Notes under the pieces: model-generated
What the model saw: only the letters and a program-made list of their open reading frames with translations
Databases searched by the model: none
What the model was told of the DNA's origin: nothing
Made by a program: the position numbers and the translations under genes
Source: Sanguibacter sp. HDW7
GTDB taxonomy: Bacteria > Actinomycetota > Actinomycetes > Actinomycetales > Cellulomonadaceae
Assembly (NCBI RefSeq): GCF_011300875.1
Contig: NZ_CP049862.1
Location: 2,542,001-2,606,000 of the forward strand
Reading direction: 5' to 3'
DNA length: 64,000 nucleotides
In this document: one piece after another, positions 1-64,000 of the stretch
How the letters are laid out: every line of letters begins with the position of its first letter
How positions within the stretch are numbered: the stretch's first letter is position 1

Positions 1-306
1 GATGTGCGTGACCATGCCCTGGAGCAGGTCGACGCCCTTGACCGCGCGGCGCAGAGGCGCGACGCCGTGACGGCCGTCGATCGAGCCGGCCGCGACCTCG
101 GGCAGGAACGGCTGGTACGTCATGTAGGGGCGCGGGTCGACGACGACGATCGCCGCCTCCCGCCCACCGAGGCGCTTGCGGATGCGGCGGGCCGAGTAGA
201 GGCCGACGGAGCCGCCGCCGAGCACGACGATGCGGGGCACCTTGCGGGACGTGGGCGCGGCCGACTTTTGGGCGCGCGAAACCTCGGTCAGATCATCCTG
301 GGGCAT
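1..306 (-). CDS. ndh: NAD(P)/FAD-dependent oxidoreductase, N-terminal part (type II NADH dehydrogenase-like)
   Basis: The first 102 residues of a gene that runs off the left edge. After a short polar leader the protein has RIVVLGGGSVGLYSARRI, the Rossmann GxGxxG fold that binds the FAD pyrophosphate, followed by VVVDPRPYMTYQPFLPEVAAG, which fits Ndh-type dehydrogenases passing electrons from NADH to quinone at the membrane face. The ATG at 306 follows an AGGA-type ribosome site about ten bases upstream. The family is clear, but the NADH dehydrogenase assignment over a related pyridine nucleotide oxidoreductase rests on the N-terminus only. Confidence 0.75.
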   Translation of the reverse strand, partial: MPQDDLTEVSRAQKSAAPTSRKVPRIVVLGGGSVGLYSARRIRKRLGGREAAIVVVDPRPYMTYQPFLPEVAAGSIDGRHGVAPLRRAVKGVDLLQGMVTHI

Positions 307-501
307 AAGGACATCCTAACGCCGCCCCCTGCGCGCGCCCCAGAGTGTTTCGTCACGCGGGCAGCGACGCAGGGAACGCCAGGGGAACGGTTGGCCCCGG
401 AGGGCGAGCCCCCCGGGCGATGGACGACGGAGGGGCGAACACCGTCGGTCGGGCGCGGCCAGGTAGCGGGCGTAGTCAGGCGCGCCAGTGGGCCAGTCCT
501 G

Positions 502-1707
502 TCAGCGGGCCAGGCGCGCGTCCCACGCGCCGCGCATCCGCCGCTCGGCCGGCCGCTCGACCCACGCGTGCAGCGCCCACGCTGCCGCGAGGGACCCCGC
601 GAGAACCAGCAGCCCGCACGCGACGCCGAGCAGGCCTCGCTGCCGGCCGACAAGGTCGAGCACGACGTAGATGACGGTCGCGTGCACGAGGTAGAACGCG
701 TACGACCACTCGCCCAGCATGACGAACCGCCGACGCTCGAGCGCCGTCGGCCGACCCTCGAGCGCACGACACGCGACCGCGACGACGAGCAGGGCCGTTC
801 CCACGGTCATGACCTCCTGCACCGACGAGGCGAGCCAGCCCGGCGCTGCGAGCCGAGCCCAGGCGGCGCCGGACGCCCCCGGTCCCGACGTCAGCCACCA
901 CGGCGTGAGCGCGAGCCATCCGCCCACGACCGCGAGGACGGCAACGACCGCACCCACCCGCAGCCGCGGCCGCCAGCCCAGAGCGAGCGCCCGTGCGCAC
1001 GCCATCCCGAGCAGGAACTCCGTCGAGCGCAGCACGGGCCAGGGCAGTCCCCCGACCGCCGCACCGATCGGCCCGCCCAGCAGGACGACGGCCCGCAGCC
1101 CGACGAGCAGCACGACGATCCCGCCTGCCGCGACGAGCGTCGCACGCCGGCCGCACCGCGCCAGACCACGGTCCACGAACGGGTGGAACGCGTAGAAGAA
1201 CGCCTCGCATGTGAGCGTCCACGCCGCTGGGTTGCCCGAGAACAGCACCGACGGGTCGCGCGACCAGCCCTGGAGCAGCACGAACGAGAGGGCGAGCACT
1301 CCCAGGCTCGTCCCGCGGACCCACCAGTTCCCCGTATCCGGTCCTACGACGAACGTCGTGAACACCGGGATCGCGAGGAGGAGCGCCACAAGGTGCGCCG
1401 GGTAGATCCGCGCGAAGCGCCGCCACCAGAACGTCCGTGCGTCCGGCACCGTCGCCCCCGGCAGTGCCCGGCCCGACGACCACGTGAGGACAAAGCCCGA
1501 CAGCACGAAGAAGAACGTCACCCCGTGCACGCCGAGCACCGTGAACGCCGCGAGCGGCGCGGGGTAGACGACGAGGTTGCCAAGATGATGGACGAACACC
1601 GCGAACGCCGCCCACCAGCGCAGGCCGGTGAGCGCGTCGAGCCGCACTGGCCGGACCGGGGCGGCGGTCGCGGCGGCTCCCACGCCGGGCGCCGCCGGCT
1701 CAGTCAC
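502..1707 (-). CDS. acyltransferase family 3 membrane protein
   Basis: A 401-residue integral membrane protein of the acyltransferase 3 family, which moves O-acyl groups (often acetyl) onto cell-surface sugars or lipids. The N-terminal LDALTGLRWWAAFAVFVHHL has the R...H pattern of the family's first membrane helix, and FFFVLSGFVLTW is the typical second-helix signature. About ten hydrophobic segments follow. The GTG start at 1707 overlaps the ppx stop by 8 bases (GTGA), so the two genes are translationally coupled. The longer reading from 1887 is low-complexity Ser/Arg and lies inside ppx, so I rejected it. The acceptor is unknown; a cell-wall glycan or the exopolysaccharide of this window is possible. 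Confidence 0.85.
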   Translation of the reverse strand: MTEPAAPGVGAAATAAPVRPVRLDALTGLRWWAAFAVFVHHLGNLVVYPAPLAAFTVLGVHGVTFFFVLSGFVLTWSSGRALPGATVPDARTFWWRRFARIYPAHLVALLLAIPVFTTFVVGPDTGNWWVRGTSLGVLALSFVLLQGWSRDPSVLFSGNPAAWTLTCEAFFYAFHPFVDRGLARCGRRATLVAAGGIVVLLVGLRAVVLLGGPIGAAVGGLPWPVLRSTEFLLGMACARALALGWRPRLRVGAVVAVLAVVGGWLALTPWWLTSGPGASGAAWARLAAPGWLASSVQEVMTVGTALLVVAVACRALEGRPTALERRRFVMLGEWSYAFYLVHATVIYVVLDLVGRQRGLLGVACGLLVLAGSLAAAWALHAWVERPAERRMRGAWDARLAR

Positions 1708-2653
1708 GGGCCGCCGCGGACAGCGCGATGCCGTCGAGGATGTCGTGCTCGCTCGTGAGGACGTCCGAGAGCTCGCCGCCCTGCTCCGCGACGCGCTGCG
1801 CGACGCGCGCGACGACCTCGGACCACACGAGAGCGCCCGCCGCGATGACGTCGACGCGACCCGGGTGCATGAAGCCGAGCGCCGCACGCTGCTCGCGCGG
1901 CATCGTCAGCAGGTCTTCGCACGACGCGAGGACGACGTCGACGGGCAGGATGGCCCCGTTGATCGCGTCGCGGTCGTACGCCGGCAGGCGCAACGCGTGC
2001 GCCGTCACCGTCGTCACCGTCCCGGCAAGGCCCACGAGCGTGCGCGCCGCACCGAGGTCGACGTGCTCCTCCGCCACGTCGAGCGCCGCCCGGACGTCCG
2101 CGCGCGCCGCAGCGACCTGCTCGGCCGTCGGCGGGTCCGTGACGAGGTGGCGCTCCGTCATGCGCACGCAACCGACGTCCATGGAGAACTCCCCCGCCGG
2201 GGCGTCCGTCCCGAGCACGAGCTCCGTCGAGCCGCCGCCGAGGTCGACGACGACGTACGGGGCCGCGTGCCCGTCGCCGATGACGCTCGTCGCGCCCGCG
2301 AACGACAGCCGTGCCTCCTCCGCACCCGCGACGACCTCCAGCTCGACGCCGAGGATCTCCCGCACGCCGTCGACGAAGTCCTGGCGGTTGCGCGCGTCAC
2401 GCGTCGCCGACGTCGCGACGAAGCGCACGCGCTCCGCGCCGAGCTCCGCGATCGTCGCCGCGTACTCGCGCGTCATCGCGAGCGTCCGCGCGAGCGCCAC
2501 CGGGTCGAGCTCCCCTGTCCGGTCGACGCCCGCACCGAGGCGCACGACCTCCATGCGCCGCACGAGGTCCGTGAGCGTCCCGTCGGACGCGACGTCCGCG
2601 ACGAGAAGTCGGATCGAGTTGGTTCCACAGTCGATGGCAGCTACGCGAGTCAC
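1700..2653 (-). CDS. ppx: exopolyphosphatase, Ppx/GppA family
   Basis: A 317-residue Ppx/GppA phosphatase that hydrolyses polyphosphate or pppGpp in the cytoplasm. It shows the sugar-kinase/Hsp70-like ATPase fold: VAAIDCGTNSIRLLVADV at the N-terminus (phosphate 1 motif) and VVVDLGGGSTELVLG near residue 140 (phosphate 2 motif). At about 317 residues it is the short actinobacterial type without the C-terminal HD domain. I chose the GTG at 2653 because GGGAGG sits nine bases upstream; the in-frame ATG at 2662 falls directly after that site with no spacing. It lies downstream of DUF501 and ftsB in the conserved order. Confidence 0.92.
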   Translation of the reverse strand: MTRVAAIDCGTNSIRLLVADVASDGTLTDLVRRMEVVRLGAGVDRTGELDPVALARTLAMTREYAATIAELGAERVRFVATSATRDARNRQDFVDGVREILGVELEVVAGAEEARLSFAGATSVIGDGHAAPYVVVDLGGGSTELVLGTDAPAGEFSMDVGCVRMTERHLVTDPPTAEQVAAARADVRAALDVAEEHVDLGAARTLVGLAGTVTTVTAHALRLPAYDRDAINGAILPVDVVLASCEDLLTMPREQRAALGFMHPGRVDVIAAGALVWSEVVARVAQRVAEQGGELSDVLTSEHDILDGIALSAAARD

Positions 2654-2724
2654 GACGGACATCCTCCCACCTGCGTCCGACACCCGAGGCATCTCGGGTC
2701 CCGGCCCGAGGGTGGGTCAGCTGC

Positions 2725-3279
2725 TCAGCAGTAGCAGCGGGCCCGCGACCAGGTGCCAGCCTCGGCGATGAGCTCGAGCGCCTCGTCGCCGAGCGGCTGC
2801 ACACCCGGCCCCGCCGCGAGCGCGTGCCCGACGAGCACGTGGAGGCACTTGACGCGCGTCGGCATGCCGCCGGCCGAGATCCCGTCGATCTCCTCGACGT
2901 GACCGAGCGACTCACGCTCTGCGAGGTAGTGCTCGTGCGCCGTGCGGTAGCGCGCGGCCAGGTCCTCGTCCTCGAGCAGCCGGGACGACATCTCCTTCAT
3001 CACACCGTTCGCCTCGAGCGTGCTCGCCCCCGCCACGAGCGCCGGGTGCGTGAGGTAGAACGTCGTCGGGAACGGCGTGCCGTTCTCGAGCCGCGGCGCC
3101 GTGCGCACGACGAGCGGACGCCCGCACCGGCAGCGCGCCGCGATCCCCACGACGCCCCGCGCCTCACGCCCGAGCTGCTCGTGCAGCGCGACGAGGTCCG
3201 CCTCCGTCACCGTCTCGTCGACGGACGGCGCACCGCCCGCGGATGGCTGCGGCACGGTCGGGTCGGTCTGCTCGGTCAC
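2725..3279 (-). CDS. DUF501 domain-containing protein
   Basis: A protein of 184 residues matching the DUF501 family, of unknown function, almost always found between the FtsB-like gene and ppx in actinobacteria, as here. The hallmark parts are a Cys-rich GIAARCRCGRPLVV segment, TPFPTTFYLTHP, and a C-terminal GMPTRVKCLHVLVGHALAAG. The cysteines suggest metal binding, but that is inference. The GTG at 3279 has GGGAG five bases upstream. An in-frame ATG at 3318 would add 13 residues but has no ribosome site. The gene starts 62 bases after ftsB and is probably in the same transcript. Confidence 0.85.
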   Translation of the reverse strand: MTEQTDPTVPQPSAGGAPSVDETVTEADLVALHEQLGREARGVVGIAARCRCGRPLVVRTAPRLENGTPFPTTFYLTHPALVAGASTLEANGVMKEMSSRLLEDEDLAARYRTAHEHYLAERESLGHVEEIDGISAGGMPTRVKCLHVLVGHALAAGPGVQPLGDEALELIAEAGTWSRARCYC

Positions 3280-3341
3280 GGGGCTCCCATCGGGGACGAC
3301 TGCGGGGACGGCCTCCATTGTCGCTCATGCAGGAAGGAGGG

Positions 3342-4004
3342 TCAGCCCTCGCCGGCGTCGTCCTCGTCGTCGGCAGGAACCTTGGCCTGCGGGACGGGGG
3401 CGCCGTCCTCCGTCACCTCGACCGTGCCCGCGACCTCGAACGAGTTCCACACCGTCGCATACCAGGGCGTCTCCGCGAAGCCCACGTCGACGGGCCCCTC
3501 CGTGACGCCCTTGCCCGTCTCCGGGTTGACGTTCTCGACGACCGACTCCGGATCCAGCACGCGCAGCGCGACCTCGCCGGGGTACACGTAGGCGAGCCGC
3601 TCGCGCGCCTGCGCCGCGACGAACGCGTCGTCGTCCCAACGGCTCAGCTCGTAGCGCAGCTCGTCGTTGCGGGTCTTCGCGTCCTCAACCTGCTGGCGCA
3701 TCGCCTGCAGCTCTGCCGCCTGAGTGAAGTACGCGCGCACCGTCGGGAAGAGCAGCACGAACGCGAGCATCGCCACGACGAACAGCACGATCGAGCGCAC
3801 CGTGAGGATGCGCGGCCACGCCGAGGCCGACGCGACCGGACGCTCGACGCCCGACGCCGCACGCGGCTCGCGCCCCGCCGGGCGGGTGCTCTCGGGACGC
3901 GACGCGCCCGAGCGCCCGCTGCCGGACCTCGGCGCGCTGGGGCGCACGCGCGTGCCCGACGACCGCGACGGGCCGCCCGGGGACGCGGGTCGACGAGAGC
4001 TCAC
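3342..4004 (-). CDS. ftsB: septum formation initiator protein (FtsB/DivIC family)
   Basis: A 220-residue bitopic membrane protein of the FtsB/DivIC family, part of the FtsQBL complex that activates septal peptidoglycan synthesis. It has a basic, Pro/Ser/Arg-rich cytoplasmic N-terminus of about 70 residues, one membrane segment (SIVLFVVAMLAFVLLFPTV), an extracellular coiled coil (AAELQAMRQQVEDAKTRNDE) and RLAYVYPGEVALRVL, typical of the family. The acidic tail ends in DDEDDAGEG. The GTG at 4004 has AGGA seven bases upstream; the longer frame from 4076 would add 24 low-complexity residues. It follows eno after a terminator. Confidence 0.88.
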   Translation of the reverse strand: MSSRRPASPGGPSRSSGTRVRPSAPRSGSGRSGASRPESTRPAGREPRAASGVERPVASASAWPRILTVRSIVLFVVAMLAFVLLFPTVRAYFTQAAELQAMRQQVEDAKTRNDELRYELSRWDDDAFVAAQARERLAYVYPGEVALRVLDPESVVENVNPETGKGVTEGPVDVGFAETPWYATVWNSFEVAGTVEVTEDGAPVPQAKVPADDEDDAGEG

Positions 4005-4102
4005 GGGACCATCCTGCCCGCTGCCGGACGCGTCCGGGGACAACGACCCGCACCCGCGCAGTGTCTTCACCACCACAGCGCCACGAAGAGCGGGGACGAC
4101 GA

Positions 4103-4130
4103 AGGCCGGACCCCCGCAGGGATCCGGCCT
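4103..4130 (-). terminator. hairpin terminator after eno
   Basis: A perfect 8-bp stem (AGGCCGGA / TCCGGCCT) with a 12-base loop that can pair further. It begins 52 bases after the eno stop and is followed on the minus strand by a short TCGTCGTC run without a true U-tract, as is usual in high-GC actinobacteria. Confidence 0.6.
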
Positions 4131-4181
4131 CGTCAGGCGGTCAGCGCCGCCCCGAGCTCACACGTCCGAGGACGTGAGGAC

Positions 4182-5498
<1,317 letters not shown>

Positions 5499-5500
5499 CT

Positions 5501-5506
5501 AGGGTA
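5501..5506 (-). promoter_or_regulatory. putative -10 of the eno promoter
   Basis: On the minus strand TACCCT fits the actinobacterial TANNNT -10 and would start transcription about 32 bases before the eno GTG. No clear -35 is seen. The rest of 5463-5780 holds no gene, only the two hairpins listed next. Confidence 0.35.
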
Positions 5507-5659
5507 GTCGCCCCCGCCGACGCGTGGGACCCGTCTTTCGTCCTACGGACGCCGTGCATGTACGGAGCACGGTCCCGGCAGGGTCGCGCACGGCTCACGC
5601 GCGACCGCAGGACACCCGCGAAGGGCCCCACCGCGGCCGGCAGGCCACTCGTGCCGACG

Positions 5660-5700
5660 CACCGCGGCCCCTGCAGCGGGGGACTGCCGGGGCCGCGGTG
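5660..5700. terminator. 12-bp perfect hairpin in the eno/amylase gap
   Basis: The arms CACCGCGGCCCC (5660-5671) and GGGGCCGCGGTG (5689-5700) are perfect complements around a 17-base loop. It lies about 80 bases after the amylase stop, as the second hairpin in tandem with the one at 5710-5748, and upstream of the putative eno promoter. It is probably a back-up terminator. Confidence 0.5.
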
Positions 5701-5709
5701 GAGCGGGGC

Positions 5710-5748
5710 GGTCCGGGACGGCCGTCACGACGACGACCGTCCCGGACC
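5710..5748 (-). terminator. 12-bp perfect hairpin terminator after the amylase
   Basis: The arms GGTCCGGGACGG and CCGTCCCGGACC pair perfectly around a 15-base loop, 32 bases after the amylase stop codon. This is the likely primary terminator of the amylase transcript. Confidence 0.6.
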
Positions 5749-5780
5749 ACCGGATCATCGGGGCTGCCCGGCGCCCTGAC

Positions 5781-8700
5781 TCACTTGCCGATACGGGCGA
5801 GGGAGACCGAGAACGTGTCCCAGTCCTCCTTCTCCATCGACGTCGACTCGTCCGCCGAATAGGCCTTCGTGGCGTTGTCGAGGACGGTCGGGTCGTGCGG
5901 CAGCGAGTTGATGCCGGACTGACCGAACGTGCTGATGAGCTGCACGCCGAGGCCCTGCGACTCGAGCTTGGCCTTCGTCATGCCGAGCAAGGCCAGCGGG
6001 ATGGACATCTCGTAGAAGGTGTCCTGCGCCTTGTTGTGCCCCGCCTTGAGCAGGTCGGAGTACTTGCTCGCGTCCGTGAGGTCCGCGGGCGTGTAGCCCT
6101 CGTAGCCGTTCTTCTTCACACCCATGAGGGTCGAGCCCGTGAAGCCGTCGCCCGCCTTGTACTTCACGCCGCCGGCCGTGAAGCCGAGGACGTTCGCGGT
6201 CTTGTAGTCGAACGCGCCACCCGCGTTGAGCGAGAAGATCGACGGCTGACCGACGCCCGACTTCGCGGAGAACATCGCGAGCTTGTCCACGCCGTTGGTG
6301 AACTTGTTGTTGATGCCCCACACGCCGCCCGTCGTCCCGTCGATGAGGCCGGAGCCCTGCTTCGTGGAGTCCGTGTCGAAGGCGAGCTGGAACGGGATGT
6401 CACCGTTGGTCGGCTTGCCGTTGTCCGAGATCGGGTAGCCCTGACCGGGATCGGTGACGTCGGTGACGTTCGTGATCTGCCACATGAGGTAGAGGTTCGT
6501 GTCGTCCCACGCGCCCGAGAGCGAGTAGAGGTCGTACACGGGGCCCTCGTGCGAACCGCGGAAGATCCGCGGGTCGTCGTTCGCCACGCCCTGCGCGACG
6601 ATCATGTCCGACGTCCACTCCGAGGCGACGCCGTCGACGGTGATCGTCTTCTGCTTGCCCTTCTGGCCCGAGGGGTTCGTCGCGTAGTACGGGCCCTCGG
6701 CCGAACCGCCGGTGGGCGGCGTCGTCGGGCCCGTCGTCGGTTCGTCCGTCGGCTCGTCCGTCGGGTCGGTCGTCGGGTCGGTCGTCGGCGGGTCCGTCGG
6801 CTCGGTCGCCGCCGCGGCGGTCACCTTCGCCGAGTAGGCCGAGGCCTGGCCGTCCGCGCCCTCGGCACGGACCTTGTACGTATACGTGAGGCCCGACGCG
6901 AGGCCGTCGTCCGTGATCGAGGGACCGGCGACGTCACGCTTCGACGCGAACGCACCACCCTCGCGCACGACGGTGTAGAGCACCGCGCACTCCGAGTCTC
7001 GAGGTGCGTTCCACGTCACGGTCGCCGTGCCGCCGTCAAGGACGGCCTTGAGACCCGTCGGGACGAGAGGCTGCTTGCCCTCCGTCGTGCACGAGCCGGG
7101 CTCCGTCGTCGGCGGGTCCGTCGGCTCCGTGGTCGTCGGCGGGTCCGTCGGCTCCGGGGCGCACGGCGAGCCCGCCGAGACCGCACCGTTCTTCACCTGG
7201 ACGGTCTCGCCCGAGAGCGTGTAGTCCTTCGACCCGTTGTTGTCCCACGCACCCGCTCCGTCGGTGAAGACCGCCGTGATCTTCGCGCCCTTCGAGTCGA
7301 TCGTGTGCTTGAGCCAGCCGTCGCACGCGGGAGCCATCCTCACGCCGGGGACCGCGGTCCACGCGCCCGAGCCGACCTTGAAGTGGATGTTCGTCGTGGC
7401 CCACGTCCCCTTGGGGTAGTAGACCGTCGTCGTGTCGGCGACCGGCGCGCACGGGTCACCCTGCGTGGCCGCTCCGTCCGCCACGACGACCGAGGCGCCC
7501 GTGAGCGCGTAGTCCTTCGACCCGTTGTTGTCCCACGAGCCCGCACCGTTGTTGAACGCCGCCGTGACACCGGACGCGCCGCCCGGGATCTCGGCGGAGA
7601 CGTAACCGTCGCACGCGGGCGTCATCGCGACGCCGGGCGCCGTCGTCCACGCGCCGGAGCCCACCTTGTAGTGGACCTTCGTCGAGCTCCACGCAGACTT
7701 GTAGAAGACCTTCATCGCACCGGACGCCGGGGGCGTCGTCGGGTCGGTCGGGTTCGTCGTCGTCGGCGGGTCCGTCGGCGTCGTGCCGGCCTTGACGAGC
7801 GCGAGCGCACCGTACTGCGGCACCGTCGCCGTGAACTGCCCCGCGCCGTTGACCGTGTAGGTCTTGCCCGTCGCGGAGACGACGTCCGTGTACGTGCCCG
7901 CAGGCAGAGACGTCGAGTACGTGCGGGTCGAGGGCGAGGCCTCGTTGTTGAGGACGAGGAAGCCCTTGTCCCCGCGGCCGAACGCGACCTGGTTGTTGCC
8001 GTTGTCCCACCAGTTCGTCACGGAGGTACCCGCGACGAGGTTGTGGAACTTCACCATGCCGGTGATCTCAGGCTTGCGCTGGATGCACGTCCATGAGCTG
8101 CTCGAGCACGAGGCGTCCGGGACCTTGCTCCCCGTCGCACCGGGCGCCCCGGCGTCCTTGTCCGTCCACGTGTAGCCCGTGTAGACGGACGGCGAACCGT
8201 AGGGCCACGCGAGCATGAACGCGTTGGCGAGCGTGTACTTCGCTCCCCACTTGTAGTTCATGGTCTCGCCGTTGCGCTCGGTGTCGTGGTTGTCGACGAA
8301 CACACCTGCACGGTTCGACGGCAGCTTGCCGTCGCCGATCGAGCGCAGGTTCTTGATCTGCCCGTCGAAGTGCGTCTTGAGGTCACGGGCGTAGTGGAAC
8401 TCGTGGGAGTCGCCCGAGCCCAGGTACTCCGACGGCTGGATCGGCTCGCCGTGCGCGCCGATGACCTCGTGGACCCAGAAGACGTCCGGCTTCGACAGCT
8501 TCGCCTTGATGGCCTCGAGGTCGGCCGCCGGGATGTGCTTGGCAGCGTCGATACGGAAGCCCGCAACTCCCATCGAGATGAGGTCGTTGAAGTACCCGGC
8601 GATCTTCGTGCGCACGTAGTCCGACGACGTGCGCAGGTCCTGGAGCGACACGAGCCGGCAGTTCTGCACGTTGCTGCGGTCGCCGTAGTTGTTGATGTTG

Positions 8701-9242
8701 CTCTTGCAGTCGTTGAAGTCGTTCGGGCCGTAGAGGCCCGGGTAGTTCTCGACCGAGTAGGACGAGCCGCCCGTCCCGGTGCCGCCGCCCTTGTCGGCGC
8801 CCGCCATGTGGTTGACGACGGCGTCGGCGATGATGCCCACACCCGCCTTCTTGCACGTGTTGATCATGTTCTGGTACTCGGCGCGCGTGCCGAGCTTCGA
8901 CTCGATCTTGTACGACACCGGCTGGTAGGAGGTCCACCACTCGGTGCCCTGGATGTGCTCCTGCGGCGGCGACGTCTGGACGTACCCGAAGCCGGCCGGA
9001 CCGATCGTCGTCGTGCACTCCTGCGCGATCGCGTTCCACGACCACTGGAACATGTTGAGGATGACGTCGCCACGCCCGTTCGGGGACGAGACCGAGGTGG
9101 TGGGCTGGGGTGTCGCACCCTGCGCCGGGAGCGCGAGGGCCGCGAGGCCCGAGCCTGCGACGGCGACGGCCGCGGCGGCCGCGAGGAGGCGCCTGCCGCG
9201 GCGTTCGCGCAGTGCTTCGGACGGCTGGACGGGGTGATGCAT
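5781..9242 (-). CDS. secreted multidomain alpha-amylase (GH13) with two starch-binding modules
   Basis: A 1,153-residue secreted enzyme that hydrolyses internal alpha-1,4 bonds in starch. A signal peptide (about 1-43, ending LPAQGA) precedes a GH13 barrel with VVNH at about 142, nucleophile Asp232 (GFRIDAAKH), acid/base Glu259 (WVHEVIG) and Asp320 (VDNHD). The fold closes near 485. Two tandem CBM25-like starch modules follow (about 510-600 and 610-700), each with a VHYKVGSGAW or IHFKVGSGAW core and WDNNGSKDY. Then come an FN3 domain (about 735-830), a Thr/Pro/Asp-rich linker and a C-terminal DOMON-like beta-sandwich (about 885-1153). The streptomycete-type catalytic domain is about 480 residues, so more than half the protein is accessory. 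The ATG has AAGGAG seven bases upstream. It sits alone between mazG and eno. Confidence 0.93.
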   Translation of the reverse strand: MHHPVQPSEALRERRGRRLLAAAAAVAVAGSGLAALALPAQGATPQPTTSVSSPNGRGDVILNMFQWSWNAIAQECTTTIGPAGFGYVQTSPPQEHIQGTEWWTSYQPVSYKIESKLGTRAEYQNMINTCKKAGVGIIADAVVNHMAGADKGGGTGTGGSSYSVENYPGLYGPNDFNDCKSNINNYGDRSNVQNCRLVSLQDLRTSSDYVRTKIAGYFNDLISMGVAGFRIDAAKHIPAADLEAIKAKLSKPDVFWVHEVIGAHGEPIQPSEYLGSGDSHEFHYARDLKTHFDGQIKNLRSIGDGKLPSNRAGVFVDNHDTERNGETMNYKWGAKYTLANAFMLAWPYGSPSVYTGYTWTDKDAGAPGATGSKVPDASCSSSSWTCIQRKPEITGMVKFHNLVAGTSVTNWWDNGNNQVAFGRGDKGFLVLNNEASPSTRTYSTSLPAGTYTDVVSATGKTYTVNGAGQFTATVPQYGALALVKAGTTPTDPPTTTNPTDPTTPPASGAMKVFYKSAWSSTKVHYKVGSGAWTTAPGVAMTPACDGYVSAEIPGGASGVTAAFNNGAGSWDNNGSKDYALTGASVVVADGAATQGDPCAPVADTTTVYYPKGTWATTNIHFKVGSGAWTAVPGVRMAPACDGWLKHTIDSKGAKITAVFTDGAGAWDNNGSKDYTLSGETVQVKNGAVSAGSPCAPEPTDPPTTTEPTDPPTTEPGSCTTEGKQPLVPTGLKAVLDGGTATVTWNAPRDSECAVLYTVVREGGAFASKRDVAGPSITDDGLASGLTYTYKVRAEGADGQASAYSAKVTAAAATEPTDPPTTDPTTDPTDEPTDEPTTGPTTPPTGGSAEGPYYATNPSGQKGKQKTITVDGVASEWTSDMIVAQGVANDDPRIFRGSHEGPVYDLYSLSGAWDDTNLYLMWQITNVTDVTDPGQGYPISDNGKPTNGDIPFQLAFDTDSTKQGSGLIDGTTGGVWGINNKFTNGVDKLAMFSAKSGVGQPSIFSLNAGGAFDYKTANVLGFTAGGVKYKAGDGFTGSTLMGVKKNGYEGYTPADLTDASKYSDLLKAGHNKAQDTFYEMSIPLALLGMTKAKLESQGLGVQLISTFGQSGINSLPHDPTVLDNATKAYSADESTSMEKEDWDTFSVSLARIGK

Positions 9243-9338
9243 GGAGATGCTCCTTGCTCAGGGTCATCGATGACCCGTTCCTGGTACCGCGACATCGCGG
9301 CACCCGCGCCGGTCGCCTCCCGCAAGACTCCGGCTCGC

Positions 9339-9373
9339 GACTGCAAGATTACGGAAACTTGCAGTCGAGGCAA
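9339..9373 (-). promoter_or_regulatory. amylase promoter with overlapping palindromic operator
   Basis: On the minus strand a -35 TTGCCT (9373-9368), a 16-base spacer and a -10 TAATCT (9351-9346) form a good promoter; transcription would start near 9339, giving a leader of about 97 bases. A 9-bp perfect inverted repeat (GACTGCAAG at 9339-9347, CTTGCAGTC at 9358-9366) covers the spacer, the -10 and the start site. CTTGCAG repeats in amylase promoters are a known feature of MalR-type LacI-family control in Streptomyces, so maltose-responsive repression is a reasonable inference. Confidence 0.7.
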
Positions 9374-9481
9374 CTTGGGGCCATCGGCCCCGGGCGCGCT
9401 CGCGAGCCAAGCCGCAGAATGGCGCGGATCGTACAAGATGGGATCTTCCGAGCGAGTCCGCATGGCGAGACCTGCCGGACA

Positions 9482-9552
9482 CAGCCACCCCCGTCTCGTA
9501 GGTCTCCAGCACCGTTCGATGGTGCTGGAGACCTACGAGACGGGGGTGGCTG
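9482..9552. terminator. 32-bp perfect hairpin after mazG
   Basis: The arms 9482-9513 and 9521-9552 are perfect 32-bp reverse complements around the 7-base loop GTTCGAT. It lies 22 bases after the mazG stop, between mazG and the amylase promoter. The position fits a terminator, but the stem is far longer than termination needs and there is no U-run. The same loop core occurs in the hairpin at 58447-58505. Confidence 0.6.
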
Positions 9553-9573
9553 GGACTAGCGGGGATCGGGCAC

Positions 9574-10311
9574 CTAGGCCTCGAACTGCTGGGCCTCGAG
9601 CTGGCGCGCTGCAGCCGCGAGCCTCGTCGTCCGGCCGCGCAGCACGCTCTCCATGTCGACGCCCGACGCCTCCGCCTCGACGACGAGCGCCTCGAGACGC
9701 GCAGCCAGGCTCGCCGACAGGGCACCACCCACGGCACGGTCCGACCCGTTGCCGGAGCTGGCCCCCGAGCCGGCGCCAGCACCATCGACGCCGTCGGCAC
9801 CGGACGTCGACGAGCGGGCGGGCGCCCCAGCCTCCCGCAGCGCCTCCTCGAGGAGCCCCGCCCGGCGCAGCCTCCCCCGCACCTTCTGCGCCGCCGCGAG
9901 CGCCCCGAGCCCCGCCGGGATCCCGTCGAGAACCGACTCCCGCCGCTTCTCCCGCGCCTTGAGCGCGTCCCACTGCGCGTCGAGGTCCCCGAGCGGCGTC
10001 CCCGCGAACACGTGCGGGTGGCGGTGGACGAGCTTGGCCGTGAGGTCCCGCACGACGTCCTCGACGTCGAACGGTTCCTCAGCGTCCTCCTGCGCGACCC
10101 GCGCATGGAAGACCACCTGGAGCAGGACGTCGCCGAGCTCCTCGCGCAACCCCGCCCGGTCACCCGTCTCGATCGCCTCCGCGAGCTCGGCCGACTCCTC
10201 GAGCAGGTACCGCACGAGACTCTCGTGCGTCTGCTCCGCGTCCCACGGGCAGCCGCCCGGCGAGCGCAGGCGGTCCATCGTGCCGACGAGGTCGTCCCAG
10301 GCGTTGCTCAT
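9574..10311 (-). CDS. mazG: MazG-family nucleoside triphosphate pyrophosphohydrolase
   Basis: A 245-residue cytoplasmic housecleaning enzyme that hydrolyses NTPs to NMP and pyrophosphate. The N-terminal MazG domain is intact: CPWDAEQTHESL, then EESAELAEAI and REELGDVLLQVVFHA carry the EExxE...ExxD metal-binding pattern, and HRHPHVFAG follows. Residues about 155-195 are a Gly/Ser/Asp/Ala linker, and the last 45 residues keep only part of the second MazG repeat seen in E. coli MazG (263 aa). It normally sits between mfd and eno; here the sugar transferase pair separates it from mfd and the amylase from eno. Confidence 0.92.
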   Translation of the reverse strand: MSNAWDDLVGTMDRLRSPGGCPWDAEQTHESLVRYLLEESAELAEAIETGDRAGLREELGDVLLQVVFHARVAQEDAEEPFDVEDVVRDLTAKLVHRHPHVFAGTPLGDLDAQWDALKAREKRRESVLDGIPAGLGALAAAQKVRGRLRRAGLLEEALREAGAPARSSTSGADGVDGAGAGSGASSGNGSDRAVGGALSASLAARLEALVVEAEASGVDMESVLRGRTTRLAAAARQLEAQQFEA

Positions 10312-10455
10312 GCCGCCATCATCGCGCGCCCGGACACACGCCCGGGACGCACGCCCGGAACCGGCGCGGACCGCACGGCGGGAGGAGGCGACCGGGTCGG
10401 GGCGGTCGGCGCACGCCGTCCCCCGCGCGGACCGCCCGCTCAGGGCACCCCGGTG

Positions 10456-10499
10456 GCGTCCGGGTCGCCGCCGCCACTCGTCGGCGGCGACCCGGACGC
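10456..10499 (-). terminator. 18-bp perfect hairpin after the sugar transferase
   Basis: The arms 10456-10473 and 10482-10499 (core GGGTCGCCGCCG) are perfect complements with an 8-base loop, 66 bases after the sugar transferase stop. It separates the glycan pair from mazG. The rest of 10312-10565 shows no gene. Confidence 0.6.
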
Positions 10500-10565
10500 G
10501 GGGCCGGGGCGGACGACCGCCGCATCGCGGCGACCGGGGGGTGGGTCCGACCCGGAGCCTCGACG

Positions 10566-12149
10566 TCAGTAGGCGCCCTCGTGCGCGAGCACCGCGCGGA
10601 AGGTCCGCGCGAGGATGAGGACGTCACCGACGAGCGACCAGTTCTCGACGTAGTAGAGGTCCTTGCGCAGGCCCTCCTCCCACGAGAGGTCCGAGCGGCC
10701 CGAGACCTGCCACAGCCCCGTGAGTCCCGGCTTGACGAGCATGCGGCGCGGCGCGTGGCCGTCGTACTGCGCAACCTCTGCCGGCAGCGGCGGACGCGGG
10801 CCCACGAGGCTCATGTCGCCGCGCAGCACGTTGAGGAGCTGCGGCAGCTCGTCGAGCGAGTACCGCCGCAGGACGGCCCCGACCCGCGTGACCCGCGGGT
10901 CGTCACGCATCTTGAACAACGGGCCCGCACCCTCGTTCGCGTCCGCGAGCGCCGCGAGCTCCGAGTCCGCGCCGACCCGCATCGAGCGGTACTTGAGCAT
11001 CTGGAACGGGCGGCCGTCGCGGCCGACACGCTCCTGGCGGTAGAGGACCGGGCCGGCGCTCGTGGCCCGCACCCACACCGAGATGACGAGCATCGGCAGC
11101 CCGAGCACGAGCAGCGCGAGGAGCGCCAGGCCCCGGTCGAGCGCGGACTTCGCGACGTAGCGCGCGCCCGTGAACTGCGGGGCGTCGACGTGCACGAGCG
11201 AGAGACCCTCGGCCGGGCTCAGCACGACGCGCGGACCCGCGACGTCGACGAGGCCCGGCGCGACGATGAGGTCCGTGCCGGTCGACTCGAGCCGGTAGCC
11301 GAGGTCCCGCACGACGCCGGCCGTGAGGCTGTCCGCCCCGACGACCGCGACCGCGTGCGCCCGCACGACCCGCACCTGGTGCGGGACGTCCGGCACGTCG
11401 CCGAGCACGGGCACCCCCGCGATCATCTCTTCCGCGAGCGGGTCCCCGCCCGGGACGCACGCGCCCACGACGAGATAGCCGGCGCGCGGGTTGCCGTTGA
11501 GGTCCGCGACGAGCTCGGCGACGCACGTCCGCGACCCCGTGACGACGATCCGCGACAGCGCGCGCCCCGCGTCCCGCAGGCTCTTGAGGTACGTGCGCGC
11601 CCCGAAGCGGGCGAGCAGCGCGAGCGGCACGCCGAGGACGAAGAGCACGACGACGACACCGCGGTCGACGCGCGCCCCGACGAGGAACGCCGCGAGGCCG
11701 ACGGCCGCGACGACGTGCCAGCTGGCCCGCCACACGCGCGCATACTCCTCGAGGCCGATGCCGACGATCCTGCGGTCGCGCGTCTTCTCGGCGGCGAGGC
11801 CGCCGAACCACAGCACGACGACGAGCGCCGCGACGACCGCACGCCCCAGGACGTCGCCGCCCGCCCACGGCCGCACGGCGACGACCGCCGCGAGCACGAT
11901 CGCGACGGCGTCGAGCATCATGACGAGCGAGGTGTAGCGCCCCGTCCAGGGGACGCTCGGCAGCAGGCGACGGCGACCGACCGTCTGCAGAGAGGTGCCC
12001 GCGACGTCGAGCTGCGGCCCGCGCCCCGTGACCTCGCGGACGGACGGTGCGTGGACGGTCGCGAAGAAGCTCCGGACGCCGGAGCCGACGCCTGACCCGT
12101 CAGCAAGCCGGCGGCCGCCGAGGAACGGGAGTCCGATGGGGTGAGCCAC
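10566..12149 (-). CDS. polyprenyl glycosylphosphotransferase starting exopolysaccharide synthesis (WbaP/CpsE type)
   Basis: A 527-residue membrane enzyme that transfers a sugar-1-phosphate from a nucleotide sugar to undecaprenyl phosphate, the first step of Wzx/Wzy-type polysaccharide assembly. The N-terminal half has about four membrane helices and a CoA-binding-like Rossmann domain. A fifth helix (LALLALLVLGLPMLVISV) leads into the bacterial sugar transferase domain: RQERVGRDGRPFQMLKYRSM, RRYSLDELPQLLNVLRGDMS, LVGPRPPLP and the closing KPGLTGLWQVSGRSDLSWEE. GAGGAG five bases before the GTG at 12149 decides the start; the ATG at 12164 overlaps the upstream stop but has no ribosome site. It is coupled to the cytidylyltransferase gene. 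The sugar is probably galactose or glucose, but the sequence cannot settle it. Confidence 0.93.
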   Translation of the reverse strand: MAHPIGLPFLGGRRLADGSGVGSGVRSFFATVHAPSVREVTGRGPQLDVAGTSLQTVGRRRLLPSVPWTGRYTSLVMMLDAVAIVLAAVVAVRPWAGGDVLGRAVVAALVVVLWFGGLAAEKTRDRRIVGIGLEEYARVWRASWHVVAAVGLAAFLVGARVDRGVVVVLFVLGVPLALLARFGARTYLKSLRDAGRALSRIVVTGSRTCVAELVADLNGNPRAGYLVVGACVPGGDPLAEEMIAGVPVLGDVPDVPHQVRVVRAHAVAVVGADSLTAGVVRDLGYRLESTGTDLIVAPGLVDVAGPRVVLSPAEGLSLVHVDAPQFTGARYVAKSALDRGLALLALLVLGLPMLVISVWVRATSAGPVLYRQERVGRDGRPFQMLKYRSMRVGADSELAALADANEGAGPLFKMRDDPRVTRVGAVLRRYSLDELPQLLNVLRGDMSLVGPRPPLPAEVAQYDGHAPRRMLVKPGLTGLWQVSGRSDLSWEEGLRKDLYYVENWSLVGDVLILARTFRAVLAHEGAY

Positions 12150-12160
12150 GGTGTCTCCTC

Positions 12161-12646
12161 TCATTCGGCCGCGACGCCCGCGAGCGTCGAGACCGGGTCG
12201 AGGAGCGTCAGCGCGCGTCGCAGCTGCGTGCTCGAGGTGTGCATCGTGTACGGGAAGTAGACGACCTCGACGCCGACCTGCGCGAAGCGCAGCTCGAGGT
12301 CGGCGCCCGCGGCCGTGCCGCGCCAGTCGTCGCCCTTGAAGAAGAGGTCGAAGGGGTGCTCGCGCCAGGTGACGAGCTTGTCGGGCTGCGCCTCGACGAC
12401 GACCTCGTCGACAAAACGCACGCTCCGCACGATCTCAGCGCGCTCGAGCGCGGGGACGACGGGACGCCGGCCCTTCGCAGCCTCGAGCATGTCGTCGTCG
12501 ACGACGCCAGCGATGAGGTAGTCGCACCGTGCCGCGGCGTGGCGCAGGACGTTGAGGTGACCGACGTGGAAGAGGTCCCACGCTCCCGGCGCGTACCCGA
12601 CGACCTTGCGTACCGCCCCTGCGGCACGCACCTGCCCTGCACCCAT
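12161..12646 (-). CDS. cytidylyltransferase-like nucleotidyltransferase
   Basis: A 161-residue nucleotidylyltransferase of the glycerol-3-phosphate cytidylyltransferase/RfaE C-domain group. It shows GAWDLFHVGHLNVLRHAA, the HxGH nucleotide-binding motif, then FFKGDDWRG and a C-terminal TSSTQLRR matching the ISTTxIR-type motif. It would make a CDP- or ADP-activated alcohol or sugar for the glycan. CDP-glycerol or a similar CDP-alcohol is plausible because a CDP-alcohol phosphatidyltransferase lies in the other half of the cluster, but the substrate is inference. The ATG at 12646 has GGGGAG seven bases upstream; the longer frame from 12730 begins upstream of the predicted transcription start. 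Confidence 0.85.
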   Translation of the reverse strand: MGAGQVRAAGAVRKVVGYAPGAWDLFHVGHLNVLRHAAARCDYLIAGVVDDDMLEAAKGRRPVVPALERAEIVRSVRFVDEVVVEAQPDKLVTWREHPFDLFFKGDDWRGTAAGADLELRFAQVGVEVVYFPYTMHTSSTQLRRALTLLDPVSTLAGVAAE

Positions 12647-12728
12647 GTGCCTGCTCCCCATCGCTCCGACCGCGCGGCGTCGCAGACCTGCGAACGCCTC
12701 GTGCGGCGCCCCCGGCCCCGCAGGTCCC

Positions 12729-12817
12729 AACCTAGGAGCGGGCCGGGATCACCGGGCACCCCTGTGCGGGGTGGGGTCCGGGTGACCTGAGCGGGTGAGG
12801 CTCAAGACACGGGGTGA
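12729..12817 (-). promoter_or_regulatory. promoter with TCACC-type repeats before the sugar transferase pair
   Basis: On the minus strand the -10 is TAGGTT (12734-12729). Upstream are CCACC (from 12774), TCACC (from 12785), TCACC (from 12798) and TCACC (from 12817). The nearest two are 11 bp apart, and the nearest lies 40 bp from the -10. No recognisable -35 is present, as expected for an activator-dependent promoter. The same -10 and nearly the same spacing occur before the glycosyltransferase at 25745. Confidence 0.5.
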
Positions 12818-12878
12818 GGCATGGGCGAGGAGCAGTATCTGCTGGGTGCGGACGCCTCGACGGAGGGGTGGGCAGCGC

Positions 12879-15800
12879 TTATGCCGACGTCCCCCGCGCC
12901 GCCGCCGAGGCCACGTTGCCCAGCACGACGGCCTCGACGAGCTGCCGCGCCCAGGCGAGCACGGCCGAGCCGTGCAACGGCTGTCCGCCCACGCGCGCCG
13001 TCGTCGGGAACGGCACGAGCACAGCGCGGATCGCCGGCTTGAGCATGCTGCCCGGGTAGAGGCGCTGGAGGCGGAGCGTCGCCGACTCGGGCAGCTCGAG
13101 CGGCGCGAAGCGGATGTGCTTGCCCTGCGCCGTGACGTCCCTCAGGCCTGCTGTCCGCACGAAGTTGCGGAACGACGCGACGTCGAAGAGCGCCGAGACA
13201 GCCTCGGGCACCGGCCCGTAGCGGTCGACGAGCTCCGCGCGCACCTCGGCGAGGACCTCGTCCGTCTGCGCGGCCGCGATCTTCTGGTACGCCTCGAGCC
13301 GCAGGCGCTCGTGCGCGATGTAGTCGTGCGGCACGTGCGCGTCGACCGGGAGCTCGATCGAGACCTCGGGCGCCTCCTCCTCCGCGTCGCCCCGGTAGGC
13401 AGCAACAGCCTCGCCGACCATGCGCACGTAGAGGTCGAAGCCGACGCCCGCGATGTGCCCCGACTGCTCGCCGCCCAGCAGGTTGCCCGCACCACGGATC
13501 TCGAGGTCCTTCATCGCGATCTGCATGCCCGCACCGAGGTCCGTGTGCGCCGCCATCGTCGCGAGCCGGTCGTGCGCCGTCTCCGTGAGCGGCTTCTCCG
13601 GCGGGTAGAGGAAGTACGCGTACGCACGGTCACGACCGCGCCCGACACGGCCGCGCAGCTGGTGGAGCTGCGAGAGCCCGAGCACGTCCGCCCGCTCGAG
13701 GATGAGCGTGTTGGCGTTCGAGATGTCGAGGCCCGTCTCGATGATCGTCGTCGAGACGAGGACGTCGAACTTCTTGTCCCAGAAGTCCTGGATCACCTGC
13801 TCGAGCTGGTTCTCGTTCATCTTGCCGTGGGCCGTCGCGATCCGGGCCTCCGGCACGAGCTCCTGGAGACGTGCAGCCGCCTTCGAGATCGTGTCGACCT
13901 TGTTGTGGACGTAGAAGACCTGGCCCTCGCGCAGCAGCTCGCGTCGCACGGCGGCCGTGATCTGCTTGTCGTCGTACGCCCCGACGTACGTGAGCACCGG
14001 GTGGCGCTCCTCCGGGGGCGTCTGCAGCGTCGACATCTCACGGATGCCCGTCACCGCCATCTCGAGGGTGCGCGGGATCGGCGTCGCCGACATCGCGAGC
14101 ACGTCGACGTCCGTGCGCAGCTGCTTGAGCGTCTCCTTGTGCTCGACGCCGAAGCGCTGCTCCTCGTCGATGATGACGAGCCCCAGGTCCTTGAAGCGCA
14201 TGAGACCCGTGAGCAGCCGGTGCGTGCCGATGACGACGTCGACCGAACCGTCCTTGAGCCCCTTGAGCACGGCCTCGGCCTCGAGATCCGTCTGGAAGCG
14301 CGAGAGCGCCTTGACCGTCACCGGGAACGCCGCGTAGCGCTCCGCGAACGTCTCGAGGTGCTGGTTGACGAGCAGCGTCGTCGGGACGAGCACCGCGACT
14401 TGCTTGCCGTCCTGCACCGCCTTGAACGCCGCGCGGACCGCGATCTCCGTCTTGCCGTAGCCGACGTCGCCGCACACGAGCCGGTCCATCGGGACCGGCT
14501 TCTCCATGTCCGCCTTGACCTCCTCGATCGTCGCGAGCTGGTCGGGCGTCTCGACGTACGCGAACGCGTCCTCGAGCTCGCGCTGCCACGGCGTGTCCGG
14601 GCCGAACGCGTGACCCTGCGTCGCCATGCGCGCCGAGTACAGGCGGACCAGCTCGCCCGCGATCTCCCTGACGTGCTTGCGGGCCTTCGCCTTCGTCTTC
14701 TGCCAGTCCGCGCCGCCCATGCGGTTGAGGCTCGGCGACTCCCCGCCCGTGTACCGCGTCACCTGGTCGAGCTGGTCCGTCGGCACGAAGAGCCTGTCGC
14801 CCGGCTGCCCGCGCTTCGAGGACGCGTACTCGACGACGAGGTACTCGCGCACCGCCTTCTTCGCGCCCGCACCCGTCGTGCGCTGCACGAGCTCGACGAA
14901 GCGGCCCACGCCGTGCTGCTCGTGGACGACGAAGTCCCCGGGCCGCAGAGCGAGCGGGTCGACGACGTTGCGGCGCTTCGACGGCATGCGACGCATGTCG
15001 CGCGTCGAGCTGCCCGCCCGCCCCGTGAGGTCGGCCTCCGAGAACACCGCGAGACGCAGGTCCGTGTGGACGTAGCCCGTGCCGACGGGCGCCGCGAGCA
15101 CGTGGACGACTCCGCCCTCGGGCACGAGCGGCACGTCGCTCACGAGCCGCGCCGCCGTCCCCTCGGCCGAGAGCTGCTCCGTCATGCGCCGGGCAGGACC
15201 GTGGCCCTCCGTCGAGAGCACGAGGTGCCAGCCCGCGAGCTGCAGCCCCCGCACGTCGTCGAGCGCCCGCTGCACGTCGCCCCGGTACGTCTCGACGTCG
15301 CGCGCGCCGACGCGCAGGACGGGCGCGTCCTCGTCGACGACAGTGGCGTCCTCGCCGTCCGGCCCGTGCGCGAACGGCGTGAGCGTCCACCAGCCCAGGC
15401 CCCGCACGGCCGCGAGGTCACGAACGTCAGCGATCGTGAGGAACGACGCCGCAGACAGGTCGATCGGCGTCGCGGCACCCGCCACGGCCGACGTCCACGC
15501 CGCCGCGAGGAACTCCTCGGTCGTCGCGACGAGGTCGTGCGCCCTGCGCCGTACCCGCTCCGGGTCCGCGACGACGAGGAGCGCGTCGTCCGGCACGAGG
15601 TCGAGCAGCGGCACCATGTCGTCGACGAGCGCCGGCGTGAGCGACTCCATGCCCTCGACCGCGATGCCCTGCGCCATGCGGTCGAGCATCTCCGTCGCAC
15701 CCGGAAGCCGCTGGATGAGCGCCTCCGCGCGCTCGCGCACCTGCGGGGTGAGGAGCAGCTCCCGGCACGGCGGCGCCCACAGCCCGTGCTCCGCGATCTC

Positions 15801-16520
15801 GAGGCTGCGCTGGTCGGCGACCGCGAACCAGCGGACCTCCTCGACGTCCTCGCCCCACAGCTCGACGCGCACCGGGTGGTCCTCCGTCGGCGGGAAGACA
15901 TCGAGGATCCCGCCGCGCACCGCGAACTCCCCGCGCCGCTCGACCATGTCGACGCGCGTGTACGCCGCGTCCGCGAGACGCTGCGCGACGTCCGTGAGGT
16001 CGACGCGGTCCCCCGCGCGCAGCTGCACCGGCTCGAGGTCCCCCAGACCTGCGACGACAGGCTGCAGGAGCGAGCGCACGGGCACGACGAGCACGCGCAC
16101 CGGCCCGTCGACGCCCCGCTCCGCCGCCGGGTGCGCGAGGCGGCGCATGACACCGAGACGGTTGGCGACCGTGTCCGCGCGCGGCGAGAGCCGCTCGTGG
16201 GGCAGCGTCTCCCACGCCGGCAGCACCGCGACGTCGTCCGCAGGCAGGTACGACGACAGCGCCGCCGCCGTCTCCTCGGCCTCACGCCCCGTCGCCGTGA
16301 CGACGACGAGCGGACGGCCCGACCGGTAGACGACGTCCACGACCTCGGCCCCAGCCGCAGCAGCCGCGTCCGGGTCGGCGCCCGCGAGCAGCGCGAGCAG
16401 CCCCGGCCGGACGCCCGCCGGTGCGACGACGTCGAGCGCACCCCGCGCGCTCACGCGATCCACCGCGTCGGCCACCGCCGCATCCTGGCGCAGGAGGGCG
16501 AGCACACCGGTGAGGGACAT
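12879..16520 (-). CDS. mfd: transcription-repair coupling factor
   Basis: A 1,213-residue Mfd, the ATP-driven translocase that removes stalled RNA polymerase from DNA lesions and recruits UvrA. In order: a UvrB-like N-terminal module, the polymerase-interacting domain (LALRPGDFVVHEQHGVGRFV), helicase motif I (CGDVGYGKTEIAVRAAF), motif II (VIIDEEQRFGVEH), motif III (MSATPIPRTLEMA), motif VI (QLRGRVGRG) and the TRCF C-terminal domain. The length is normal. The ATG at 16520 has GGAG seven bases upstream; the frame extends to 16865 but that part is low-complexity. It now sits inside the exopolysaccharide region, with glycan genes on both sides. Confidence 0.98.
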   Translation of the reverse strand: MSLTGVLALLRQDAAVADAVDRVSARGALDVVAPAGVRPGLLALLAGADPDAAAAAGAEVVDVVYRSGRPLVVVTATGREAEETAAALSSYLPADDVAVLPAWETLPHERLSPRADTVANRLGVMRRLAHPAAERGVDGPVRVLVVPVRSLLQPVVAGLGDLEPVQLRAGDRVDLTDVAQRLADAAYTRVDMVERRGEFAVRGGILDVFPPTEDHPVRVELWGEDVEEVRWFAVADQRSLEIAEHGLWAPPCRELLLTPQVRERAEALIQRLPGATEMLDRMAQGIAVEGMESLTPALVDDMVPLLDLVPDDALLVVADPERVRRRAHDLVATTEEFLAAAWTSAVAGAATPIDLSAASFLTIADVRDLAAVRGLGWWTLTPFAHGPDGEDATVVDEDAPVLRVGARDVETYRGDVQRALDDVRGLQLAGWHLVLSTEGHGPARRMTEQLSAEGTAARLVSDVPLVPEGGVVHVLAAPVGTGYVHTDLRLAVFSEADLTGRAGSSTRDMRRMPSKRRNVVDPLALRPGDFVVHEQHGVGRFVELVQRTTGAGAKKAVREYLVVEYASSKRGQPGDRLFVPTDQLDQVTRYTGGESPSLNRMGGADWQKTKAKARKHVREIAGELVRLYSARMATQGHAFGPDTPWQRELEDAFAYVETPDQLATIEEVKADMEKPVPMDRLVCGDVGYGKTEIAVRAAFKAVQDGKQVAVLVPTTLLVNQHLETFAERYAAFPVTVKALSRFQTDLEAEAVLKGLKDGSVDVVIGTHRLLTGLMRFKDLGLVIIDEEQRFGVEHKETLKQLRTDVDVLAMSATPIPRTLEMAVTGIREMSTLQTPPEERHPVLTYVGAYDDKQITAAVRRELLREGQVFYVHNKVDTISKAAARLQELVPEARIATAHGKMNENQLEQVIQDFWDKKFDVLVSTTIIETGLDISNANTLILERADVLGLSQLHQLRGRVGRGRDRAYAYFLYPPEKPLTETAHDRLATMAAHTDLGAGMQIAMKDLEIRGAGNLLGGEQSGHIAGVGFDLYVRMVGEAVAAYRGDAEEEAPEVSIELPVDAHVPHDYIAHERLRLEAYQKIAAAQTDEVLAEVRAELVDRYGPVPEAVSALFDVASFRNFVRTAGLRDVTAQGKHIRFAPLELPESATLRLQRLYPGSMLKPAIRAVLVPFPTTARVGGQPLHGSAVLAWARQLVEAVVLGNVASAAARGTSA

Positions 16521-16569
16521 GGTTCTCCAAGGTGGGGCAGGCACCCCGGACGACGGATTTTCGGCCCCG

Positions 16570-16575
16570 AGTCTA
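16570..16575 (-). promoter_or_regulatory. -10 element of the mfd promoter
   Basis: TAGACT followed by CG on the minus strand, about 50 bases before the mfd ATG. The same hexamer with the same CG flank precedes wzx, glmU and the ABC-F gene. Confidence 0.5.
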
Positions 16576-16718
16576 CGCCCGCGCCCTCCCCCGACCACCT
16601 GAGCGTTGCCGCCCCGGATCACCCCGGCGGTCACCCCGCCCGCCCCTGTCGACTGATCCCGCCTCCTCGACACGATCGACCCAGGCCGGAGAACCCGGCA
16701 CCGACCCAGGGAGGACCG

Positions 16719-16952
16719 ATGTTCGCCGAGATCTACGCACCCGCGGCCGCCGTCATCGTGCTGTCGCTGCTCACCCTCATGATCGCTACGCGCCGCGCGC
16801 ACCGGCACGCAGCCACACCGTCGACGCCGGCCACGCCGCCCGTCACGTGGACCCCGGCGGCCCACCTCGACACCTCGTTCCCGCTGCCCCGTCGCCAGGC
16901 CGACGGCACGTGGTCCGAGGTCTGGAAGGACGCCTGGGGCGACGCGCGCTGA
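16719..16952 (+). CDS. small single-pass membrane protein, unknown function
   Basis: A 77-residue protein supported by GGGAGG four bases before the ATG. It has one membrane helix (AAAVIVLSLLTLMIATRRA, about 7-25), then a basic and Pro/Thr-rich stretch and a C-terminal SEVWKDAWGD. It is transcribed away from mfd, with a strong hairpin 17 bases after its stop. I do not recognise the family. A long frame from 12795 reads through it but lies opposite mfd and is not real. Confidence 0.6.
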   Translation: MFAEIYAPAAAVIVLSLLTLMIATRRAHRHAATPSTPATPPVTWTPAAHLDTSFPLPRRQADGTWSEVWKDAWGDAR

Positions 16953-16969
16953 GTCGACCTCGTCCTCAC

Positions 16970-17013
16970 CGACGATGCCCGGCCTCCCCGCAAGGGTGGG
17001 CCGGGCATCGTCG
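16970..17013. terminator. 15-bp bidirectional hairpin terminator
   Basis: The arms CGACGATGCCCGGCC and GGCCGGGCATCGTCG are perfect, with a 14-base loop. It lies between the small plus-strand gene and the 3' end of the minus-strand polymerase gene, so it can stop both. The rest of 16953-17150 holds nothing else I can support. Confidence 0.65.
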
Positions 17014-17150
17014 TTCCGGCGCGTGGGGGCGCGGACCCCTCGAAAGCGCCGCGCAGCAGGCGCGCCTCAGCAGGCAGACAACCGTGGCGCGGGTCCCGTC
17101 GCGGCCACGGACGGGCAGCGCCGCACGCGCCGGTCGTCACGCTCCAGCCG

Positions 17151-18599
17151 TCACACGGACGACGCACGCGCCTCCTGCGCGGGCCCGGCCGCGACCGTGC
17201 GTGCCGAGAGCAGAAGTCCCAGCAGCAGCGTGAGGAAGACCATCGTGCTGTAGAACGGCGCGAAGAGCAGGTCCCACAGGACCCGCAGGCTCAGCAGGAC
17301 GACGAGCGCCGAGGCGGTCCCGTCGACGATCCGCACGAGCAGCCCCCGGCCGACGACCACGAGCAGGGTGATCCCGAGCACGACCCCCGCGATCCCGCAC
17401 CACGCCCACAGGTCGCCCACGACCGAGTGGACCTCGACGCCGCGTCCGAACATGTACCGCTCGACGTAGCCGTTGTTCGGGTCGTACCCGAGCCCGGACA
17501 TCCCGATCTTCGCGACCCGCAGCTCGTGGGAGCTCGGCAGCACCCCGAACCCGAAGCCCTGGGGCCGCTCGCGCAGGAGCGAGAAGGTCGCGCCCATCTC
17601 GGGCCGCGACCCGACGAGCATCGACCCCGACTGCTCGATCTGGCGCGCCGAACGCTCCGCAGCCGCCGTCCCGAGCGCGCCCTCGAGCGCGAGCGCCTGC
17701 CCGAGCTGGTACGCCACGCCGCCGAGGAGCGCGACGACGAGGAAGAGCCTCAGCACGCTCCCGCGACGCGTCAGGCGGCCGCGCCGGCGCCGCGCTCGAT
17801 CCCGCCACTCCTTGCCGACGATGATCGCTGCCGTCATGAGCACGACGCCGAACATCGAACGCGAGTCGTTCATCGCGCACAGCCCGCCGATGACGACCAG
17901 CGCCGCGACCTCGAGCCAGCGCCTGCGCCACATCCAGGCGATCGACAGCAGGACGACCGCGACCGGGACGGACAGCGTGAACTTCCACGGGTTGACCGGG
18001 TTGAGGTGCATCGCCGCTGACGCGAGCATCCCGAGCCCGAAGAACAGCCCGACGGCCGGGTCGGACCACCTCCTGCGCGCCCAGAGGATGACGGGGATCC
18101 CGAAGGTCACCCCGAGCAGGTGGAACGCCCCGTCACGCATGACGTTCGGCAGGACGGTCGCGTCGGCGTCCGCGACCTGGGTGAGGACGAGCCCCGCGGC
18201 GATCGTCACGAGCCACAGCGCGAAGAGCGCGGTCGCACCACGGAAGTGCCGCAGCGCCCCGAGCAGGACGGGAGAGAGACCGACGGCGAGGACCGTTGCG
18301 ACGGTGAGTCCCCCGACGACGGGGTACCAGGTGCCGGCGGCGACGACGAGCGCGGCCGCGAGGAGCTTCTCGACGACGCGCGCACGAGGTGCCTCGGGTC
18401 CCCACGCCGTACCCGGGTCGACGAGCCGCGCGACACCCTCGAGGTGGGCGTCCGGCGCGTTCCGCAGGTCCGAGGAGCCCAGGGACTCCGACACGAGGTG
18501 GACGTCCCCACGTTCTCGCCGGTCGCCGGGAGCGTGCGGGCGGGAGGCGGCGCGGTCACCGAGGACCGCACTGCCGTCACTGGTCCCGGACACGTTCAC
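17151..18599 (-). CDS. Wzy/O-antigen ligase-like polysaccharide polymerase
   Basis: A 482-residue membrane protein with about 11-12 predicted helices and a long extracytoplasmic loop near 300-370 (SRPEMGATFSLLRERPQGFG...YDPNNGYVERYMFGRGVEVHS), the layout of O-antigen polymerases and ligases (Wzy_C-like). The conserved-type arginines and the H-S in that loop fit the family. It would polymerise lipid-linked repeat units outside the membrane. The GTG at 18599 has GGAGG upstream and lies 34 bases after the preceding glycosyltransferase, so the operon is 24683 to 17151. Wzy proteins diverge quickly, so this rests on topology and context. Confidence 0.75.
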   Translation of the reverse strand: MNVSGTSDGSAVLGDRAASRPHAPGDRRERGDVHLVSESLGSSDLRNAPDAHLEGVARLVDPGTAWGPEAPRARVVEKLLAAALVVAAGTWYPVVGGLTVATVLAVGLSPVLLGALRHFRGATALFALWLVTIAAGLVLTQVADADATVLPNVMRDGAFHLLGVTFGIPVILWARRRWSDPAVGLFFGLGMLASAAMHLNPVNPWKFTLSVPVAVVLLSIAWMWRRRWLEVAALVVIGGLCAMNDSRSMFGVVLMTAAIIVGKEWRDRARRRRGRLTRRGSVLRLFLVVALLGGVAYQLGQALALEGALGTAAAERSARQIEQSGSMLVGSRPEMGATFSLLRERPQGFGFGVLPSSHELRVAKIGMSGLGYDPNNGYVERYMFGRGVEVHSVVGDLWAWCGIAGVVLGITLLVVVGRGLLVRIVDGTASALVVLLSLRVLWDLLFAPFYSTMVFLTLLLGLLLSARTVAAGPAQEARASSV

Positions 18600-18633
18600 C
18601 GGACCGACCTCCTCCCGCGCTCCTCGTGACGCC

Positions 18634-19554
18634 TCAGCGGCGGTACTCCTCGTACACACCGCCGAACGCCGCCGCCACCATCCCAGCACCTCGGGCCGCC
18701 GTCCGCACCCCCCGTGCCTGATGGCCGGGCCGGCGAGCGACCGTCCCGACCGCAGCCCGCAGCGCCCCGCCGCCGATCCGCACGACGCCCGCCGACGCAC
18801 CCCGCGCCCGGCGACCGAGCTGCGCGACCGTCGACGGCGCCTGGTGGACCGCGACGCGGACGCGCGAGTTGCCGCTGCGGAACGCGCGGCGCAGGACCCA
18901 GCGGCGCGTCGCACGCTCGGCCGGCACGACGTCGAGCACCGCGGCCTCGTCGCACCAGAACAGCCTGCCGCCCGCAGCCGTGAGCTCGCTCGTGAACGCG
19001 GTGTCGGAGCCGCCCGAGACCCGGAAGGCGTCGTCGAACCGCGTGCCGTGCTCCCGCACCGAAGGGAGGTCGAGGAGGAGGTTGCCGGTCCCCGCGAGCG
19101 GCAGGACCGTACCCGTCGGGTACCTCTTGCGCTCGAAGAACCGTCCCGCAGCGATCCACGGGTCGAGCTCTCCCTCGATCTCGCCGAGCACGGGGCCGAC
19201 GACGCCGGCCCCGCCGAAGCGCTCGTGCGCCCCGAGCATCGCGTCGAGCCAGCCCGGCGAGGGCCGCTCGTCGTCGTCGAGAAAGATGAGCACGTCGCCC
19301 GTCGCCTCGTCGAGCGCCCGGTTGCGTCCCGCGACGATGCCCGGCTCAGGCTCGTGCACGTAGCGGACCGGGTCCCCCGCCTCGCGGAGCCGATCAACGA
19401 CGTCGCGCGCGGACGGCTCGGAGTCGTTGTCGACGACGAGCACCTCCGCCCCCGGCACCTGTGCGACCTGCTCGAGGACGAGCGGGAGCGTGCTCGCGAG
19501 GCCCTCGGGGCGTCGGAACGTGAGGATGCCGACCGTGATGCGTGCCGCCGTCAC
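18634..19554 (-). CDS. GT2-family glycosyltransferase
   Basis: A 306-residue GT-A glycosyltransferase. It opens with RITVGILTFRRPEGL, has LVVDNDSEPS, the retained YVHEPEPGIVAGRNRAL motif and the DxD-type LIFLDDDERPS at about 90-100. It probably adds one sugar to the lipid-linked repeat unit on the inner membrane face. It is clearly paralogous to the C-terminal half of the fusion protein at 30058-32364 (TFRR, IDND, YVHEP, FLDDDD and a similar EAYRR end). The GTG overlaps the stop of the large secreted protein (GTGA) and has AAGGAGG four bases upstream, so it is translationally coupled. Confidence 0.9.
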   Translation of the reverse strand: MTAARITVGILTFRRPEGLASTLPLVLEQVAQVPGAEVLVVDNDSEPSARDVVDRLREAGDPVRYVHEPEPGIVAGRNRALDEATGDVLIFLDDDERPSPGWLDAMLGAHERFGGAGVVGPVLGEIEGELDPWIAAGRFFERKRYPTGTVLPLAGTGNLLLDLPSVREHGTRFDDAFRVSGGSDTAFTSELTAAGGRLFWCDEAAVLDVVPAERATRRWVLRRAFRSGNSRVRVAVHQAPSTVAQLGRRARGASAGVVRIGGGALRAAVGTVARRPGHQARGVRTAARGAGMVAAAFGGVYEEYRR

Positions 19555-21100
19555 GGGACCTCCTTGACGACAAGGTCATCCCACGCGACCGTGACGGTCG
19601 GCGCGCCGGCCGCTCCGCCCACGTAGGCCTGGAGACCGATGCCGCCAGCCGACTGGAGGTCGGCGGTCGAGTCGGTCACCGTGGCACGCCACGCGGTCGG
19701 CTCGGCCGTGCCGTCGACCCACGCCTTCGCGCGGATCGTCGTCGGGCTCGCGCCCGTCACCTGGAGCCGCACGCGGTACCGGGTGCCGGGCTCGAAGGTC
19801 AGCCCGTCGAGCACGCCGCCCGCGAGCGCCGTGATCGTCGAGACGCCGCGCCCCACGTGGAGCTGGAGCGAGTCGTCAGTCCCGACACGGAGCCGTGCGA
19901 CGTAGCCCGTCGTGCCGCTCGTGCGGGCTGCGAGCGTCCAGAAGCCGGTGCCGGACCCACGGACGTCGGCGCCGACGACGACCTCCGAGTCGACATCACG
20001 GGCGCTGAGAGCGCCGAGCCGCGCGACGCGAGTCGCCCCCGGGGTGAGGGCCATGAGGCCCTGACCGCCCGCGACGGAGTAGGACGACTGCGGGTTCGCG
20101 GACGTCCATGCCCCTCCGGTGGCGGCGGTGCCCCAGCCGTTCGACACGGTCCGTGCGAACACATCCTCGACGAGCGCCCCGGTCGGCGCCGTCACCGTGA
20201 CGTCGTGCGAGACCGAGTCGGTCGCGCCGTCGTCGTCGGTGACCGTGAGCCTGACCGTGTACGTCCCAGCCGTCGCGTACGTGTGCGACGGCGTCGCACC
20301 CGTCGCGGTCTGCCCGTCACCGAGCTCCCACGCGTACGAAGCGATCGTCCCGTCCGTGTCGTCCGAGCCCGTGCCGTCGAGCTCGGACGCAAGGCCCGTC
20401 GAGCTCGACGTGAACCGGGCGGTCGGCGCGACGTTCGCGGGCGGGGTGCCGGTGCCCGGCCCCGTGCCGGGCTCACCGGCCCAGAGGTCGTCCCACGAGG
20501 CCGTCACGACGGGCGAGCCGGTGGCTCCTCCGACGTAGACCTGCGCGCCGATCCCGCCGGCCTGCTGGAGCCCGGCCGTCGAGTCCGTCACCGTCGCCCG
20601 CCAGTCGGCGGGCTCCGGGGTGCCGTCGGCCCAGACCTTCGCCCGGATCGTCGTCGGGCTCGTGCCCGTCGTCTGCAGACGGATGCGGTACTTCGTCCCG
20701 GGCTCGAACGTCAGGCCGTTGACGACGCCGCCCGCGAGGGCGGTGATCGTCGAGACGCCACGACCGACGTGGAGCTGGACCGAGCCGTCCGTGGCGACGC
20801 GCAGGCGGCCGACGTAGCCGGTCGTGCCCGAGGTCCGGGAGGCGAGGCTGATGAAGCCGGTGCCTGCCGGGATCCTGTCGAGCGACACGGTCGCCTGCAC
20901 CTCGACGTCCTGGGTCGAGACCGACGAGAGCCGCGCGACGCGGGTCGCCCCGGCCGGGAGCGACATGCGCCCCGTGCCCGAGGCCACCGAGAAGGCGGAC
21001 GTCGGGGCGGCCGCGGTCCAGTCGCCGCCCGTCGGGGCAGAGCCCCAGCCGTTCGACACGGTGCGTCCGAAGGCGTCCTCGACGACCGCGCCCGTCGGCT
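19551..21100 (-). repeat. duplicated PKD plus beta-sandwich coding module
   Basis: Two coding copies of about 0.63 kb (19551-20185 and about 20480-21100) encode sandwich modules that share VEDVFARTVSNGWG or VEDAFGRTVSNGWG, the ARTSGTTGY core and HVGRGVSTITALAGGV. Three PKD units lie between and upstream of them (about 20190-20430, 21110-21350 and 21360-21590), each with YAWDLGDGQ or YAWELGDGQ. This is recent internal duplication. Confidence 0.85.
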
Positions 21101-24100
21101 CGGCCACCGTGACGTCCTTCTGCGTGACCCCGGTCGCGCCGTCGTCGTCCGTCACGGTGAGCTTCACCGTGTACGTCCCGGCCGCCGCGTAGGTGTGCGA
21201 CGGGGTCTTCCCGGTCGCGCTCTGCCCGTCACCGAGGTCCCACGCGTACGAGGCGATCGTGCCGTCCGTGTCGAAGGAGCCCGAGGCATCGAGCGCCACC
21301 CCGAGGTTCGTCACCGTCGACGTGAAGTCCGCGGTCGGCGCGACGTTCGGCGGCGGCGCGGCCACCGTGACGTCCTTCGACGTCGTGGCGGTCGCTCCGC
21401 GGTCGTCCGTCACCGTGAGCTTCACGGTGTAGGTGCCGTCGGCCGCGTAGGTGTGCGACGGGGTCTTCCCGGTCGCGCTCTGCCCGTCACCGAGGTCCCA
21501 CGCGTACGAGGCGATCGTGCCGTCCGGGTCGTCCGACCCGGAGGCGTCGAGCGCGACGCTCAGCTCGGTGACGTCGGCGGAGAACGCCGCGGTGGGCGTC
21601 TCGTTCGGAACCGTCCCGGAGCCGACCGCGTGGTGCGACGCGACCGTCGCGTCGCTCAGCTGGCGCGCGTAGACCGCGACCTCGTCGATGTCGCCCGCGA
21701 GCGTCTGCGAGGACGAGCCCCACGTGTTGTCGCCGCCCACGCGCCACCAGCCCACGTAGTTCTCCGCGCGGGTCTGCGGGTTCGTGCCGACGAGCACACC
21801 GTCGACGTAGAGCCGCATGCCGGAACCGCCGAGGCTCGAGACGACGTGGTGCCACTGGCCGTCGTTGTACGCCTGCGCGGACGTCGCGCGGAACTCGGCG
21901 CCCCGGTAGACGCCGAAGACGATCCGGCCGTCGTCCTGCATGTACGTGTGACGGTCGTAGCTCGTCGAGGTGGTCCCCGTCGAGTTGCCGAAGCCGACGA
22001 TGCGACCGCCCTGCGTCGACGTCGTCCTGAACCAGGCCTCCGTCGAGAAGCTCGTCGGGTTGCCGACCTGCCGGGACGCGACGATGCGCGCAGGGGTGCC
22101 GAAGCGGAACGCGGCGTTCTGGACGTCCGCGAGCGCACCCGCGACGCCGTACGTCACGGTGCCGCCGAGCGTGCCCGGCTGGCCCGACCGCGAGGAGTCC
22201 GCGACCGTCGTCCCCGACGTCTCGGCGAGGCGCCAGAACAGCTCGGGCGAGTCGCCGTAGACCGCTGCGCCGTACGCGTCCGCCGGTGCCGGCGGGACCA
22301 CGACGGTCCGTCCGGCCGCCGCGACGTGGTCACGGACCTGCGCCGGGGTGAGCACGCGGCCGTCGTAGACGGCGACCTCGTCGACGTCACCCGTGAGGCT
22401 CGAGCTCGTCGGTACCGACGGCCACCCGCTGAGCGAGTCGCCGCCGACGCGCCACACGCCGTTGTAGGCGTCTCCGGTGCGGATGTCGTCACGGGACCCC
22501 ACGAGTCGTCCGTCGACGTAGAGCGCGAGCCCGTCGCGCTGGCTCATCGTGGCCGCGACGTGGTGCCACTGGCCGTCCGTGTAGCTGGCGGGCGAGACGA
22601 CCGTCGAGCGACCGTACGTCGCGACGCCGAAGACCACGCGGCCCTGGGAGTCGACGTAGACGTGACGGTCGTTCGTCCCGGAGCTCCCCGTCGACGACGA
22701 GCCGAAGCCCACGATGCGGCCGCCGCGCGACGAGGACGTGCGGAACCAGGCCTCGACCGAGAACTCGATCGGGGCGGGCTCGGCCGTCGTCGCCGCGGCC
22801 CACGAGGTGCTCGAGCCGGACAACGTCCGCGCCGAGCCCTCCTGGCCGGTGAGCGCGGTCGCCGCACCCGTGCCGACCCCGGCGCGTGCGGTGAGGTTCC
22901 GAGAGCCGACGGTGTCCACGACCGTCGTGCCGCTCGCGTCGTCCATGCGCCAGTACGACGACGGTCCGTCATCGAGGACCGCGCTGGCGTAGGCGCCGAG
23001 CGAGCCCGAGCCGGCGATCGTCACGCTCACCCAGTCGGACCAGGCGACGTTGCCCGCCGCGTCCGAGGCGCGCACACGGTAGCGGTGCGTCGAGCCGTTC
23101 GCGAGGCCGCTGTCGACGAACGTGAGGGTCGGCCGCTTCCAGAACGACGCCGTGACGGTGCGTTCCTGGACGATCGTCGACTGGTCGTCGCGGTAGAGGC
23201 GGTACGAGAGCTCCTCGTCACCGCGGTCGAAGTTCGCAGGCCAGCGGACGAGCGCCGTGCCGGCCGCGGGCGACGTCACCACGAGACCCGCGGTCGCGCC
23301 GCCGTACCGCGGACCGTCGGTGTCGGGCGTCACGCTGCGCTTGGCGAAGCGGACGAGTCCCTGCTGCGCAACGTTGTTGACGCGCGTGAACTCGCCGCCG
23401 GCCACGAGGTAGCCGCTGCCCGAGGCGAGCGACCACGGTCCCTGGCCCTGGCCCGTGAAGGTGCCCGTGTTGAACTCCGGGAACCAGTCGAGCATGTCGG
23501 GGCGCGGCTCGCCGTCGTGGTGGCCGTAGCCGTAGATGTCGGCGACGTTCGTGTCGCCCGACGCCGCCTTGGAGACCGCGGTGCCGTAGTTCATGCGCCA
23601 CGGGTTCGTCTGCGGGTACCCGCCCGAGTTGGCGCAGTAGTGCTTGTGGCTCGCGGTGTAGACCGCGTCGTCGAGCGGAGCGCTCGCGTACGAGTCGCCG
23701 TGGCAGTCCTCGACCCACGTGAGCGAGCCGTCCGACCACCGCCCGGCGAATGTCCCCTCCGTGTTGCCGCCCGAGCCGAAGTGGTAGCCCGTGCCGTAGA
23801 AGTTGTCGCCGTCCGAGCTCAGCGAGTAGACCGACGACGACGCGCCGCCGTTGCGGATCTGGGTGTTGATGGGCGTCGCGATCGTCGCACCCGTCGCCGC
23901 GTCGACCCGCACGAGGCCGTAGCCGGGGTTCGACGAGCCACCGACCGTCGTGAAGCTGCCGCCGACGACGACCGAGGTGCCGTCGGGCGAGGCCTCGAGC
24001 GCCTGGACGCGGCCGTCGTCGACCGCGACCGAGAACGGGAGCGTCGCGCCCGTCACCGGGTGGACGGCCGCGACCTTCTGCCGCAGGACGCCGTTGACCG

Positions 24101-24683
24101 TCGTGAAGATCCCGCCGACGAAGACGCCGCTCGACGACACCGAGACGTCGAGCGCGGTCGCGTTGAGCACGGGGCGGAACGCGAGGAGGGCACCCGACGC
24201 CACGTCGAACGAGGCAAGACGGTAGCGGGTCTCACCGTTGACCGCGGTGAAGGTGCCCGCGGCGTAGAGAGTCTTCCCGTCCGGCGAGAGAGCGAGACCT
24301 CGAACAGCCCCGTTCGCGGTCGGCGCCCATGGCAGGAGCGTTCCGGTCCGGACGTCGTAGGCCATGAGGTTGCCCCGCGCCTGGGTCTGGGTGCCCGCCG
24401 CGGCACCCGGCGGGCGCGCGGTCGTGAACTCCCCGCCGACGAAGACGGTGTTCCCCGCGACGACCTGCGCCCACGCGACGCCGTCGATCTGGGCGGTGGG
24501 CAGGCCCGCCGAGCCCACGACGTCGGCCTTCGACGACCGGGCGGGACCGGGGGCGACAGCTGTGTCGACGGTCGGCGACGCGGCCGCGCTCGTCGCGGGG
24601 ACGAGCGCCCCGAGGAGTGCGGTCGCGACGACGGCGAGCACGGCGGCTCCCCGTCGGGCACTGGTGCGATGCTTCGTGCTCAT
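19551..24683 (-). CDS. very large secreted LamG/PKD repeat protein of the exopolysaccharide operon
   Basis: A 1,710-residue secreted protein. A signal peptide (about 1-34, ending in SAAA) precedes: a beta-propeller-like region with FVGGEFTT, YAAGTFTAVNG, FVGGIFTTVNG and VVGGSFTTVGG repeats (about 40-460), an FN3-like domain (465-560), two LamG sandwiches (about 565-800 and 808-1014), two PKD domains (about 1031-1191), a beta-sandwich module (1194-1401), a third PKD (1418-1498) and a second copy of the sandwich module (1499-1710). All domains are of carbohydrate- or surface-binding type; no catalytic motif is visible. It has no LPxTG or membrane anchor, so it is released or binds glycan. The ATG at 24683 has GAGG five bases upstream, and the 3' end is coupled to the glycosyltransferase gene. 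It may organise or anchor the exopolysaccharide; that is inference. Confidence 0.85.
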   Translation of the reverse strand: MSTKHRTSARRGAAVLAVVATALLGALVPATSAAASPTVDTAVAPGPARSSKADVVGSAGLPTAQIDGVAWAQVVAGNTVFVGGEFTTARPPGAAAGTQTQARGNLMAYDVRTGTLLPWAPTANGAVRGLALSPDGKTLYAAGTFTAVNGETRYRLASFDVASGALLAFRPVLNATALDVSVSSSGVFVGGIFTTVNGVLRQKVAAVHPVTGATLPFSVAVDDGRVQALEASPDGTSVVVGGSFTTVGGSSNPGYGLVRVDAATGATIATPINTQIRNGGASSSVYSLSSDGDNFYGTGYHFGSGGNTEGTFAGRWSDGSLTWVEDCHGDSYASAPLDDAVYTASHKHYCANSGGYPQTNPWRMNYGTAVSKAASGDTNVADIYGYGHHDGEPRPDMLDWFPEFNTGTFTGQGQGPWSLASGSGYLVAGGEFTRVNNVAQQGLVRFAKRSVTPDTDGPRYGGATAGLVVTSPAAGTALVRWPANFDRGDEELSYRLYRDDQSTIVQERTVTASFWKRPTLTFVDSGLANGSTHRYRVRASDAAGNVAWSDWVSVTIAGSGSLGAYASAVLDDGPSSYWRMDDASGTTVVDTVGSRNLTARAGVGTGAATALTGQEGSARTLSGSSTSWAAATTAEPAPIEFSVEAWFRTSSSRGGRIVGFGSSSTGSSGTNDRHVYVDSQGRVVFGVATYGRSTVVSPASYTDGQWHHVAATMSQRDGLALYVDGRLVGSRDDIRTGDAYNGVWRVGGDSLSGWPSVPTSSSLTGDVDEVAVYDGRVLTPAQVRDHVAAAGRTVVVPPAPADAYGAAVYGDSPELFWRLAETSGTTVADSSRSGQPGTLGGTVTYGVAGALADVQNAAFRFGTPARIVASRQVGNPTSFSTEAWFRTTSTQGGRIVGFGNSTGTTSTSYDRHTYMQDDGRIVFGVYRGAEFRATSAQAYNDGQWHHVVSSLGGSGMRLYVDGVLVGTNPQTRAENYVGWWRVGGDNTWGSSSQTLAGDIDEVAVYARQLSDATVASHHAVGSGTVPNETPTAAFSADVTELSVALDASGSDDPDGTIASYAWDLGDGQSATGKTPSHTYAADGTYTVKLTVTDDRGATATTSKDVTVAAPPPNVAPTADFTSTVTNLGVALDASGSFDTDGTIASYAWDLGDGQSATGKTPSHTYAAAGTYTVKLTVTDDDGATGVTQKDVTVAEPTGAVVEDAFGRTVSNGWGSAPTGGDWTAAAPTSAFSVASGTGRMSLPAGATRVARLSSVSTQDVEVQATVSLDRIPAGTGFISLASRTSGTTGYVGRLRVATDGSVQLHVGRGVSTITALAGGVVNGLTFEPGTKYRIRLQTTGTSPTTIRAKVWADGTPEPADWRATVTDSTAGLQQAGGIGAQVYVGGATGSPVVTASWDDLWAGEPGTGPGTGTPPANVAPTARFTSSSTGLASELDGTGSDDTDGTIASYAWELGDGQTATGATPSHTYATAGTYTVRLTVTDDDGATDSVSHDVTVTAPTGALVEDVFARTVSNGWGTAATGGAWTSANPQSSYSVAGGQGLMALTPGATRVARLGALSARDVDSEVVVGADVRGSGTGFWTLAARTSGTTGYVARLRVGTDDSLQLHVGRGVSTITALAGGVLDGLTFEPGTRYRVRLQVTGASPTTIRAKAWVDGTAEPTAWRATVTDSTADLQSAGGIGLQAYVGGAAGAPTVTVAWDDLVVKEVP

Positions 24684-24829
24684 GTGGACCTCGGTGTCTG
24701 AGGAGGGGTGGCGCAGGTCTGTCGTGGGCCGTGGGTGTCCGGCCGGAAGAATGCGTGCGGTGCGCGAGGTCGCGGGCGCCCGATGTCGGCGGCGGCCAGC
24801 GGCGCCGCCGGCGCCCGCAGGCCGGGGCT

Positions 24830-25531
24830 TCACCGGGTCCCCCGGAAGACGACGACGCTCTCGGCGTCGGCGATGTCGACCTCGACCTCGAGGCGGCCGT
24901 CGCGGTCGTCCGTCCGGAAGACGTACGTCGCACGGACCGTGTCGTCCTGCGCGAGGGTCCGAGGCAGCGCGACGAGGCCGGGACCCGAGAGCGCCGAGGT
25001 CGGCAGCCGGTCCTTGCCCGTGTAGAGGTTGACGACCGCGCCTCGGAGGTCGATCGAGCGCTTCGTGGCGTTCGTGAGCTCGACGGTCACGCGGAGCGCG
25101 TCGCCCGCGGTCTCGCCCGGGCCTTCGGCGGTGCCGGCGACGTCCTCGACGTCGACGAGCCGCGCGGTGAGCCCGGGTGCGGGCTCGGCCGCGGCCTCGA
25201 GCCCGACCGTCTTCGCGCGCGGGCGGTCGACCGACGGGACGGGCTTCGGCGCGGCCGAGGGCTTGTCAGCCTTCGTGGGTGCGTCCGTCGGCTCCGACGT
25301 GGAGGTCGAGCCAGGCTCACCGGCCGGCGTCGACGTGCCGACGCTCGACCCCTCGACGGTGTTGCCCGCGGGTGTCGTCGCGGACGGCGCTGCCCCGGGC
25401 GTCGTGGGCACGTCCGGGTCGCACGCGACCGTGGCGAGCGCGAGCGGCACGCTCAGAAGCGCTGCGACGACCGCCCTGCGGCCGCTCAGCCGTGGTACGG
25501 CACCTTGCGCCGGTCCTGTCCGACGGTCCAT
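24830..25531 (-). CDS. putative lipoprotein, unknown function
   Basis: A 233-residue exported protein. The basic N-terminus and hydrophobic stretch end in LALATVACDPD, a lipobox-like site with Thr where Leu/Val is usual at -3, so lipidation is likely but not certain. A Thr/Ser/Pro-rich linker follows (about 40-105), then a beta-rich C-terminal domain with LRVTVELTNATKRSIDLRGA, reminiscent of DUF4352-type telokin-like domains. The ATG at 25531 follows an AAGGGGG site. It lies upstream of the large LamG/PKD gene with a 146-base gap and diverges from the glycosyltransferase at 25745, with phased TCACC repeats between them. A role in surface glycan assembly is inferred from context only. Confidence 0.65.
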   Translation of the reverse strand: MDRRTGPAQGAVPRLSGRRAVVAALLSVPLALATVACDPDVPTTPGAAPSATTPAGNTVEGSSVGTSTPAGEPGSTSTSEPTDAPTKADKPSAAPKPVPSVDRPRAKTVGLEAAAEPAPGLTARLVDVEDVAGTAEGPGETAGDALRVTVELTNATKRSIDLRGAVVNLYTGKDRLPTSALSGPGLVALPRTLAQDDTVRATYVFRTDDRDGRLEVEVDIADAESVVVFRGTR

Positions 25532-25628
25532 CCCTGGTCCCCCTTGATCGCCCCGTGCCACGGTCCTGCCGCAGCCTCATCCGATATTCGGGGACCGCCC
25601 CGGGGCGAGAGCCGGTTCTCGGGGTCGA

Positions 25629-25695
25629 GTCACCCGACGCTCACCCGGGGCTCACCTGCAGCCACCCGGCGGGCGGCGGCACACCTCGATAGGTT
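25629..25695 (+). promoter_or_regulatory. phased TCACC direct repeats plus -10 (PHO-box-like operator)
   Basis: TCACC starts at 25630, 25641 and 25652, exactly 11 bp apart. The -10 TAGGTT lies at 25690-25695, 38 bp after the start of the last repeat, and no -35 is recognisable. Direct repeats of 11-bp units with a TCAC core next to the -35 position are the hallmark of OmpR/PhoB-family sites, including the Streptomyces PhoP box. It can serve the plus-strand glycosyltransferase and perhaps the divergent lipoprotein gene. Confidence 0.55.
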
Positions 25696-25744
25696 GACGA
25701 GGGTTCGGCAGGGGTCGTCACGTGCCGAGAAGGGACAGGGAACG

Positions 25745-26686
25745 ATGCGAGCGCTCGTCGTCGTCAGCTACGGCTCGTCCGACCTCGTCGCCGAGAACCT
25801 CTCCTCCTGGACGGGGGGCGCGGCCGAGGGCTGGCGCGTCGTCGTCGTCGACAACGCGACGACGGCCGACGAGCGCCGCCGCATGACCGGGCTCGCGCAG
25901 GCCTCCGGCTGGACCCTCGTCGCACCCGACGCCAACCTCGGGTTCGGCGGCGGCTGCGCAGCAGGCGTCGCGGCCGCCGGGGACGTCACGAGCATCCTGC
26001 TGCTCAACCCGGACGCGCACGTCGACGTCGCGACGGCCGACGCGCTCGCCGGACGCGTCGAGGCCGACACTCGCCTCATGCTCGCCCCGCGCATCCTCGA
26101 CAGCACGGGACGTCCCGGATTCAGCGGCGCCCGGCTCGACGTCCGCAGCGGACGGTCGCGCGCCTGGAGCACGTCGGGCGGGGTGCCGTGGCTCACGGGG
26201 GCGTGCCTCGCGCTCGGGTCCGAGGCCTGGCACCGGCTCGGAGGCATCGCCCACGAGTACTTCCTCTACTGGGAGGACGTCGACCTCGGCTGGCGCTGGG
26301 ACGCGGCGGGCGGACGCAGCGAGATCGCCGAGGACCTCCGCTGCGTCCATGACCCCGGCGGTACTCAGCGCGGCAGGACGGCCTCGCGGGCGAAGTCCCC
26401 GACCTACTACTACTACGACACCCGCAACCGGCTCGTCTTCGCGCGCAGGCACCTGCCGCGCCGCGACCGGGCCCGCTGGGCGCTGCACGCGCCCGGCTAC
26501 GCATGGTCGTGCCTCATGCGCGGCGGCCGGCGACAGCTGCTCGACCCGGCCGCGACGCTGTGGCCTGCGCTCCGCGGCACCCTCGCGGGGCTCGTCGCGC
26601 TCGTCGGACCTGCACGGTCGTCGCACGCGGGTGAGGGTGGGGTCGGGGTGGGAAGAGGGCCGAAGGGGCGCGCTCACCCCTCCTGA
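25745..26686 (+). CDS. GT2-family glycosyltransferase (rhamnosyltransferase-like)
   Basis: A 313-residue GT-A enzyme: MRALVVVSYGSSDLVAENL, VVVVDNATTADE, PDANLGFGGGCAAGV, LLLNPDAHVD (metal-binding region) and the acceptor part YFLYWEDVDLGWRW are those of rhamnosyl- and related transferases. It would add a deoxysugar to the repeat unit. The ATG at 25745 follows AGGGA. The last 30 residues are Gly/Arg low-complexity. It is the first plus-strand gene of a pair with the Wzz/BY-kinase gene and is preceded by the phased TCACC promoter. Confidence 0.9.
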   Translation: MRALVVVSYGSSDLVAENLSSWTGGAAEGWRVVVVDNATTADERRRMTGLAQASGWTLVAPDANLGFGGGCAAGVAAAGDVTSILLLNPDAHVDVATADALAGRVEADTRLMLAPRILDSTGRPGFSGARLDVRSGRSRAWSTSGGVPWLTGACLALGSEAWHRLGGIAHEYFLYWEDVDLGWRWDAAGGRSEIAEDLRCVHDPGGTQRGRTASRAKSPTYYYYDTRNRLVFARRHLPRRDRARWALHAPGYAWSCLMRGGRRQLLDPAATLWPALRGTLAGLVALVGPARSSHAGEGGVGVGRGPKGRAHPS

Positions 26687-26778
26687 GTGGTTCGATCTGA
26701 GAAGGCCCGACTCAGGGTCGCCTGGTTCGTGCCTCGTCCGAGGTCGACCCGGGCACGCGAACACCGGGGGGTGGACAC

Positions 26779-28383
26779 GTGGAACTCATGGACTTCGTGG
26801 CGACGCTGCGCCGACGCTGGCTCGTCATCATGATCGTCGCGGTGCTCGGCGCCGGCGCAGGCTTCGCCATGGCGCGGTCGACGCAGCCTCTGTACAGATC
26901 GACGACCTCGTCGTTCGTGTCGCTCACACAGGGCACGTCCGTCGCCGAGCTCGTCCAGGGAACGACATACACGCAGAACCTCGTGCAGTCGTTCACCCAG
27001 CTCGCGACGATGCCGGCGGTCCTCGACCCCGTCATCAACGAGCTCGGGCTCACCACGACAGCGCGGGCGCTCTCGCGGTCCGTCACCGCAGCGACGCCGC
27101 TCGACACGATGTTCATCGAGATCACCGCGGTCTCGCCCGACCCTGCTCTCGCCGCCGCGACCGCCGACGCGGTCGCGGCGAGCCTCGCACGGCAGGTCAA
27201 GGAGATCACCCCGGGATCCGCCGACGAGCACATCGTCCGGCTCACGGTCGTCGCGCCCGCCGTCGCAGCGTCGGTCCCCTTCACCCCGAACACGAAGCGC
27301 ACCGTCGCCCTGGGCGGTGCCGGCGGGCTCGCGATCGGCGTCTTCGTGGTGCTCGCGCTCTCGCTGCTCGACACGCGCGTGCGCCGCACCGCAGACCTCC
27401 CGCAGCGCTCCGACGCCGTCGTCCTGGGCCTCATCCCCCGCGACCGCGACGCACGCAAGGGCCGGCCCGCGCTCGTCGCCGAGCCCGACGGGCACGTCGC
27501 CGAGTCCTACCGGCGCGTCCAGACCAACCTCCAGTTCATCAGCGCGGCCAGCCGTGTGAGGTCGCTCGTCGTCTCCTCGTCCGTCGCGGGCGAGGGCCGG
27601 ACGACCGTCGCGATCAACGTCGCCGCCGCGCTCGCCGAGAAGGGGTCGCGCGTCCTCCTCGTCGACGCGGACCTGCGGAGCCCGTCGATCGCGCTCCACA
27701 CCGGGCTCGATCCCCGCGACGGGCTCACGACGGTGCTCGTCGGCGAGTCCGACCTCCGTGACGTCGTGCGACCGTGGGGACCCGCCGGGCTCGACATCGT
27801 CGTCGCTGGCGACCTCCCCCCGAACCCGGCGCAGCTCATCGACTCCGCCGCCATGCAGTCCTTCCTCGACGAGGCGACCGCGCTCTACGACGCGGTCATC
27901 CTCGACGCGCCGCCGCTGCTGCCGTTCACCGACGCGGCCGTCCTCGCCCGGCACACCGACGGTCTCGTCATGGTCGCCGGGACGTCCCGGGTCCGTCGCA
28001 CGCAGGTCGCGACCGCGCTCTCGATGCTCGACACGATCGACGCGACGTGCCTCGGCATCGTCCTCAACGGCGCCAACGCGCTCGAGTCGGGCACGCAGCA
28101 CCGCGCGGCCGCAGCACGCAACCTGCGGGCACGCTCGTCCGCACCGGCGGCGACGTCGACCGGTCCGCGGACCGCTGCAGCGGCTCCCGTCGGGCAGCAG
28201 CCGCTCGCCTCCCGCACCGGCGGCTACGGTCGCCGGGCGGCCCTTCCCGAGGGCCGCGGCGCAGCAGACACCCGGAGCGCCTCCGGCCAGGACCCTCGCG
28301 CCCAACGCGACGCCTCGCCCGCGCCCACGTCCGGTCCCGCAGCACCCGGGCACGGCGGCGGGACGGTCCGCCAGAGCGCCTGA
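26779..28383 (+). CDS. chain-length regulator fused to BY-kinase (Wzz-Wzc type) with altered Walker A
   Basis: A 534-residue protein with two membrane helices (about 14-33 and 172-195) flanking a Wzz domain, then a cytoplasmic BY-kinase domain: VAESYRRVQTNLQF, Walker A at about 268-277, Walker A' VLLVDADLRSPS and Walker B YDAVILDAPP. It controls polysaccharide chain length and export with Wzy. Two things are odd. The Walker A reads AGEGRTTVA, so the invariant lysine is arginine (codon CGG near 27598). The 100-residue Ala/Arg/Pro-rich tail has only one tyrosine instead of the usual cluster. The kinase may be weak or inactive. The GTG at 26779 was chosen over the ATG at 26788 because GGTGG lies just upstream. 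Confidence 0.88.
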   Translation: MELMDFVATLRRRWLVIMIVAVLGAGAGFAMARSTQPLYRSTTSSFVSLTQGTSVAELVQGTTYTQNLVQSFTQLATMPAVLDPVINELGLTTTARALSRSVTAATPLDTMFIEITAVSPDPALAAATADAVAASLARQVKEITPGSADEHIVRLTVVAPAVAASVPFTPNTKRTVALGGAGGLAIGVFVVLALSLLDTRVRRTADLPQRSDAVVLGLIPRDRDARKGRPALVAEPDGHVAESYRRVQTNLQFISAASRVRSLVVSSSVAGEGRTTVAINVAAALAEKGSRVLLVDADLRSPSIALHTGLDPRDGLTTVLVGESDLRDVVRPWGPAGLDIVVAGDLPPNPAQLIDSAAMQSFLDEATALYDAVILDAPPLLPFTDAAVLARHTDGLVMVAGTSRVRRTQVATALSMLDTIDATCLGIVLNGANALESGTQHRAAAARNLRARSSAPAATSTGPRTAAAAPVGQQPLASRTGGYGRRAALPEGRGAADTRSASGQDPRAQRDASPAPTSGPAAPGHGGGTVRQSA

Positions 28384-28393
28384 GCCCTGCACG

Positions 28394-28427
28394 GGTGAGC
28401 CGACGCCGTCAGCGGCGTCGGCTCACC
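28394..28427. terminator. 15-bp bidirectional terminator containing the wzx stop codon
   Basis: The arms GGTGAGCCGACGCCG and CGGCGTCGGCTCACC are perfect, with loop TCAG. It lies between convergent wzz and wzx. The minus-strand stop of wzx (28411-28409) falls in the loop, so the terminator overlaps the coding end. Confidence 0.7.
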
Positions 28428-29860
28428 GCCGCGCGCACGACCACGACGACGTCGGCGGCGTCCCTGCGGATCGCCGGGACGACGAGCACCGCGCCGAGCG
28501 CGGCGGCACCCGCGGCGAGCCCCACGAGCAGTACGAGCCATGCGGCCCCGTGGACGAGCGTCGTCCCGGCGTGGGCAGCGAGCGCCACGAAGGCTCCGAC
28601 GCCGAGGACATGCAGCGCACCGGTCGCGAGCCGGCGTCCCGGGAGCGGCGCGTGCCGTGAGAGCCAGGCGAGCGACAGCGGCCACTCGATCGCGTGCGCC
28701 AAGGTGTAAGCCGCGGCGACGCCGACGACGCCCCACGTGCTTCCCGCGACGACGAGGACGACCTTGAGCGCGACCGTGACGAGCGTGTAGCGGAGCAGGA
28801 GCGAGGACAGCCCGAAGACGAGGTAGACCCAGTAGCAGACGTACGCGAGGGTCTGCAGGAGCGCCGACGTCGCCATGAACCGCACGAGCGGCGCCGCGCC
28901 GTCCCAGCCGTCGCCGAGGAGCACCGCCGTCGCTGGGCCCGCCGTGCCGACGAGCAGCGCGGCGCCGATCATCACGGGGTACGCGAGGGCGAGCTGGGCC
29001 CGCACGAGGTACCGCCGCAGCCGGTCCGGCTCGTCGACGAGGCGCGCGAGCACGGGCAGCGCGATCGAGGTCGTCGGTGCCCGCACCTGCGAGACCGGGG
29101 TCATGACGAGGCGGTAGGCGCGGTCGTACAGGCCGAGAGACGTCGGGCCGAGGCGAGTGCCGATGACGAGCGCGTCGACGTTGTTGCCGATATAGACGGC
29201 GATCTGGGACGCGGCGAGGCTGCCGCCGAACCGCCAGAGCTCTGCCATCGGCACGCCGCGACGTGGCCGCGACGGGATCCAGCGGCACAGCACCGCGCAC
29301 GCGACGAGGACGACGAAGGACTGCGTGACCTGCTGCGCGGCGAGCGCCCCGACGCCGGCCCCGGCGAGTGCGAGGACGATCGCGACGACGGCGCCGACGA
29401 CCTGCGAGCCGACGTCGACCGCCGCGATCGCCCCGAAGCGGAGTCGACGCTGGAGGTCAGCGCGCAGCTGCGCGGTGAGCCCGTTGAGGAAGAACACGAC
29501 GGCCACCTGGCGGGCGACGGGCACGACGTCCTCGCGGCCGAAGAGGTGCCCGACGAGCGGGGCGCCGGCGAGCAGCGCGGTCATGAGCACCGTGCCGATG
29601 AGCGTGTTGGCCCAGAAGAGGTTGGAGCGCTGCGCCTCGGTGAGGTGCTTCGAACGCACCGCGGCGGTCGAGAGGCCAAGGTCGCGCACGACCTCGCCGA
29701 CGCCGACGACGACGAGCACCATCGCGATGACCCCGTAGTCGGCAGGCGTGAGGAGCCGCGCGAGGACGACGACGGAGAGCATCTGCACCCCGACTCGCGC
29801 GACCTGCGCCGCGACCGTCACGCCGGCTCCGCGCGCGGCGCGTCGGCCCAGTTCCTCCAC
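28409..29860 (-). CDS. Wzx-type polysaccharide flippase (MOP superfamily)
   Basis: A membrane protein of 483 residues with 12-14 helices, of the polysaccharide-transport MOP family (WzxC/TuaB branch). Recognisable parts are VVLARLLTPADYGVIAMV near the start, LGLYDRAYRLVMTPVSQV in the middle and DLGLSTAAVRSKHLTEAQRS. It flips undecaprenyl-linked repeat units to the outer face. The GTG at 29860 has GGGGAG three bases upstream; another GTG at 29878 would add six residues but lacks a ribosome site. It is convergent with wzz and divergent from the glycosyltransferase fusion gene. Confidence 0.9.
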   Translation of the reverse strand: MEELGRRAARGAGVTVAAQVARVGVQMLSVVVLARLLTPADYGVIAMVLVVVGVGEVVRDLGLSTAAVRSKHLTEAQRSNLFWANTLIGTVLMTALLAGAPLVGHLFGREDVVPVARQVAVVFFLNGLTAQLRADLQRRLRFGAIAAVDVGSQVVGAVVAIVLALAGAGVGALAAQQVTQSFVVLVACAVLCRWIPSRPRRGVPMAELWRFGGSLAASQIAVYIGNNVDALVIGTRLGPTSLGLYDRAYRLVMTPVSQVRAPTTSIALPVLARLVDEPDRLRRYLVRAQLALAYPVMIGAALLVGTAGPATAVLLGDGWDGAAPLVRFMATSALLQTLAYVCYWVYLVFGLSSLLLRYTLVTVALKVVLVVAGSTWGVVGVAAAYTLAHAIEWPLSLAWLSRHAPLPGRRLATGALHVLGVGAFVALAAHAGTTLVHGAAWLVLLVGLAAGAAALGAVLVVPAIRRDAADVVVVVRAAVSRRR

Positions 29861-29899
29861 GTGCTCCCCGTCCCCCACGTCGTGCTGCGGTACGTCGCG

Positions 29900-29954
29900 A
29901 GTCTATGACCGCGCTGCGGCCCCCACCTGCGAGATCGGGGTGAGGCGAGGGCGA
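29900..29954 (-). promoter_or_regulatory. wzx promoter with TCACC/TCGCC repeats
   Basis: On the minus strand the -10 is TAGACT (29905-29900), giving a leader of 15-35 bases. TCACC starts at 29943, exactly 38 bp upstream of the -10, and TCGCC at 29954, 11 bp further. The spacing matches the promoter at 25690. The neighbouring sequence GGTGAGATCACC at 29982-29993 is a perfect 12-base palindrome lying before the divergent glycosyltransferase. Confidence 0.5.
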
Positions 29955-30057
29955 CCCGTGTGCCGGACCGGGCGGGGGCTGGGTGAGATCACCCGCCCCC
30001 GTCGGCGGTGCTGCCTACGGTGGACATGACCGCTCCGTCACGTCCCGAGGACCTACC

Positions 30058-32364
30058 GTGCCGCACCTGCTCGTCGCCCACCCGTCCGCCGATCTGTACG
30101 GCAGCGACCTCCAGCTGCTCGAGACGGTCGTCGCCGCGCGCGAGGGCGGCTGGGACGTCACCGTGACGGTGCCAGGGCCCGGTCCGCTCACCGCCCGGCT
30201 CGAGGCCGCCGTCGCACGCGTCGTCACGGACGCGCGGACCCCGGTCCTGAGGAAGTCGGCGCTCACCCCGCTCGGCCTCGTCCGGCTCGGCGCGGTCGCG
30301 CTGCGCTCCGTCGTCACCGGGCACGCGGTGCTGCGACGGCTGCGGCCCGCGGTCGTCCTCGTCAACACGCTGACGATCCCGACGTGGCTCGTGGCCGCGC
30401 GCCTCGCGCGCATCCCCGCGGTGTGCCACGTCCACGAGGCCGAGGACTCGGTGTCCCGCGTCCTGCAGCGCGGGCTCGTCGCGCCGCTGCGCCTCGCGAC
30501 GACGCTGCTCGTCAACTCGCGCGCATCCTCCGACGTCCTCACGGCGGTCGACGCCCGCCTGGCCCGGCACATCGTCGTCGTCCACAACGGCGTCCCCGAC
30601 GCGGGGACGCCCGCGCCCCTGCGCGAGCGGCACGCGGGCGACCCCGCGCACCTCGCGCTCGTCGCACGGATCTCCCCCCGCAAGGGCGTCGACGTCGCGC
30701 TCGAGGCCGTCGCGCTGCTGCGGGCCGAGGGGCGCGACGTCACCCTCGACATCTGCGGCACCCCGTTCCCCGGCTACGAACCGTTCGAGGACGAGCTACA
30801 GGAGCGCGCCGCGCGACCCGACCTCGCGGGAGCCGTCCGGCTGCGGGGCTACGTCTCACCGACGCGGCCGGCGCTCGACGCGGCCGACGTCGTCCTGGTC
30901 CCCTCGCGCCAGGAGCCCTTCGGCAACACCGCCGTCGAGGCGCTCCTCGCGGGCCGCCCCCTCGTCGCGAGCGCCACCCAGGGGCTCACCGAGATCGTCA
31001 CCCCCGGACGCACCGGCCTGCTCGTCGCCCCCGGCGACGCCCGCGACCTCGCTCAGGCCGTCGCATCGCTGCTCGACGACCCGCACCATGCGGCACGGCT
31101 CGCGCAGGCGGGCCGCACCGAGGCGGTCCGCCGTTTCGGCGTCGCCCGGTACCGGGCCGCCGTGCGCGACGTCCTCGACGGGCTCGTCGGCTCCCGGGAC
31201 CGGGACGGACAGGTCGTGAGCGCGAGCTTCGGCACGCCGACCGCACCAGCCCCCGACGACGACCCGACGCCGACCGCCGACGTCATCGGGCTGCACGAGG
31301 TCGCCGCGCACCGCAGGGAAGCCCACGCGACGCTCACCGTCGTCATCCTCACCTTCCGGCGCGACCCCGAGCTCCGGAGGTCGCTCGCCGCGGTCCTCGC
31401 GCACCTCGACGGTCTGCCCGGACTCCGCGGCCGCACCGAGGTGCTCGTCATCGACAACGACCCGGACGGCGGCGCTGCGGCGACGGTCGTCGCCTGCGCC
31501 GAAGCCTCGCACGCGGAGGGGGGTCCGGAGGTCCGCTACGTCCACGAGCCGCAGCCCGGCATCGGCGCCGCACGCGCCCGCGCGCTCACGGAGGTGACGA
31601 CCGACCTGCTCGCGTTCCTCGACGACGACGACATCCCCGGCGAGACCTGGCTCGCACCTCTCGTCACGACGTGGGCGGCGACGGGGGCGACGCTCGTCGC
31701 CGGCACGATCGTGCCGCAGTGGGACGTCCGCCCCGACGCCTGGATCGAGGCCGGCGGGTTCTTCCAGCGTCCCGTCCTCGCGACAGGGACGCCCCGGCGG
31801 AGCGCCCCGACCGGCAACCTCCTCGTCGACGTCGCGGCCGTGCGCGCGCTCGGCGTCGCGTTCCGGGCCGACCGCGGGCTGCGCGGGGGCGAGGACACGC
31901 TCTTCACGCGCCAGGTCACCGCGGCGGGCGGTGAGATCGTCGCGTGTGCCGAGTCCATCGTCGTCGACCGCGTCCAGCCCGAGCGCACCGAACGTCGCTG
32001 GCTCCTCGGCAGGACCCGCACCCACGCGTCGACCGCGGTCGAGGTCGAGCTCGAGCTCGCGCCCGGCCTCTGGGGACGGTCCCGCGTCCGTGCGGCGTCG
32101 GCTGCGCGCGGGGTGGCTGTCACCGCGCGAGGAGCGCTGCGGCTCCTCACCGCGCGGGGTGACGACGCGAGGGACGTCGGGGCACGCCGCGACCTCGCCC
32201 GAGGCCCCGGGCTCGTCGCCGGCGCGCTCGGCCTCCACCACGAGGCCTACCGCCGCGACACCGACCCCTCACGCACGACGGCGCCCGCCACGGACGGGTC
32301 CGTGGCGGGCGCCGTGAGCATCGCTGCTCGTCCCTCGTCGAGGGTGCGCGTCAGCCGTTCTTGA
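30058..32364 (+). CDS. fused GT4-GT2 double glycosyltransferase
   Basis: A 768-residue protein with two catalytic domains. Residues about 1-385 form a GT-B fold of the GT4 family: HLLVAHPSADLYGSDLQLLE, VARISPRKGVDVALEAV, and the donor-site VPSRQEPFGNTAVEALLAGRP with the family EX7E pattern. A linker of about 35 residues leads to a GT2 GT-A domain (about 420-690) with VVILTFRRDPELR, VLVIDNDPDG, YVHEPQPGIGAARARAL and LAFLDDDDIPGETW. The second half is paralogous to the enzyme at 18634-19554. It could add two sugars in succession. The GTG at 30058 has GAGG seven bases upstream. The last 30 residues are encoded by a terminator hairpin and overlap the convergent gene's end by 14 bases. Confidence 0.9.
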   Translation: MPHLLVAHPSADLYGSDLQLLETVVAAREGGWDVTVTVPGPGPLTARLEAAVARVVTDARTPVLRKSALTPLGLVRLGAVALRSVVTGHAVLRRLRPAVVLVNTLTIPTWLVAARLARIPAVCHVHEAEDSVSRVLQRGLVAPLRLATTLLVNSRASSDVLTAVDARLARHIVVVHNGVPDAGTPAPLRERHAGDPAHLALVARISPRKGVDVALEAVALLRAEGRDVTLDICGTPFPGYEPFEDELQERAARPDLAGAVRLRGYVSPTRPALDAADVVLVPSRQEPFGNTAVEALLAGRPLVASATQGLTEIVTPGRTGLLVAPGDARDLAQAVASLLDDPHHAARLAQAGRTEAVRRFGVARYRAAVRDVLDGLVGSRDRDGQVVSASFGTPTAPAPDDDPTPTADVIGLHEVAAHRREAHATLTVVILTFRRDPELRRSLAAVLAHLDGLPGLRGRTEVLVIDNDPDGGAAATVVACAEASHAEGGPEVRYVHEPQPGIGAARARALTEVTTDLLAFLDDDDIPGETWLAPLVTTWAATGATLVAGTIVPQWDVRPDAWIEAGGFFQRPVLATGTPRRSAPTGNLLVDVAAVRALGVAFRADRGLRGGEDTLFTRQVTAAGGEIVACAESIVVDRVQPERTERRWLLGRTRTHASTAVEVELELAPGLWGRSRVRAASAARGVAVTARGALRLLTARGDDARDVGARRDLARGPGLVAGALGLHHEAYRRDTDPSRTTAPATDGSVAGAVSIAARPSSRVRVSRS
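32278..32315. terminator. 18-bp perfect hairpin inside the 3' end of the fusion gene
   Basis: The arms 32278-32295 and 32298-32315 (core GGCGCCCGCCACGGAC) are perfect complements. The hairpin precedes the plus-strand stop at 32364 by about 50 bases and follows the minus-strand beta-helix stop (32351) by 35 bases. It is best read as the beta-helix gene's terminator, overlapping the end of the opposite coding sequence. Confidence 0.6.
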
Positions 32365-33766
32365 GGGCGAAGGCGCGGCCGTCCGTGAACGAGTTGCCGG
32401 TCGCCGTGATGACCGTCGTCTTCGGTCGGATGACCGCGCACGACGCGATGCGCTGGTTGGTGCCGAACGTGTTGTCGGTGATCCGCACACCCGCGAGCGG
32501 GCCGTAGCCCCGCGTGCCCTCGGTGATGTTGATTGTGCAGCCGCCGTGGTCGAGGAAGTTGTCCGCGATCGTGAGGTCGGCGACCGCACCGAGCGCCTGC
32601 GTCACCTGGACGGTGGCGTTGTTGGCCGAGCGCATCGTCGTGCCCGTGATCTTGATCCGCTTGCCGGACTGGATCTGCACGTTGTCCGCGTGCGACTCCT
32701 TGCCGCCGTGGTTCGGGTCGTTCGCGTAGTAGAGGTTGCCCTCGAAGACCGAGTCCTTGATCGTCACGTCGTCGCCCTTGATGGTCACCTGGTCGATGAC
32801 GTTCGTGATCGTCACGCGCTCGAGCGTGAAGCCGGCACCGATGACGCCGTTCATCCACGAGGACTTGATCGTCGGGCGGAGCTCCGAGTCGATGACCTTG
32901 AGGCCCGTGTTGCCCTCGGTGTTCCACAGCAAGAAGTAGTTGGCGGTCGGAGCCGTCGCCGGGCCCACGAAGAGCGAGTTACGGATCGTCACGTTGTTGG
33001 CACGGATCTTCAGCTGGCCCGTGATGATCTTGTTCTCGATGACCGCACCGTTGGTCGACACCGTCATCGGGCCCGTGTAGGCGGTACGCGCCGGCGAGGC
33101 CGACTCGACCGTCGAGGGCGTGGTGGGCTTGGGAGCCGGCGTCGTCGGGGCCGGAGCAGGGGTCGTGGGGGCCTGCGTCGGCGTCGGCGTCGGACGGCGC
33201 TTCGCGGCGTCGAGCTCGTTCTTGGCCTTGGTGAGCGCCTTGGCGGTCTTCGCCTTGGCGCTCGTGGTCTTGGCCACCAGTGCCTTCGCGCGCGAGTAGG
33301 TCACCAGAGCCTTCGACTTCGCCTGCGTCGCACGGCGAGATGCGGCCGTCGCCGACTTCAGCGCCTTGGACGCACGGTTCATCGAGGCGCGGGACTCGTT
33401 GGCCCCGCCGACGCCGTGACGCGTCGCCGCCGCCTTCTTCGCGGCCGCGTACTTCTTCTTGGCGACCGAGTACTTCTTGGCGGCGGTCGCGCGCTTGGCG
33501 GACGCCTTCTTGGCAGCCTTCTTCGTCGAGGTGACCTTGGCGGCCGCCTTGGTCCGCGACGTCTTGGCGCGCGAGAGGTTCGCAGCCGCGCGCTCGTCAG
33601 CGGCGGTGGCGGTCCGGACCGCGGAGGCGGCCGTCGCGACGGACGTCGACGTCCCTGCGGCGGTCGCGGTCGCCACCGCGACCACTGGCACCGCGAGCAC
33701 CGTCACCAGGAGGGCGGCGGCACCACGTCGGCGCAGCTGGGTAAAGCTCTTCACGTTCAATCTCAT
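32351..33766 (-). CDS. secreted right-handed beta-helix protein with Lys/Ala-rich stalk
   Basis: A 471-residue exported protein. A signal peptide (about 1-37) is followed by a 140-residue region rich in Ala, Lys, Thr and Ser (for example KKYSVAKKKYAAAKKAAATR), predicted as a long helix or coiled coil with strong positive charge. A Pro/Thr linker (PTPTPTQAPTTPAPAP) leads to a parallel beta-helix domain from about 235, with turns such as VTIRNSLFVG, VTIKDSVFEGN, IKITGTTMRSANN, LTIADNFLD and VRITDNTFG. The fold is that of polysaccharide lyases and glycan-binding proteins; no catalytic triad could be assigned. The basic stalk may bind acidic exopolysaccharide or teichoic acid. The ATG at 33766 has only weak GAGCG upstream. 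Confidence 0.8.
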   Translation of the reverse strand: MRLNVKSFTQLRRRGAAALLVTVLAVPVVAVATATAAGTSTSVATAASAVRTATAADERAAANLSRAKTSRTKAAAKVTSTKKAAKKASAKRATAAKKYSVAKKKYAAAKKAAATRHGVGGANESRASMNRASKALKSATAASRRATQAKSKALVTYSRAKALVAKTTSAKAKTAKALTKAKNELDAAKRRPTPTPTQAPTTPAPAPTTPAPKPTTPSTVESASPARTAYTGPMTVSTNGAVIENKIITGQLKIRANNVTIRNSLFVGPATAPTANYFLLWNTEGNTGLKVIDSELRPTIKSSWMNGVIGAGFTLERVTITNVIDQVTIKGDDVTIKDSVFEGNLYYANDPNHGGKESHADNVQIQSGKRIKITGTTMRSANNATVQVTQALGAVADLTIADNFLDHGGCTINITEGTRGYGPLAGVRITDNTFGTNQRIASCAVIRPKTTVITATGNSFTDGRAFALKNG

Positions 33767-34017
33767 TCGCTCGGGGTCGTCGGCCCCACCACGTTCACGA
33801 CGGCGGCAGACTCCGCGACGCATTCGCGGCGCGCTCGTCGTAGATATCGGTGGGTGCCTGGGCGAGATTGAGACTAGGAACGGAGAAAGCTGAAAATCTG
33901 TGACCCACGACCCCTTGTGACAGCGGTCTCCACGGCCGTCGTCGAAGGTCTTGCCGGGTGAGGAAAATCGTGCATAAGCGAACGCCTCGGCCACGACCCT
34001 GCCGCGACCTGCAGAGA

Positions 34018-34078
34018 TCACCCGAGGCTCACCCCTGACCTCACCCCGCTCTCGATACCACCCACCCCGAGACTCACC
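34018..34078. promoter_or_regulatory. array of TCACC direct repeats
   Basis: TCACC starts at 34018, 34029, 34041 and 34074, spacings of 11, 12 and 33 bp, all near multiples of one helical turn. They lie about 250 bases before the beta-helix gene, which they face in the GGTGA orientation, opposite to the promoter repeats at 25630, 29943 and 12785. Confidence 0.4.
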
Positions 34079-34196
34079 CAGCTCGTCCGATCGTGAGGTA
34101 CGCCACAGCGAGGGTGAAATCCCCTGGGTGAGACGACATGCCTCACAGTACGGACAGTCCGCGGGGGGTCGGAGATCCCGGCCAGGACGGGCCGTT

Positions 34197-34308
34197 CGGC
34201 AGCACGACGCGGCATCACGGTGCGGCATCACGGGGTGGCATCACGGTTCGGCAGCACGACGCGGCAGCACGGCACGACGGCACGACGGCACGACGCGGCA
34301 GCACGGCG
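34197..34308. repeat. 13-bp tandem repeat array
   Basis: Five adjacent 13-base units of the form CGGCAKCACGRNG begin at 34197, 34210, 34223, 34236 and 34249. The sixth (34262) is interrupted by three copies of the 8-base unit CGGCACGA, and a last full unit starts at 34296. The array is non-coding. Confidence 0.85.
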
Positions 34309-34329
34309 CGCCTCACAGGGGCACAGCAC

Positions 34330-34362
34330 GACGCGTCGTGACCCCACGGGTCACGACGCGTC
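34330..34362 (-). terminator. 15-bp perfect hairpin after the phosphatidyltransferase
   Basis: The arms GACGCGTCGTGACCC and GGGTCACGACGCGTC with loop CAC lie 20 bases after the stop at 34383. It ends the minus-strand pair 36397-34383. Confidence 0.65.
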
Positions 34363-34382
34363 GGTCGACGGGCCCAGCCTGC

Positions 34383-35216
34383 TCAGCCCTGCGGCACCCC
34401 GAGCGCACGCACGTCACGGCGCCACTTCACGCACGCCGCGGCGGTGAAGAGCGCGGTCGCCGCGACGATCGCGGTGTAGGCCGCAAGGAACCAGGTCATC
34501 GCGCCGAGGAGGACGAACGCGAGGCAGAGCACGCCGTAGTCGGTCGGGATGACGACAAGCGCGCGCAGGTCCGGGCCGCCTGTGCCCACGTGGGCCTGGG
34601 AGCGCACGCCCGCAGCGCGACGCAGCTGCTCGGTGAGAATCATCGCGAAGAAGAGGACAGCGCCCACGACCGCGTGGGCGAGCGGCACGAGCAGCCAGCC
34701 GTCATCGACCATGTCCGACCGGAAGAGACCGACGAGCAGCGCGAGCGGGAGCGCCGAGATCTTCGTCGCGTCGACGACGTGGTCGAGCCACTCCCCTGCA
34801 GCACTCCCCGTGCCCGTGAGACGCGCGACCTGGCCGTCGGCCGAGTCGAACGCATAGCCGAGGACGAGGCACACGCACACCGCGATGCCCAGGAGCCACG
34901 ACGGGCTGCCGAGAGCGAGCAGGCCGACACCCGTGAACGTCAGGAGGGCGCTGATGCCCGTCACCTGGTCGGGACTCAGCCCGACGCTCGCCGCCCACGC
35001 CGCGAGCACGCGGCCGATCCGGCGGTTGACGTACCGCGAGTACGCAGGAGCGGAGCGCGCCGCACCCTTCTGCGCCGCCCCGAGCGCGCGGTACGCGTCA
35101 CGGAAGCCGAGGCGAACGCGCACGGGTGCCGCGGGCCCCGCCGGAACAGGGCCGTCCGTCGCAGGCCCGTCGGCGGCCACGGGCCCTCCCGAGGGCGACA
35201 CGTCGTGGGCGCTCAC
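34383..35216 (-). CDS. CDP-alcohol phosphatidyltransferase family membrane protein
   Basis: A 277-residue membrane enzyme with about six helices. It carries the catalytic signature of the family, Dx2DGx2ARx8Gx3Dx3D, seen as DSADGQVARL followed by GEWLDHVVDATK. Such enzymes join a CDP-activated alcohol to an acceptor alcohol with release of CMP. In a glycan locus it may make a phosphodiester-modified lipid or polymer, possibly using the product of the cytidylyltransferase at 12161; that link is inference. The GTG at 35216 overlaps the upstream glycosyltransferase stop (GTGA). A 40-residue Gly/Ala/Pro-rich N-terminus precedes the first helix. Confidence 0.88.
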   Translation of the reverse strand: MSAHDVSPSGGPVAADGPATDGPVPAGPAAPVRVRLGFRDAYRALGAAQKGAARSAPAYSRYVNRRIGRVLAAWAASVGLSPDQVTGISALLTFTGVGLLALGSPSWLLGIAVCVCLVLGYAFDSADGQVARLTGTGSAAGEWLDHVVDATKISALPLALLVGLFRSDMVDDGWLLVPLAHAVVGAVLFFAMILTEQLRRAAGVRSQAHVGTGGPDLRALVVIPTDYGVLCLAFVLLGAMTWFLAAYTAIVAATALFTAAACVKWRRDVRALGVPQG

Positions 35217-36397
35217 GGCGCACCCTGCGCCCACTGCGGCGCCGCGAGACGTCGCGCACGCTGCGGCCCCGGCGCCCGTCGCTCCGCGAGGCACCGCGCA
35301 AGCTCTTCATAGCTCGAGGCCACGTCGTCCCAGTCGTAGTCGCGTGCCCGGTCGGCGAGCGCGAGCCCGCGCGCCGCGATGCCAGCAGCATCGGCCTCGG
35401 ACTGCTCGAGGAGCTGCGCGAGCGACGCAGCGTCGCCGAAGAACCGGCCGTCGCCGCGCAGCACCTCGCGGTTGAACACGACGTCGTACGCGAGCGTCGC
35501 CGTGCCGGCACCGATCGCGCGCAGCAGGGAGGGGTTCGTCCCGCCGACCGAGTGCCCGTGGACGTAGGTCGTCGCGCCCGCGTAGAGCGCGTCGAGCAGC
35601 TCCGCGTCCCACACGCCGCCGAGGAAGCGCACGCGCGGGTCGTCGGCGGCGGCCTCCGTGACGCGGCGGGTGTACGTGTCGTCGTACGGCGCAGACCCGA
35701 CGACGACGAGCGGGCGCCGGGCGCCCGAGCGCACATAGCCCTCGACCGCGAGGTCGACGTGGTTCTCCGGCTCGAAGCGCGCGACGACGAGGTGGAAGCC
35801 GTCGGCCGCGAGCCCGACGTCGGCGAGCCGCGCAAGGTTCGGCTCGACCCGCGGCGCGCCGTACGCCACGAGGTGGGTCTGCGCACCGAACTCGTCGCGG
35901 TAGTAGTCCGCGATGCCCTGGGCGTCAGCGATGAGCGCGTCCGACCACCGCACCGCGACCTGCTCGGCCCAGCGGTAGTAGCGCCGTCCGGTGCCCGACC
36001 ACTTGGCGCGCCGCCACTCGAGGCCGTCGACGTGCGTCGCGACGGGGATCCTGCGCGCCCGCAGCACCGGGAGGAACGGCGCGTTGGCAGCGTTGAACAC
36101 GAACGCGACGTCCGTGCGCCGCGCGACGAGGTGCGCCGCGGACAGGCCCGTGTGGCTGAGGGTCTCAAGGCTGCGTCGACGCAGCGCGGGCAGGTGGACC
36201 AGGTCCATGCCCCCGAACGTGCCGAGGTCGCCGTCCTCACCGCCGTTGCCCCGGCGGCAGTAGACGCGGACCGCGTGACCGCGGTCGGCGAGCCGTGAGC
36301 CGATCTCCTCGACAGCGGTCTCGAAGCCGCCGTACCGCGCGGGCGCTCCGCGCGTCCCGACCATGGCGATGCTCAGTCCTGCATGCTCGCGCCCCAC
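35213..36397 (-). CDS. DUF1972-type glycosyltransferase (rhamnosyltransferase-like)
   Basis: A 394-residue GT-B glycosyltransferase. The N-terminal LSIAMVGTRGAPARYGGFET is the DUF1972 signature found in beta-1,4-rhamnosyltransferases such as Cps2T. Further parts are THVDGLEWRRAKWSGTGRRY, LVVARFEPENHVDLAVEGY and the donor-binding VHGHSVGGTNPSLLRAIGAG. It works on the cytoplasmic face, often adding rhamnose second in a repeat unit. The GTG at 36397 has GGGGGG seven bases upstream; a frame starting at 36490 adds low-complexity residues. It is coupled to the phosphatidyltransferase and lies at the edge of the glycan block next to pth. Confidence 0.9.
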   Translation of the reverse strand: MGREHAGLSIAMVGTRGAPARYGGFETAVEEIGSRLADRGHAVRVYCRRGNGGEDGDLGTFGGMDLVHLPALRRRSLETLSHTGLSAAHLVARRTDVAFVFNAANAPFLPVLRARRIPVATHVDGLEWRRAKWSGTGRRYYRWAEQVAVRWSDALIADAQGIADYYRDEFGAQTHLVAYGAPRVEPNLARLADVGLAADGFHLVVARFEPENHVDLAVEGYVRSGARRPLVVVGSAPYDDTYTRRVTEAAADDPRVRFLGGVWDAELLDALYAGATTYVHGHSVGGTNPSLLRAIGAGTATLAYDVVFNREVLRGDGRFFGDAASLAQLLEQSEADAAGIAARGLALADRARDYDWDDVASSYEELARCLAERRAPGPQRARRLAAPQWAQGAP

Positions 36398-36567
36398 GTC
36401 CCGACCCCCCGGGTGCTCCGGTGCCGCACGCGGCACGGGGCCCGCAGGTGCGGGCCTGACTCCAGCATGCTGCGAGCCCGCGCGGGCCACGACCCGGGAC
36501 GGGCGACGTCACCCGAGGTCCACCCCGGCTACGGCTCCGCTCACCCTCGGGACGTGCGGCGTCATGG

Positions 36568-37167
36568 TCAGGCGGGCGCGTGGAACTTTCCCTGGGCCGC
36601 GAGCAGCCCCTGCGTCACGAGCATCTCGACCGCGTCGGCCGCCGTGTCGAGCAGGAACGGCAGCTCCTTGCGCTCGGTCGTGCCGAAATCCTTGAGGACG
36701 TAGTCAGCAGTGTCCATGCGGCCCGGGGGGCGACCGACGCCGACGCGCACGCGCAGGTAGTCCTTCGTGCCGAACGCGCGCGAGATGTCGCGCAGCCCGT
36801 TGTGACCGCCCTCGCCGCCGCCGAGCTTGAGCCGCACGTCGCCGAACGGGATGTCGAGCTCGTCGTGGACGACGACGAGCCGCTCCGGGGGCACGTCGAA
36901 GTAGCCGGCGAGAGCCTTGACCGGCCCGCCGGACGTGTTCATGTACGACTGCGTCTTCGCGAGCACGACGCGCGGGCCGGGCACGCCGCCCGGGCCGAGA
37001 CCGAGGCGCGCCTCAGCCGTCACGGTCTGCGTACGGTGCGTCGCGAACCGCACACCGCACCGGGCGGCGAGCTCGTCGAGCACCATCTGCCCGGCGTTGT
37101 GACGGTTGCCTGCGTACTTCGGGCCGGGGTTGCCGAGCCCGACGACGCACCAGGGTCCGTCGGTCAT
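36568..37167 (-). CDS. pth: peptidyl-tRNA hydrolase
   Basis: A 199-residue Pth that frees tRNA from peptidyl-tRNA dropped by ribosomes. It has [19 protein letters not shown] with the catalytic His, [10 protein letters not shown], the active-site Asp in [12 protein letters not shown] and the substrate-binding [13 protein letters not shown]. The length is normal. It follows rplY in the usual actinobacterial pair, but two hairpins between them suggest separate or reduced transcription. Confidence 0.97.
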
Positions 37168-37219
37168 GGGGTCCTCCTCGGGCGCTCGAGCGCCTGCTCG
37201 GATGAGATGTCGTGGTGGG

Positions 37220-37286
37220 TCCGGCCCTGCGAGGGCGCACGGGCCGGACGGCGAACGCCCGGCACCCCGAGGGGCGCCGGGCGTTC
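37220..37286 (-). terminator. two tandem hairpins between rplY and pth
   Basis: The first stem after rplY is 37253-37263 with 37276-37286 (GAACGCCCGGC / GCCGGGCGTTC, with an inner CCCC/GGGG pairing). The second is 37220-37227 with 37241-37248 (TCCGGCCC / GGGCCGGA). They are probably the rplY terminator plus a back-up. Confidence 0.6.
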
Positions 37287-37308
37287 AGGCACGGTGTGGC
37301 GACGAGGC

Positions 37309-37890
37309 TCAGGCCTCGACGGCCTCCTCGGCGGAGTCGGACGACTCGGCGCCACGCACCTCGGAGATGATGACGATGTCGGTGTCACCCTCGGTGACGA
37401 GCGACGCGCCCTCACCGAGGACGAGGTCCTTGCCGTAGACGACGGTGCCCGCGGCGAGGCCCGTGATGTCGACCTCGATCGAGTCGGGGAGGTTCGTGGC
37501 CTCGGCCTCGACCTGGACCGAGAGCTGCTCGACGACGTGCATCGTGGCGGGCACGGGCGCGCCGACGACGACGACGGGAACCTCGACGACGACCTTCTCG
37601 CCCTTCTTCACGAGGAGGAGGTCGATGTGCTCGATCTCGCGGCGGACCGGCTCGACCTGGACGTCGCGGACGATCGCGAGCTTGACGTCGCCCTCGACGT
37701 CGATCTCGAAGAGCGCGTTCTTGTGGCGGACGAGCGCGAGGTAGGTCTCGTGCGTCGGGAGCGACACGTGGAGCGGGTCCGAGCCGTGCCCATAGAGGAC
37801 GGCGGGGATGCGACCCTCGCGGCGGGTGCGGCGGGCCGCACCCTTGCCGAAGTCGGTGCGGAGGACGGCGGAGAGCTTGACGTCAGACAT
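37309..37890 (-). CDS. rplY: 50S ribosomal protein L25, long (CTC) form
   Basis: A 193-residue L25/Ctc protein binding 5S rRNA in the large subunit. The N-terminal L25 domain has TDFGKGAARRTRREGRIPAV and YGHGSDPLHVSLP. The C-terminal Ctc (TL5-type) domain runs from about 95 and contains VQVEAEATNLPDSIEVDITG. The tail is Glu/Asp/Ala-rich. The ATG at 37890 has GGAG six bases upstream; a frame reaching 38172 is upstream noise. A 266-base gap precedes it. Confidence 0.96.
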   Translation of the reverse strand: MSDVKLSAVLRTDFGKGAARRTRREGRIPAVLYGHGSDPLHVSLPTHETYLALVRHKNALFEIDVEGDVKLAIVRDVQVEPVRREIEHIDLLLVKKGEKVVVEVPVVVVGAPVPATMHVVEQLSVQVEAEATNLPDSIEVDITGLAAGTVVYGKDLVLGEGASLVTEGDTDIVIISEVRGAESSDSAEEAVEA

Positions 37891-38099
37891 GGGGGGCTCC
37901 AGCGGGAGTTCGGGAGACCGGGAACGGTAGCGGGACCCGGTGGGCGGTGCCTCGGCGCGGGGCGCATGACGGACGCGCGCGAGCGGACCGCCCAGTCGAT
38001 CACGGATCGTCAGGTGGGGGCGGATCTCCCACCCTCCAGGGCACGCGCTGAGCGGCCCGTCAGACATCCCTCGCCGAGGCAACCTGCCTAGGATACACG

Positions 38100-38131
38100 A
38101 CACCGGCGGCCCCAGGAGGGGCCGCCGGTGT
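38100..38131 (-). terminator. 14-bp perfect hairpin terminator after the SIMPL gene
   Basis: ACACCGGCGGCCCC pairs perfectly with GGGGCCGCCGGTGT around loop AGGA, 25 bases after the SIMPL stop. A -10-like TATCCT lies just beyond it on the minus strand (38096-38091) and may start the rplY transcript. Confidence 0.7.
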
Positions 38132-38156
38132 GCGCAGGGTCTCAGGACGGGGCTTC

Positions 38157-38777
38157 TCAGGCCCACGCCCACGTCGTCGTCACGTACGCCGTGATCTCCT
38201 CGGTGCCGCCGTCGACGGGCATCGACGAGTCCGCCGCGGCGACCTTGAGCATGCGAGCCACGGGGGTGCCCCGGTCGGGCGACTCCGTGAGCTCGATCAG
38301 CTCGCCGAGCTCGCGGCCCGCGAGCTGCGCGAACTGCTCCGCGCGGTCACGGGCGTCCGCGAAGGCCGCGGCCCGCGCGTCGCGCGCCGCCTGCTGCGAG
38401 TCGCTCACCGCGACCTGGAGGCCGTGGAGCCGCGCCTGGTCGCCGGCCGCGGTGAGGGCCGCCGTGACGACGTCGCCCGCCCCGTCGACCGAACGCACGA
38501 GCGCCCGCAGGCCGAGCTGGGCGTGCGCGACCTCGGTGCGGGCCTCGCCCTCCCCCGTCTGCGACGTCCACGTCGAGGTCTGCGTCGTCCGCAGGTCGTC
38601 CGCGAGCACGCCCGCGTCGAGGAGCGCCGCACGCAGGGCGACGAGCGCCCGCTGCGCCGCGGCGAGCGCCTCGCCGACCGTCGCGCCCGAGGACTCGACC
38701 CCGAGCTCGCACCGGGTGACGTCCGGGCGCGCGACGGCGACGCCGCGACCCGCGGTCGTCACACCGGTGCGTGCCAT
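38157..38777 (-). CDS. SIMPL domain (DUF541) protein
   Basis: A 206-residue SIMPL (DUF541) protein. The family pattern is seen in GRGVAVARPDVTRCELGV, ALLDAGVLADDLRTTQTS and AAFADARDRAEQFAQLAG. Members are often periplasmic in Gram-negatives; no signal peptide is present here, so this one seems cytoplasmic. The ATG lies one base after the prs stop, so it is co-transcribed with glmU and prs. Its function is unknown. Confidence 0.85.
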   Translation of the reverse strand: MARTGVTTAGRGVAVARPDVTRCELGVESSGATVGEALAAAQRALVALRAALLDAGVLADDLRTTQTSTWTSQTGEGEARTEVAHAQLGLRALVRSVDGAGDVVTAALTAAGDQARLHGLQVAVSDSQQAARDARAAAFADARDRAEQFAQLAGRELGELIELTESPDRGTPVARMLKVAAADSSMPVDGGTEEITAYVTTTWAWA

Positions 38778-38778
38778 G

Positions 38779-39762
38779 TCAGGCGTTCCCGTCGAAGAGG
38801 TTCGTCACGGAGCCGTCGTCGAAGACCTCGCGGATCGCACGCGCGAGCAGCGGCGCGATCGAGAGGACCGTGAGCTGCGGGAAACGCTTGTCCGCGGCGA
38901 TCGGCAGGGTGTCGGTGACGACGACCTCGCGGGCGCCCGACTCCGAGAGCCGCTGCGCGGCCGGGTCGGAGAGCACGCCGTGGGTCGCCGCGACGATGAC
39001 CTCCTTGGCACCGGCCTCGAGGACGACGCGCACCGCGCCGGCGATCGTGCCGCCCGTGTCGATGAGGTCGTCGACGAGGATGCAGCTCTTGCCCTCGACG
39101 TCACCGACGACGCGGTTGGCGACAGCCTGGTTGGGGCGCGACGTGTCACGCGTCTTGTGGACGAACGCGAGCGGCCCGCCGCCGAGCTTCGCGGCCCACT
39201 GCTCCGCGACACGGATGCGGCCCGCGTCCGGGGAGACGACCGTGACGTTCGAGATGTCGACGCGCGAGCGCACGTAGTCGATGAGGATCGGCTGCGCCCA
39301 CAGGTGGTCGACAGGGCCGTCGAAGTAGCCCTGGATCTGCGACGTGTGGAGGTCGACGCTCATGAGGCGGTCGGCGCCGGCAGTCTTGAAGAGGTCTGCC
39401 ATGAGGCGCGCCGAGATGGGCTCACGACCCTTGTGCTTCTTGTCCTGGCGCGCGTAGCCGTAGAACGGCAGGACCACGGTGATCGTCTTGGCCGAGGCGC
39501 GCTTGAGCGCGTCGACCATGATGAGGTGCTCCATGATCCACTGGTTGATCGGCGCCGTGTGCGACTGCAGCACGAAGACGTCCGCACCACGCACCGACTC
39601 GGCGTAGCGCACGTAGATCTCGCCGTTGGCGAAGTCGTACGCCGTCGTGTGCACCATCTCGATGCCGAGGGATGCCGCGACCTCTCGCGCGAGCTCAGGG
39701 TGGGCACGGCCCGAGACGAGGACGAGTCTCTTCTCGTCGGCGTGGGAGATGATCCCGGTCAT
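38779..39762 (-). CDS. prs: ribose-phosphate pyrophosphokinase
   Basis: A 327-residue PRPP synthetase that transfers pyrophosphate from ATP to ribose 5-phosphate, feeding purine, pyrimidine, histidine and tryptophan synthesis. It contains YARQDKKHKGREPISARL, VDLHTSQIQGYFDGPVDHLW and the PRPP loop ILVDDLIDTGGTI. Its ATG overlaps the glmU stop (ATGA), the usual actinobacterial coupling. Confidence 0.97.
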   Translation of the reverse strand: MTGIISHADEKRLVLVSGRAHPELAREVAASLGIEMVHTTAYDFANGEIYVRYAESVRGADVFVLQSHTAPINQWIMEHLIMVDALKRASAKTITVVLPFYGYARQDKKHKGREPISARLMADLFKTAGADRLMSVDLHTSQIQGYFDGPVDHLWAQPILIDYVRSRVDISNVTVVSPDAGRIRVAEQWAAKLGGGPLAFVHKTRDTSRPNQAVANRVVGDVEGKSCILVDDLIDTGGTIAGAVRVVLEAGAKEVIVAATHGVLSDPAAQRLSESGAREVVVTDTLPIAADKRFPQLTVLSIAPLLARAIREVFDDGSVTNLFDGNA

Positions 39763-41369
39763 CGTGCGCTGTCTCCTTCGGGTGCGGCGTCACCCGGGAC
39801 TGACTGTCCCGGGAGCGTGGGGGTGGCGGCGCTCTCGGCCCGCTCACGCTCGGCGCGCGCCTGCGCGCCGAGGCCCTGCGGCACGGTGGCCGCGGCCGCG
39901 CGGGCCGCTGCCCGCGCCGAGTCCGTGCCCGGCCTGCGGCGCTCGACCCAGCCGTCGATCGTCCGCTGCGGTGCGTTCGAGACGGCCAGGGCGCCCGGCG
40001 GGACGTCCTCGAGGATGACGGCACCGGCGCCCGTGTAGGCGCCGTCGCCGACGGAGACGGGGGCGACGAACTTGTTGTTCGCGCCCGTGCGGGCGTACGA
40101 GCCGACCGCGGTGCGGTGCTTGTGGACGCCGTCGTAGTTGACGAAGATCGAGCCGGCACCGATGTTCGTTCCCTCGCCGATCGTCGCGTCACCGACGTAC
40201 GTGAGGTGCGGAACCTTCGAACCCTCACCGATCTCGACGTTCTTCGTCTCGACGAACGTGCCGATCTTGCCGCGCACCCCGAGGTGCGTGCCCGGGCGCA
40301 GGTAGGCGAACGGGCCGACGCTCGCGCCGTCGGCGAGGACCGCGAGCGAGCCGTGCGTGCGCACGACCATGACGTTCTCGCCGACCTCGACGTCCGTGAG
40401 CGTCGTGTCCGGGCCGATCGTCGAGCCCGTACCAACGGTCGTCGCGCCGTGGAGCTGGGTGCCCGGGAGGATCGTCACGTCCTGCGCGAGCTCGACGTCG
40501 ACGTCGATCCACGTCGTGCCCGGGTCGACGACCGTGACTCCCGCGAGCATGTGCCGGGTGAGCGTGCGGCGGTTGAGCTCCACGCCGAGCTGTGCGAGCT
40601 GCGCGCGGTCGTTGACGCCCTCGACCGTGAGGGCCGAGCGGGCCTGGACCGCGCCGACGACGCCGCCGTCGGCGCGCGCGATCGCGAGGACGTCGGTGAG
40701 GTAGACCTCGCCCTGCGCGTTGTCCTGGCCGAGTCGCCCGAGGGCGCCGCGGAGGACGGCCGCGTCGAAGACGTAGATCGAAGAGTTGATCTCGCGGATG
40801 CCGAGCTGCTCGTGCGACGCGTCGCGGTGCTCGACGATGCTCGCGACCCGGCCACGCTCGTCGCGGACGATGCGGCCGTAGCCCGTCGCGTCCGGGACGA
40901 CCGCGGTGAGGACCGTCGCGGCGTGCCCGCCGGCGACGTGCTGGGCGTGGAGGTCCGCGAGCGTCTCGGTGTCGATGAGGGGGACGTCGCCCGCGACGAC
41001 GACGACGGTGCCCTCGAGCCCGACGAGCGCGCCTGCGGCGACTCCGCCGGCCCCGGCCTCGGTCGCGTGCGCGGCCGCGTCGAGACGTTCGAGCGCGCAC
41101 TGGACGGCACGTCCCGTGCCGGGCACGTCGTCCTGGTCCGCGACGACGACCTCGGGGACGCGCGCGAGAGCCTCCGCCGCGACCTCCTCACGGGCGTGGC
41201 GGACGACGACGACGAGGCGCTCGGGGTCGAGCCCCTGCGACGCGGCGAGGACGTGACCGAGGACTGTGCGCCCACCGATCGCGTGAAGCATCTTCGACGT
41301 CGCGGACCTCATGCGGGTCCCCTGGCCTGCGGCAAGGACAACGACGGCGGCGGGGCGTGCGGCGGTCAC
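39759..41369 (-). CDS. glmU: bifunctional UDP-N-acetylglucosamine synthesis enzyme GlmU
   Basis: A 536-residue enzyme that acetylates glucosamine-1-phosphate and uridylylates it to UDP-GlcNAc for peptidoglycan and other glycans. The N-terminal pyrophosphorylase has VVVLAAGQGTRMRSATSKML and the metal-binding VVAGDVPLID. The C-terminal left-handed beta-helix has YLRPGTHLGVRGKIGTFVE and YVGDATIGEGTNIGAG, with the acetyl-CoA site NYDGVHKHRTAVGS. An extra 60-residue Ala/Arg/Glu tail is common in actinobacteria. The GTG at 41369 has GGAG five bases upstream. Confidence 0.97.
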   Translation of the reverse strand: MTAARPAAVVVLAAGQGTRMRSATSKMLHAIGGRTVLGHVLAASQGLDPERLVVVVRHAREEVAAEALARVPEVVVADQDDVPGTGRAVQCALERLDAAAHATEAGAGGVAAGALVGLEGTVVVVAGDVPLIDTETLADLHAQHVAGGHAATVLTAVVPDATGYGRIVRDERGRVASIVEHRDASHEQLGIREINSSIYVFDAAVLRGALGRLGQDNAQGEVYLTDVLAIARADGGVVGAVQARSALTVEGVNDRAQLAQLGVELNRRTLTRHMLAGVTVVDPGTTWIDVDVELAQDVTILPGTQLHGATTVGTGSTIGPDTTLTDVEVGENVMVVRTHGSLAVLADGASVGPFAYLRPGTHLGVRGKIGTFVETKNVEIGEGSKVPHLTYVGDATIGEGTNIGAGSIFVNYDGVHKHRTAVGSYARTGANNKFVAPVSVGDGAYTGAGAVILEDVPPGALAVSNAPQRTIDGWVERRRPGTDSARAAARAAAATVPQGLGAQARAERERAESAATPTLPGQSVPGDAAPEGDSAR

Positions 41370-41420
41370 ATGGACTCCGGTCGCTCGGGGGCGGGACAGA
41401 CCTCAGGAGGTCCGGGAACG

Positions 41421-41426
41421 AGTCTA
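41421..41426 (-). promoter_or_regulatory. -10 element of the glmU-prs-SIMPL promoter
   Basis: TAGACT followed by CG on the minus strand, about 52 bases before the glmU start. It is the same -10 with the same flank as at mfd, wzx and the ABC-F gene. Confidence 0.5.
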
Positions 41427-41461
41427 CCGCCGTGTCCGGCGCCGACGTCCGGGACGTCCTG

Positions 41462-41533
41462 CTCCGCCCCCGGGACTCGAACCCAGACTGCACGGCTCCA
41501 AAGGCCGGCGTGCTGCCATTACACCAGGGCGGA
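41462..41533 (-). tRNA. trnQ: tRNA-Gln (anticodon TTG)
   Basis: A 72-base cloverleaf on the minus strand. The acceptor stem TCCGCCC/GGGCGGA has discriminator G; the anticodon loop CTTTGGA sits between CCGGC and GCCG; the T loop is GGTTCGAGTCC. The CCA end is not fully encoded (CA follows the discriminator). It lies between divergent glmU and the TetR gene, a common place for tRNA-Gln in actinobacteria. Confidence 0.95.
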
Positions 41534-41635
41534 CCGGCGCACCGACGTGCGCCGCCCCCGATTCTGCCAGCCGACGGGTGGACACCCGACCACCGCGCCT
41601 GTCCCCGGCCGCGCGCGCACGGCATGATGGGGACC

Positions 41636-42565
41636 GTGTCCGCCGAGAACAAGAGGGCCCCACGTGCCCGCATGTCAGCCAAGGAGCGTCGCGAGCAGCT
41701 GCTCGCCGTGAGCCGCGAGCTCTTCGGCGCCAAGGGCTTCGACGGCACGAGCATCGAGGAGATCGCCGCCCGCGCACAGGTCTCCAAGCCCGTCGTCTAC
41801 GAGCACTTCGGCGGCAAGGAGGGCATCTACGCGGTCGTCGTCGACCGGGAGGTCGAGGCCCTCACGAGCGCGCTCACGCGCGCCCTCGAGGCGGGCGGGC
41901 ACCCGAAGATCCTCGTCGAGCGCACCGCGATGGCGCTCTTCGACTACATCGAGGCCAACGAGGACGGCTTCCGCGTGCTCGTGCGCGACTCGCCCGTCAC
42001 GCAGTCCTCGGGCACGTTCTCGAGCCTCATCGGCGACGTCGCGATGCAGGTCGAGCACCTGCTCGGCGCGCAGTTCACCCGCCGCGGGCTCGACCCGCGC
42101 TACTCCCCCATCTATGCGCAGATGCTCGTCGGCATGGTGGCCCTCACGGGCCAGCACTGGCTCGACCAGCGCACCGCCTCGAAGGAGGAGGTCGCGGCGC
42201 ACCTCGTCAACCTCGCGTGGAACGGGCTCGCGGGCATGGAGCGCGCGCCCGTCCTGCCGACGCGCACCGCCGTGGGCTCCGCGACCGCGGACGGGGCACT
42301 GCTCGGCCTCGCCGACGACACCCCAGGGGCAGAGGCGGCGAAGGCCGCCGCCCTCGACGCCAAGGAGCGCGCCCGCGCCGAGAAGGACGCCGCACGCGAG
42401 CAGGCCCGCCTCGACAAGGAGCGCGAGAAGGCCGAGAAGGATGCGGCGCGTGAGCGCGAGCGGGCGGAGAAGGAGGCGGCCCGCGAGGCCGCGCGCCTCG
42501 CGAAGGACTCCGCGCGCGCACGCTCGGCCGCCGACGAGCCCGGCACGTCGACCGCGACGCGCTGA
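41636..42565 (+). CDS. TetR-family regulator with long charged helical tail
   Basis: A 309-residue TetR-type repressor. The DNA-binding domain is at about 15-65 (SAKERREQLLAVSRELFGAK, then FDGTSIEEIAARAQVSKP and VVYEHFGGKEGIYAVVVDRE), followed by a ligand-binding domain to about 215. The protein then continues for about 70 residues of Ala/Lys/Glu/Arg repeats (for example EKAEKDAARERERAEKEAAR), a likely single long charged helix not part of the usual 200-residue TetR. The GTG at 41636 has GGGGA two bases upstream; ATGs at 41624 and 41672 are alternatives. Its regulated gene is unknown. Confidence 0.88.
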   Translation: MSAENKRAPRARMSAKERREQLLAVSRELFGAKGFDGTSIEEIAARAQVSKPVVYEHFGGKEGIYAVVVDREVEALTSALTRALEAGGHPKILVERTAMALFDYIEANEDGFRVLVRDSPVTQSSGTFSSLIGDVAMQVEHLLGAQFTRRGLDPRYSPIYAQMLVGMVALTGQHWLDQRTASKEEVAAHLVNLAWNGLAGMERAPVLPTRTAVGSATADGALLGLADDTPGAEAAKAAALDAKERARAEKDAAREQARLDKEREKAEKDAARERERAEKEAAREAARLAKDSARARSAADEPGTSTATR

Positions 42566-42652
42566 GCCCCGGCACGACGGGCGCACCACGCTCCCACGCC
42601 GCTGCCACGCCGCGCCGAACCTGCAGCCCGACGGCACAGCGACCCGCGCACC

Positions 42653-42696
42653 ACGACGGCGCCCGGCCCCTCGCAGGAGGGACCGGGCGCCGTCGT
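42653..42696. terminator. 14-bp bidirectional hairpin terminator
   Basis: ACGACGGCGCCCGG (42653-42666) pairs perfectly with CCGGGCGCCGTCGT (42683-42696). It sits between the convergent TetR gene and the large P-loop gene, 13 bases after the latter's stop. Confidence 0.7.
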
Positions 42697-42709
42697 CATG
42701 CTCGAGCCG

Positions 42710-44608
42710 TCACGGCATCGGCGTGAGCTTCTCGTAGTCCTCGACCGTGCCGTCGCGCAGGCACGTCTCGATGATCTCGCGACCCAGCGGGTCGAGCTCG
42801 TCCGTGAGGTACTGCTTGAGCTCCTCCTTGAAGAACTCGACGAGGGTCTGCGCACCGGCGTCGTACGCCTCGAGGCCGACCTGCGACTGGTTCTGCGGCT
42901 GGAGGAACGTCGGGCGCACGAGCTGACCGTCGAGCTTCACCTCGGTCGGCGTGTAGCCGAACAGGGCGCAGCGGGCCGGCGTGAGGCGGTCCTTGGGGAA
43001 CTTGCCGCCGCCACGACGCGCGAGGTACTCGCGGGTCAGCCACTCGGCCGCGAAGCCCACCTTGTACGCACCGATGTGCTGGTTGGGCGTGAGCACGTAG
43101 CGCGTGCGGTCCGCCGCGACGAGCTGGCGCAGCAGGAGGTTCGCCGCAGCGACCTTCGTGCCCGTCGAGAACGGCCAGTACGAGCCGACGCCCTCGGAGA
43201 CGAGACCGCCGTGCTTGAGCTTCTTGACGTCGTCCTTCGACTCGCCGATCGACGGGTTCTTGTCGCCGCGCGGCGCGATGAGGCGCCACAGCCACGCGAG
43301 GGACGCGGGCACGACGTGCATCATGCCCATGACGCCGTACGACGGCTTCTCGCGCGTGCACGCCGGCATGCGCACGCCGAAGGTGCGCACGTCGATCGCC
43401 ATGGGCTCGTCGACGACGTCCTTGATCATGTGGCGCGGGATGACGACGCGCGGGTTGGGGCAGCGCTTGCCGTTCGAGTCGAGCGAGTGCTCCCACGGGA
43501 GGATCGTCGCGCCGGGCGTGCCCTGGATCGAGAAGAACACGAGCGGGGCGTCGGGCTCGATGCAGGCGCGCTCGAAGTGCGGGTCGTCGCCGTAGTGCTG
43601 CATGCCGTCGACGCGGACGAACCAGCCGTCCTCGGCGTCGGCGACGACGAGCTGGCCGTCGACCGTCTGGATGTCCTTGTGGCACAGCGTCATGTCGTCC
43701 GTGACGGGCGCGAGCCGCGAGGCCTCGGAGAGGTTGATGAAGTACGGCTCGTCGGTGACGACGTTCGTGCCGAGAAGGATGCGACCGTCGTCCTGACGGC
43801 GGATGTCCTGGCACATCTCGGACTTGCCGCCGCCCGAGGCGCCCTCGTGCATGATGATCGTCTCGTTCTCGTACGGCGTCGTCACGCGCACCGACGAGGC
43901 GTGGGCGGTGATCCAGCCCTCCTGCTCACCGATGTCGAGCAGCGCCGAGAACACGCCCTTCTTCGCCGAAGGCCCCGGGTAGAGGTTGTACGCGTAGATC
44001 TCGTGCAGCGTCTCCGAGCGGTCGTGGACGACGACCTGGCGGCCCTTGTAGTGCGTGTGCCGGAACGGCGGCGCCGCGTAGAGGATCGAGCGGGGCGCGT
44101 AGGGCTCGAGCTCGTCGAGCGTCACGAAGCCCTGGAGGTCGACGAGCGCGGTCGCGAAGAACGCCGTGTTGGCGGGGACGATCGCGAGCGACGGCGAGCC
44201 GTACGTGAGGCCGCCCGCCTTGAACGGGACGACGATGAGGTCCTGGGTCGCGAGCCAGTCGAGCGTCTCCTGCTTGACGGGCGCGAACGGGGCGCCGTAG
44301 ACGTCCTCGTAGCGCGGCTTGTCCGTCGGCCGGGGGTCCGCGATCCGCATGCAGTCGGGGTCCCGACGGCGCATGTAGTCCTCGGGGTAGTTGACGGCGA
44401 TGCCGTTGCGACCTCGGACGATCTCGGCCTCGACGATCGTCGAGCCGTCGGGCAGCGGGTAGACGACGTCGAACCTGTCACCGCCGTCCGGACCGAGCGA
44501 GAGCTCGAAGAGCTCGGCGCGCGTCCGGGGGACGACGACGGACGGCGCGGCCTCGATCGCAGCCTTGACCGCCGGCGGCAGCGAGACCTTGGCGAGCAGT
44601 TCTTCCAC
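42710..44608 (-). CDS. large P-loop protein, probably DUF4914 family (PEPCK-like P-loop)
   Basis: A 632-residue cytoplasmic protein without signal peptide or membrane helix. The central EGASGGGKSEM (about residues 250-262) is a Walker A-like loop resembling that of PEP carboxykinases and HPr kinases. Other conserved-looking blocks are AVNYPEDYMRRRDPDCMRIA, VVTDEPYFINLSEASR, DAPLVFFSIQGTPGATILPW and LTPNQHIGAYKVGFAAEWL. From memory the overall pattern fits DUF4914, a family of unknown function; the kinase or carboxykinase-like activity is inference and I could not assign a catalytic metal site. The GTG at 44608 has GGAG six bases upstream. It is monocistronic, framed by terminators on both sides. 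Confidence 0.65.
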   Translation of the reverse strand: MEELLAKVSLPPAVKAAIEAAPSVVVPRTRAELFELSLGPDGGDRFDVVYPLPDGSTIVEAEIVRGRNGIAVNYPEDYMRRRDPDCMRIADPRPTDKPRYEDVYGAPFAPVKQETLDWLATQDLIVVPFKAGGLTYGSPSLAIVPANTAFFATALVDLQGFVTLDELEPYAPRSILYAAPPFRHTHYKGRQVVVHDRSETLHEIYAYNLYPGPSAKKGVFSALLDIGEQEGWITAHASSVRVTTPYENETIIMHEGASGGGKSEMCQDIRRQDDGRILLGTNVVTDEPYFINLSEASRLAPVTDDMTLCHKDIQTVDGQLVVADAEDGWFVRVDGMQHYGDDPHFERACIEPDAPLVFFSIQGTPGATILPWEHSLDSNGKRCPNPRVVIPRHMIKDVVDEPMAIDVRTFGVRMPACTREKPSYGVMGMMHVVPASLAWLWRLIAPRGDKNPSIGESKDDVKKLKHGGLVSEGVGSYWPFSTGTKVAAANLLLRQLVAADRTRYVLTPNQHIGAYKVGFAAEWLTREYLARRGGGKFPKDRLTPARCALFGYTPTEVKLDGQLVRPTFLQPQNQSQVGLEAYDAGAQTLVEFFKEELKQYLTDELDPLGREIIETCLRDGTVEDYEKLTPMP

Positions 44609-44828
44609 GGGTTTCTCCTCACGTGTGCAAGCGCACGCGTGCCGCCGGGGGGCGACGTCGCGTACGAGCGGCCGGTGGTCGCCCCGGGACGGGCCTTGAC
44701 CTGCCGTTGACTTCCACGTTAGCCGTGGCTCCCCGGCAGAATCGTGGGACCTTGGACCACACCTCGTGTCCACCGTTCGGACGGCGGGCGGGAGCATGCG
44801 TGGACGCCGCGCGCGCACCGACGACGAC

Positions 44829-44866
44829 GACGGCCCGCGCCCCTCCGAAGAGGGGCGCGGGCCGTC
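44829..44866 (-). terminator. 17-bp perfect hairpin after the giant surface protein gene
   Basis: GACGGCCCGCGCCCCTC pairs perfectly with its complement (44850-44866) around loop CGAA, 31 bases after the stop at 44898. The remainder of 44609-44828 is the leader of the P-loop gene and holds no gene. Confidence 0.7.
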
Positions 44867-44897
44867 GGTCGTCCGGGGCGCCAGGCGCCCGGGAACG

Positions 44898-47800
44898 TCA
44901 GGCGTTGCGCCTGCGCACCGCCACGAGGACGAGGCCCACGAGCACGAGCAGCGCCGCGAGGCCTGCCGCGCCGAGCACCTGGGCGCCCGTCACCGGGAGC
45001 CCCGGCTCGTCGGTCGGCTTGTCCGTCGGCTCGTCCGGACCCTCGGTCGGGCGCGAGTCGTCGTCGTCGAACGTGTTGACGACGCGCACCGTGACGTCCG
45101 TGCCCGTGAGCACGACGTCCGCGCTCGTGCCGGTCGCCTCGCGCTCGACGCCGTCCTGGACGACGACGACGCTCGTGGCGTCGGCGTCACCCGTCTCGAC
45201 CTCGGTGACCGTGCAGTCCGCGGCGGCGGGAAGGTCCGCGTACCGCGTCGTGAGGCCGGCCGCCCGCGAGAGCGTGCGGCGGGCGCCGCCCGGCACCTCG
45301 ACGTCGACGGTCTCGCCGTCGACCTCGCGCGTGCAGACGAGCTCGACGACGAACTCGGCGCTGCGGGCGCTGGACGCGCCCTCACCCTCGACCGACTTCG
45401 TCACCTCGACCGCCGCGACGTCGAACGTGTTCGTCACCGTGAACGACGCGGGCGTCGCCCCCGGGTCCGTCGCGTCCGTCACCGTCGCGGAGCCCACCGT
45501 GACGACCGACGCGTCCGCGCCGCCCGTCCGGGTCTCCGAGACCTCGCACGTCGCACCGGCCGGCAGGTGCCCGACCGTGAGCGTCGGCGAGGTGGCCGAG
45601 AGCTCGTGGAGCCCGTCGTGGACGGTGCCGCCCGCGACGTCGTCGGCCGTGCACACGAGGCGGACCTGGAACGTGCCCGTGCCCCACAGCGCGGCGCCCG
45701 CGCCGTCGACGACCTTCGTCACCGTGACGGGACCCGTCGGCAGCGTGTTCGTCACGACGACACCGTGGTCGACGCCGCGCTCGAGCGTGAGCGTCGTCGT
45801 CGCGACGGTCACAGGCGCGCCCTCGACCTCGTCGGCGACCTGCGTGACCGTCGTGCTCGTCGCACCTGCAGCGTCGGTCTCCGTGACGGTGCAGACCGAG
45901 CCGACGGGCACGCCGCCGATCTCGCGGGAGCCGTCCTGCGCAAGCGTGAACGCACGGTCGGCCGGGGCGAGGACCTCGGTGCCGCGGAACACGCAGCTCG
46001 CCTCGAACGCGAACGACGTCGTGTACGTCACCGGGGTGCCGTCGGCCGCGAGAGCTCCGTCGACCTTCTTCGTCACGGACAGACCCGTGAGCTCGTAGGT
46101 GTTCGTCACCGTGAGGGTCGACGTCTCGCCCGCGACGAGCGTCACGGGGTCGGACACCTGCACGTCGGTCTGGCCGGCGCCCGTCGTGTCCTCCTCGATC
46201 GTGCAGACCGAGCCCTCGGGCGCGTCGCCGACCGTGACGACCGTGCCGTCGCCCGGCAGCGTGACCTTGCCGCCGTTCGGCAGCGGCACCGACGCGCCCT
46301 CCCACGTGCAGGAGACCGTCGCGGAGAAGTCGGCGGGGGCGAAGCCCTTGCCGTCACCCACGACGAGCTTGCGTGCGACGACCGAGCCGTCGAGGAACGT
46401 GTTCGTCACCGTGATGCCCGCGGTCGCGGTGCCCTCGAGCACCTCGAACGTCGGCGGCGTCGGCGACGGCGTCCCCGTGCCGACCGTGTACTCCACGGTC
46501 TGCGGCGTCGGGGTCGACGTCGTCTCGGAGAGCTCGCACGTCGCGCCGGTCGGCAGGCCCTCGTACGTCACGGTGCGGGTGGTCCCCGTGCCCGTGAAGG
46601 TGCGGGTCGCGCCGCCGGGCACCGCGACGGGCACCTGGGCGCCGTCGACGGGGCGCGTGCAGACGAGCGTCACCGTGTACGTGCCGTCGAGCGCGGGGTC
46701 GAGCGTCGGAGCCGTCGGGCCCTCGATGCTCTTCGTGACCTCGAGGTCGCCGGTCGTGAACGTGTTCGTCGCCGTGACCTCGACCGGGTCGGTGAGGTCG
46801 GCGGTGACGACGACCGTCGCCGAGGCCTCGGTCGCCGGCATCGCCGCCGGGTCGTCGACCGTCACCGTGCCGTCGGGCGCGGTGAACGCCACGGCGTTCG
46901 CCCCGCCGCGCGCCGGCTCCGTGACGACGCACTCAGCACCGACCGGCAGGTTCTCCGGCCGCCACGTGAGGTCAGCGGTCGTCCAGGGGTCGTCCGCGTC
47001 GGCACGCTCGAACGTGTGCGAGCCGTCCCAGACCACGAGGTCCGCTCCGCCGACGCCCGCACCCGGAAGGGTGCAGACCATGTCGAGCTCGAACGGGCCG
47101 ACCGCCCACACGGGCGTGCCGTCGGGCAGGACGCCGCCGTCACCGGCGATGTCCTTGACGACCTCGATCGCGCCCACGGGGTAGGTGTTCGTGTAGTCGA
47201 CCGTCACCGACCGCGCCTGCGCCGAGCCGGCGCCGACCGTGAACGTCGCCGAACGGCCCGACGTCGTCGGGGAACCACCCGTGACGTCGATCGACGTCGT
47301 CGAGGCGTCGCCCGGGGGCTGCTCCGTCACCGTGCACTCAGAGCCGACCGGCATGCCGTCGACCGTCACGACCTCGTCGTGCGCGAGAGTCACGGACGCG
47401 ACCACCTCGGTCACGGCCACGCCGCGGAACTCGCACGCGATGGCGAACGTGAACGACCGGCCGATCGCGACGCCGGCCCCGGCCGCGTCGAGCGCGCCCG
47501 TGACGACGTCCTTCGACAGGTCGAAGCCCGCCGAGAGGTCGTAGCGGTTCGTCACCGTGAACGTCGTGAACGGTGCCGCGTCAGCGATCGCGATCTCGTC
47601 CGTCGGCGTGATCGGAGTCGGGGCCGTCTCGCCGGGCTGCGTGACCGTGTACGAGACCGCGGTCTCGCCGTGGTCACCGGTCTCCTCGACCGAGCACGTC
47701 GACCCGACCGGGAGTCCGCCGACCGTCACCGAGCCGCCCGCCGGCACCGTGATCGGCGCCGTCGGCGACACGTCGTCGCCGTACCAGTCGCACGTGAGCG

Positions 47801-50800
47801 TCACCTCGAAGTCCGTCGGGACGTACTTCGAGTCGACCGCACCCGTGACGGACTTGGCGAGCGTCACGGACGTCGTGCCGAACGAGTTCGTCACGTCGAG
47901 CGCGACGTCGTTCGTGCTGCCGACCGTGAGCTGGCCGCCGTTGGTGATCGTCGTCCCCTGGGCCTGCGGGGTCGATGAGACCTCGCTGAGCGTGCAGTCC
48001 GCGTCCGTCGGCAGGCCCGCGTAGCGTGCCACGGCGCTCGTCGCGAAGTCGATCGTGCGGCGTGCCCCGCCCGGGACTGTGACCGGGACCGTCACGCCGT
48101 CGACCACGCGCGTGCACACGAGCTCGACGATGTACGTGCCCTGCTTCGCGGCCACCAGCTCGGCCGGGTCACCGGCGAGCTTCTTCGTCACGACGACGTC
48201 ACCCTGGAGGAACGTGTTCTCGACGTCGACAGTCGCGGTACCACCAGCAGCGACGGCCACCGGGCTACCCACGATCTTGGAGTTCGCACCGCCCGTCGCG
48301 GTCTCGGTGACGGTGCACGTCGCGCCGACGAGGAGATTCCCGACCGTCCACGTCTGCGACGGCCACGTCGACGACGCGGCCCGGGCGAAGGTGTGCGTGC
48401 CCGAGTAGACGAGCTTCTGGGCACCGCCGACGCCGACCGGCGCCGTGCACGTCATGGAGACCGTGAACGGGTCGTCCGCCCACGCGGCGCCCGCACCACG
48501 GACATGCTTGGTCACCGCGACCGACCCGACCGGGTAGGTGTTGGTGAAGGCCGCCGTGACACCCGTCGCTGGGACACCCGGCGCGGGGAGCGTGAACGTC
48601 GTCGTCGATCCCGACCCGGACGCGGTCGCACCGGTGACCTGGACGGCCGGGACCGAGCCGTCACCGGCAGCCGTCTCCGTCACCGTGCACTCCGCACCCA
48701 CGGGCAGGCCCGTGAAGGTGTGAGATCCGCCGTCCGTGACCGTCGTCGTCAGCGTCTGCGAACGTCCGTCGAGCGTGCAGACCAGCGAGAACGCGAAGGA
48801 GCGTCCGATCACGGGGGTGCCCGTGCCGTCCGACGCCTCCGTCCCGACGGCCTTGCTCACGGTGACCGTCGTCGCGACGTACTCGTTGGTCGCGGTGAAC
48901 CCGAGCGTCGGCTGCCCGAGTGCCGGGACCTCGGTCGCGGCCGACGGAGAGAACGTCACGTTCGTCGCGCCGTGCGCGTTCGGCTCTGAGATCTGGCACG
49001 ACGACCCGACGGGCACGCCCGTCACAGTTGCCGTGCCGTTCGCCGGGACCGCCACCGTACGATCAGGCAGGGACTCGCCCTGCCACGTGCACGCGAGCGT
49101 GAGCGAGTAGCTCGGCGCACCCCAGGCTGCGGCACCGCCGGTCACCAGCTTGGTGAGGATCACGCTCGTGTCGACGATCGTGTTCGTCAGCGTGAGCGCC
49201 GCATCCGTCCCCGAGCCGACCGTCACCGGGCCGTCCGAGGCCGCCGTGTAGTCGACGCCCGCGACGAGGGTCTTGCCGCCGACCGACGCCGAGAGCTCGG
49301 TGACGTCGCAGACCGCATCCGTGGGGAGCAGGTCCCACGTGGCGGCGAACGAGCCGGTCGAGCCGAGCGTCCTGTCGCTGCCGCCCGGGATCGAGATGGG
49401 GCTGCCGCCGACCGTGCACCCGAGGCGCACCTCGTACCCGGCGTCCGCGTCGCGCAGCACGTCAAGGTCCTTCGCGGCACCCGCGAACGCCTTCGTGACC
49501 CTCACGCCCCCCTCGCGGAAGTCGTTCGTCACGCCGATGCTCACGGTCGTGCCGTCACCGACACGGACCTGGCCGTTCGCCGGGGTCGTCGTCACGTGCG
49601 CACCTGCGCTGACCGGCTCCGTGAGGGTGCAGGTCGCGCCCGTCGGCAGGTCGTCGACCGTCTCGGAGATCGTCCGGCCTGCCCACGAGGTGCGTCCGCC
49701 GTCCGTCTTCCCATAGGTGAACGTCTTCCGGTAGACCTCCCGCGGCGAGGTGAGCCCCGCCGGCTGAGCGATCGCGCACACGAGGTCGAGCGAGATCGTG
49801 CTGCCGCTCCAGCGCTCGATGCCGGGGCCCGTGAACGTCTTCTCGAACGACAGCGAGCCGGTCGAGAACGTGTTGGTGAACGCGGTCGTCGACGCCGTGG
49901 CGTCACCCGGGCCGTTCTCCTGGGCGAGGTGGTCCGTCACCGTGAAGCGCGTCGTGCCGTTCGCCGGCGTGCCGACGACGGTCGCACCGGCGTCCGTCGT
50001 CACCATCGCGACCGACTGGCCCGCGTTGCTGCGGCTCACCTCCGTGACGCTGCACTCCGACCCCACAGGGATCTGCGTGAACGTGAGGCTCTGGCCGTGC
50101 TCGAGCGAGAACGAGGTCTCGCCTGCGACAAGGACCTCACGGCCCAGGTAGGTGCAGCTTGCGGTGAAGGCGTACGGCCAGTCACGGACGAGGAGGTCGC
50201 CATCCTGGTCCTTCGCGCCACCGTCGTCGACATTCTTCGTCACGGTGAAGCCCGAGTTGGCATACGTGTTCGTCACGTCCGCGCGCGGCCGCTCAGCGGT
50301 CGCCGGCGCCCACGGGTGGTGGACGGCCGCGTTGCTCGCGAGCGAGGCGAGCGCGGTGAGCGTGCCCGGCGTCGTACCGCCCGGCGCGTAGGAGACCTTG
50401 ACGCCCGCGGGCTGGCCCTCCTCCGTCACGGTGCACTCCGCGAAGAGCGGCAGGTTCGTCGTCGTTGCGTCGAGGACGCGCGAGCCGCCCGCGGGGACCG
50501 TGACGACAAGGTCGTCCTCGTCCTCACGGATCCACGCGCTGACGCCCGGCGTCACCGTGTCGCGCTTGAGCGCGAGCTTGGCACCGCCCACGCCCGGTGC
50601 GAAGCACGCGAGGCGGAACGTGTAGCTCGTCGGGAGCGCCGCGGTCGCGCCGGGACGCCACAGGGAGGTGCCGTCGCCTGCCGACGGGGTCCGGACGATC
50701 TTCGCGACGTCGATCGCGCCGGGCGCGGTCGCGACGCCGACCTTGCGCGGCTCGATGACTGTCGAGACGCGGAGAGTCCCGTTCGCGGTCGCACGGGCAC

Positions 50801-53800
50801 CCGTGCCGCCCGCGACCGAGTTGAACGCGATCGGCAGGTCGAGCTCGCTCGGCGGCGCGATCGCCGGGGTGCGCGTCTTCATGCGGACACTCACCGTCTC
50901 GCCCGGCTTGAGGCCCGAGTGCACGGTCGTGTTCGAGGTCCAGCGGACGACGACCTTGATCGCCGACGCCGTCCTGAGCTGGTCCTCAGTCTCGGAACCC
51001 GTCATGAGGGTCCAGCCGCGGCCCTCGACCTCGGTCTTGCACGTGGCGACGAGCGGGCCGCCGTTCGTGTGCTTGATGTCGTCGTCGGAGCACGAGGGCG
51101 CGAGCGTCTTCGACGTCCAGTAGACCTCGGTGCTCGCCGGCGTGTTGCCCGAGGGCGCGTCGACGGTCACACCCGGCAGGAGCGTCACGTCGAACGCCGA
51201 CCCGCGCTGCTGGTCGATCCAGACACCGGTGTCGCCGACCCGCGGGAGCGTGTCGATGATCGTCACGACGTGCGCGTCGACGTTGCCGATGTTCTTCATC
51301 GACATGCGCCACTCCTCGACGCCGCCGGGGCGGGTCACCGGGACGCACGGGTGCTGGTAGAACAGACCACCCGCGTTGGGTGCGGCGCAGTCGGCCGCGG
51401 CACCGGTGCGGGCGAAGACGCCGAGGTCGGCGGACGAGGACGTCTCGCCCGCCCCGTCACCCCGGACGGCCTTCGTGATCTGGATGGGCGCGACGGCCGG
51501 CGTACGCACGTGCGTCGTCGCGGCGCACTCGTCCGTGTTCGTCACCGTCGTGCTGCCCACACCGTTCGTCGTGTGCGCGCACGAGTCGAACATGCGGTCG
51601 CTGCGGACGCCGAACGTGTTGCTGTACGCCTTGTCGGCCGCCGCCCCGTCTCGCAGCCGGAGGTGACCGACGACCTTGAGGGTCTGGCCGGGCTGCAGGA
51701 TGAAGCCGGCCGGGACCGTGAACGTCACCTTGCCGGTGACCTCGTCGAGCGCTCCCGAGAAGCCGGCCGGCACAGGCAGGCTCGCGCCGCCCGCGTCCGC
51801 GAGCGAGAACTCGAAGACCTTCCAGTCAGCAGGGTCCGTGCCCTCGGTGTCAGGGGCCGGAACGGCCGTGAGGATCGAGGACCCGCCGACGACCTGGACG
51901 TCGTCGCGCAGGACGAGACCCGTCATGGGCCACTGCCCCGTGTTCTGCACCGTCATGCCGTACTTGATGTCCGTACCGAGGTTGACGGTCTGCGCGTCGG
52001 TGTCCCCGGCCTTGCCGTTGCCCGGCGTCTTCGTCACCTTGACGGAGTTCGTGAGGTGCGTGAGCGTCGTCTCGGCATCGTCGCCGGCGTCGTCCGAGTA
52101 CCGCTGGCCGTTCCAGACGCCCTCGCCGTGGACGACGAAGCTGTTCGACGTCACGCCGCGCTTCGCCTCGCCCGGGGCCGCCGGGACGTCCGGACGCGTC
52201 GTCGACGGGGTCTCGCCCGTGAGGAGCGCGGCGCGGCGCACGGCCGTGAGGTCGAGCTCGATCCGCGGGCTCGCCGGGCGCTCCCAGCGCACGCGCGCCG
52301 TGTCGCCGAGGTCGGTCTCCGAGGCGACCTTGAAGACCTCGAGACGGACGCCGCGCACCTGCGACCAGCTCACGCCGGCCGGGGGCGTCACGGCGGTCGA
52401 CGCGAGGCGCACGTCGGAGTCCACCCAGCACGGATCGAGGTCGGCGTCGCCGTTGCACGTCACCGTCACGACACCGCCGGTCGACGACCAGGCGAGGTCC
52501 TTGTCGCCGTCGTTGTCGACGAGCGTGCTGACGACGTACCGGTTGGGGCCGCCCGTCGGAACCGTGAGCCGCGCGCCCGTGAGGTCGAAGACGTTGAAGA
52601 ACTGCGGGTCCGCGTCGGTGAGCGTGAGCGTCGTCGTGCGCGCCGTGCCCGCGGGTCGCCCCTCGAGGTGCACGGTGTACGGACCCGTCGCCGCGGCCGA
52701 GCCCTCGACCGCCGTCGACGGCGTCACCGTCTTGCCCGACGTGACGTCGTAGCTCGGGTTCGCGAGACCGAGCGTGTCGTCGTCGGAGCCCGACGTCGAG
52801 TCGACGGACGCGACGCCGCCCGGGCGCTCGAGCTCGAAGTACGCGTTGTTCGTGATCGTCGTCCCCGGTGCGAGCGCGACGTCGTCGCGCAGCTGGTGGA
52901 CGAGACGGGTCGTCGACCCGGCCGAGGGCGCGATGACGCCCTCGTGCGTCACGGTGACGAGCGTGACGTCACGGAGCTGCGCCGGCGTGAGCGCCTGGGC
53001 CTCCGCGATCGTGTACGACTCGTCCGGACCGGTCTCCCGCTGGAGCGTGACCGTCGTGCTCGTCGCGCCCGAGGGCACCGTCATCTCACCGATGCCGTAG
53101 AGGCGCAGGTAGGTGTTCGTGTTCGACGGCACCTGGACGCCCGGACCCGAGTACGGGTCCACGATCTCCAGGCTCGACGTGCGCGAGAGCGTCGTGTTCG
53201 TCACCGTGATCGTCGCGTCGACGAGCGGGTACTGGTCCGCGCCTGTGCTCGCGGCCGGGATGGGGAGCTCCGACTGGTCGAACTCCTTGCTGATGCTCGC
53301 GTTGAGGACCGAGTCGACGATGACCGCCGTGTCGGCGTCCGTCGACGTGAAGTCGGTCGTGCCGGCCGTGCCCGTCGCGCTCACCGTGTTGCGGAGCGTC
53401 GCGTGGCCACCGTTGTACGTGGCGTCCGGGTGGTCGTCACCCAGGACGTACGTCGCGGGGTCCGCGCGTAGCGTGTCGCGCACGCGCAGCGTGAGGTCGA
53501 GCGCGTAGCGCCCGGTCTCCGGCTCGACCATCGGCCTGCCCTCGGGGCCGACGAACGTCGCGCGCACGCCGACCGTCGAGGCCTGCTCGGCCGCGTCGAG
53601 CAGGTAGACGTCACCCGTAACCTTCGACGTGACGTCGATCCACGTGCCCGTCGTCATGCTGAACAGCTCGAGGCGCGCGAGGCGGTTGCCGCCGTTCGAG
53701 GCGGGCGCGAGGCCCGCGACCTGCGTGAGGTCGACCGCGTCGTAGGCGGACGTCGTGAGGTCGGTGAGGGCGCTCGCGTCCGCGGGGTCCGTGAGGACCA

Positions 53801-56141
53801 GCTTCTCCAGCGGCAGGCCCGCTGTCGTCCAGCGCAGCTGCGCCGTCTCCGAGCCGCCGGCGAGCGCCGTGTACGTCTTCGCCCACGTCTTGTCGACGAG
53901 GTCGGGGCCCGTGCCGTCGACCGGCAGCACCTCGGTGCCGGCGTCGTCCTGCTCCGAGACGACGGGGACGACGGCGTCGTCGTTCGTCACGGTGACGCCC
54001 GCAAGGTTCGCGAGCGCGAGCGGAGCCTTCTCGCCGTCGACGACGGGGTAGGCGTCCGCGAGCGGGACGCCGTCACGGCCGGTCGCGAGCAGCTCGGTCG
54101 CGATGACCGGGCGGACGTGGAAGCCTGGCTCGAGGATCTGGCCGGGCTTGGCCTGGTAGTCGAGCTGGATGCCCTGCGCGCCTGGGGCGGGCGCCGCCGG
54201 GACGGCGAGGTCCTTGACGATCTGCGGGCCCGGGTAGGTGCCGAGCACCTGCCAGACACCGTCCGCGTCGAGGTAGCGCACGACGAGCTCGGCGTTCGCG
54301 GGGACCTCCGCGGTCGTCACACCCGTGACGCGCGCGTAGTTCCAGAACGTCGAACCCGCGCCGACGGGGTCGGTGATGACGAGCGAGTCCGCGCCGATCG
54401 TCGACGCCGGCTGCTCGGACACCTTCGCGTCGAACTTCACGCCGGTCGAGACGCCGCCGACACCCCAGAGCTCGGGACGCAGGATCTCCTTGACGAGCTC
54501 CGTCGCGATGCGCTCGGGCAGCAGGTCGATGGCGTCCGTCGAGGTGACCGTCTCGCCCCGGGCGTCGCCGTCGGTCGCCTGCGCGGTCGCGACGTTCGTC
54601 GCCGTCGACTCCGCGAAGATCTCCGGGGAGGCCTCGACGACGAAGGGCACGACGGCCTGCGCACCAGGCTGAAGGTCGCCCTCGAACGTCGCCGTGAAGC
54701 GCGCGACGACCTTGCCCGCGTCCGGGCCGGGCAGCGTTCCGTCGACGTTCGTCGTCGCCGACGAGGTCGAGCCGTCCGCGTACGTGTAGACGACCGTCGC
54801 GCTCTCCGCGCCCGCGGGCCACGTGATCGACGCGGTGTCCGTGTCGGCGTAGCCGCCGAACGTCAGCCCCTGGTCGCCGAAGGTCGGCTGGCCGGACGAC
54901 GCGCTCGGCTCCGTGAGCGTCAGCGAGGTCGCGGCCATGCCGGTGACCTTGGCATCGAGCGTCGCCACGGCCTGGCCCGCCGACGTGAGCCAGTCACGGC
55001 TGAACGACTTGGTGAGGTCGACGCCGGGGTTCTGCTTCTTCACGGTGACGGTTGCGTCGTCGGTCTTGGCCGGGGACGTCGTCCCGTCCTTCCGCACCGT
55101 CGCGGACAGCCAGTTCTCGAGGACGAGCGAGTCGCCCTCGGGGACGTCAGCGACCGAGTCGCGCGTCACCGTCGCGAGGTCGACCCCGCCCGTGGCACCC
55201 TTGGCGATCGCGCCGGCCGGTCCCGTGAACTCGACCGCGAAGCCGGACGGGTCGACACCAGCCGGGACGAGCCCGTCGAGCGAGCCGCCTGCGGCGTAGG
55301 TCGTCGTCGTCGTGCCGCCGCCCGCGAGGTTCCAGGTGAACGTCGCACCGGTCGCGCCCTGGGGCAGGTCGATCTTCTTGACGCCCGTGACCGCGAGGTG
55401 GTCGAACACCGAGGGCGTCGCCGTCGAGGCGTCCGTGAGCGTCAGCGCGTCGACCGCGGTGTTCGAGGAGTTCGTGCCCTGCAGCCGCCACACGACCGGG
55501 AGGCCGGGGCGCGCGGGAACGATGCCCGACGCGGGGGACGCGACGGACTTGTCGGGCGTCGCGGCGAGGTTCTCCTCGACGGCGAGGACGATGTCGGCCG
55601 GGTCGGTCGCCTCCTCCGCGTTGATCGCGGTCGCGACGGCCGTGTTGGTGATCGTCGCGTTGTCGAAGGACGGGTCGGCGTCTGCAGCGACCCGTGCCTT
55701 GATGCGGATGATGACCTCGTTCGCGCCGAGGCCCGTGTAGCCCTCGCCGAGGTTCGAGGTGAAGTCGACGCGCACGGTGCGGCCGGTGACCGAGACGTCG
55801 CCCGCGTTGTTCGTCACCGTGACGTCGTCGGGGCCGTCGATCTCGAGCGGTGCCGGCAGGACGTCGGTCATCGCACCGTCGACGCACCCGGGCGAGTCGA
55901 TGAGCGCGCACGACACCGTGATGACGTAGGTGACCGTCTCGCCGGGCCGGAAGGAAGGGGTCGAACCCTGGTCATCACCTTCGACGGCCTTCTCGACGGA
56001 GATCCGTGCGATGTCGAGGTCCGCCGGGGCCGCGACGGACGGTATGACGACCATCCCCACGACCGCGACCGCGAGCGCGGACGCTGCCGCGACCGCCCTC
56101 GTCCGGACAGACTCCCACCTCGTACGCCTGTGCTGCGCCAC
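44898..56141 (-). CDS. giant LPxTG-anchored surface protein with 16 DUF5979-like modules
   Basis: A 3,747-residue secreted, wall-anchored protein and the largest gene in the window. A signal peptide (about 1-38, ending SVAA) is followed by about 1,780 residues of DUF11-like and other beta-sandwich domains built on ETVTYVITVSC, VTVTNNAGDV and similar strands. Then come 16 tandem DUF5979-like modules of 100-140 residues (about 1824-3694), each with two cysteines (for example LVCT...AECTVTE) and ending in VTNTF or FTNTY. The C-terminus has a Pro/Asp/Thr spacer, LPVTG (44999-44985), a hydrophobic helix and VRRRNA, a classic sortase signal. The GTG at 56141 has GGAGG five bases upstream. No sortase gene lies in the window. 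The likely role is an extended adhesin stalk; the ligand is unknown. Confidence 0.9.
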   Translation of the reverse strand: MAQHRRTRWESVRTRAVAAASALAVAVVGMVVIPSVAAPADLDIARISVEKAVEGDDQGSTPSFRPGETVTYVITVSCALIDSPGCVDGAMTDVLPAPLEIDGPDDVTVTNNAGDVSVTGRTVRVDFTSNLGEGYTGLGANEVIIRIKARVAADADPSFDNATITNTAVATAINAEEATDPADIVLAVEENLAATPDKSVASPASGIVPARPGLPVVWRLQGTNSSNTAVDALTLTDASTATPSVFDHLAVTGVKKIDLPQGATGATFTWNLAGGGTTTTTYAAGGSLDGLVPAGVDPSGFAVEFTGPAGAIAKGATGGVDLATVTRDSVADVPEGDSLVLENWLSATVRKDGTTSPAKTDDATVTVKKQNPGVDLTKSFSRDWLTSAGQAVATLDAKVTGMAATSLTLTEPSASSGQPTFGDQGLTFGGYADTDTASITWPAGAESATVVYTYADGSTSSATTNVDGTLPGPDAGKVVARFTATFEGDLQPGAQAVVPFVVEASPEIFAESTATNVATAQATDGDARGETVTSTDAIDLLPERIATELVKEILRPELWGVGGVSTGVKFDAKVSEQPASTIGADSLVITDPVGAGSTFWNYARVTGVTTAEVPANAELVVRYLDADGVWQVLGTYPGPQIVKDLAVPAAPAPGAQGIQLDYQAKPGQILEPGFHVRPVIATELLATGRDGVPLADAYPVVDGEKAPLALANLAGVTVTNDDAVVPVVSEQDDAGTEVLPVDGTGPDLVDKTWAKTYTALAGGSETAQLRWTTAGLPLEKLVLTDPADASALTDLTTSAYDAVDLTQVAGLAPASNGGNRLARLELFSMTTGTWIDVTSKVTGDVYLLDAAEQASTVGVRATFVGPEGRPMVEPETGRYALDLTLRVRDTLRADPATYVLGDDHPDATYNGGHATLRNTVSATGTAGTTDFTSTDADTAVIVDSVLNASISKEFDQSELPIPAASTGADQYPLVDATITVTNTTLSRTSSLEIVDPYSGPGVQVPSNTNTYLRLYGIGEMTVPSGATSTTVTLQRETGPDESYTIAEAQALTPAQLRDVTLVTVTHEGVIAPSAGSTTRLVHQLRDDVALAPGTTITNNAYFELERPGGVASVDSTSGSDDDTLGLANPSYDVTSGKTVTPSTAVEGSAAATGPYTVHLEGRPAGTARTTTLTLTDADPQFFNVFDLTGARLTVPTGGPNRYVVSTLVDNDGDKDLAWSSTGGVVTVTCNGDADLDPCWVDSDVRLASTAVTPPAGVSWSQVRGVRLEVFKVASETDLGDTARVRWERPASPRIELDLTAVRRAALLTGETPSTTRPDVPAAPGEAKRGVTSNSFVVHGEGVWNGQRYSDDAGDDAETTLTHLTNSVKVTKTPGNGKAGDTDAQTVNLGTDIKYGMTVQNTGQWPMTGLVLRDDVQVVGGSSILTAVPAPDTEGTDPADWKVFEFSLADAGGASLPVPAGFSGALDEVTGKVTFTVPAGFILQPGQTLKVVGHLRLRDGAAADKAYSNTFGVRSDRMFDSCAHTTNGVGSTTVTNTDECAATTHVRTPAVAPIQITKAVRGDGAGETSSSADLGVFARTGAAADCAAPNAGGLFYQHPCVPVTRPGGVEEWRMSMKNIGNVDAHVVTIIDTLPRVGDTGVWIDQQRGSAFDVTLLPGVTVDAPSGNTPASTEVYWTSKTLAPSCSDDDIKHTNGGPLVATCKTEVEGRGWTLMTGSETEDQLRTASAIKVVVRWTSNTTVHSGLKPGETVSVRMKTRTPAIAPPSELDLPIAFNSVAGGTGARATANGTLRVSTVIEPRKVGVATAPGAIDVAKIVRTPSAGDGTSLWRPGATAALPTSYTFRLACFAPGVGGAKLALKRDTVTPGVSAWIREDEDDLVVTVPAGGSRVLDATTTNLPLFAECTVTEEGQPAGVKVSYAPGGTTPGTLTALASLASNAAVHHPWAPATAERPRADVTNTYANSGFTVTKNVDDGGAKDQDGDLLVRDWPYAFTASCTYLGREVLVAGETSFSLEHGQSLTFTQIPVGSECSVTEVSRSNAGQSVAMVTTDAGATVVGTPANGTTRFTVTDHLAQENGPGDATASTTAFTNTFSTGSLSFEKTFTGPGIERWSGSTISLDLVCAIAQPAGLTSPREVYRKTFTYGKTDGGRTSWAGRTISETVDDLPTGATCTLTEPVSAGAHVTTTPANGQVRVGDGTTVSIGVTNDFREGGVRVTKAFAGAAKDLDVLRDADAGYEVRLGCTVGGSPISIPGGSDRTLGSTGSFAATWDLLPTDAVCDVTELSASVGGKTLVAGVDYTAASDGPVTVGSGTDAALTLTNTIVDTSVILTKLVTGGAAAWGAPSYSLTLACTWQGESLPDRTVAVPANGTATVTGVPVGSSCQISEPNAHGATNVTFSPSAATEVPALGQPTLGFTATNEYVATTVTVSKAVGTEASDGTGTPVIGRSFAFSLVCTLDGRSQTLTTTVTDGGSHTFTGLPVGAECTVTETAAGDGSVPAVQVTGATASGSGSTTTFTLPAPGVPATGVTAAFTNTYPVGSVAVTKHVRGAGAAWADDPFTVSMTCTAPVGVGGAQKLVYSGTHTFARAASSTWPSQTWTVGNLLVGATCTVTETATGGANSKIVGSPVAVAAGGTATVDVENTFLQGDVVVTKKLAGDPAELVAAKQGTYIVELVCTRVVDGVTVPVTVPGGARRTIDFATSAVARYAGLPTDADCTLSEVSSTPQAQGTTITNGGQLTVGSTNDVALDVTNSFGTTSVTLAKSVTGAVDSKYVPTDFEVTLTCDWYGDDVSPTAPITVPAGGSVTVGGLPVGSTCSVEETGDHGETAVSYTVTQPGETAPTPITPTDEIAIADAAPFTTFTVTNRYDLSAGFDLSKDVVTGALDAAGAGVAIGRSFTFAIACEFRGVAVTEVVASVTLAHDEVVTVDGMPVGSECTVTEQPPGDASTTSIDVTGGSPTTSGRSATFTVGAGSAQARSVTVDYTNTYPVGAIEVVKDIAGDGGVLPDGTPVWAVGPFELDMVCTLPGAGVGGADLVVWDGSHTFERADADDPWTTADLTWRPENLPVGAECVVTEPARGGANAVAFTAPDGTVTVDDPAAMPATEASATVVVTADLTDPVEVTATNTFTTGDLEVTKSIEGPTAPTLDPALDGTYTVTLVCTRPVDGAQVPVAVPGGATRTFTGTGTTRTVTYEGLPTGATCELSETTSTPTPQTVEYTVGTGTPSPTPPTFEVLEGTATAGITVTNTFLDGSVVARKLVVGDGKGFAPADFSATVSCTWEGASVPLPNGGKVTLPGDGTVVTVGDAPEGSVCTIEEDTTGAGQTDVQVSDPVTLVAGETSTLTVTNTYELTGLSVTKKVDGALAADGTPVTYTTSFAFEASCVFRGTEVLAPADRAFTLAQDGSREIGGVPVGSVCTVTETDAAGATSTTVTQVADEVEGAPVTVATTTLTLERGVDHGVVVTNTLPTGPVTVTKVVDGAGAALWGTGTFQVRLVCTADDVAGGTVHDGLHELSATSPTLTVGHLPAGATCEVSETRTGGADASVVTVGSATVTDATDPGATPASFTVTNTFDVAAVEVTKSVEGEGASSARSAEFVVELVCTREVDGETVDVEVPGGARRTLSRAAGLTTRYADLPAAADCTVTEVETGDADATSVVVVQDGVEREATGTSADVVLTGTDVTVRVVNTFDDDDSRPTEGPDEPTDKPTDEPGLPVTGAQVLGAAGLAALLVLVGLVLVAVRRRNA
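45060..50670 (-). repeat. 16-module DUF5979 array with four-module supra-repeat
   Basis: By sequence type the modules read, from N to C, A' D A B, C D A B, C D A B, C D A B. Type B has VPGGARRT and VCTR..VDG; type A has a TGGAN or RGGAN motif; type C has TCxWxG; type D has a long SFxFxxxCxxxG strand. Block boundaries on DNA are near 50260, 49170, 47870, 46390 and 45060. The array grew by duplication of a block of about 1.3-1.5 kb. Confidence 0.8.
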
Positions 56142-56210
56142 AGTGACCTCCCCCGTCTCCGTGCAGCCTTGCGCGTCGCCCGTCGATGGGGACGCTTCCA
56201 TGCTGGTCAG

Positions 56211-56216
56211 ACGCTA
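56211..56216 (-). promoter_or_regulatory. putative -10 of the giant surface protein promoter
   Basis: TAGCGT on the minus strand, about 70 bases before the GTG at 56141, with a weak TTTCTC 17 bases upstream. The rest of 56142-56351 carries two TCACC sequences (56299 and 56336) before the divergent ABC operon but no further gene. Confidence 0.3.
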
Positions 56217-56351
56217 CCGTGCCACTTACCAGGGAGAAACCACCCGCGGGCCCTCGCTCGCCGAAATGTCAGGAAAACCGCACCTCCCGTGGCACACTTC
56301 ACCCTGAGGATGGCAAGGTGGAGGCCCCACCTCGCTCACCACGGAGAACAC

Positions 56352-57268
<917 letters not shown>

Positions 57269-57272
<4 letters not shown>

Positions 57273-58438
57273 GCCCCGTCCGGACCGTCCGACTCGTCGC
57301 CGCCCGCGAGATCGCGACCCGCGCCCGCTCGAAGGCCTTCGTGTGGACGACCGCGATCGTCCTCGTCCTCATCGTCGGAGGCTCCGCGCTCGTCGGCGTC
57401 CTCGGCGGCAAGGAGCCCGACCCTCTCACCGTCGGCGTGCCCGACGACCGCACCGCGACCGCCCTCGCCGCCGCCGCGACCGCGACCGGCGCGCTCGTCG
57501 ACCCCACCGTGACGACCGCCCCCACGCAGGACGGCGCCGACCCGTACGTCGCGCTCGACGACGACGGCACCGTCCGTGTCACCGTCGGCACCGAGGTGCC
57601 CTCCGGGCTCACCGCGACGCTCACCGTCATGGCGCAGCGTGCCGCGCTCAGCACGGCCATCGCCGGGCTCGGCGGCGACCCCGCACAGGTCGACGCGGCC
57701 GTGCTCGGCGCACAGCCGGTCGTCACGACGCTCGGCGAGCCGACGGCCGGCCCCGAGCTCGGGGCGTCGATCCTCGGCCAGGTCGTCGGCATCCTCATCT
57801 TCGTCGCCATCATGACGACCGGGCAGATGGTCGCCCAGGGCGTCGTCGAGGAGAAGTCGAGCCGCGTCATCGAGATCCTCCTCGCGGCGATCCGACCCGC
57901 CGAGCTCATCGCGGGCAAGGTCCTCGGCATCGGCGCGCTCGGCCTTGCGCAGGTCGTCGCGTACGTCGGCGTCGGCGCAGCCTCCGCCACGGCGTTCGGG
58001 CTGTTCGACGGCATGAAGGTCGACCTCGGCTCCGCCGTGTGGTCGACCCTCGTGTGGTTCCTCCTCGGCTACGCGATCTACGCGCTGCTCTTCGCCGCGG
58101 CGGGCGCGCTCGTCTCGCGGCAGGAGGACGTCGGCTCCGTGACGACGCCCATCCTCATGATGCTCATGGTGCCCTACATCGTCGGGATCTCCGTCGCTCC
58201 CTGGGACCCGACGAACACGCTCGTCACCGTCCTGTCGTACGTGCCGTTCTTCACGCCGCTCATCATGCCGATGCGCTCGGCCCTCGGCGTCGCGGCACCG
58301 TGGGAGGTCATCCTCATGATCGTCGTGTGCACGGCGCTCGTCGCGGCGCTCGTGTGGGGCGCCGGCAAGATCTACGGCCGCGCCGTGCTGCTCACCGGCG
58401 CGCGCGTGCCGCTGCGCGAGGTGCTCCGCTCCCGCTGA
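57269..58438 (+). CDS. ABC-2 type transporter permease (NatB-like)
   Basis: A 389-residue permease with an N-terminal membrane helix (TTAIVLVLIVGGSALVGVLG), a long extracytoplasmic domain of about 130 residues and five to six C-terminal helices, the ABC-2 family plan of NatB/YhaP-type exporters. The motif GVVEEKSSRVIEILLAAI is the conserved cytoplasmic coupling segment. Its ATG overlaps the ATPase stop. A sodium or drug export role is typical of relatives, but the substrate is not determined. Confidence 0.92.
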
Positions 58439-58446
58439 GCCGGTTC

Positions 58447-58505
58447 TCCCGACGGATCGACGCGTTCCGACCGTTCGACGGTCGGAACGCGTCGATCCGT
58501 CGGGA
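58447..58505. terminator. 27-bp perfect hairpin after the ABC operon
   Basis: The arms 58447-58473 and 58479-58505 are perfect 27-bp reverse complements with the 5-base loop TTCGA inside GTTCGAC. It begins nine bases after the permease stop. The loop and its flanks match the hairpin at 9482-9552, though the stems differ. Confidence 0.65.
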
Positions 58506-58562
58506 CGGGCAGCGCTGAGGCGCCGACCTGTTCCCGGACCGTGACCGACGTCCCGCCACAGG

Positions 58563-58583
58563 TATCTCGACGTCAAGTAATCT
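58563..58583 (+). promoter_or_regulatory. marR promoter with overlapping imperfect palindrome
   Basis: The -10 TAATCT (58578-58583) ends six bases before the ATG, so the transcript is probably leaderless. A palindrome centred on GACGTC (58569-58574, core CTCGACGTCAAG) overlaps the -10, the expected place for autorepression by the MarR protein. Confidence 0.55.
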
Positions 58584-58589
58584 GGTGCG

Positions 58590-59117
58590 ATGAACCAGGC
58601 CGGAGCAGCGCAGACGGGCGTGCCCGCGACCCCGGACGAGGTCGACCGCATCGTCGACGCGTGGCGCCGCGAGCGCCCCGACCTCGACGTCGCCCCGCTC
58701 GAGGTGCTCTCGCGCGTCACCCGGCTCGCCCGGCACCTCGACCGCGCACGTCGTGGCGCGTTCGCCCGCCACGACCTCGAGACGTGGGAGTTCGACGTCC
58801 TGTCCGCCCTGCGCCGCGCGGGCGTCCCCTACGAGCTCTCCCCCGGGGCGCTCCTCACGCAGACGCTCGTGACGTCCGGCACCATGACCAACCGGATCGA
58901 CCGGCTCGAGGACCACGGCCTCGTCTCCCGTCACCCCTCGCCCGAGGACCGTCGGGGCGTGCTCGTGCGCCTCACCACCTCGGGCCTCACGAAGGTCGAT
59001 GCCGCCATGGCGGACCTCGTCGCGGAGGAGCACACGCTCCTCGGCACGCTCGACCCGGCCCAGCGCGACACGCTCGCGGCCCTGCTGCGGACGGTGCTCG
59101 GGCAGTTCGACGCCTGA
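58590..59117 (+). CDS. MarR-family transcriptional regulator
   Basis: A 175-residue winged-helix regulator. The core is EVLSRVTRLARHLDRARRGA, WEFDVLSALRRAG, the recognition helix TSGTMTNRIDRLEDHGLVSR and the wing SPEDRRGVLVRLTTSG. There is no Shine-Dalgarno, and the -10 lies six bases upstream, so translation is probably leaderless. It lies between the ABC-2 exporter and the ABC-F gene, both on the same strand; regulation of itself is likely, and of the exporter possible. Confidence 0.92.
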   Translation: MNQAGAAQTGVPATPDEVDRIVDAWRRERPDLDVAPLEVLSRVTRLARHLDRARRGAFARHDLETWEFDVLSALRRAGVPYELSPGALLTQTLVTSGTMTNRIDRLEDHGLVSRHPSPEDRRGVLVRLTTSGLTKVDAAMADLVAEEHTLLGTLDPAQRDTLAALLRTVLGQFDA

Positions 59118-59158
59118 GGGCCGCGTCGCCCCGGGACCAGGGCGCGGCCGCTGACGCA

Positions 59159-59164
59159 TAGACT
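59159..59164 (+). promoter_or_regulatory. -10 of a leaderless ABC-F promoter
   Basis: TAGACT ends six bases before the GTG at 59171, leaving no room for a ribosome site. The gene is therefore probably read from a leaderless transcript. Confidence 0.5.
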
Positions 59165-59170
59165 CGCGCG

Positions 59171-60961
<1,791 letters not shown>

Positions 60962-60984
60962 CGCCGCCCCAGCCTGCGGTGTTC

Positions 60985-61092
60985 CGATAGCCGATCCACA
61001 CCCTGGAGGTGTCCGAATCGGCTATCGAGCATCGAACCCGTCTGCTCGATAGCCGATGGGTACGTCTCAAGCGGCTCGATCGGCTATCGAGC
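60985..61092. repeat. tandem pair of palindromes between convergent genes
   Basis: Unit 1 has arms CGATAGCCGAT (60985-60995) and ATCGGCTATCG (61017-61027). Unit 2 has arms GCTCGATAGCCGAT (61044-61057) and ATCGGCTATCGAGC (61079-61092). The two units share the stem sequence and are offset by about 62 bp; the spacers are unrelated. The position between convergent ABC-F and ispE fits bidirectional termination, but the shared stem also looks like a duplicated binding site. Confidence 0.75.
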
Positions 61093-61128
61093 CACGTCGC
61101 GGTCCGCCGAAGGTGTCGGGGGCAGGTG

Positions 61129-62100
61129 TCAGGGGGTGGGGAGGGCGAGGAGCCTTGCGCCCGGGACGTTGCCCGTCGCCGTCACCACGTCGTCGACGAC
61201 GTCCGCCGCCATCATCGCCGCCGCAAGAGCGAGCGCGTGCCGGGGCGAACGGCCCAGCGCCGCGACCGTCGGCCCCGAGCCCGAGACGACGACGCCGAGC
61301 GCCCCCGCCGCGCGCGCCACATCGACGACCTCGCGGAGCGCCGGCTCGAGGTCGCACGACGCCGACTCGAGGTCGTTGCGAAGATGCGCGCCGACACCCT
61401 CGGCGTCACCTGCACGCAGCGCCGCCATGAGCGCCGTCCCCGGCTCGTCGTCCCAGCTGTCCGCGATCGGCACGTCCTCGCCGCGCGCAGCAGCCTCCGC
61501 GAGCCGCTCGTCGAAGCGCCCGTAGGACGCCGCCGTCGAGATCCCCGCACGCCGCAGCCCGAACGCCCAGTGAAGCTCGCCCCGCACGAGCGCGGGCGTG
61601 AGCAGCTCGCCGCGGCCCGTGCCGACGGCAGTGTGCCCGACGAGCGGGAACGCGACGTCCGCACCGAGCTCGCCCGCGAGCTCGAGCAGCCGCTCCCTCG
61701 GCACGCCCGTCCCCCACAGCGCGTCGCACGCGAGGAGCGCCGCCGCGCCGTCCGCCGAGCCGCCCGCCATGCCGCCCGCGACGGGCACGCCCTTGGCGAG
61801 GTGCAGGTGGACGTCGGGGTCGACACCGACCTCGGCCGCGAGCAGCTCGGCGGCCCGCCACGCGATGTTCGACCCGTCGAGCGGCACGAGCTCCGACTGC
61901 AGGCCCGACGCCGTGATCGACAGGCCGTCCCCGCGCGTCGCCGTGACGTCCTCGAAGAGCGACACCGCCTGGAACACCGAGACGACACGGTGGTAGCCGT
62001 CGTCGCCCACGGGGCTCACCTGGAGCGCGAGGTTGACCTTGCCCGGTGCCCGGACGACGACACGTTCAGGCAGCCCGCTCGCACGACGCAGCCCCGTCAC
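61129..62100 (-). CDS. ispE: 4-diphosphocytidyl-2-C-methyl-D-erythritol kinase
   Basis: A 323-residue GHMP kinase of the MEP isoprenoid pathway, which also supplies undecaprenyl phosphate to the glycan machinery. It has [20 protein letters not shown], the ATP-binding [18 protein letters not shown] and the C-terminal [14 protein letters not shown]. The GTG at 62100 overlaps the rsmA stop (GTGA), the usual coupling. Confidence 0.96.
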
Positions 62101-63137
62101 GCGGCGGACCCGTCGGTCGGCGCTGACCCGCTGGCCGGAGCAGAGCCGTCCGACATCACAGCGCCGACGGCAGCAGCGCCCTCGGACGTCGCGCCGTCAC
62201 CGGAGGCAGCAGCGTCACCGTCGGCGGCCCGACGCTCCCGCTCGCGCCGCGACGCGCGGGGCGCGGGAGCGTGGAAGCCGCCGCGCGCGAGGATCTCCTC
62301 GGTGATGCGCGCGAACGTGTCGATGTCGCAGACCTCGCCGCGGGCCGACGGGTCGACGCCCGCGGCCTCGAGCGCCTCGGCAGCGGCCGCGCCCGAGCCG
62401 GCGAGGCCGGCGAGCGTGGCCCGGAGCGTCTTGCGCCGCTGCGCGAAGGCAGCGTCGACGACGGTGAAGACGTCCTCGCGCGACGCGGTCGTCGACGGCG
62501 GCTCGCGCCGCTCCATCGCGACGAGCGCCGAGTCGACGTTGGGCGCGGGCCAGAAGACGTTGCGTCCGATCGTCGCGGCGCGCGACGTGCGGCAGTACCA
62601 GGCGGCCTTGGCCGACGGCACGCCGTAGGTCTTCGACCCGGGGGGCGCGGCGAGGCGGTCCGCGACCTCCAGCTGCACCATGACGAGCACGCGCTCGAGC
62701 GAGTCGAAGCGCTCGAGGAAGTGCAGCAGCACGGGCACGGAGACGTTGTACGGAAGGTTTGCGACGAGCGCGACGGGCGGCGGCCCGGGCAGCTCGGTGA
62801 CGGTGAGGGCGTCCTGCCCGACGAGCGAGAACCGCTCGGCCGCGTCCGGCTGGAACGTCGCGACCGTCGTCGGCAGCTCGGCTGCGAGGACCGGGTCGAT
62901 CTCGACCGCGACGACGCTCGCGCCCGTCTCGAGGATCCCGAGCGTGAGCGAGCCGAGGCCCGGGCCGATCTCGACGACGTGCTCACCCGCCGAGACGCCC
63001 GCGGTCCGCACGATCTTGCGCACGGTGCCCGCATCGATGACGAAGTTCTGGCCGAGCGTCTTCGTCGGCCGCACGCCGAGCCTCTCGGCGAGCTCCCGTA
63101 CCTGGACGGGGCCGAGAAGGGTGGCGGCAGAAGTCAT
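62097..63137 (-). CDS. rsmA: 16S rRNA dimethyladenosine transferase (KsgA)
   Basis: A methyltransferase of 346 residues that dimethylates two adjacent adenines near the 3' end of 16S rRNA. It shows [18 protein letters not shown], the SAM-binding [17 protein letters not shown] and the catalytic [14 protein letters not shown]. The last 55 residues are an Arg then Ala/Gly/Ser-rich tail not needed for the fold. The ATG at 63137 was chosen over 63167; there is no Shine-Dalgarno, and TAGGCT lies seven bases upstream, suggesting a leaderless transcript. Confidence 0.95.
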
Positions 63138-63144
63138 GCCCACG

Positions 63145-63150
63145 AGCCTA
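63145..63150 (-). promoter_or_regulatory. -10 of a leaderless rsmA promoter
   Basis: TAGGCT on the minus strand ends seven bases before the rsmA ATG, placing the transcription start on or next to the start codon. Confidence 0.5.
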
Positions 63151-63174
63151 CGCGGCCCGGCCCGCACGCAAGAA

Positions 63175-63213
63175 TCCGGGCGCCTGGCTGCGCGTGGCAG
63201 CCGGACGCCCGGA
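63175..63213 (-). terminator. hairpin terminator after the Rpf gene
   Basis: A 17-position stem with one mismatch and one G-T pair (TCCGGGCG...CGCCCGGA outer part, CTGGCTGC/GCAGCCGG inner part, loop GCGTG), 18 bases after the Rpf stop and 25 bases before the rsmA promoter. Confidence 0.6.
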
Positions 63214-63230
63214 CTCGTGGGACTGCAGGC

Positions 63231-64000
63231 TCAGCGGAGGCCGAGCTTGGCCGAGCAGTGGGGCCACTGGCCCCAGCCCGAACGCGCCTGGAGGATCTTG
63301 GCGCGCTTGGTCTGCTCCGCGGCCGTCGCCTGCGAGGGCAGGCCCTTGCCGCCGACCGAGCGCCACGTGGCGACCGAGAACTGATAGAGGCCGTGGTACG
63401 CGCCGCTCGCCGAGACGGCGTTGGCACGCCCGCCCGACTCGCACTGCGCAAGACGCTGCCAGACCGTGCCCGACGGCGCCTTGCCCTGGTCCTTCGAGGA
63501 CGCGGGCGTGCTCGTCGCGGGACGCTTCTTGGTCCCGACGACCTTGACCTCGGTGACGGGCTTCGTCGTGACCTTCTCGGAGATCTTCTCCTTCTCGACG
63601 ACGTCGCCGTCGACCGTGCGGACGCGGTGGACGGTCGTGCGGACGCCGTCCTTGCCGGCGGTGCGCACGAGGGTCGCCTGGTCCGTGTAGCGGTCGGAGT
63701 CCTTGACCGTCTCGGTCTCGTGGGCGATCTTCTTCGTCGAGGACTTCTCGGTGACCTCGACACGGCGCACGACGACGGTGAGCACACCGGTCTCGCCGTC
63801 GGCGAGGGTGGAGCCGTCAGCGGCGCGGTCGTCGACGAGGACCTCGTCGAGATCGCCGAGCTCCACGTCCGCGGCGGCGAGCGCCGCGTCGACGCTCGAG
63901 ATGCCTGCGGCGACGGGGAGGACCTCGCCCTCGACGAGCACCTGGACGGCCTCGTCGAGCGGGAGGCGCACACCGATCTCGGCGCGCTCGGAGGAGCGGG
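63231..64000 (-). CDS. resuscitation-promoting factor-like wall hydrolase, C-terminal part
   Basis: The 3' portion (about 256 codons) of a gene that continues beyond the right edge. It contains the end of a DUF348 (ubiquitin-like) repeat region (LPLDEAVQVLVEGEVLPVAA), a G5 domain (about VRRVEVTEKSSTKKIAHETE to the KEKISEKVTTKPVTEVKVVG end) and a C-terminal lysozyme-like Rpf domain with catalytic Glu in WQRLAQCESGG and YHGLYQFSVATWRSVGG. This is the RpfB layout: a muralytic enzyme that promotes growth and exit from dormancy. Its place before rsmA and ispE is conserved in actinobacteria. The start and signal peptide are outside the window. Confidence 0.92.
   Translation of the reverse strand, partial: RSSERAEIGVRLPLDEAVQVLVEGEVLPVAAGISSVDAALAAADVELGDLDEVLVDDRAADGSTLADGETGVLTVVVRRVEVTEKSSTKKIAHETETVKDSDRYTDQATLVRTAGKDGVRTTVHRVRTVDGDVVEKEKISEKVTTKPVTEVKVVGTKKRPATSTPASSKDQGKAPSGTVWQRLAQCESGGRANAVSASGAYHGLYQFSVATWRSVGGKGLPSQATAAEQTKRAKILQARSGWGQWPHCSAKLGLR

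Follow-up and report, generated by a model that had tools for sequence, protein, structure and literature searches.

The canonical PHO box of Streptomyces is given, in the available parts of the source, as GTTCACCC, with 9 bp between the CA pairs (PMC7244524). The accessible portions of two further reports describe PhoP units that contain TCACCCG, GTTCACCCGCC in S. hygroscopicus (PMC6784220) and gttcacccggc at pstS of S. coelicolor (PMC3004843). PhoP of Mycobacterium tuberculosis recognises 7-bp motifs with a strict 4-bp spacer (TCACAGC-N4-TCACAGC), and DNA with three and four motifs, which occurs in some promoters, was also measured with this protein, as far as the excerpted account goes (PMC4832192). 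For MtrA, the text available gives GTNACC-N5-GTNACN in Streptomyces and GTCACAgcg repeats in mycobacteria (PMC13189361), and PolR of Microlunatus phosphovorus, a protein resembling DevR, is described in the excerpt at hand as binding GTTCACnnnnnGTTCaC at phosphate genes (PMC6754071). A literature search that covered few subscription papers returned no paper on the operator considered here, nor any on regulation in Sanguibacter or Flavimobilis.

The stretch of DNA analysed, referred to as the window, comprises 64,000 bp (G000:C1:2542001-2606000) of the genome of Sanguibacter sp. HDW7 (source genome G000; 3,351,553 bp, single contig, 72.6% G+C). Direct reading and a script both place the pentamer TCACC at 25630, 25641 and 25652, with spacings of 11 and 11 bp, so the three copies described in an earlier note on this DNA lie exactly where it put them, one helical turn apart. 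The starts of the three units are 60, 49 and 38 bp upstream of the hexamer TAGGTT, and a sigma-70 two-hexamer scan of 25500-25800 gave 0 promoters, in agreement with the note's proposal of a -10 element 38 bp downstream of the last copy and without a -35. Tandem operators of the OmpR/PhoB type consist of at least two direct repeats with a period of one turn (11 bp, 7+4), placed at a fixed distance before a -10 with no accompanying -35, and both of these features are present here. The elements and the surrounding genes are listed in Table 1.

Table 1. Positions (in the window) of the repeat units, promoter elements and genes of the polysaccharide cluster.
Feature	Position	Strand	Remarks
Unit 1, TCACCCG	25630..25636	+	Invariant over four genomes
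Unit 2, TCACCCG	25641..25647	+	11 bp after unit 1; invariant over four genomes
Unit 3, TCACCTG	25652..25658	+	11 bp after unit 2; invariant in TCACC, variable in the final two bases
-10-like hexamer, TAGGTT	25690..25695	+	TAGGTT or TAGCGT in relatives
Likely ribosome-binding site (purine-rich)	25730..25740	+	Inferred from reading of the sequence
Glycosyltransferase-like gene, 313 aa, first gene of the promoter	25745..26686	+	PF13641, 22 bits (cut-off 27)
Wzz-type chain-length domain plus tyrosine autokinase	26779..28383	+	TIGR01007, 151.8 bits (cut-off 108)
Putative lipoprotein gene, divergent	24830..25561	-	No Pfam or NCBIfam match
Polysaccharide flippase-type protein, same cluster	28409..29878	-	
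Two-domain glycosyltransferase, same cluster	29983..32364	+	
Second TCACC group in the cluster	34018..34078	+	34018, 34029, 34041, 34074; steps of 11, 12 and 33 (hand count)

There is one exact triple in the window and no other in the whole genome, so that the scan for three TCACC at 11-bp spacing proposed in the earlier note returns a single site, and a reversed control pattern is found 0 times in the genome. TCACC-N6-TCACC pairs are more frequent, with 3 in the window (25630, 25641 and 34018) and 16 in the genome. When up to 3 mismatches are allowed the triple has 4 matches in the window versus a mean of 2.37 in shuffled sequence, indicating that this loose pattern is not rare; two of the three inexact matches are shifted registers of the same site. 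Single pairs often lie in coding DNA (of 40 examined loci with a pair, 19 have it within an open reading frame, genes being called roughly from GC3); for the triple in the source genome, the equal frequency in coding DNA that the earlier note would have counted against its proposal was not observed. The glycosyltransferase frame is itself open far upstream in the source genome, and a coding origin of the repeat was considered, but coding constraint does not explain it because a step of 11 bp is not a multiple of 3, and the shorter open frames in the relatives fit such constraint equally poorly. An RNA element was also rejected, with 0 Rfam matches in 25300-26000 and the repeats lying upstream of the likely transcription start, expected near 25701-25703. 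MraZ-type repeats have a period of about 10 bp and a TGGGA-like sequence, and both period and sequence rule them out.

The earlier note had assigned exopolysaccharide genes to this promoter, and this is borne out mainly by the second gene, which passes the cut-off of an NCBIfam model for polysaccharide biosynthesis autokinases, whereas the first gene has only a sub-threshold match to glycosyltransferase family 2. The divergent lipoprotein gene could share the same operator. The second TCACC group in the cluster is likely intergenic and upstream of a minus-strand gene for a secreted Lys/Ala-rich protein that starts near 33766; it is absent at the equivalent place in the relatives, and the cluster of one of them (G002) has another extra pair. 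Among the 32 window proteins scanned, the regulators are of the TetR (41357-42565) and MarR (58590-59117) families; no OmpR-type (PF00486) gene was found in the window, and a locally encoded OmpR-type regulator was therefore rejected. Elsewhere in the window, a DUF4914 protein (1039 bits) is encoded at 42710-44818, and an open frame on the minus strand spans 44898-56201; its 3767 codons show strong GC3 bias and correspond to a giant protein.

Conservation was examined in six genomes of the genus (Sanguibacter/Flavimobilis), namely the source genome and five relatives (G001-G005). The exact triple is present in four of the six (G000, G002, G004 and G005), once in each genome and just upstream of the orthologous glycosyltransferase gene. 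In G001 three copies are kept with spacings of 11 and 12 bp. The glycosyltransferase is present in four of the five relatives and absent from G003, a genome with no exact triple and with a two-mismatch match elsewhere (C2:265083). In an alignment of the intergenic region (25562-25744) from the four genomes, 19 of 19 motif columns are invariant versus 32 of 164 others (Fisher 1.6e-12, a value that treats columns as independent, the four genomes being two close pairs). The only invariant runs of at least 3 columns are 25630-25636, 25641-25647, 25652-25656 and 25690-25692, the last being the TAG of the -10. The unit starts are at -60/-49/-38 relative to the -10 in two genomes and at -61/-50/-39 in the other two, and the CG that follows TCACC is kept in 8 of 8 instances of units 1 and 2. 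The presence of a unique triple at an orthologous promoter in four of six genomes, together with the invariance of the motif columns, places the site beyond chance.

Outside the genus this association is not seen in general. A TCACC pair within 400 bp upstream of relatives of the glycosyltransferase was found at 3 of 80 loci (the best 80 of 305 found), and all three belong to this genus. The exact triple was found in 25 of 99 related genomes (41 rows), and its TCACCCG form in 15 of 221 members of the family (17 rows). Those outside the genus are mostly before unrelated genes, as judged from 30 loci read for the exact triple and from 11 of the 13 outside-genus rows for the TCACCCG form. The only clear case of a polysaccharide gene after an outside-genus box, among the loci read, is a Bac_transf gene in G021 (L037), where a terminator-like inverted repeat follows the box; in G218 (L250) the gene resembled one for a sugar transferase by eye, yet the 222-residue piece has no Pfam match. 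A family-wide polysaccharide regulon therefore found no support, and the scans indicate that the association of box and polysaccharide genes is a genus-level one. Two closely related genomes share a separate TCACC pair before a CTP_transf_3 (NeuA-like) gene (L160, G000:C1:986061, and L170, G004:C14:595115), which may reflect background conservation.

We consider it probable that the triple constitutes one tandem operator for a winged-helix response regulator of the OmpR/PhoB type, situated before polysaccharide genes. This reading is based on a unique and conserved triple, its fixed distance from the -10, and the 11-bp TCAYC repeat of the pst promoter beside a RegX3-type gene. We infer from these sequence features that an OmpR/PhoB-type response regulator would bind the three units upstream of the -10 and, once bound, would activate the polysaccharide promoter, which has no -35; the signal that such a protein would carry is predicted on the same footing. 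The genus-wide RegX3/PhoP-type PHO regulator and one of its paralogues are both possible binders; alternatively, the protein at the triple may be a repressor or may regulate the divergent gene. The proposal in the earlier note of an OmpR/PhoB-type site thus stands as regards the 11-bp repeat, the activator position and conservation in the genus. Identity with a PHO box is more doubtful, the GT prefix being absent.

The PHO box of the genus itself can be recognised at two conserved places. The pstS gene was located in all six genomes by a family model, and in all six a TCAYC-N6-TCACC pair is found upstream of it, at -47/-36 from its -10; this pattern was searched without GT, and GT nonetheless precedes 12 of 12 units. 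A RegX3-type response regulator gene is immediately upstream of pstS (best PDB match RegX3 2oqr, E 3.6e-96), so a RegX3/PhoP-type regulator of the kind that acts at PHO boxes is encoded in the genome. A search for GTTCACC-N4-GTTCACC with one mismatch allowed gave 23 rows in the six genomes and recovered the pst sites. The second conserved box is between guaB1 and a gene for a PHO4-family phosphate transporter (pit; family tested on the G002 piece), also in six of six genomes, and it faces away from the transporter gene, possibly a sign of repression. The conserved pst and pit sites define a PHO box GTTCAYC-N4-GTTCACC in the genus. G000 and G004 also share a PHO box beside VTC and DUF4956 genes, and a PHO-box locus of the source genome is at G000:C1:2789500-2795500 (L192).

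One interpretation, a special case of the tandem operator, is that the triple is an off-consensus PHO box to which the RegX3/PhoP-type protein encoded next to pstS binds, such that the exopolysaccharide genes would be phosphate-responsive; we regard this as possible, though less likely than not. The triple shares the TCACC core and the 11-bp step with the pst and pit boxes, and its units 2 and 3 are within 2-3 bp of the position of the pst pair relative to the -10. The dimer of the source genome scores 13.0 with a PHO matrix and is among the best 5 of 222,592 positions (the window plus 16 loci of G000, both strands, the triple site included), and the TCACCCG in the PhoP units GTTCACCCGCC and gttcacccggc of Streptomyces, in the excerpted reports (PMC6784220, PMC3004843), matches units 1 and 2. 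The spacing to the -10 and this shared heptamer keep RegX3/PhoP among the possible binders. However, the best dimers of three relatives score only 8.8, and units of the form GTTCAYC, as at pst and pit, are not found at the triple, where GT precedes 0 of 12 units in the four genomes compared with all 12 pst units and with 12 of 12 pit units, the latter selected with a GT pattern. T at position -1 is present in 2 of 12 triple units versus 24 of 24 pst and pit units (Fisher 2.6e-7, treating units as independent and with the pit half selected with GT in the pattern), and the pst and pit units do not share the conserved CG after TCACC. Because the defining GT prefix is missing we do not file the triple as a PHO box, although the same protein may still bind it. 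Phosphate control of the polysaccharide promoter is correspondingly conceivable rather than expected, given that a key feature of PHO boxes is missing.

A second interpretation is that a paralogous OmpR-type regulator with a preference for TCACCCG binds the triple as a largely single-target operator, which we consider somewhat doubtful. In its favour are the CG kept after TCACC and the missing GT, both unlike the PHO box, and the distribution of TCACCCG-N4-TCACC pairs, of which the source genome has three exact instances, all inside this gene cluster, G002 and G005 have them only at this promoter, and G004 has two others. There are 9 PF00486 matches in the source genome, and 7 groups are common to all four genomes with the exact triple; all 7 are also present in G001 and G003, and since G003 is without the exact box, co-occurrence points to no particular regulator. 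In G000, the 350 bp before each of the 9 regulator genes contain no TCACC pair, and thus no autoregulatory link is evident. The protein encoded at G000:C1:2484687 is a candidate binder, named from the resemblance by eye of its recognition helix (STKTLDMHV) to that of the RegX3-type protein (DTKTLDVHV), and all five relatives have it, at 88-99% identity. Against this candidate, the region upstream of its gene contains no TCACC-type repeat and no operator is known for it. That the TCACCCG triple is distinct from the PHO box and would serve a shifted-specificity OmpR-type paralogue as a genus-wide, nearly single-target switch of surface polysaccharide is on balance an unlikely proposition.

Binding of the triple by MtrA, by GlnR or by the paralogue resembling M. 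tuberculosis PhoP is improbable, even though all of these use direct repeats of the 11-bp type with a TNAC or TCA core. The PhoP-like paralogue has M. tuberculosis PhoP as its best PDB match (E 6e-90) and, by reading, keeps the base-contacting residues of that protein except for a valine to isoleucine change, but a TCAG/TCAG/YCAG 11-bp repeat is directly upstream of its gene in four of four genomes (L184, L308, L309, L310). This repeat is likely an autoregulatory operator, and its conservation before the protein's own gene suggests that the preference of the PhoP-like paralogue is probably for TCAG; TCACCCG in turn matches TCACAGC at 4 of 7 bases and shares its 4-bp spacer. MtrA is present (389.9 bits, cut-off 300). 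A GTAACC-N5-GTGACC box is beside a DUF348 (RpfB-like) gene in G004 (L273, G004:C11:408514), with a near-identical match at G000:C1:2606754, just past the end of the window, which weakly suggests GTRACC as the MtrA preference in the genus (3 of 38 rows examined). At the triple, G is at -1 in only 4 of 12 units and never in two adjacent ones. The GlnR site is GTNAC-N6-GAAAC, and by reading its second half, GAAAC, is absent from the triple.

DevR-like regulators belong to the LuxR/NarL class. The site of PolR, with the same period and core in the available text (PMC6754071), means that 11-bp TCAC repeats are no proof of an OmpR-type protein, and a regulator of another fold could in principle act here; PolR's site, however, shares with the PHO box the GT that the triple lacks, and we think such a binder very unlikely. 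Chance or background conservation without function has the least to commend it and is hardly credible, since a three-mismatch pattern no rarer than in shuffles and the exact triples of other genera, mostly before unrelated genes, are set against a site that is unique, orthologous in four genomes and invariant in every motif column.

Read as an operator for an OmpR/PhoB-type regulator, the triple is a concrete candidate for a control element of polysaccharide genes in Sanguibacter/Flavimobilis. A single genome carries two 11-bp repeats that are much alike, one at genes of phosphate transport and the other at polysaccharide genes, and their contrast offers a good case for studying how OmpR-type paralogues keep apart. 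If a paralogue of shifted specificity were indeed the binder, the shared TCACC core would allow phosphate and a second signal to meet at one promoter.

Among described sites, that of MtrA shares with the triple the 11-bp period and the TNACC core, in the part of the source available, but in the triple the N is always C and a preceding G is the exception. The PolR site GTTCACnnnnnGTTCaC has, in the excerpt, the same period and a TCAC core, and differs in its GT prefix and in a regulator that resembles DevR rather than one of OmpR type. The M. tuberculosis PhoP site is similar in its 7-bp motif and 4-bp spacer, its TCAC register and, in the accessible account, the binding of tri-repeats, whereas the triple has CCG in place of AGC and the PhoP-like paralogue of the genus appears to use TCAG. 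The Streptomyces PHO box and the pst and pit boxes of the genus have in common with the triple their 11-nt direct repeats, the TCACC core and an activator position before the -10; the triple differs in that all 12 of its units are without GT, in having three units where pst has two, and in its location at a polysaccharide promoter.
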